Virus record (IMG/VR): IMGVR_UViG_3300046559_000142
Location: 1 to 20,991 of that record
Reading direction: 5' to 3' (one strand)
DNA from: a virus
Length of the DNA: 20,991 nucleotides
Below, piece after piece: positions 1 through 20,991 of the stretch (position 1 is the stretch's first letter; every line of letters begins with the position of its first letter). Below the pieces are notes generated by a model. It saw only the letters and a list, made by a program, of their open reading frames with translations. It had not been told where the DNA came from and searched no databases. The position numbers and the translations under genes were made by a program.

Positions 1-349
1 GGATAGCGCTACTGGTGGCCACTATGGCGCCCCTGTATTGCATCGTTCCTCGTCTCCTATGGTCATGCTGCCGCTGGCTTCTGCGGGGCTTCGATCGGTC
101 GAACTGAAGTGCATTACGGGGCAGGCCGGCGACACGTCGCGTATTGCGATGACGTACTCGTCAGACGGGATTCGCTGGTCGCAGACGCGCTACACACAGG
201 CAGTGTCGCGCGGAGGCTACAGCAAGCGCATACGGTGGCTTCCGGGCGGTCTGACGCGCAACAAGCTGCAAGTGCGGGTGGATCATGTGACGACGCAGCA
301 TTGCACATGGTTCGGGTTGGATCTGGAACTAGAGGCGCTTAATACCTGA
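1..349 (+). CDS. C-terminal part of gp10-like packaged-DNA stabilisation (tail hub/plug) protein
   Basis: This is the last ~115 codons of a gene that begins before the window; the frame is open from base 2. The visible part has a segment reading SSDGIRWSQTRY followed by GGYSKRIRWLPGG and a charged beta-strand tail. That order (sample-like 'DG..WS' then 'R.RW..LG..R') resembles the C-terminus of the P22 gp10 family, which closes the portal channel after packaging and connects portal and tail. The gene stops in a TGATG junction with the next gene, so the two are translationally coupled. A P22-type portal, coat and ejection set in the same strand fits the assignment. The family call is from pattern memory on a fragment; it could be another beta-rich tail protein. 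Confidence 0.6.
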   Translation, partial: DSATGGHYGAPVLHRSSSPMVMLPLASAGLRSVELKCITGQAGDTSRIAMTYSSDGIRWSQTRYTQAVSRGGYSKRIRWLPGGLTRNKLQVRVDHVTTQHCTWFGLDLELEALNT

Positions 350-762
350 TGGCGAATCTAACCAGAATCCCGCAGATGTACCTAGCCGCGGCGCTCAATG
401 GCGATACGGCTGTAGCTGATGCGATCGGCAACGTGGTCAACGGCAGCGCAATGAATGGATACGACCCGATCGTATCTAGCGGTACGGCGACCGGCGTCTG
501 GTCGTCGATCGGAACACTGATGTACGTTGAAATCACGGTCGTGCTCGCATCAAGCGCGACGCCGACTGTGACATTGCCTTTTACTCACCAAGGATTGAGC
601 AGCCAGAGGGGCGTTATTCCTGGCGTATCAGCCGCAGGTGTCGCGATTACTGGAGTGGTCGATCCAGACTCCGCGATTCTTACATTGCGTCGTTACGACG
701 GCGCAGCGCTGGACGCAGGAACGTACTTTTTGGCTGGAACTTATCAATCTTCGGTGGGGTGA
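349..762 (+). CDS. small beta-rich virion protein, possible tail tip or needle-knob protein
   Basis: This 137-residue protein has no obvious signal peptide or membrane segment. After a short N-terminal helix-like stretch (residues 1-35) it is almost entirely beta-prone, rich in Gly, Ala, Val and Thr. Residues ~50-85 read as strands with VTLPF in the middle, and the C-terminus ends in an AGTY strand. This strand pattern resembles the compact beta-sandwich or jelly-roll tips at the ends of phage fibres, and a related TLPF-containing stretch ends the spike at 15156-17114. It lies between the gp10-like gene (1-nt overlap) and the first ejection protein. In P22 that place belongs to the tail needle gp26, but no coiled-coil needle shaft is visible here. 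Function is therefore only suggested: a small tail-tip, plug or decoration protein. Confidence 0.6.
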   Translation: MANLTRIPQMYLAAALNGDTAVADAIGNVVNGSAMNGYDPIVSSGTATGVWSSIGTLMYVEITVVLASSATPTVTLPFTHQGLSSQRGVIPGVSAAGVAITGVVDPDSAILTLRRYDGAALDAGTYFLAGTYQSSVG

Positions 763-765
763 ATC

Positions 766-1449
766 ATGGTAGCAGCAGCGGTAGGAGCTACGGCCGTCGC
801 GGGGCTGGCAGGCTCCGCCATGTCGGCAAGCGCGGCAGGCGATGCGGCCGACGCACAGGCGCAGTCGGCTCAGAACAATCTCGATCTCGCAAAGCAGCAA
901 TACAGCACGCTGCAAGGGCAGATCTCGCCGTACCTATCGGCAGGGCAGACGGGCCTTACGGGCTATCAGGATCTGCTCGGCGCGAATGGCAACGGAGCGC
1001 AGAACACGGCGATCGGCGACATCAAGAACGGCGCGCAGTATCAAGGCCTGATGCAGACGGGCAATGAGAACGTGCTCGCCAATGCATCGGCGACAGGCGG
1101 CCTGCGCGGCTCGAATACGAGCAACACGCTCGCCAATACTGGCATCTCGACGCTGAACAATCTCATCACGCAGAAGCTAGCTGGCTATCAAGGCCTTATT
1201 GGCGCTGGTCAGAACGCGCTTGCGACGTCGAACGGTGTCAGCAGCAACTACCAGAACGCAGCCACGAACGCGAACAACCAGCAGGCGAATGCGGCCACGT
1301 CTTACGCCGGCTCGCTGTCGAACTCTGTCAATTCCGGACTCGGCGCGATCACGCAGGGCGTCAACGCGTATACGAGCCAACCGGCTGCCGCAAATCAGGT
1401 CTACGGCCAGACGGCTAGCGGCAATCCTATCGTATTCACGGGTGCGTAA
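766..1449 (+). CDS. ejection (DNA-transfer) protein, gp7-like
   Basis: This 227-residue protein has a hydrophobic Ala/Gly N-terminus (residues ~2-30), then a helical stretch and the motif ISPYLSAGQTGL near residue 53. A segment containing TGNENVLANASATGGLRGS follows, and later GYQGLIGAGQNAL. This order (PY..AG..AL, then a short 'SA..G.LRS' motif, then 'L..L...GQ.A') is typical of podovirus DNA-transfer proteins that leave the virion with the genome and help form the channel across the host envelope. The C-terminal third is Asn/Ala/Gln-rich and low in complexity. The start ATG lies 3 nt after the previous stop. It ends in a TAATG junction with the next gene, making the first of three consecutive ejection-protein candidates. 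Confidence 0.7.
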   Translation: MVAAAVGATAVAGLAGSAMSASAAGDAADAQAQSAQNNLDLAKQQYSTLQGQISPYLSAGQTGLTGYQDLLGANGNGAQNTAIGDIKNGAQYQGLMQTGNENVLANASATGGLRGSNTSNTLANTGISTLNNLITQKLAGYQGLIGAGQNALATSNGVSSNYQNAATNANNQQANAATSYAGSLSNSVNSGLGAITQGVNAYTSQPAAANQVYGQTASGNPIVFTGA

Positions 1450-2813
1450 TGACTGAACTTATCGACTTCAGCAACATCGGGAAGGGCCTCGATACGCAGA
1501 TGGGGAACGCTGCTCAGCAAGGGCAGCAACTCGGATTCAATGCGGCGACAATCCCCGGCAGGATTCAGGCGACCAACGCAGGCAACGCGGCGAGCGTGTC
1601 GAACGCTGGCTTGCAGATCAATAACAACCAGCGTCAGCAGTCGTTCCAGATGGAATCGCAGGCGCTCGCGTCGAATCCGAATGCGACGCCGGCTGACTAT
1701 CAGGCGCTGGCGAACAAGTATCCCGAGTTTGCGCAGACGGTCAACGGGAACCAGCAGCAGACGCAGACGAATTGGGTGAACCTGCGTCAGCGCATGTCAT
1801 CGGATGCGGTGGCGACTGTGGCCGGCATGCAAGCGCGGTTGCAGGCAAACGATGTGCCAGGCGCGCTCGATCTGCTGGAGCAGCGCGCGGTGCGTCAGGA
1901 AGGCGCCGGCGACAAGGAGGGCGCGGTTGCCACTCGCTCGTTTGAAGCGCTGATTAAGCAGAATCCGGACGGCGCAAAGCAGGTCGCATCGCAGATCCTG
2001 AACGCTGGCAGCGCAAACTCGGCTGGCGATCTGTACGCGAACCAGGCGAACCAAGCGCGCGCAGTGGTGGCACAGCAGACGGTTCCGGCTGTTGTTTCTC
2101 AGGCTAACTCCAGCGCGTCGACGGCGGGCACTGAAGCGGCATACGCGCCTGCAAAGGCAAAGGCTGCTGTCGATTCGGTAAATGCAGGAACGGATCTCAC
2201 GAAAGCTCAGACGGGCATTGTCAACCGCGATCTGAATGGCGGTGGCCCCGCTGCGATCACGGCAGCCGAGCCAGAATACAACGCAGGGCAGTCGAATCAG
2301 CAGCTCTCGGATCAGTCGGGCGAACTGGCGAACGCATTCAGCCAGATCAAGGCTGGCGGCACAAGTGGTGTGCTCGGTGCAACGTGGGACCAAGCCGGCC
2401 GCAAGTGGACGGGTGACACGTCGAAGCTACAGCAGTTGCGGCAGGAAGCGGCAAGCCTCGTCACGCAGGCGGAAACGGCGAGCATGGTGAACGGCAACTT
2501 CACCGACGCATCGACCGCGCGCGCAGTGCAGAACGTGCCACAGGTGACGGACAGTCCGGAAGCATGGGCTACGTACCTGCAAGCGCGTCAGAAGTTCCTC
2601 GCGTCGAAAGCGGCATGGTCGAACGCTCGCGGTGACTGGAAGCGCAATAACAACGCATCCGCCGGCCCCGCGTACCGTGACTTCACCATTCAGACGCCAG
2701 ACGGTAAGTCTGTTCTCGTAAAGAGCGGCGATAGTTTCACGCAGTTCAGCAAGAAGGTTGCGCCGAGCTACTACACGGCGCCGGGCGCTAACTCCTTCGA
2801 CCCGACGAAATGA
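1449..2813 (+). CDS. ejection / internal virion protein, gp20-like
   Basis: This 454-residue protein is rich in Ala, Gln and Asn, with no signal peptide and no clear membrane segment. The N-terminal ~80 residues are Gln/Asn-rich and probably disordered. Residues ~85-180 are helical and contain a repeat-like stretch ending LDLLEQRAVRQEGAGDKEGA, which I recognise as common in podovirus internal proteins. A second helical part spans ~270-400. It sits between the gp7-like protein and the transglycosylase-bearing ejection protein, overlapping both by 1 and 4 nt (TAATG and ATGA). Position, composition and size match the middle ejection protein of P22-like phages (P22 gp20, about 470 residues). I see no enzymatic motif; the assignment rests mainly on context. 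Confidence 0.65.
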   Translation: MTELIDFSNIGKGLDTQMGNAAQQGQQLGFNAATIPGRIQATNAGNAASVSNAGLQINNNQRQQSFQMESQALASNPNATPADYQALANKYPEFAQTVNGNQQQTQTNWVNLRQRMSSDAVATVAGMQARLQANDVPGALDLLEQRAVRQEGAGDKEGAVATRSFEALIKQNPDGAKQVASQILNAGSANSAGDLYANQANQARAVVAQQTVPAVVSQANSSASTAGTEAAYAPAKAKAAVDSVNAGTDLTKAQTGIVNRDLNGGGPAAITAAEPEYNAGQSNQQLSDQSGELANAFSQIKAGGTSGVLGATWDQAGRKWTGDTSKLQQLRQEAASLVTQAETASMVNGNFTDASTARAVQNVPQVTDSPEAWATYLQARQKFLASKAAWSNARGDWKRNNNASAGPAYRDFTIQTPDGKSVLVKSGDSFTQFSKKVAPSYYTAPGANSFDPTK

Positions 2814-5800
2814 CCAAAGATACCTTTCCGGTTAGCTACAAAGATCCGGTCTACGCTGCGGCCGATCAGGCTGCGTCGGACGCTGCCGGCATTCCGCCCG
2901 GTCTTCTGACGAGCATTCGTGTCGCTGGCGAGAAGTCGAACGCCAATCAGGTGTCGAGCGCGGGCGCCCGTTCTCCGTACCAGGTGACGCCCGAAACGCG
3001 CGATCTTCTCATCAAGAAGTACAAGATCGATCCGTGGGAGTCTCCGCAGGCTGCGGCGCTCGGTGCTGCATACCTGCTGAAGGAGGGTATTCAACGCACA
3101 GGAAGCGCGGCAGGCGCGGTTACTCAGTACATCGGCGGTGTCGACCCTAAGAATTGGGGCGGACAGACGCGCGCTTACACGAATCGCGTGATGGCGCACT
3201 TCACCGGCAACGGTGGACAGGACGCGCCGCAAGCAACGCCGATCCCTGCCGCTCCGCTGCCGAGCGCTGCATCGTATGGGCTCGACCCGTCTGTAGTCGG
3301 CATGGATAACGCGCCGCAGCAGCAGCCTACCGCAGCCGTGCAGGCGCCGAAGGCTGTTGCTCCCGCTGCTGGCGTGAATAACCAGATCGTCGCCGACTAT
3401 AACGCCGGACGCCTGTCGCCTGAAGATATGGCGGCTGTCGAGCAGCGCGCGTCGAAGATCGGCATCGATCCTAGCCAGTTGCAGAACCCGAATAAGCAAG
3501 CCGGAACGGGCTCGCCGATGGGCTTTGATTCGGCCAAAGGCGCGGCGCCGCAGCCGAAGCCGATCGGTCCGCAGACGCTCGCCGCGATGCAGGCTGGCAA
3601 GCTGTCTCCGGATCAACTGGCGACGATCAAGGCAGGGCTCGACAATGGCACGCTGACGATGCCGGCGAACGCTCCTGCCGCTGCGCCCGCGCAAGATGCG
3701 ACCGGTCCGCAGAATGACGGATATTTCGCTGCGGGCTTGCCTGCGTCTGCCGCTCCGACTGCGCCCGCCAATCCGGCTACGGCGGCAAAGAACGGCTCTA
3801 CGTGGTCTGACGTGGCAGAGAAAGCCGTCGGCGGTGTCGCAGGTAGTCTGCTCGACATCGCATCGGCCGGCGGGCGTCTGGTGGGCGCCAATGAGTTTGC
3901 GGACAAAGCGAACGCCGCGCATGAGCAGATCAATGCGCAGATGGCGCGCGACACGAACAACAGCGTCTCAGGCAAGGTTGCCGGCTTCGTCGGTGAGGCG
4001 GCTCCATATGCTGCGATGGGCGGCGCAACGCTTCCGGGTGCTGTCGCTGGTGGCGCTGTCGCTGGCGCGGCTCCTGCTGTGGCACAGAACAAGTCTGTCG
4101 GCGAAGTGGCGCGCGACGCGGCCGTCGGTGGCGCTGCGGGTGCGGCTGGTGTCGGCATCGGCAAGGTGCTCGGTAAGGGCGTGTCCGCTCTCGCCGAGAA
4201 TCCGACTGTCGCCAAGGGCATCGCGCGCTTGCAGGAAATGTTCGGTAAAACGCCGTCCGAAGCCACGAAGGTCGCAGCCAGTGGCGCGGCGCCTGACGCT
4301 CAGGTCGCGGCCGACATCGCAGGCGCAACCGGTCACACGCCGAGCGAGCTGGCGTCCAAGCTCGAAAAGGCGCCCGCATCGCAGACGCCGGGCTATGTGC
4401 CGAGCGCGGCCGAAATGGCAAACGACGCGAACGTGACGACGCTCCAGAAGGTGAGCACGAACGCGAACCCGTCGACGTTTGGCAATGCAAGCGCCAACAA
4501 TGACGCGGCGATTGCGTCTGCTCTGGGAAAGGGCAAAGCGCCTGGCTCGATGCCGGCCGAAGCGCCGAACACTCCTGGCACGGCAGCCAATCCGCAGGCG
4601 GCAGAGCATGCGGCGGAAGCGGCGGCGCAGAAGAGTGACGCACTCGCAGCGCAGGGCCAATCCGAGGTCAAGCCGCTCGCCAAGCCTGTTGCTGACAAAC
4701 TTCAGTCTCCGCAGTTTGAAGCGCCGGTCAAGCTTGCGCAGAAGATCGCCAAGGATCAGGGCTCGACCGTGTTCGAAGATCTGCAGAAGGCGAAGCACGC
4801 CGAGGCAGCGGCAGCGCTCGACCAGATCACCGGCACGCCCGAGCAACTAGCAGCAGCGAAGGCAGCACGCAGCGCGGATGCGGCCGACAACTTCCTTCCG
4901 CTCGACAAGTCGGCAACGCTCGAGTCTGATGCGTGGAAAAGCCTCGCGAAGCGCCCGACGTTCCGCGAAGCTATCGGAGAGGCTGGCGATATTGCAGCCG
5001 ATCGCGGCGAGAAAGCGGCAATTACTGTCAACCCGGACGGCTCCGTCACCGCAACCGGGCGCGGCTTGCTTGATGCGAAACAGGGCATCGATGGGCTGAT
5101 CTCGAAAGCTTCGCTTGCTGGCGACACGTCGAAGGTATCCCGCTACACGGCCGTCAAGGAAGCTTTGCTCAAGGAAATGGACACGGCATATCCGAAGTAC
5201 GGTGCGGCCCGCAAAGCGTACTCGGACGCGTCTGCTCCAATCGATGCGATGACGGCATTGCAGACTCGAGTCAATGGCGCCATCAACCCGACAACGGGCG
5301 AAGTTAGCTCGAGCAAACTTATCCAGACGATCAATAGCATCAAGGCCGAGCAGATGAAACCCGGCTTCCGTCCGGCCGACAAGGTGCCTGATGCAACGCT
5401 GGATGCACTCGCAGCACTGGCAAAACATCTCGAGAACAAAAACGATCTGACGGGCTTGCCTGCCGAAGGGCAGGAATACATTCGGCGCGCGCTTGCCTCG
5501 AGCGAGAAGCATGCCGCGGCGCATCAGGAGTTTAAGAGCGTGCTCGACGCGCAATCGCCGGCCTACAAGGAACTGCACGGCGCGCATGCGCAGAACGTAG
5601 CGGCCATCGATTCGCAGAAGGCCAGTCAGACGGCACTCGCGCAGGCGGAAGAGGCGGTACGGAACGCCGACTCGCCCGGCAGCCTGAAGGCGCTCGACAA
5701 GCTGCTCCCGAACATGGAAGCGGCCGACAGGGCCAAAGCGATCGCGCTACGCCAGCAGAAGGCGCGCGAGCTGGCAATGAGCGAAGTTGCCGAGCGCAAC

Positions 5801-6334
5801 AAGAACAGCCGCGGCGAAACGGAATTCAACCGCGGCACATTCAAGAGCGCATCCGACAAGTATTCGCCGTTCATGTCGAAAGAGGACGCAAGCCAGTTCG
5901 GCAGCGTTGCGCAGGATCTGCACAACCAGACGACGACATACGCCAAGACGGGCAAGATCGGCGGCAGCGACACGATGCAGAACCAGAGCGCGGCCAAGCG
6001 GTTCGGCCGCAATCTCGGCGACGCTCTGAAAGATGTGGGGGTGCAGGCATTGATCGGCGGCGGAGTCGGTACGGCGATGGGTCCGCTCGGGACGATCGGC
6101 GGCGCAGCGGCCGGCGCAATCACTGGCGCACTGACGCGCACGATCACGCAAAAGGTCTCGTCCATCACGACCGAGAACGCCGCAAAGCTATTGTCGAACG
6201 GTAAACTATTGGCCGCAGCGCTACGGAACTATGACTCTCTCGCCGCGCGCCGTCTGTTCGTTGAGCAACTGTCGCAACGTGCAGGCTACGCCGCAGGGGC
6301 TGCCGCAGCGAATCAATTTAACGGTCGTCGTTAG
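2810..6334 (+). CDS. large ejection protein with N-terminal lytic transglycosylase (SLT) domain
   Basis: This 1174-residue protein starts with a soluble-lytic-transglycosylase-like domain (about residues 12-130). The catalytic Glu is predicted at E41 in AGEKSNANQVSSAGAR, followed by SPYQV and a late GGVDPKNWG motif, the form seen in podovirus ejection proteins that cut peptidoglycan during DNA entry. Residues ~195-280 hold two copies of a short repeat (NAGRLSPEDMAAV and QAGKLSPDQLATI). Two Gly/Ala-rich hydrophobic stretches at ~389-460 and ~1080-1115 look like glycine zippers that could insert into membrane. Between them lies a long Ala/Lys/Glu-rich helical region. It is the last and largest of the ejection genes, comparable in role to P22 gp16 (609 residues) but nearly twice as long. 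The start overlaps the previous stop as ATGA. Confidence 0.85.
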   Translation: MTKDTFPVSYKDPVYAAADQAASDAAGIPPGLLTSIRVAGEKSNANQVSSAGARSPYQVTPETRDLLIKKYKIDPWESPQAAALGAAYLLKEGIQRTGSAAGAVTQYIGGVDPKNWGGQTRAYTNRVMAHFTGNGGQDAPQATPIPAAPLPSAASYGLDPSVVGMDNAPQQQPTAAVQAPKAVAPAAGVNNQIVADYNAGRLSPEDMAAVEQRASKIGIDPSQLQNPNKQAGTGSPMGFDSAKGAAPQPKPIGPQTLAAMQAGKLSPDQLATIKAGLDNGTLTMPANAPAAAPAQDATGPQNDGYFAAGLPASAAPTAPANPATAAKNGSTWSDVAEKAVGGVAGSLLDIASAGGRLVGANEFADKANAAHEQINAQMARDTNNSVSGKVAGFVGEAAPYAAMGGATLPGAVAGGAVAGAAPAVAQNKSVGEVARDAAVGGAAGAAGVGIGKVLGKGVSALAENPTVAKGIARLQEMFGKTPSEATKVAASGAAPDAQVAADIAGATGHTPSELASKLEKAPASQTPGYVPSAAEMANDANVTTLQKVSTNANPSTFGNASANNDAAIASALGKGKAPGSMPAEAPNTPGTAANPQAAEHAAEAAAQKSDALAAQGQSEVKPLAKPVADKLQSPQFEAPVKLAQKIAKDQGSTVFEDLQKAKHAEAAAALDQITGTPEQLAAAKAARSADAADNFLPLDKSATLESDAWKSLAKRPTFREAIGEAGDIAADRGEKAAITVNPDGSVTATGRGLLDAKQGIDGLISKASLAGDTSKVSRYTAVKEALLKEMDTAYPKYGAARKAYSDASAPIDAMTALQTRVNGAINPTTGEVSSSKLIQTINSIKAEQMKPGFRPADKVPDATLDALAALAKHLENKNDLTGLPAEGQEYIRRALASSEKHAAAHQEFKSVLDAQSPAYKELHGAHAQNVAAIDSQKASQTALAQAEEAVRNADSPGSLKALDKLLPNMEAADRAKAIALRQQKARELAMSEVAERNKNSRGETEFNRGTFKSASDKYSPFMSKEDASQFGSVAQDLHNQTTTYAKTGKIGGSDTMQNQSAAKRFGRNLGDALKDVGVQALIGGGVGTAMGPLGTIGGAAAGAITGALTRTITQKVSSITTENAAKLLSNGKLLAAALRNYDSLAARRLFVEQLSQRAGYAAGAAAANQFNGRR

Positions 6335-6342
6335 GACTCCAA

Positions 6343-6801
6343 ATGACAAAGCCAGTTTTCTCCGTCGAGCGGTTCCAGGATGTCTACGACGAACTGCTGC
6401 CGCTTCTGCGCAAGCACTACGACGAGATCAGCCTGCACAAGCAACAGGGATATGACCTGAAGCCGAATGTCGGCCTCTACCGCGCGATGCAGGACGCAGA
6501 TCAACTGACGATGATGATCGGCCGCTTGGACGGGCGGATCGTCGCTTACTTCGTCGTGTTCGTGCGGCCGAGCATCCATTACGGCGACTGCCTGGAAGGA
6601 ATCGGAGACATCTTCTTTGTCGAACCAGGTCTGCGCGGGCTGATGTACGGACTGGCTCTGTTTGAGGCAACTGAAAACGAACTGAAGCGCCGAGGCGTCA
6701 AGTGCTTTATGGCCGGCGAAAAGGTCGCATTCCCCGCGCGTGCTCTGTTTGAGCGGCGCGGCTTCGAAGAAATCGAAAGGAAACACGCCAAATGGCTTTG
6801 A
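6343..6801 (+). CDS. phage GNAT-family N-acetyltransferase-like protein
   Basis: This 152-residue protein has the layout of a phage GNAT subfamily. An N-terminal helix contains DELLPLLRKHYDEI, followed by a strand AYFVVFVRP (about 68-76). The acetyl-CoA loop region is IFFVEPGLRGLMYG (about 89-102), and the C-terminal FERRGFEEIER strand-helix closes the fold. The Q/RxxGxG pyrophosphate loop is degenerate (RGLMYG), as it often is in this subfamily. The substrate is unknown; a virion or host protein is possible. The gene has a good ribosome site (AGGA 8 nt before ATG). It ends 10 nt inside the portal gene, so the enzyme is made as part of the late structural operon rather than as a separate moron. 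Confidence 0.75.
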   Translation: MTKPVFSVERFQDVYDELLPLLRKHYDEISLHKQQGYDLKPNVGLYRAMQDADQLTMMIGRLDGRIVAYFVVFVRPSIHYGDCLEGIGDIFFVEPGLRGLMYGLALFEATENELKRRGVKCFMAGEKVAFPARALFERRGFEEIERKHAKWL

Positions 6802-9089
6802 CCAAAGAAGAACGGCACGGCAAGGTTTGGGACCGCGCGACGGCCCGGTTCGATCGCGCCTACGGCCCGCAACAGCAAATTCGGCTCGCCTCGCTCGAAG
6901 ACCGGCGCTTTGCCTATGTCGACGCGGCTCAGTGGGAAGGCGGTCTAGGCGCGCAGTTCAACAACCGGCCGCGCTTCGTCGTCAACAAGGTGCAGAAAGC
7001 CGTTCGGCGCATCGTCTCCGAGTACCGCGCTAATGCGATGACGGTCAACTTTCGGTCGAGCGAAGACGACAGCCGGCAGGATGATCTCGACGCGCTGCGC
7101 ATTGTCTACCGCTCCGACGAGCAGTACAGCAGCGCGCAGGACGTCTATGTGTCGGCATTCGACGAAGCGGTCGCGGGCGGCATGGGCGCCTGGCGCCTGA
7201 CGAACGACTACGATCACCGCGCGGAAACGGATCTGGACGACGACACGCCGCAGCGGATCTGCTTCGAGCCGATCCCTGACGCTGACATTTCCGTCTTCTT
7301 CGATCCGGACAGCCGCAAGCTCGACAAGTCAGATGCCAAGTGGTGCACTGTGCTTAACCCAATTAGTTGGGATACCTACACGACCGAATATCTCGGCGAC
7401 GAGGTGGAGCTGACCGAGCGCCCGACCAGTTTCAAGGCGGTTCGCTCGCTGAAGCAGTTCGATTGGTTCACGAACGATTCCGTCTACATCGGCGAATATT
7501 ACGAGGTCGAGCAGAAGGTCGAGAAGTACTCGGTCTGGCGCGAACCGCATTCGGGCGTGGAGCAGAAAGTCTATGCCGGGCTCGATGCAGAAGGGCGCGA
7601 GGATGCGGAAGAGCAGGAGCAGCATTACGCCTCGATCGGCTATATCAAGGTTCGCAGCGGCAAGCGCAACAGCAAGAAGGTACACAAGTACTTCATGGAC
7701 GGCTGCGGCATCCTGAAGGACTGTGGCTACATCGCTGGCACTGAGATCCCGATCGTCGTCGTCTACGGTATCCGCCAGGTGATCGACGGCATCGAACGCG
7801 TCCAAGGTGCAGTGCGCCTCGCGAAGGACTCGCAGCGCCTGTACAACATGCAGATCTCGACGCTCGCGGACATTACGGCATTTACGCCGCGCGAGAAGCC
7901 TATTTTCACTCCCGAGCAGGTCGCAGGGCATGAGCTGACATGGGCTGGCGATCTCGTTGCGAACAATCCGTATCTGCTCATCAACCCGGTGACGGGCGCC
8001 GACGGCTCGCAGACGATCGCCCCGCCTGTTGGCTACATCAAGCAGCCGGACGTTCCGCCCGCGCTGGCTGGCCTCGTGCAGATCACGGCAGCCGACATGC
8101 TCGACGTGACGGGCGGCGATCTGGCAGCCGGTCAGGTAACGTCCAACACGTCTGATGCGCTGGTGAGTCGTGTGCAGGCGCATCAGGACATGCAGGTCTA
8201 CATCTTCATCGACAACATGTCGCGCGCGATGCAGCGCTGCGGCAAGATTTACCTGTCGATGGCGTGCGACATCTACACCGAAGACAATCGCAAGTTTTCC
8301 GCCAATGGCGAGGATGGATCGCCCGAATCGACGTCGATCAATGTCCCGTCGATCGACGACGAAGGCAAGCCGACGATCGCCCGCGCGTTCACGCCCGGAC
8401 TTGATGTGTTCGTTGATGTGGGCCCGGCGTTCAACAGCCGCAAGGATTCGACCGTCAACGCAATCGCCAAGATCCTGCCGGGCATCGTTGATCCGCAGAT
8501 GCAACAACTGATGGTCGCAACGCTGGTCCGCAATCTGGACGGCGAGGGCATGGAAGACCTTTCCAAGTTCGCGCGTATGCAGCTCGTCAAGGCTGGCGTC
8601 GTCAAGCCGAACGACGAAGAAGCACAGCAGTTGCAAGCCGAGCAGCAAGAGGCAGCAAACGCACCGCCCGACGCTCAGACGGTCGCTCTGCTGGCTCAGG
8701 CGCGCAAGGATGCAGCGAGCGCCACGCAAAGCGAAGCATCGGCTGTGCAGGCTCTGTCGACGGCCGAACTCAACCAGGCGAAGGCTGCCGAGTCGATCTC
8801 AAACACGAACGCCAGCCAGTTGTCGACGATCATGCAGATGCTGCAAGGCATCCAAGATCGCGTCAACCAGCAAGCGGGCCAGGTGAATCAGGATCAGCCG
8901 CAAAGCCCGATGGACGGCAAGGTGAACCAGGCGATCTCGTCTGGTGTCGCGGCGCCGTCGCCGGGTGTCAACGCGCTTCACGGTACGCAACAGGTCGATC
9001 CGACCGCGCAGGCGTTGACCGCGGGCAATGCGCCGGCAGCCGCACAGGCTCCGGTCCATGTCTCTAACCGTCCTGCGGTGGGCCATTGA
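6792..9089 (+). CDS. portal protein, P22 gp1 family
   Basis: This 765-residue protein forms the dodecameric ring at the capsid vertex through which DNA is packaged and ejected. The N-terminal half carries the P22-portal pattern: FNNRPRFVVNKVQKAVRRIV, a later GGMGAWRLTNDYD, then FEPIPDAD and DPDSRKLDKSDAKWC. These match in order the P22 gp1 segments I remember (FNRVRPVVRRLV, GYGAWRL, SKLMDKSDARHC). Length is close to P22 gp1 (725). Residues ~620-720 are Ala/Gln-rich and likely coiled coil, corresponding to the C-terminal barrel of P22 portal. A ribosome site (AAGGAAA) precedes the ATG, which overlaps the GNAT gene. The stop overlaps the terminase start as TTGA. Confidence 0.92.
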   Translation: MALTKEERHGKVWDRATARFDRAYGPQQQIRLASLEDRRFAYVDAAQWEGGLGAQFNNRPRFVVNKVQKAVRRIVSEYRANAMTVNFRSSEDDSRQDDLDALRIVYRSDEQYSSAQDVYVSAFDEAVAGGMGAWRLTNDYDHRAETDLDDDTPQRICFEPIPDADISVFFDPDSRKLDKSDAKWCTVLNPISWDTYTTEYLGDEVELTERPTSFKAVRSLKQFDWFTNDSVYIGEYYEVEQKVEKYSVWREPHSGVEQKVYAGLDAEGREDAEEQEQHYASIGYIKVRSGKRNSKKVHKYFMDGCGILKDCGYIAGTEIPIVVVYGIRQVIDGIERVQGAVRLAKDSQRLYNMQISTLADITAFTPREKPIFTPEQVAGHELTWAGDLVANNPYLLINPVTGADGSQTIAPPVGYIKQPDVPPALAGLVQITAADMLDVTGGDLAAGQVTSNTSDALVSRVQAHQDMQVYIFIDNMSRAMQRCGKIYLSMACDIYTEDNRKFSANGEDGSPESTSINVPSIDDEGKPTIARAFTPGLDVFVDVGPAFNSRKDSTVNAIAKILPGIVDPQMQQLMVATLVRNLDGEGMEDLSKFARMQLVKAGVVKPNDEEAQQLQAEQQEAANAPPDAQTVALLAQARKDAASATQSEASAVQALSTAELNQAKAAESISNTNASQLSTIMQMLQGIQDRVNQQAGQVNQDQPQSPMDGKVNQAISSGVAAPSPGVNALHGTQQVDPTAQALTAGNAPAAAQAPVHVSNRPAVGH

Positions 9090-10360
9090 GCGAAATCTCG
9101 CTTCCTGATTGGGCCGAGTGCCTACTTAGCCAAGGCCCGCGCTACACCATCTTCCACGGTGGGCGCGGGTCTGGTAAGTCGATGGCCTGCGCGACAGCGC
9201 TTGTGATCCGCGCCGCGGCCGAACCGCTGCGTATTCTGTGCTTCCGGGAAATTCAGGAATCGATCGACGAGTCGGTAAAGGCGATCATCGAGCAGCGCAT
9301 TAAAGACTGCGGGCTCGAAGGATTCTTCACGATCCTGAAAAAGGAAATCGTTGGCCAGAATGGCAGCAAGTTCATTTTCCGGGGGTTGAGTGATGAAACG
9401 GCCGACTCGATCAAATCCCTGAATGACATCGATATAGCTTGGGGCGAAGAGGCGCAGGCTCTGTCGAAGGAATCGCTTCAGCTTTTTCTGCCGACGATAC
9501 GGAAAGACACGTCAGAAATCTGGTTCAGCATGAACCCGGAGCTAGACACCGATTACGTCTATACCGCATTCATTCAGAAGCGACCGCATAACGCGCGGAT
9601 CGTCGAGGTGAACTGGGATCGGAACCCGTTCTGGAACGCGGCGATGGAAGCAGAGCGGCTTCGATCGAAACAAGACGACCCGGACGATTACGACCACGTT
9701 TGGGAAGGCGTTCCAAAGTCGGCTGTTGCAGGCGCAATCTACCGTCGAGAAATGCATTTGCTTGTGACCGAGAACCGCATTCGGCCTCTTCTGGCGGACC
9801 CGACGCTCGGGACTCACGCGATCTTCGACCTTGGCATCAACGACATGATGGCCGTTACGGTCGCGCAGGCCGACATTAGCGGCGCCCGCATAGTTGGCTA
9901 CCACGAGGACAGCAACTATGGGATCGACCATTATTGCGAATGGCTGAAGGATACTGGCCGGAAGGATGCGGTTATCTGGCTTCCGCACGACGGCAACGCG
10001 CGGTCAGTTCAAACTGGTCTGACGACGCGCCGAAGCGTCGAAAATCTCGGGTGGCAAGTTGAAATTGTTCCTGAAATCGGGGTCGAGCCGGGCATTAAAA
10101 AGACACGCAATATGCTGAAAAACGCTTTTGTCTCAGACTCGCCGGATTGCGCGATTTTGGTTGAGCACATGCGCCGCTACACGCGCGCAAAATCCGGGCA
10201 CCCGAAGCACGACGAGCATTCGCATTGCGCCGATAGCGTGCGTTACACATCGGTCGCAATGGAGCATTTTAAGAACGTATCCGAGCGGAAACGCAACACG
10301 GCCGAAGCCGCAAGGAATGTGCGGATCATCCCCACGGTGAACCATTGGGCCAAGGTGTGA
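9086..10360 (+). CDS. terminase large subunit (PBSX/Terminase_3-like)
   Basis: This 424-residue packaging motor has an N-terminal ATPase and a C-terminal nuclease. Walker A is GGRGSGKS at residues 25-32. Walker B with the catalytic Glu is DIDIAWGEEA (D116, E121, E122). The nuclease domain shows its usual three acidic positions: D248 in IFDLGIN, D302 in LPHDGNA and D383 in HCADSVRY. The frame is closed upstream by a stop at 9065-9067. No ATG or GTG lies between that stop and the Walker A motif, so TTG at 9086 is the only reasonable start; it overlaps the portal stop. The small terminase subunit is not in this window. Unusually, the gene lies after the portal, and is followed by the convergent minus-strand cassette. 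Confidence 0.93.
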   Translation: MSEISLPDWAECLLSQGPRYTIFHGGRGSGKSMACATALVIRAAAEPLRILCFREIQESIDESVKAIIEQRIKDCGLEGFFTILKKEIVGQNGSKFIFRGLSDETADSIKSLNDIDIAWGEEAQALSKESLQLFLPTIRKDTSEIWFSMNPELDTDYVYTAFIQKRPHNARIVEVNWDRNPFWNAAMEAERLRSKQDDPDDYDHVWEGVPKSAVAGAIYRREMHLLVTENRIRPLLADPTLGTHAIFDLGINDMMAVTVAQADISGARIVGYHEDSNYGIDHYCEWLKDTGRKDAVIWLPHDGNARSVQTGLTTRRSVENLGWQVEIVPEIGVEPGIKKTRNMLKNAFVSDSPDCAILVEHMRRYTRAKSGHPKHDEHSHCADSVRYTSVAMEHFKNVSERKRNTAEAARNVRIIPTVNHWAKV

Positions 10361-10366
10361 GAGTGT

Positions 10367-10445
10367 TGGTGCGGCGGTTTATACGGGAATCGAACCCGCG
10401 CCTCCGACTCATCGCCGTTGCCCTACCAACGCGCAATAAACCGCC
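10367..10445 (-). ncRNA. tRNA-like element with shortened anticodon arm
   Basis: Read on the minus strand from 10445, the sequence has a tRNA-like 5' half: GGCGGTT, TA, a D arm closed by TTGC/GCAA with a TTGGTA loop. It also has a perfect T arm, GCGGG-TTCGATT-CCCGT, and ends in ACCA. The two ends pair perfectly over 10 bp (GGCGGTTTAT at 10373-10382 on the plus strand against ATAAACCGCC at 10436-10445), three more than a normal acceptor. The stretch between D and T arms is about 5 nt too short, and I find no 5-bp anticodon stem with a 7-nt loop, only a weak CGA-TGAG-TCG hairpin. It begins 10 nt after the oxygenase stop, so it would be the 3' end of that transcript. It could be a decayed tRNA or a tRNA mimic. 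Confidence 0.55.
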
Positions 10446-10455
10446 TCCATCCATT

Positions 10456-11034
10456 TTACTGCACGCGCAGGTCGATGACCATGCTGAGCCGATCGACCGA
10501 CGACTCATTGCGCACTTCGTGCATCAGATCGTTGCGGAAATGGAACATGCGACCGGTCAGCATTTGCAACGTCTCGTCTCCGCTCGTGATGATGGCGCCT
10601 GGCTGACCCTGAATCACCAGATGGAAGCGCTTCCAATAGCAGGTTTGCTCCGGGGTGTCCGCGTGCGGGTAGATCCGGCCGCCTGGTCGAATGCGATTAA
10701 TCAACACTCGGCCGATGCGTGTCGCTTGCGTGAACCGTGCTAGATCAAATATGAACGGGTGCGCTTGGGTAAGCTTATCCCACGCAGGACGGGCGATAGA
10801 TTCGTGCTGGTCTACGCCGGCAATCTTGTTCTGCTTGTACAGCTCGATCTCTTCCTCACTCATTCCGGTTTTGATCTCCGGGAAGCGAAGCATGATCGTA
10901 TCGGTATCGCCGAACGGCCCCTGCTGGAAATTCCGTAAGAAGGTGTCCGGCTTCCACAGATCCGGGTTTGTCGAGATCGCGAGCGCGAGGGCGCCAACGT
11001 CCATGCCATCTTTGATTACGTGAAAATTGCGCAT
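10456..11034 (-). CDS. Asp/Asn beta-hydroxylase-like 2-oxoglutarate/Fe(II) oxygenase
   Basis: This 192-residue protein has the metal-binding pattern of the aspartyl/asparaginyl beta-hydroxylase family. HxD is at H124-A-D126 in GGRIYPHADTPE, the distal histidine is H172 in MHEVRN, and a candidate 2-oxoglutarate-binding arginine follows at R182. The strand order around WKRFHLVIQG and the late MVIDLR also fits the cupin fold. Such enzymes hydroxylate side chains using 2-oxoglutarate and O2; the target here is unknown. The start chosen is ATG at 11034, which forms a TAATG junction with the membrane-protein gene. A longer frame upstream would read through that gene. There is no signal peptide, so it is cytoplasmic. 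It is the last protein gene of the minus-strand cassette. Confidence 0.82.
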   Translation of the reverse strand: MRNFHVIKDGMDVGALALAISTNPDLWKPDTFLRNFQQGPFGDTDTIMLRFPEIKTGMSEEEIELYKQNKIAGVDQHESIARPAWDKLTQAHPFIFDLARFTQATRIGRVLINRIRPGGRIYPHADTPEQTCYWKRFHLVIQGQPGAIITSGDETLQMLTGRMFHFRNDLMHEVRNESSVDRLSMVIDLRVQ

Positions 11035-11252
11035 TAGAAATGAAGTGTGAGAAATGAAATTGCGGCGAACGCCATCAGCCACCAGAACGCAGCCTTAAGC
11101 ACGTCGGGCCCGTTTCGCCAGAGGTCGCCCGCGAGTATCAGCGGAAACAACAGGACGCCTTTGATGCCGCGCAAGATCGCCGGCCAGAACGCTTCGAAGA
11201 ACGCAAAGCCGATCACGCAGGCGAGGGCGCCGAATATGGCGTGTTGGATCAT
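11034..11252 (-). CDS. small membrane protein of the minus-strand cassette
   Basis: This 72-residue, strongly hydrophobic protein is not one I recognise. Residues ~4-24 and ~52-70 look like membrane spans, with a third weaker hydrophobic stretch at ~31-43. The loops contain Arg and Lys (LRGIK, DLWRNGPD) and many aromatic residues near the span ends. The start ATG has a good ribosome site (AAGGAG about 7 nt upstream) and overlaps the stop of the RHH gene as ATGA; its own stop overlaps the oxygenase start as TAATG. The three genes are therefore one tightly coupled unit. The size would suit a superinfection-exclusion or holin-like protein, but nothing in the sequence decides this. Confidence 0.7.
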   Translation of the reverse strand: MIQHAIFGALACVIGFAFFEAFWPAILRGIKGVLLFPLILAGDLWRNGPDVLKAAFWWLMAFAAISFLTLHF

Positions 11253-11395
11253 TTCTTCTCCTTGGATTCTTCTTCGTCCAGGAATCTCAATATCGCGCGA
11301 CGAACAATGTCCGCGATGTGTAGGTCATGCCGCTCGGCGAATTCCTTCAGCCGCTTTAGCAAGGGTTCGGGTAAGAACAGGCTCGTGCGTTTCAT
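11249..11395 (-). CDS. ribbon-helix-helix (Arc/CopG-like) DNA-binding protein
   Basis: This 48-residue protein is all ribbon-helix-helix. A beta strand (RTSLFLP) is followed by helix A (EPLLKRLKEFAERHD) and helix B (IADIVRRAILRFLDE), ending in a Lys/Glu tail. RHH proteins dimerise through the strand, which contacts the major groove; many repress their own promoter. It is the first gene of the minus-strand cassette and divergent from the scaffold gene. I chose ATG at 11395 because the domain begins there and an exact TATAAT lies 7 nt upstream, which would give a nearly leaderless message. ATGs at 11404 and 11413 are alternatives; the latter has an AGGA only 3 nt before it. The open frame further upstream is the antisense shadow of the scaffold gene. 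Confidence 0.78.
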   Translation of the reverse strand: MKRTSLFLPEPLLKRLKEFAERHDLHIADIVRRAILRFLDEEESKEKK

Positions 11396-11402
11396 GGTGT
11401 GC

Positions 11403-11408
11403 ATTATA
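11403..11408 (-). promoter_or_regulatory. -10 element (TATAAT) for the minus-strand cassette
   Basis: An exact TATAAT is read on the minus strand, with 7 nt between it and the RHH start codon. Transcription would begin at about the start codon. The -35 region 16-18 bp upstream (around TTTCAA) matches TTGACA in only about 3 of 6 positions, so the promoter may need an activator or be weak. Confidence 0.5.
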
Positions 11409-11423
11409 GGCATACATCCTGCA

Positions 11424-11469
11424 CATTGAAAGTTCCATCTACTGTATACTTTCTGGCATTGAATTTTCC
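11424..11469. promoter_or_regulatory. paired repeats in the divergent cassette/scaffold control region
   Basis: CATTGAAAGTTCC (from 11424) and CATTGAATTTTCC (from 11457) form a direct repeat with 11 of 13 positions equal, 33 bp apart, about three helical turns. An inverted pair GAAAGT (11428-11433) and ACTTTC (11448-11453) lies between them around a GTATAC. The region separates the divergent RHH and scaffold genes, so it is a candidate operator for the RHH protein acting on one or both directions. A weak plus-strand -10-like TATACT (11445-11450) overlaps the inverted pair. Confidence 0.4.
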
Positions 11470-11486
11470 CACCAGAGGGTGAGTGC

Positions 11487-12332
11487 ATGGACCAAGAGAT
11501 CGAAACGCAGCAGCCGGAACTCGAACAGGAGCAGCCCGAGGAAGTCGCGGCGCCCGCGTTATTTGACGACGAAGACCAGGAATCGGAAGCGCCCGAGTCG
11601 ACGGACGGCGCCGAGCAGCCCGAAGGCGAGCCGCAATCGCTGAAGGGCCAGCCGGCGCCGAAGTGGGTCGCGGATCTGCGCAAGAGTCACAAAGAGATCA
11701 TGCGCGAGAAGCGCGAGCTCCAGCGCGAACTCGAAGAGATCCGCTCGAAGCTTCCGCAGCCTGCGCCGACGCTCACCGCCAAGCCGACGCTCGACCAGTA
11801 CGACTACGACGAAACGCGGTTCTCGGAGGCGTATGACAATTGGATGGAGCAGAAGGCCAAGCTAGACGCGGCCGATCGCGCCAAGCTCGACGCGCAGCGC
11901 AAGGAGCAGGAAGAGGTCGAGAACTTCCGGAAATCCTATGCCGCCCGCAAGGAATCGCTCGGCGTGGCTGACTTCGAAGAAGCCGAGTCCGAAGTCGGCT
12001 CGATCCTGAACCAGACGCAAGCTGGTCTGCTGATGCGCGGCGCCGACGATCCCGCGGTGCTGGTCTATGCGCTCTCGAAGTCTCCTGCTCGGCTGATCGA
12101 ACTGTCGAAGATCGCCGATCCCGTCAAATTTACCGTCGCAGTCGCGAAACTGGAAATCTCCTTGGCTACCAAGAAAACAACCCGGCCGGCGCCCGAAGCG
12201 CGCGTGACGGCAGAGCGCGGAACTGGCTTCAACGCGACCAGCTCGCAACTCGACAAACTGCGAGCAGAAGCCGAGCGCACGGGCGATTACTCGCGCGTCG
12301 TTGCTTATAAAAAGCAAATGGCGCAGAAGTAA
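11487..12332 (+). CDS. capsid scaffolding protein
   Basis: This 281-residue protein has the composition and layout of a P22-like scaffold. The N-terminus (1-55) is very acidic and probably disordered. A basic/acidic coiled coil follows (about 60-90, KSHKEIMREKRELQRELEEI) and a second helical Lys/Glu-rich region spans ~110-160. The C-terminus (about 253-281) is a basic helix pair ending in YKKQMAQK. In P22 gp8 the C-terminal helix-turn-helix binds the coat protein and drives procapsid assembly, after which scaffold exits and is reused. The gene lies directly before the coat gene, as expected. A ribosome site (GAGGGTGAG) precedes the ATG. The call is by composition and position, not by a sequence motif. 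Confidence 0.82.
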   Translation: MDQEIETQQPELEQEQPEEVAAPALFDDEDQESEAPESTDGAEQPEGEPQSLKGQPAPKWVADLRKSHKEIMREKRELQRELEEIRSKLPQPAPTLTAKPTLDQYDYDETRFSEAYDNWMEQKAKLDAADRAKLDAQRKEQEEVENFRKSYAARKESLGVADFEEAESEVGSILNQTQAGLLMRGADDPAVLVYALSKSPARLIELSKIADPVKFTVAVAKLEISLATKKTTRPAPEARVTAERGTGFNATSSQLDKLRAEAERTGDYSRVVAYKKQMAQK

Positions 12333-12382
12333 TCCAGTAGTTGCTACACTTTTTGTAAAGTAGTACCATTCGGGAAAGCGAA

Positions 12383-12419
12383 ATGTATCGGGCATGAGAT
12401 AAATCCTTGCCCGGTACAT
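12383..12419 (+). promoter_or_regulatory. 12-bp stem-loop in the scaffold-coat leader
   Basis: ATGTATCGGGCA (12383-12394) pairs with TGCCCGGTACAT (12408-12419) around a 13-nt loop. The only non-Watson-Crick pair is a T-G that would be a G-U wobble in plus-strand RNA, and three more pairs (GCG/CGC) can form beyond a 2-nt bulge. It has no following T-run, so it is not a classical terminator. It lies in the 203-nt gap (12333-12535) before the coat gene. A weak promoter-like pair (TTGCTA at 12341, TACCAT at 12364, 17-bp spacer) precedes it. A role in RNA stability, processing or coat expression is possible. Confidence 0.4.
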
Positions 12420-12535
12420 CGCAAGCATCAACGTATCTCAGCCCCATCGGCGCCTTGAGCGTTAGTCCTAGCTGGATGCGAAATCAGTGGCGAACCCGCC
12501 ATTTCTTTTCGTTGTTTTATTTAGGATAACCAATC

Positions 12536-13852
12536 ATGGCACAGCCTCCGGCAACACCGTTCCTTTCGACTGCGAACTCGTTCTCGAAAGAAGAGCGCAT
12601 CGCATTCGAAAACCTCCTCGAAGGCTTCAACGACCAACTGGTCATGTCGAAAGCCGTCACCGTCTTCTCGAACGATCAAACGATGATGGCCCGCGCTGGC
12701 GATATGATTCGCCGCCCGATGCCGTACATCGCCCGTTCGTTCTCGGGCCTAGATCAAACCGCAAACTTCGTCGGCAAGACGCAGCTGACCGTGCCGGCCG
12801 CAATCGACACGATCCGCAGCTCCCCCTGGACGATGGATGCGACCGAACTGCGCGACGCGCTGCAAGAAAACCGCCTCGGCACGGCTGCAAAGCAAAAGAT
12901 CGCCTCCGACATCAACGTCGACGTCGTGAACGCCGTTTCGACGCTCGGCTCGCTCGTCGTGAAGCGCACGGTTGCTGCAACCGGCTTCGACGATCTGGCG
13001 CAAGCTGATTCGCTGATGAATGAGTCGGGCATCGACTACGACGGCCGTTACTCGGTCTTCGGTTCACGCGATTACAACGCAATGGCCGGCAACCTCGCCA
13101 GCCGCGCATATCTGGTCGAAGGCCAGAAGGCTGCAACCGCCTACGAAATGGCAACGGTCGGCCGCCAAGTGGCAGGCTTCGAGCGCGTGCTCAAGGCTGA
13201 CTACCTCGCGCGCCTTGCTGCTGCTGCTGGCGTGACGGTCACGGTGAACGGTGCGAACCAGTACACGGTTCCGAAGGCTCTGGCAGCATCGCCGAGCGGC
13301 CCGCTGCAGTCGAACGTCGACAACCGCATCCAGGCGCTGGCAATCACTGTCACGTCGGGCACGGTCAAGGTCGGCGATGCATTCACGATCGCAGGCGTGA
13401 ACAACGTGCATCCGATCACGAAGATTGACACCGGCCAGCTCAAGACCTTCCGCGTGGTCGGCATCGTTTCGGGTGCAGGCGGTACGGGTACGGTTCAGAT
13501 CACCCCGGCGATCATCTCGGGCCAGGGCGCGACGGACGCGGAACTCGCGTACAAGAACGTGACGGCAACCCCGGCAGCGGGCGCAGCGATCACCTGGCTC
13601 AACACGGTCACTTCGGGCGTGAACTGCTTCTGGAAGAAGGAAGCGGTCGAAATCCTGCCGGGTCGCCTCGCGGTTCCGTCGGATCAAGGTCTCGCAGTGA
13701 TGCGCGGCACGACCGACCAGGGCATCGAGATCGTGATGACCAAGCAGGCGCACATCGAAACGTACAAGTCGCTGTATCGTGTCGATGCGTTCTACGGGGT
13801 CAGCGTCACGAACCCTGAAATGGCCGGCATCATGCTCTTCAACCAGACGTAA
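12536..13852 (+). CDS. major capsid (coat) protein, P22 gp5 family
   Basis: This 438-residue protein follows P22 gp5 (430 residues) along its length. Shared features include a central GRQVAGFERVLKA segment (P22: QRQVAGFDDVL), then the inserted I-domain (about 235-350) with VDNRIQALAIT, VKVGDAFTIAGV and VVGIVSG...VQITPAI. Next come AYKNVTATP, a CFWKKEAVEILPG strand (P22: NVFWADDAIRIV) and a late YRVDAFYGVSVTNPEMAGI (P22: WYGVNATRPEAIGV). It forms a HK97-fold icosahedral shell assembled around the scaffold. The start ATG follows AGGA by about 10 nt. The gene has a long leader with a stem-loop and a strong hairpin just after it, consistent with separately boosted expression. Confidence 0.93.
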   Translation: MAQPPATPFLSTANSFSKEERIAFENLLEGFNDQLVMSKAVTVFSNDQTMMARAGDMIRRPMPYIARSFSGLDQTANFVGKTQLTVPAAIDTIRSSPWTMDATELRDALQENRLGTAAKQKIASDINVDVVNAVSTLGSLVVKRTVAATGFDDLAQADSLMNESGIDYDGRYSVFGSRDYNAMAGNLASRAYLVEGQKAATAYEMATVGRQVAGFERVLKADYLARLAAAAGVTVTVNGANQYTVPKALAASPSGPLQSNVDNRIQALAITVTSGTVKVGDAFTIAGVNNVHPITKIDTGQLKTFRVVGIVSGAGGTGTVQITPAIISGQGATDAELAYKNVTATPAAGAAITWLNTVTSGVNCFWKKEAVEILPGRLAVPSDQGLAVMRGTTDQGIEIVMTKQAHIETYKSLYRVDAFYGVSVTNPEMAGIMLFNQT

Positions 13853-13866
13853 GCAACGTGTCTCGG

Positions 13867-13882
13867 GCGCCCTTCGGGGCGC
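13867..13882 (+). terminator. UUCG-capped hairpin after the coat gene
   Basis: GCGCCC-TTCG-GGGCGC is a perfect 6-bp G+C stem with a very stable UUCG loop, 14 nt after the coat stop. The following bases (TTCGCTTACCTTT) are only moderately T-rich, so it is more likely a partial terminator or RNA-stabilising 3' hairpin. It would let more coat than spike mRNA accumulate. Confidence 0.5.
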
Positions 13883-13906
13883 TTCGCTTACCTTTGGGGG
13901 ATTGCT

Positions 13907-14950
13907 ATGGCAACCACTAGCGAGGCGCGTGCGCTTCCTTTTTTTACGGATCTCTACGGGCAACCGCTCGAATCCGGTTCTATCTATATCGGCAAGCCCG
14001 GTCTAGATCCAGTTGCTTACCCGGTCACGGTGTATTCCGACGCAGACGAGATTGTCGCGTTGGCACAGCCTATCCGCACGGTACACGGTCACGCCGTATC
14101 GGCCGGCGCGCAGGTTCACATGTTTTGCCCGATTCCTTACTCCATCACTGTTTTGGATGGAGCGGGGCGGCTCGTCTATGCCTCCCTCAATGAAGTTGAC
14201 CCGGCGCTTATTTCGCTCGGCAATTCCAGCGTTCAGAGCGCAGCGGATCTCGCAGCGCTTCGTGCTCGCAGCGGCTCGTCTAGTAACCAGGTGTGGGTGT
14301 CTGGGTTCGGCATGTATGTCTACCAGCCGACCGATACTACGTCGCCCGAAAGCATCCCTAGCGTCATCGTCGGGAGCGACGGTTCGCGGTATTACCTCGA
14401 TCGTGACTTCCTGAAGGCGTCATGGATTCATATCAACAGCAATAACCCCGGCTTTAACGCGCAGGGTGTTTTTGTTACGTGGAATGATGGGTCGGACGGA
14501 TCGACGTACTTTGCCAATAACCGCGGCTCCGGCGCTGGCGGCTATGTCTTCCGCAACCTTTCCGCAGATGGCTTAACGGAACTCAGCCGGATTGTCTTCA
14601 GTGCGAACGGCTCGATCACGACTCCCTCGGGCATCACGGCCGCGGCTGACATCAATTCATCTGGGAACCTGCACGCGCAAGGTGGCACGGTTTTCCTGAA
14701 CGCTGCTGGTGATCGCGACCTTTCTTATAGCGCCGGCCCGAACACGTACAACCTTCCCAATGCGCCGCTTATTGTCAACGGCTCTCAGGCTGTTACGCAG
14801 GCGACGTTGCTGTCGAATCAGCAGGCGAATGGCGTCGGCTCTGTCGCTGTCGGCTCGTCGTCAGGTGTGAATCCGCCGACGCTGCCTGGAACGTGGGCGC
14901 AGACGGGCTCCAACTTCAACAACGTTTGGCAATACGTGAGGGTCGCGTGA
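13907..14950 (+). CDS. tailspike/adaptor with P22-type head-binding domain
   Basis: This is a 347-residue protein. Residues ~10-105 match the P22 tailspike head-binding domain: LPFFTDLYGQPLESGSIYIG, then DPVAYPVTVY, ALAQPIRTVHGHAV, and a final strand YSITVLDGAGRLVYASLNEV. This domain anchors spikes to the tail hub. The rest (about 115-347) is beta-rich with Gly/Ser/Asn, including a SGFGMYVYQPTDTTSPES segment and a short terminal GTWAQTG motif found in fibre tips. It is too short to carry the full beta-helix of P22 gp9 (666 residues), so it may be an adaptor that holds the following spike. The ribosome site is a G-run (GGGGG) before ATG. The stop overlaps the next gene as TGATG. Confidence 0.8.
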   Translation: MATTSEARALPFFTDLYGQPLESGSIYIGKPGLDPVAYPVTVYSDADEIVALAQPIRTVHGHAVSAGAQVHMFCPIPYSITVLDGAGRLVYASLNEVDPALISLGNSSVQSAADLAALRARSGSSSNQVWVSGFGMYVYQPTDTTSPESIPSVIVGSDGSRYYLDRDFLKASWIHINSNNPGFNAQGVFVTWNDGSDGSTYFANNRGSGAGGYVFRNLSADGLTELSRIVFSANGSITTPSGITAAADINSSGNLHAQGGTVFLNAAGDRDLSYSAGPNTYNLPNAPLIVNGSQAVTQATLLSNQQANGVGSVAVGSSSGVNPPTLPGTWAQTGSNFNNVWQYVRVA

Positions 14951-15153
14951 TGGAATACACGTCCGTCTCAAATCCTCGATGGGTGGATGCTGCGCATACG
15001 GCGATTGCTGTCGACATCGTTTTTCCGTCATTGGGTGCGTCGCCGCTGAAGTTCACGGCAACGCCGACCGACGTTATGCCATACGGCGTCGTCATTTATA
15101 CCGATGTGATCGCCGGCAAATACGGCGCCATCGCTGAACACACTACGAGCTAA
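14950..15153 (+). CDS. small spike-associated protein (tail-fibre accessory type)
   Basis: This 67-residue protein reads MEYTSVSNPRWVDAAHTAI, then FPSLGASPLKFTATPTDV and ends near YGAIAEHTTS. The pattern (Y....NP.W.DA..T.I, then a hydrophobic strand, then P.F.A.P.D...+G..I) is a small module I recognise from phage tail-fibre regions, often annotated as a fibre accessory or assembly protein. Start ATG is within a TGATG junction with the adaptor gene, and only 2 nt separate its stop from the large spike. The order adaptor, small protein, spike suggests a helper in spike folding or attachment. Its exact job is not known. Confidence 0.65.
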   Translation: MEYTSVSNPRWVDAAHTAIAVDIVFPSLGASPLKFTATPTDVMPYGVVIYTDVIAGKYGAIAEHTTS

Positions 15154-15155
15154 AA

Positions 15156-17114
15156 ATGTCCACAATCGGGGATCTTTGCGTTACATCGTCGGTAAGTTCC
15201 GATGACAAGTTGCCGATGTGGAGCAACGCGAACGGCGTGACGCGTGCGCTGCCTATCTCGGTGCTCGATGGGCGTTATCTGACGCAGGCGGACATTGCTG
15301 CGCTTGCGGCAAGTGCAACCGTCGAGACGTTCGTGTCGGGTGCAGGCTTTACGCCGGGTGTTACGCTCTCGCTGACGCTCGCCAATTCGTACCTGTCGAA
15401 ATCGAACATCGAAGTGTTCTTCGATTCCGCGTTTCAAGGACCGGAACAATACACGCTCGTCGGCCAGTCGCTCGCGTTCATTTCGCCCATTCCCGTAGGA
15501 GTGCAAAGCGTCTATATCCGCGGTGGCGCAACGCGCGTCACTGGCGCGCCTTCTGACGGCACGGTGACGGATGCGAAGGTCGCGGACGGCTCCAAGCTTT
15601 CGAACCGCATCAGCACGGTCAATGTGCTTGATTTCGGCGCCGATCCCCTTGGTGTTATCGACAGCACGGCGGCATTCCAGGCTGCCGTGAACAAAGGGCG
15701 TCAGGTCATTGTGCCGGCCGGTACGTATGTCATGGGTCAGATCACGATCCCGTCGAATACTGCTGTCTTGGGTGAGGGCGTGTCGTCAATCGTCAAGCCG
15801 ATCCCCGGCTTCTCCGGTTCTTCGTGGTGGGTTACGTCCGGTTCGAACATTGAAATCGGCGGCCTCCAGATGATCGCGCTGGTTGCGACTTTCCCCGGCG
15901 TGATTCCTATTTTCGGCAATCCGGGCGATCGCAACTACGTTCACGACATCTACATGCCGGAAGGCGGCTCCATCGGCATCTACACGTCGAATTGGACACA
16001 CTCGACCGCGGCGCGCGTGACGGTCATGAAGGCTGTGAACGTCGGGATTCTTTTTGACGGATCGAGCGGCAGCACGAACACCATCCGCAATTGCCACGTT
16101 GAAACAACGGGCAGCACGGCGATCGTCATGCAGTTCGGCACGCGTCACCAGATGCACGACTGCGTATCTGTGAACGCTGGCGGCTTTGGTATCACGATGC
16201 AGTTCGTCACTCACGGTCAGATGTATTCCAATCGCGTTCACAACAGCGTGAAGGAGGGTATCACCTACGGCGGCGATGGCGCGTCAGATGGCGACGTGTA
16301 CGGAAACGTGCTCACCTGGGACGCGGGCGTGTCGCAGGATTTCGGCATGTCGCTCGGCGCCAACGGCAGCGGCGGCATTTTCCGCATCCGCTACCGTGGG
16401 AACCGAATCGTCGGTTGCGGGAAGTCGGGCATCGCCTTCGCGGCTGATGCTACGTCGGGCTGGTCTGTCATCCAGTGCGAGGCATCCGACAACATCATTA
16501 TCGACAGCAATCAGCTTGGGCTCGGGCCAGTCAATGGCGGCGGCGCTGGCGTGATCCTGTACGGCGCGACGTGCTCCGGCAACATCGTCCGAAACAACAC
16601 GGTCGAAGACACTGGCGGCGGCAAACTGAACTACGGCATCTTTGAGACGCAGATCGGCGCAGGCGGATTCCCGCAGAACAACGTGTTCTTCCAGAACAAG
16701 ATCGAAGGCCAGTCGTCCGTTCGCGTTCAGAAGACCGGCCACAGCGCGGAGGCTTACTGCCAAGACCCGATCGTTGGATATCTATCGTGGACTCCGACTG
16801 TGGGCGCCGGCACTGGCACGCTCACCGCTGTTTCGACCCTCGCAGCGTACTACCGGGAAAAGAACTCGGAAGTCGAGTTTTACGCTGAATTCCAGATCAC
16901 GAATAACGGCACGGCTGGACAGACGTTCACGTTCACGCTGCCGTTCTCTGCCGCCTTCGGTATGGGGTATGGCCGCGAAAACGTGCTGACGGGATCGGGC
17001 TTGGTCGTAAGCATCGTCGGGAATGTAGCCACTGTTCGCACGGTGGCGAACGCCTATCCCGGTGGCACCAACGCAGTAATCGAAGTAGCAGGAAGCTTTA
17101 CGCGGACCTTCTAA
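15156..17114 (+). CDS. receptor-binding spike with pectate-lyase-like beta-helix (probable polysaccharide depolymerase)
   Basis: This is a 652-residue protein. Residues ~1-150 form a connector: KLPMWSNANGVTRALPISVL, a DGRYLTQADIAALAASA helix, and a strand-rich part. At ~152 the classic start of a Pectate_lyase_3 beta-helix appears (VNVLDFGADPLGVIDSTAAF, then VIVPAGTY), followed to ~540 by repeated short turns with NIIIDSN and RNNTVE ladders typical of right-handed beta-helices. Residues ~542-652 are a separate beta-sandwich containing TFTLPF. Such trimeric spikes bind and often cleave capsule or O-antigen. No P22-type head-binding domain is present, so it must attach through another protein, probably the preceding adaptor. 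Active-site residues cannot be assigned from sequence alone. Confidence 0.85.
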   Translation: MSTIGDLCVTSSVSSDDKLPMWSNANGVTRALPISVLDGRYLTQADIAALAASATVETFVSGAGFTPGVTLSLTLANSYLSKSNIEVFFDSAFQGPEQYTLVGQSLAFISPIPVGVQSVYIRGGATRVTGAPSDGTVTDAKVADGSKLSNRISTVNVLDFGADPLGVIDSTAAFQAAVNKGRQVIVPAGTYVMGQITIPSNTAVLGEGVSSIVKPIPGFSGSSWWVTSGSNIEIGGLQMIALVATFPGVIPIFGNPGDRNYVHDIYMPEGGSIGIYTSNWTHSTAARVTVMKAVNVGILFDGSSGSTNTIRNCHVETTGSTAIVMQFGTRHQMHDCVSVNAGGFGITMQFVTHGQMYSNRVHNSVKEGITYGGDGASDGDVYGNVLTWDAGVSQDFGMSLGANGSGGIFRIRYRGNRIVGCGKSGIAFAADATSGWSVIQCEASDNIIIDSNQLGLGPVNGGGAGVILYGATCSGNIVRNNTVEDTGGGKLNYGIFETQIGAGGFPQNNVFFQNKIEGQSSVRVQKTGHSAEAYCQDPIVGYLSWTPTVGAGTGTLTAVSTLAAYYREKNSEVEFYAEFQITNNGTAGQTFTFTLPFSAAFGMGYGRENVLTGSGLVVSIVGNVATVRTVANAYPGGTNAVIEVAGSFTRTF

Positions 17115-17147
17115 ACATAAAACACACAGACCACTCGGGGAATTGAA

Positions 17148-17312
17148 ATGAACGATTTGGCAGCAAGCGCAGCCAAGGCTGCACCGCCGTTATCGGCGAC
17201 TGTCGCGACGCTGCTTGGTTATGGGCTGCAGGACTGGTTAGTCGTTATCACGATCCTATACACCATCCTGCAAACGGTCTTTCTGATTTACGACAAGTTG
17301 TTTCGCAAATGA
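17148..17312 (+). CDS. short single-span holin candidate
   Basis: This 54-residue ORF starts at an ATG with an upstream CGGGGAATTGAA ribosome site and ends in an ATGA overlap with the endolysin. Residues 1-27 are Ala-rich and mildly hydrophobic. One clear membrane span lies at about 28-48 (WLVVITILYTILQTVFLIY), followed by a basic end, KLFRK. Small size, one span, charged C-terminus and direct coupling to a cytoplasmic lysozyme match the usual pattern of a phage holin or holin regulator. The sequence itself does not match a family I can name. Confidence 0.72.
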   Translation: MNDLAASAAKAAPPLSATVATLLGYGLQDWLVVITILYTILQTVFLIYDKLFRK

Positions 17313-17779
17313 ACAACGAAAACCTTCAGAAGCTGATTGCCGAGCTGCGCCGCGACGAGGGCGTTCGATACTCCGTCTACAAAGACACGAAGGGTATCGA
17401 TACGGTCGGCGTCGGCCATAACCTGCAAGCGAAGCCGATGCCGGCTGGCTGGTCTTGCCCGCTCAATGATGTTCAGGTCAATTCCCTGCTCGACGACGAT
17501 CTTGAAGACGTCTTTCACGATCTCGACCGCAACTTGCCGTGGTGGACGGATCTTAGCGATGTACGCCTGCGCGTGCTCACTAACATGTGCTTCAACATGG
17601 GAATCGGCCGCTTGCTTGGCTTCAAGAAGGCGCTGATCGCAATGCGGCAAGGAAAGTTCTCTATCGCCGCCGACGAGATGCTTGATTCAAAGTGGGCGCG
17701 CGAAGACGTCGGAATAGGCACGCCCGACAAACCGGGCAGGGCGCTTCGCCTGGCAAACATGATGCGCACGGGGGCTTGA
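17309..17779 (+). CDS. endolysin, T4-type lysozyme (glycoside hydrolase 24)
   Basis: This 156-residue muramidase cuts the glycan strands of peptidoglycan at lysis. The catalytic Glu-Asp-Thr triad is spaced exactly as in T4 lysozyme: E17 in RRDEGVR, D26 in YKDTKG and T32 in TVGVGH (8 and 5 residues between). The C-terminal lobe also follows T4 lysozyme: NMCFNMGIGRLLGFKKAL, then an AADEML...KWA helix and a closing ANMMRTG. Length is close to T4 lysozyme (164). There is no signal peptide or signal-anchor stretch, so release depends on a holin. It overlaps the holin gene by 4 nt and is followed after 1 nt by the second membrane protein. Confidence 0.92.
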   Translation: MNNENLQKLIAELRRDEGVRYSVYKDTKGIDTVGVGHNLQAKPMPAGWSCPLNDVQVNSLLDDDLEDVFHDLDRNLPWWTDLSDVRLRVLTNMCFNMGIGRLLGFKKALIAMRQGKFSIAADEMLDSKWAREDVGIGTPDKPGRALRLANMMRTGA

Positions 17780-17780
17780 A

Positions 17781-18335
17781 ATGAGTGGATGGTCAGACGC
17801 GCTCGGCGTGGTGGCGAAACTAGCGCCGACGATCGCCTCAGTAGTTGGCGGTCCGCTCGCGGGCGGCGCAGTAACGGCGCTTGAATCTGTATTCGGCATC
17901 ACAACGCCGCCTAACACGTCAATGGACGATCGCCAAAACGCAGTTGCCGCGGCGATCAGCGGCGCGACACCAGAGCAACTTGCCGCGATGCGCAAAGCCG
18001 ATCAGGACTATGCCGCGCGAATGGCCGAGGCTGGATTCAAGAATTCCGAAACGCTCGCTAGCTTATCCGTTCAGGATCGGGTAAGCGCGCGGCAAATGCA
18101 GATAAGCACCAAGAGCATGACGGCGCCTTTCTTGGCCTTATTCGTCACGCTCGGGTTCTTCGGTGTCCTCGCCGTGATGATGTTCTACCCGCTTCCGGCT
18201 GCCGCTCACGACGCTCTAATGCTGATGCTTGGGTCGCTTGGAACGGCATGGACGGGAGTCATTGCTTATTACTTCGGCAGCAGCGCAGGAAGCGATCGAA
18301 AAACTGAATTGCTTGCACAATCAGGAAGCCAATAA
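17781..18335 (+). CDS. holin-like membrane protein (GTA/3TM holin type)
   Basis: This is a 184-residue protein. The N-terminus (residues 5-40) is amphipathic to hydrophobic with APTIASVVGGPLAGGAV, then a Glu/Lys helical part (60-110) and two membrane spans at about 114-136 and 143-166. The short tail after YYFGSSAGSDRKTE is polar. The order 'APTIA...GGPLAG', 'SAR', two spans and 'YYFGSS.GS..K' is what I know from proteins called holin of 3TMs superfamily. It follows the endolysin where Rz/Rz1 spanins usually lie, yet has no spanin character. It may be the main holin, with the 54-residue protein as partner. The stop overlaps the next gene as TAATG. Confidence 0.72.
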   Translation: MSGWSDALGVVAKLAPTIASVVGGPLAGGAVTALESVFGITTPPNTSMDDRQNAVAAAISGATPEQLAAMRKADQDYAARMAEAGFKNSETLASLSVQDRVSARQMQISTKSMTAPFLALFVTLGFFGVLAVMMFYPLPAAAHDALMLMLGSLGTAWTGVIAYYFGSSAGSDRKTELLAQSGSQ

Positions 18336-19270
18336 TGAAACGAATCTTCGTATGCGGGCTCGCGCTTTTCTCGGCACTGGCATTCGGCGCCACGACGACG
18401 CCTATCCAATTGCTCAGTCCTGCCGGCTCGACCTCGGGGCAGGTGATCGCCTCGACGGGCCCGACGACTGCGCCGGCTTGGTCGACTGTTACGCTGTCCG
18501 GCCTCGGCGGTTTAGCCAAGGCAAACAACCTGTCCGATCTGGTCAGCGCCTCAACCGCACGGACCAATCTCGGACTCGGGACCGCGGCTACAGCCAGCAC
18601 CGGGACGAGCGGCGCAACGGTTCCGCTGCTGAACGGCACGAATACCTGGTCGTCCGCGCAGACGTTCTCCGTTCGCCCGACTTTCAACGGTGCGACACCT
18701 TGGGATAGCGCGAATCTCGCAGCACCCGCAGCCACTACCGGCAACCTATCGCAGTTCGCGTCGACGACAAGCACTCAGCTCGCCGGCGTGCTGTCCGATG
18801 AAACAGGAACCGGCGTAGCAGTGTTCAATATCGGCCCCGCGCTCACTACTCCGGTTATCGCAGGCGTTACCAACGGCGCCACGACGGCGGCTGGCAAGGT
18901 CGGCGAGCATCTGACGGCTAACGCATCCGGCGTATCCCTCACCAGCGGAACGGCGGTGAATGCAACAAGCATTCCGTTGACCGCGGGGATCTGGCTGGTG
19001 TGGGCGCAGGTCATTTTCACGCCGGCCGGCAGCACGGTTATGCAAACCCAATACGGCGGCATCTCAACGACATCGGCCACGCTCGCCGCTAACCAGTATT
19101 TCCAGTTGAGCAACAACAACACGGCGGCCGGTCAAGGAAGTGGCTTCTCAACGCCGATCGTGTACGTGAATATCTCCACGTCCGGCACTGCGTACTGCGT
19201 AGCCAATGCCATTTTCACGACCAGCACGGCAACAGCCGCATGCAAGATCGATGCGCTGCGCGTTCAGTGA
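18335..19270 (+). CDS. exported fibre-like protein with signal peptide and jelly-roll tip domain
   Basis: This 311-residue protein starts with a clear Sec-type signal peptide: MKRIF, hydrophobic core to about residue 18, and likely cleavage after FGA at ~19. The body looks like a phage fibre: NNLSDLVSASTARTNLGLG is the usual fibre repeat, followed by Thr/Ala/Gly-rich linkers. From ~187 (GKVGEHLTA) a C-terminal beta-sandwich contains IPLTAGIWLVWAQVIF, GGISTTSATL and the terminal KIDALRV, as in fibre-tip domains. Two cysteines in the last 30 residues could form a disulfide after export. Virion fibres assemble in the cytoplasm and do not carry signal peptides, so this is odd. It may act in the periplasm or at the cell surface, for instance masking receptors. 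It is coupled to the lysis genes. Confidence 0.7.
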   Translation: MKRIFVCGLALFSALAFGATTTPIQLLSPAGSTSGQVIASTGPTTAPAWSTVTLSGLGGLAKANNLSDLVSASTARTNLGLGTAATASTGTSGATVPLLNGTNTWSSAQTFSVRPTFNGATPWDSANLAAPAATTGNLSQFASTTSTQLAGVLSDETGTGVAVFNIGPALTTPVIAGVTNGATTAAGKVGEHLTANASGVSLTSGTAVNATSIPLTAGIWLVWAQVIFTPAGSTVMQTQYGGISTTSATLAANQYFQLSNNNTAAGQGSGFSTPIVYVNISTSGTAYCVANAIFTTSTATAACKIDALRVQ

Positions 19271-19271
19271 T

Positions 19272-19379
19272 TCAGCCGCCTCCGATGTAGTAGGCGAGCC
19301 AGAAGCTGAACGCAAGGCCAAGCAGGGCCAGCAGAACCGGCGCGGTGGCAAATGTCTGATTATTTTTGGCGTTTGACAT
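19272..19379 (-). CDS. tiny single-span membrane protein
   Basis: This 35-residue ORF lies on the minus strand. After a polar start (MSNAKNNQTF) it is one hydrophobic span (about residues 13-32, containing VLLALLGLAFSFWLAYY) and ends in GGG. It starts 8 nt after the stop of the 66-residue gene, so it would be the last gene of the minus-strand operon. Its stop lies one nucleotide from the convergent fibre-like gene. No strong ribosome site is visible, and translation may depend on coupling. No family is recognised; its reality rests on the clean hydrophobic pattern and its placement. Confidence 0.42.
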   Translation of the reverse strand: MSNAKNNQTFATAPVLLALLGLAFSFWLAYYIGGG

Positions 19380-19387
19380 AATAGAGT

Positions 19388-19588
19388 TTATCGAAATTCC
19401 CGGATCGTGTTCGCTAGGCGATTGTCATCCTCTTGGGTCCATCCTGGCTCGAAAGAGGTCAAGCTGTGCCACAGCATGTAAGCGCCCCATGCCCACGTGC
19501 GCCCCAGTTCCTTGTCGGGACCGTTGAGGGCGCCCCGAATCTCGCGCTCGGTCTTTTCGGTCAATTCGGCGTAGGTCCAAGATTTCAT
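19388..19588 (-). CDS. small Trp-rich hypothetical protein
   Basis: This 66-residue protein is unrecognised. It is acidic/basic and helical (TYAELTEKTEREIRGAL), with five tryptophans at residues 4, 32, 34, 40 and 50, an unusual density. The middle (RTWAWGAYMLWHSL) could be an amphipathic helix rather than a membrane span. It lies on the minus strand just beyond the origin-like region. The ribosome site is weak. On the opposite strand an overlapping frame reads through the origin repeats and looks non-coding, so the minus frame is preferred. It is probably an accessory gene of the replication/maintenance module. Confidence 0.5.
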   Translation of the reverse strand: MKSWTYAELTEKTEREIRGALNGPDKELGRTWAWGAYMLWHSLTSFEPGWTQEDDNRLANTIREFR

Positions 19589-19644
19589 GTTTGCGAATTA
19601 GAAGTTATCGTTCTGAAATTGCACACAGGGTTACGCACCGTTTC

Positions 19645-19653
19645 TGTGGATAA
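19645..19653 (-). promoter_or_regulatory. DnaA box (exact TTATCCACA)
   Basis: On the minus strand this is the exact consensus DnaA box TTATCCACA. It lies 25 bp before the first of three palindromic repeats, beside a rep-like gene, so it fits a plasmid origin that uses host DnaA. Confidence 0.7.
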
Positions 19654-19658
19654 CTGGC

Positions 19659-19667
19659 TGTGGACAA
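19659..19667 (-). promoter_or_regulatory. second DnaA box (TTGTCCACA)
   Basis: TTGTCCACA on the minus strand differs from the consensus at one position and is a form common in G+C-rich bacteria. It has the same orientation as the exact box and starts 14 bp from it. Confidence 0.62.
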
Positions 19668-19677
19668 CATTCGATTA

Positions 19678-19758
19678 GCCGCTGACGAGCGGCCTATCGT
19701 TTTCTGATGCGCCGCTGGTGAGCGGCTTATCGAGGCGAATACGCCGCTGGCCAGCGGC
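19678..19758. repeat. three palindromic iterons, origin-like
   Basis: Three 16-bp palindromes share GCCGCT-N4-AGCGGC: at 19678-19693 (centre GACG), 19711-19726 (GGTG) and 19743-19758 (GGCC). Start-to-start spacing is 33 and 32 bp, about three helical turns, so a protein would bind all three on one face. The first two are also followed by a TATCG. They sit between two DnaA boxes and an AT-rich stretch, next to the 3' end of the rep-like gene. The best reading is iterons bound by the Rep-like protein; a centromere-like parS site is the alternative. Confidence 0.75.
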
Positions 19759-19802
19759 ACTATATAGATTCTATATATCTTAAAGTCTTTAGATGGGATA
19801 AC

Positions 19803-20351
19803 TCAGTCCGACTTCTTGGGGGTAACTTCGACTCCGACGACGGCCGGCGCATTGTAGTTGTTCACGGTCGCATGTGAGCCAGTCAGGAAATTGGCGTTTA
19901 AGACGATCTTGACCTCTAGACCTCCCTGCATACTCCCGCTCGCCGCGAACGCCTTCAGCTGGTCTAAAACCTGTTGAAACTGCATCGGGATGTACTTCGC
20001 CTCGCCGTGCATTGCGATCTCGCCATTTGCTGCGGTCATCGGTATTTGCTCCGTCAGTTCATACGAATTGCTTCGCCCGAGTTTCCTTCGTGCAACGATT
20101 CCCATTTCATCCAGCTTTGTCAGCGCCCTGTCGACCGTATCCAGCGAGATTCCGACGTGCTTGGCTATCGCATCGCGCCCAGGATAGGATTTTCCCGTAT
20201 CGAGCGCGGCATAACTTTTGAGCACGCAGTACACCGCCCACGCATATACGCCCATTTCGGCGATCTTGTCGCGCTGGATCATCGCGCGCACGACGTGGAA
20301 CCAGTGATTCTCGACCTTCAATTCTTCCCACAACTCCGGCTGATCGTTCAT
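19803..20351 (-). CDS. winged-helix Rep-like protein (probable replication initiator)
   Basis: This is a 182-residue protein. The N-terminus WEELKVENHWFHVVRAMI leads into a helical part, and residues ~54-100 form a winged helix of the HTH_36 type: YPGRDAIAKHVGISLDTV (recognition helix), then RALTKLDEMGIVARRK and a GRSNSYEL wing. Such domains occur in phage and plasmid replication initiators and in phage regulators. The last ~80 residues have no recognised motif. The gene overlaps the ParB-like gene as TGATG and ends next to the iteron-like origin, which favours an initiator over a plain repressor. If it binds the three palindromes it could also control its own level. Many known Rep proteins are larger, so the call is moderate. 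Confidence 0.66.
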   Translation of the reverse strand: MNDQPELWEELKVENHWFHVVRAMIQRDKIAEMGVYAWAVYCVLKSYAALDTGKSYPGRDAIAKHVGISLDTVDRALTKLDEMGIVARRKLGRSNSYELTEQIPMTAANGEIAMHGEAKYIPMQFQQVLDQLKAFAASGSMQGGLEVKIVLNANFLTGSHATVNNYNAPAVVGVEVTPKKSD

Positions 20352-20671
20352 CAGTACCCTTCCCGCTCGGCCGCGGCGATCTCTCGATCAAGCGCTTTCT
20401 CAAGCGCCTCAGACACGAACCCCTTTAGGTTTTCGATTCTCCCCCATGTCTTGAGGGTGTGGAGTTTCGTCTGAATCCGGCGCGGCACTTCATAATTGGC
20501 CTTGACCACATCGTCTTGGCCGTCCCAAGGGCGTTTTCTCGCCTCTCTCTCAGGTTCTTGTTTGGTTGCTTCCTTCCTTGGTTCCTTGGTTTCTTCCTTG
20601 CTTGCTTCCAAGGTTGCCGGCGCCGCGGCCCCTTTCTTCGTCACAACCATATCGAGCGTCGCCTTAGACAT
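20351..20671 (-). CDS. small ribbon-helix-helix partition protein (ParB/ParG-like)
   Basis: This is a 106-residue protein. Residues 1-55 are Lys/Glu/Ala-rich and probably disordered, which in ParG-type partners is the arm that touches ParA. Residues ~57-98 form a ribbon-helix-helix: strand KANYEVPRRI, helix QTKLHTLKTWG, helix LKGFVSEALEKALDREI. The start at 20671 was chosen because AAGGAG lies 9 nt upstream and it overlaps the end of parA by 8 nt. An open frame upstream exists but is inside parA. Small RHH partners next to ParA define type Ib partition systems, where the partner binds the centromere. The centromere may lie upstream of parA, outside the window. Confidence 0.7.
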   Translation of the reverse strand: MSKATLDMVVTKKGAAAPATLEASKEETKEPRKEATKQEPEREARKRPWDGQDDVVKANYEVPRRIQTKLHTLKTWGRIENLKGFVSEALEKALDREIAAAEREGY

Positions 20672-20991
20672 GGGCTTTCTCCTTCTTCGCTGGTTTGTCG
20701 AACAGGCCAACAAGGAAGCTCGTCACGTTGTCGATGATGATGGCGCCAGTCCCTTGGCTGACTTCCTGAAACGTCAGGCCCGGTATCATCGACTCCCAAT
20801 AGCCGTTCAGCTTCGGTACAGCGTGCGGGATAACCGGCCCCATCGATGCCAGCTTCCGCGTGGCCGACAGCGTGACGGCTTTCCCGTTCGTCTCGTTGAG
20901 CAGAAAATAGAACTTCTTCCCCTCCTGCTCGCACAGGTCGACGGTGCTTTCGGCGGCCCGGATGTCGTGCGGCGAATGCTTGGCCGGGATG
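20664..20991 (-). CDS. ParA-family partition ATPase, C-terminal part
   Basis: The minus-strand frame is open from the window edge to a TAA at 20664-20666, giving the last 108 residues. It begins IPAKHSPHDIRAAESTVDLC, then KFYFLLNETNGKA, a TRKLASMGPVIPHAV stretch, Y..S...GLTFQEVSQGTGA and a final DNVTSFLVGLF helix. This is the C-terminal third of ParA/Soj ATPases: the 'IP..PSP.DI.A...TV.L' segment, 'LN......A' strand and 'G.T..E......A' loop occur in the known order. ParA moves plasmid copies apart using ATP and nonspecific DNA binding. The Walker A part lies outside the window. It overlaps the ParB-like gene, so the two are translated together. Confidence 0.82.
   Translation of the reverse strand, partial: IPAKHSPHDIRAAESTVDLCEQEGKKFYFLLNETNGKAVTLSATRKLASMGPVIPHAVPKLNGYWESMIPGLTFQEVSQGTGAIIIDNVTSFLVGLFDKPAKKEKAHV

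Follow-up and report, generated by a model that had tools for sequence, protein, structure and literature searches.

The oxygenase gene that lies inverted within the head operon of a soil phage is very probably a conserved, virion-linked partner of a GNAT acetyltransferase that was relocated once, and not a moron. In short-tailed phages, the two enzymes would form the halves of one module, normally collinear with the ejection genes. In a temperate clade of Burkholderiaceae phages, the oxygenase would have moved a single time, in reversed orientation, to the terminase–scaffold junction, with the acetyltransferase staying behind in the virion operon.

Layout of the inverted cassette

The window—the whole virus record of 20,991 bases analysed here—belongs to a P22-type podovirus and encodes a P22-like portal, Terminase_3, a scaffold, a P22 coat and a P22 gp7-like ejection protein (766–1449, plus strand; PF25688, E = 4.4e-9). 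Three genes are read from the minus strand between those for the terminase large subunit (TerL; 9086–10360, plus strand; PF04466, E = 1.8e-33) and the head scaffolding protein (11487–12332, plus strand; phrog_648, E = 2.7e-41). They encode an RHH (Arc/CopG-like) DNA-binding protein of 48 aa (11249–11395), a small two-helix membrane protein of 72 aa (11034–11252) and an AspH-like 2-oxoglutarate (2OG)/Fe(II) oxygenase of 192 aa (10456–11034; hereafter AspH). Overlaps of 4 nt (ATGA, RHH/membrane protein) and 1 nt (TAATG, membrane protein/AspH) join the genes end to start, and the minus-strand unit proposed in a sequence-only reading of this DNA is real. A DNA similarity search with the cassette in phage records returned 0 matches.

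The RHH protein scores narrowly above the cut-off of RHH_1 (PF01402; 20.7 vs. 20.5 bits), also matches the Arc-like repressors of phrog_876/3180 and, we infer, represses its own cassette. The membrane protein has two hydrophobic stretches and a conserved D-x-x-RNG-x-x-VL motif, and gave no Pfam and no PHROG match. At the right end of the window, two overlapping minus-strand genes (19803–20713) for an HTH_36 protein (19803–20351) and a basic 120-aa protein (20351–20713) form a possible replication or partition pair.

Downstream of AspH lies a degenerate tRNA-like RNA (10375–10442, minus strand), in which the cassette had been said to end. Its Rfam tRNA score of 29.7 bits is just above the gathering score of 29. 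The alignment contains mismatches and a degenerate anticodon arm with a shortened loop, 5 nt against the 7 of the model, which does not correspond to a functional tRNA, and ARAGORN called no tRNA in the window or in 29 clade loci. An Rfam scan of the clade recovered the element solely in a second locus of the same phage (L002), 12 other clade loci being negative, and no copy was found in plasmids or six host genomes. With no counterpart in the other scanned loci of the clade, the element does not form a constant end of the cassette and is regarded here as a relic. In relatives, the AspH–TerL gap holds small inserted genes (L008:608–1111, L130:4108–4608, L009:1343–1720 and L012:1935–2312), several of which resemble HNH/AP2 homing endonucleases by eye. 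The one in L008 is an HNH/AP2-type homing-endonuclease-like gene and L130 has a similar one (family assigned by eye), which marks the gap as an insertion hot spot.

The oxygenase is the constant part of the interval

Relatives were gathered via AspH, the coat protein, GNAT and distant AspH seeds, yielding 81 clade loci with a readable terminase–scaffold interval, 31 of them distinct. All 31 carry an inverted AspH, including five in which the AspH stop lies inside TerL or the motif is a variant and the gene was found by profile or tblastn; there was no empty site among them. AspH is thus universal in the clade, without the presence/absence pattern between otherwise adjacent genes by which a moron is recognised. 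The membrane protein is equally conserved (RNG motif in 31/31), but an RHH start was recognisable in only 25 of the 31, and the RHH proteins fall into several unrelated-looking types. L151 and L156 have retained, ahead of the membrane protein gene, the promoter and the start region of RHH but no longer its reading frame. Four Robbsia-type loci, outside the 31, have AspH alone, with neither RHH nor membrane protein. AspH is therefore the constant and RHH the exchangeable part, so that the idea of a fixed RHH/membrane protein/oxygenase system had to be given up.

These patterns also bear on a toxin–antitoxin reading, with the RHH protein as antitoxin, the membrane protein as toxin and the oxygenase as a passenger. 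RHH proteins are common antitoxins, that of the window has a weak CopG_antitoxin match (E = 0.016), and a small membrane protein gene follows directly. However, in 6 of the 31 distinct intervals no RHH is recognisable next to the membrane protein, which departs from the paired inheritance of a type II system and makes this explanation extremely improbable.

AspH is linked to GNAT and ejection genes outside the clade

Beyond the window's clade, AspH lies on the virion-gene strand, directly upstream of a GNAT gene that is followed by the P22 gp7-like ejection gene. This order was found in 48/48 testable metagenomic loci, 15/15 loci from bacterial genomes (mostly Burkholderiales), 37/37 distant loci found via GNAT alone, and 70/78 and 67/68 testable loci from distant seeds; the five search sets share contigs, so their counts are not independent, and most loci are metagenomic. 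The gene upstream of AspH in these collinear phages encodes a virion protein; the membrane protein as a companion of AspH everywhere is accordingly ruled out.

The pair is not obligate, as seen from one lineage of seven loci with GNAT but no AspH (L341, L353, L362, L363, L366, L368 and L350) and from MW202665, with AspH but no GNAT. In the AspH-less lineage, GNAT stands between a ~112-aa virion protein gene and the gp7-like gene, offering a natural comparison. Two loci have an insertion between AspH and GNAT, a small inserted gene lies between the two at L386:5589–6104, and in L173, L179, L184 and L193 the gp7-like gene is present and both AspH and GNAT are absent.

In the AspH tree, a single branch separates the inverted loci, as one clade, from the collinear ones (1 change, SH-aLRT 100). 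The window's own GNAT gene (6343–6801, plus strand) has kept its place next to the ejection genes in the virion operon. One relocation with inversion is the most parsimonious explanation of these two observations. Presence in 31 of 31 distinct intervals, together with membership of the virion operon outside the clade, argues against the moron status that had been assigned to the oxygenase.

The acetyltransferase of the window passes the PF00583 cut-off (28.1 vs. 20.7 bits; E = 2.7e-6), and its structural model has a GNAT fold (pLDDT 93.8; TM 0.64–0.76 to GNATs). Among many GNATs, a ribosomal-protein alanine acetyltransferase came first in the structure matches, with the protein N-acetyltransferase 7n1l among the nearest structures and folds near small-molecule acetyltransferases also listed. 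An assignment as a T7 gp13-like protein was dropped, given that phrog_2746 (‘host range and adsorption protein’) matched just 3 of 20 members, and weakly. A literature search for a hydroxylase–acetyltransferase pair in phages turned up gene annotations alone and no description of an AspH–GNAT module.

Fold and candidate substrates of AspH

AspH passes the curated cut-off of PF05118 (42.8 vs. 22.6 bits; E = 6e-11) and has no PHROGs family. The iron ligands H124, D126 and H172 are present in 223/223 distinct relatives and the 2OG-binding R182 in 222/223; all four are also invariant in alignments of 31–32 rows. With a dN/dS of 0.06–0.14 against ten clade members (dS being saturated in several), the gene is under purifying selection, with its catalytic residues intact. 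The AlphaFold2 model (pLDDT 89.8) is a double-stranded beta-helix (DSBH) without membrane segments. Compared with DSBH oxygenases, it reaches Z-scores of 13.5–14.9, with PHD2, proline 3- and cis-4-hydroxylases, AspH and a nucleoside-antibiotic hydroxylase tied, so that the fold does not reveal the class of substrate. The earlier designation as an Asp/Asn hydroxylase agrees with family and fold, but is too specific as to the substrate.

Judged by the model, a small-molecule substrate would be equally compatible with the structure as a protein substrate. The oxygenase might, like L-proline cis-4-hydroxylase, hydroxylate a free amino acid or metabolite and GNAT acetylate the product, yielding a modified metabolite or a detoxified analogue. 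That hydroxylase (4p7w/4p7x) is the top Foldseek match, the HxD…H triad is as in proline hydroxylases, and the small-molecule acetyltransferase-like folds among the GNAT matches would fit as well. Yet protein hydroxylases are tied in Z-score, and in hundreds of loci AspH–GNAT is tightly linked to genes for ejection and virion proteins, never to metabolic ones, leaving such a route rather improbable.

Modification of phage DNA or of host lipopolysaccharide by the two enzymes is very unlikely. Precedents exist in Mom, a GNAT-fold protein that modifies phage Mu DNA, and in LpxO, a lipid A hydroxylase of PF05118; an envelope target would also suit the membrane protein. Against this, the nearest folds are amino-acid and protein hydroxylases and not of the TET/JBP type, the oxygenase model has no membrane segment, and the collinear loci lack the membrane protein, AspH there following virion proteins.

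Predicted separate promoters in a temperate setting

A TATAAT −10-like box (11403–11408, minus strand) precedes the RHH start codon by 7 nt. It was not listed in a single-sequence promoter scan, which found no −35 consensus, because no −35 box scores there. All 16 distinct upstream sequences have a TAnnnT hexamer that ends exactly 6 or 7 nt ahead of the RHH start codon, which makes the box more than chance; as these sequences are related to each other, this is conservation and not 16 independent events. The spacing suggests that transcription starts at the ATG itself, i.e. that the mRNA is leaderless. We infer that the cassette has its own conserved leaderless-type promoter, and the TATAAT noted earlier thereby gains backing at the sequence level.

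On the opposite strand, a GTATACT −10-like box (11444–11450) precedes the scaffold gene and is conserved in the clade: GTATA[AC]T was found 22–45 nt before the scaffold start in 31/31 distinct intervals (chance ~0.018 per interval). The head genes past the cassette thus probably have a start of their own. The GTATACT/GTATAAT box lacks a recognisable −35 element and could be a phage-specific late promoter or an operator. No terminator-like site was found in the scan at the cassette end on the minus strand.

The window does not extend far enough to include an integrase, so its temperate lifestyle is deduced from its kin. In Paraburkholderia sp. BL9I2N2, a 1.16-Mb contig contains an integrated member of the clade; its tyrosine integrase lies at 571190–572251, its genes extend to ~611 kb, and LysR-like and transporter-like host genes flank it (by eye). 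Among the larger clade contigs, three also carry an integrase. The temperate setting supposed for the cassette is therefore supported at the level of the clade. AspH is found in Limnohabitans phage DC33 and Pseudomonas phage PfAn1 as well, in neither of which a tyrosine integrase was detected, so that its occurrence does not depend on lysogeny. Clear plaques have been reported for DC33 (PMC12195039).

If the cassette were a moron after all, its expression in the lysogen would alter the host, e.g. through superinfection exclusion, modification of the envelope or of host proteins, or defence, the membrane protein blocking entry and the oxygenase modifying a host target. Its opposite strand and conserved leaderless-type promoter, the temperate nature of the clade, and the union of RHH and membrane protein with the oxygenase in one overlapping unit fit such a role. 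It is nevertheless unlikely in light of the 31 occupied intervals, the collinearity of the oxygenase with virion genes elsewhere, the Robbsia-type oxygenase genes that lack both partners, and a G+C content in the cassette (0.50–0.59) that does not deviate from that of its neighbours (0.52–0.66). PADLOC returned no profile match, which weakens the suggested defence role, although it retains some probability in view of the membrane protein and the cassette's own promoter.

Proposed role of the enzyme pair

Returning to a relocated partner of GNAT, the membrane protein and the exchangeable RHH genes would have become attached after AspH had moved, in most members of the clade, and AspH would now be expressed from the leaderless-type promoter together with the membrane protein and, usually, RHH. 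The neighbourhood of AspH, GNAT and ejection genes suggests a shared substrate. From gene order, AspH may hydroxylate and GNAT acetylate a phage virion protein during assembly, most likely an ejection protein or the small (~112-aa) virion protein whose gene lies immediately upstream. That AspH modifies a virion protein is a tentative proposal, to which we give somewhat less than an even chance; the account as a whole, i.e. a relocated module partner that takes part in virion modification, we place only a little short of even. Separate and possibly lysogenic transcription of AspH in the clade would be odd for a purely late enzyme.

More broadly, it is conceivable, if doubtful, that in many short-tailed phages a hydroxylase–acetyltransferase pair is dedicated to the post-translational modification of the ejection apparatus or of a different virion protein, with the hydroxylase of one temperate clade RHH-controlled and leaderless. 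If so, the separate RHH-controlled promoter would allow the modification to be established ahead of late expression, or uncoupled from it. Phage-encoded 2OG oxygenases are common, but most are recorded as auxiliary metabolic genes to which no function is assigned. For the family described here, the gene order seen in hundreds of phage contigs leads to a hypothesis of oxygen-dependent virion protein modification that is testable by mass spectrometry, and the relocation in Burkholderiaceae phages provides a natural experiment in which AspH is uncoupled from GNAT.

Comparison with known systems

With the PF05118 members human AspH and L-proline cis-4-hydroxylase, phage AspH shares the DSBH fold and a C-terminal Fe/2OG motif, at ~18% identity over 150–164 residues, but differs in a conserved N-terminal region of its own (W-x-x-D-[TD]-[YF]-L-R…QGPF…LRFP). 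The iron site of human-type AspH consists of two histidines only, without a carboxylate ligand. The phage enzymes, in contrast, have an invariant Asp in HxD…H where the human sequence has none at the aligned position, and hence are not of the human type.

DC33 ORF8 (PMC12195039), PfAn1 XRX11816 and MW202665 UOF80163 belong to the same AspH family as the window's enzyme. In DC33 and PfAn1, unlike in the window, AspH is collinear with the virion genes and lies directly upstream of GNAT. The three proteins are annotated as auxiliary metabolic gene products or hypothetical, and the link to GNAT is not noted in the text consulted. The DC33 record (PQ492659.1) is assigned to the Inoviridae, yet encodes TerL, a head–tail connector and AspH–GNAT; it is apparently a misfiled tailed phage.

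The P22 ejection operon (gp7, gp20, gp16) corresponds to the window's genes at 766–6334, gp7 by profile and gp20/gp16 by order and size (PMC8954989). Outside the window's clade, AspH–GNAT heads the corresponding gene group. To our knowledge, the P22 operon itself contains neither an oxygenase nor an AspH-linked GNAT.

With phage morons that have their own promoter, finally, the cassette shares the opposite strand, the promoter, the position in a structural operon and the temperate phage. Morons, however, are presence/absence insertions, whereas AspH is universal in its clade and, elsewhere, belongs to the virion operon. The case shows that a gene may run against the surrounding late operon, from a promoter of its own, without being a moron.

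Follow-up and report, generated by a model that had tools for sequence, protein, structure and literature searches.

The locus raises the question of how a virus with a P22-type virion persists in its host. A P22-like late operon lies directly beside a partition, replication and origin module, and the original prediction held that the prophage is kept as a low-copy circular plasmid rather than integrated. The DNA analysed here (the window) comprises 20,991 bases and is a fragment from IMG/VR (IMGVR_UViG_3300046559_000142). It is classed as linear and is open-ended, and only half of parA lies inside it.

On the plus strand, an ejection protein, large proteins, the portal, the terminase, the scaffold, the coat, spike-like proteins and an endolysin follow one another in the order of a late operon. 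We identified a DNA ejection protein (766-1449; phrog_598, 3.4e-23), a P22/Sf6-type portal protein (6792-9089; PHROG and structure matches), the large terminase subunit (9086-10360, listed with a TTG start; the gene caller favoured 9182), a scaffolding protein (11487-12332; phrog_648, 2.7e-41), a P22-type coat protein (12536-13852), a tail-spike/appendage-like protein (15156-17114) and an endolysin of the phage lysozyme type (17309-17779; profile match). The coat matches both the P22 coat structure 2xyy (1.3e-33) and PF11651 (3.2e-100), and the portal matches the Sf6 portal 7sfs (3.4e-113) and the P22 portal 3lj5 (4.7e-83). The window thereby fulfils the criterion for a P22-like virion, homologues of the P22 coat and portal, and the predicted juxtaposition of this coat and portal with a plasmid module is borne out by the structure and Pfam matches. 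The portal is less than 60% identical to the portals of all 235 matching phage records. The spikes that had been claimed together with coat and portal stand only in part: there is a PHROG tail-spike match, but it covers only about 60 residues in a short N-terminal part of the protein. A 1174-aa protein (2810-6334, plus strand) matches a transglycosylase at its N-terminus only and is probably an ejected virion protein. Antisense inside the late operon (10456-11034, minus strand) lies an aspartyl/asparaginyl hydroxylase-like gene (PF05118, 6.3e-11), whose homologues adjoin an acetyltransferase gene in the related records G006 and G015.

At the other end of the window, three minus-strand genes with overlapping ends encode ParA, a 106-aa protein and a putative Rep. 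The ParA portion comprises the C-terminal 108 aa of a ParF-type Walker ATPase (20664-20990, minus strand, stop at 20664), the remainder lying past the window edge. Taken alone, this fragment has no match in Pfam or PHROG. It does match plasmid ParA genes (tblastn) and is 95% identical to residues 107-214 of the complete 214-aa ParA of G006, which confirms that the predicted ParA C-terminus is one. The full-length G006 protein matches AAA_31 (6e-13), the ParA-like phrog_164 (4.1e-26) and the solved structures of ParA 5u1g (8.9e-13) and ParF 4dzz (1.7e-12). Its residues 2-203 align with 4dzz, and it is thus a small ParA without an N-terminal DNA-binding domain. Small ParA size is a defining mark of type Ib (ParF/ParG-type) partition. 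The eleven ParA references that we compared are at most 61% identical to one another.

The 106-aa partner gene (20351-20671, minus strand) overlaps the ends of both parA and rep. Its product probably is a ribbon-helix-helix (RHH) centromere-binding analogue of ParB/ParG, an assignment that is weak and leans on two helices (64-75, then 82-103) in a predicted structure. The protein has no match in Pfam. A structure search returned nothing significant, and since its best folds, ParD antitoxins, were reached only at E 3.5-6.9, the RHH fold is probable but not shown. Hence the predicted small gene with two helices is present, whereas the fold attributed to it lacks confirmation from the structure library. 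In G027 (L075:7266-8001), two small partner genes stand in tandem between ParA and Rep, and the second belongs to the window's RHH type, as expected for a remnant of exchange.

CCAAGG and CAAGGAA repeats occur upstream of parA in relatives, a region that lies outside the window, and within the first 70 codons of the RHH gene; in the window they occupy 20554-20615, in the 5' coding part of that gene. In six relatives, codons 1-70 hold 6-7 copies of the motif, a number that 0-2 of 2000 synonymous-codon simulations reach. The motif was picked after the sequence was seen, and of the nine relatives in which it was counted, six were simulated. G023 has the altered form CCAAGA at both sites. We regard these repeats as a candidate centromere by inference, without binding data.

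The third gene (19803-20351, minus strand) encodes a 182-aa protein with a winged-helix domain, whose recognition helix spans about residues 69-78, and a conserved C-terminal region. Matches to HTH_36 (1.6e-8), phrog_28562 (1.7e-16) and the replication initiation family phrog_270 (1.3e-7) agree with the predicted winged-helix, Rep-like protein. In the structural model only about residues 20-100 are well predicted, the C-terminal region being of low confidence, and a comparison with the PDB found generic winged helices only. Judged from sequence alone, including the repeats and DnaA boxes described below, the protein is most likely the replication initiator, and we refer to it as Rep. In G015 (L038:13405-14297) two successive winged-helix ORFs replace the single Rep; the second resembles by eye the G020 type and is followed by different iterons and a DnaA box.

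Directly downstream of rep, a repeat search combined with shuffles found three 16-bp iterons of the form GCCGC...AGCGGC, numbered from rep outwards (iteron 1, 19743-19758; iteron 2, 19711-19726; iteron 3, 19678-19693). Their starts at 19678, 19711 and 19743 give spacings of 33 and 32. An AT-rich stretch read by eye (19760-19795) is a candidate DNA unwinding element, its function being inferred. Two DnaA boxes follow on the minus strand: one with one mismatch (TTGTCCACA, 19659-19667) and one perfect (TTATCCACA, 19645-19653). None of 60 dinucleotide shuffles gives an equally good triple of iterons, and two such boxes arise in 0.3% of 300 shuffles. With tandem direct repeats, DnaA boxes and AT-rich DNA beside rep, the window fulfils the criterion for an iteron replicon, and the iteron-type origin had been correctly placed on the same strand as the par and rep genes. 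On the shuffle tests we reject chance as the source of the repeats. A transcription terminator is rejected as well, as there are three near-identical copies beside DnaA boxes and their sequence is family-specific.

This arrangement recurs among relatives: in 19 of 22 regions (9/10, and 10/12 further ones) the iteron triple downstream of rep beats every one of the 60 shuffles, and 22 of 28 loci have a perfect DnaA box no more than 230 bp away. The repeat sequence varies among families while the layout stays constant. Individual DnaA boxes are weak evidence singly (up to 8.7% of shuffles). The iteron test failed in three regions, those of plasmid pRBH2-3 (39 and 33 of 60 shuffles as good), L074 (6/60) and L090 (11/60). 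GC skew gave no consistent origin signal in G006 and G008, with raw extremes elsewhere in both; the detrended maximum is at 10183 in G006, near the rep end at 10293, and at 14215 versus 6418 in G008.

We found that the iteron half-site varies with the recognition helix of Rep. Helix SKAQVHRAL pairs with half-site GTCTC (3/3), SKSQ[VI][LI]R[AE]L with GTGTC (6/6), S[KR]RQ[IV]IN[DE]L with GTGCA (2/2) and, in the window type, SLDTVDRAL with GCCGC. The GTGTC class includes L074, although its iteron triple does not beat shuffles. For the test we left out the G020- and G015-type Reps and L066 and collapsed near-identical Reps, which kept 17 proteins, 15 of them in the main clade. The half-site covaries with Rep residues 69-77 after allowing for the remaining protein (0/5000 label permutations), and the top five of 173 sliding windows begin at residues 67-71. 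Because the half-site classes had been named after the helices were seen, the test was repeated in a label-free version (partial r 0.49, reached by 0/10000 permutations). In this version a second stretch, windows 87-90 in the wing, scores equal to the helix. Because the Rep alleles share ancestry, the permutation counts cannot be read as exact probabilities. The pairing is statistical, and binding is inferred.

Plasmid records were compared with the window. The search of ParA and Rep against them bore out the predicted plasmid affinity: the trio of parA, small gene and rep is found on pA29BJ2 and pRBH2-3. Polaromonas plasmid pA29BJ2 (104 kb) has the gene order of the window, and behind its rep come DnaA boxes and three iterons of the CCCTTA type spaced by 32-33 bp. 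It differs in being a catabolic plasmid that bears several tyrosine recombinases; neither a phage structural gene nor a further replication initiator is among the features given in its PLSDB table, which is incomplete. A ParA (37%), a small gene (102 aa in pRBH2-3) and a Rep homologue (30%) stand in the order of the window on the circular A. baumannii plasmid pRBH2-3 (75 kb; about 66/75 kb covered) and in Acinetobacter phage vB_IME_Ab2712. Unlike the window, they have an N4-type capsid gene and an annotated 'recombinase family protein', and we found no iterons or DnaA box behind the Rep of pRBH2-3.

Few of the plasmid and phage records searched contain this Rep family. With L019-type Rep as tblastn query, matches were found in 2 of 72,556 plasmid records (E 1e-3) and 3 of 50,697 phage records (1e-2). 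The window Rep (tblastn, E 1) matched 48 plasmid and 14 phage records; among the matches listed (30 plasmid, 14 phage), nearly all are short and confined to the helix-turn-helix, and beyond pA29BJ2 and pRBH2-3 there is a Streptomyces plasmid (6e-6 over 45% of the protein). Rep homologues occur in 5 of 399 Burkholderiales genomes, a metagenome-assembled genome (MAG) included, one of them only at 1e-9. From pA29BJ2 and these genome matches we infer that the hosts are probably Burkholderiales.

Scans of viral contigs yielded 15 loci with the Rep query and 14 with the ParA query, and a scan with an alignment of three Reps yielded 21 viral loci, part of them known from the earlier scans, as well as the Burkholderiales MAG just mentioned. 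Exact end overlaps close G006 and G008 (127 bases; 25 records tested) and, among 10 of the 15 second-round records, G025 and G031 (127) and G032 (105); a 15-base overlap in G021 was not counted. Terminally redundant virion DNA also yields exact end overlaps, and closure is therefore no proof of a plasmid; the closed contigs are compatible with an extrachromosomal prophage. Compared with the window, G008 has a portal and coat at 93% and a Rep at 95% but a different ParA and partner gene, while G006 has the window's ParA, RHH protein and Rep together with a distant P22-fold virion (coat 32%). All five closed relatives carry a ParA (several types, by Pfam) beside rep-ori. Both G006 and G008 have repressor-like genes (phrog_5736, phrog_12107) and O-like initiators (phrog_6493), with DnaB in G006 and a DnaC-like loader in G008, so that lytic replication seems separate from rep-ori. 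The Rep records include both PF11651, the P22 coat (15/30), and the N4-type capsid TIGR04387 above cut-off (6/22: G019, G025, G026, G030, G031, G036), and we take it that one replicon family serves two virion types. The module is thus common to phages that are not P22-like and to a plasmid with no phage genes annotated, a spread that the original prediction did not include. N4-type capsid genes accompany parA and rep in closed G025 and G031, in the plasmid record pRBH2-3 and also in G019, which is not closed; N4-type phages may have plasmid lysogens. An acyltransferase-3 gene (PF01757) lies just beyond the origin border in G006 (L033:10526-11605) and G009 (L040:16118-17215), a position that is likely a cargo slot for surface modification.

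An integrase had been named as the feature that would refute a plasmid prophage. Neither the tyrosine integrase family PF00589 nor the serine resolvase family PF00239 is matched in any of the five closed relatives or in the window fragment, whereas PF00589 was found in 14 of 14 control genomes. Across all records, PF00589 matches occur in 3/24 of the first round and 6/15 of the second, and PF00239 matches in 0/25 and 2/13. The Rep-bearing records with a PF00589 match are G020, G021, G023, G029, G033, G034, G037, G038 and the whole MAG G039; six of the nine also have ParA. No ParA match was found across the whole records of G036-G038, where Rep is present. In L090 and L091 (IMGVR 2684623063 and 2654587795; 57 kb), which lack a ParA match anywhere in the record, a Rep 47% identical to L019 adjoins a 404-aa ORF matching tyrosine integrases and a 79-aa gene of AlpA-like appearance (judged by eye). 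Integrative elements may also be served by this Rep family.

We compared the window with related contigs (matches of at least 85% identity and 60 bases) to locate the borders of the module. All 12 contigs that break within 20000-20991 (contig ends excluded) lose homology at the rep start codon, at 20349-20353. Eight of them retain rep-ori without the window's par genes (G003, G005, G007-G012), and four retain par without the window's rep-ori (G015, G016, G017, G024). On the far side of the origin, the break falls at 19599-19641, just beyond the DnaA boxes, in 9 of 11 contigs and at 19373 in the remaining two, G001 and G005. Many contigs are near-identical, so the 12 breaks represent about five arrangements, not 12 events. 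The clearest cases are G016 and G017, which have the window's virion (96-98%) and par genes (96.6%) with a different rep and origin in between. From these alignments, rep+ori and par appear to be separable cassettes that relatives trade.

Other readings of the module have to be weighed against a plasmid replicon. The winged-helix protein, instead of initiating replication, could belong to a partition system of three genes as its second centromere-binding or regulatory component, with the repeats as its centromere; the model matches nothing more specific than generic winged helices, among them TubR and the pNOB8 centromere-binding protein with weak scores. We consider this unlikely: the repeats adjoin DnaA boxes and AT-rich DNA, rep+ori is exchanged apart from parA-RHH, and significant iterons accompany Rep both in G036 (L089), whose whole record has no ParA match, and in L092, which has no ParA in its 16.5 kb of available sequence. 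The absence of another initiator from the incomplete gene table of pA29BJ2 points the same way. That rep-ori is merely the lytic origin of an ordinary phage, ParA having some other role, seems very unlikely to us, given that G006 and G008 have O-like genes of their own, accompanied by DnaB or a DnaC-like loader, and that the trio occurs both on a plasmid without a listed phage structural gene and alongside two unrelated virion types; still, phage replication initiators are often winged-helix proteins (PHROG matches), and the early region is not visible in the window.

Integration by a recombinase that is encoded beyond the window or belongs to a family not recognised here, with the plasmid module helping only after excision or decaying, is supported by the nine Rep-bearing records that match the tyrosine recombinase family and by the P22-like PLSDB circles pAS51-4 and paNv_CH9 with an annotated integrase. 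The lack of matches to either recombinase family in the closed relatives, set against PF00589 in all control genomes, speaks against it, and we find it decidedly unlikely. The explanation that we favour, with good confidence, is that the window comes from a temperate podovirus with a P22-type virion that lives most likely as a low-copy circular plasmid with exchangeable rep+ori and par cassettes. The usual marks of a phage-plasmid are present: virion genes, a plasmid-type initiator and origin (on sequence grounds only) and a partition system (ParA, with a probable RHH partner). As a P22-type phage carries a plasmid copying-and-sorting kit, prophage life as a free plasmid is probable. The predicted phage-plasmid is thus supported by the junction of the module with a P22-type late operon and by closed relatives without an integrase match, but the plasmid state itself remains inferred and unproven.

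In the scheme that we propose, parA, the RHH gene and rep would form one operon with overlapping ends. Rep would bind the three iterons just 3' of its gene and DnaA the adjacent boxes, the AT-rich stretch would melt, and host enzymes would copy the circle. ParA and the RHH protein, the latter probably on the CCAAGG repeats in or near the par genes, would distribute the copies to daughter cells. Lytic replication would run separately through an O-like initiator with a DnaC-like loader or DnaB, as annotated in two closed relatives. The rep+ori and par units would be exchanged independently at the rep start codon, and incompatibility should change with them. Binding, replication, partition and incompatibility are inferred throughout.

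Due to its combination of features, the window can be compared with several known systems. The P1 plasmid prophage likewise has an iteron origin, Rep, DnaA boxes, par genes alongside and separate lytic replication; it differs in its virion, its larger ParA and its HTH ParB, whereas the window has a small HTH_36 Rep, a ParF-type ParA and an apparently RHH partner. Cluster A mycobacteriophages are siphoviruses of actinobacteria. In those with parABS, it takes the place of the integration cassette and an origin is linked to it, with repA opposite to parABS and no repeated motifs identified there by the authors (PMC7157519); in the window, rep closes the par operon and an iteron origin lies behind it. 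Bellas et al. (2015) reported environmental circles of 37-38 kb from glaciers with ParA and/or ParB and a terminase, some with integrase or toxin-antitoxin genes, and the accessible part of that report contains no rep or origin description that we met (PMC4490671). Partition with a linked origin in place of integration is established for cluster A, and ParA/ParB circles of similar size have been reported from glaciers. pAS51-4 and paNv_CH9, the 2 inspected of 16 PLSDB records with a matching portal, share the P22-type coat and portal with the window, but ParA is not annotated in them. A 2026 survey lists 5,712 phage-plasmid-like genomes, 4,395 of them from IMG/VR, and relatives of the window may be included. 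In our searches of open-access papers we found no description of the Rep family, of its helix-iteron pairing or of its use by P22-fold and N4-type phages, no recognised report of a P22-like or other podovirus with a plasmid module apart from the glacial phage-plasmids, and no paper on pA29BJ2 or on phage-plasmids with N4-like and Acinetobacter features.

Overall, we suggest, as a proposal that could equally prove right or wrong, a community of phage-plasmids, probably of Burkholderiales, that share one undescribed replicon family. Its specificity would lie in the recognition helix of Rep together with an iteron half-site of ~5 bp that matches it, and rep+ori, par and virion would be three traded modules with sharp borders at the rep start codon and just outside the DnaA boxes. 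Exchange would reset incompatibility and let related prophages coexist in one cell, much like immunity-repressor swaps of integrated prophages, and the span from P22-fold to N4-type virions would imply plasmid lysogeny in N4-type phages. Although the plasmid and phage collections searched contain hardly any trace of the replicon, phages of at least two virion types carry it. Escape from incompatibility through replicon exchange is an idea already raised for phage-plasmids and P1-like elements (PMC10879196). Since rep and its origin move together and the iteron sequence changes with a short helix, the family offers a natural test of such escape, and its occurrence beside N4-type capsid genes suggests that not all N4-type phages are strictly lytic.
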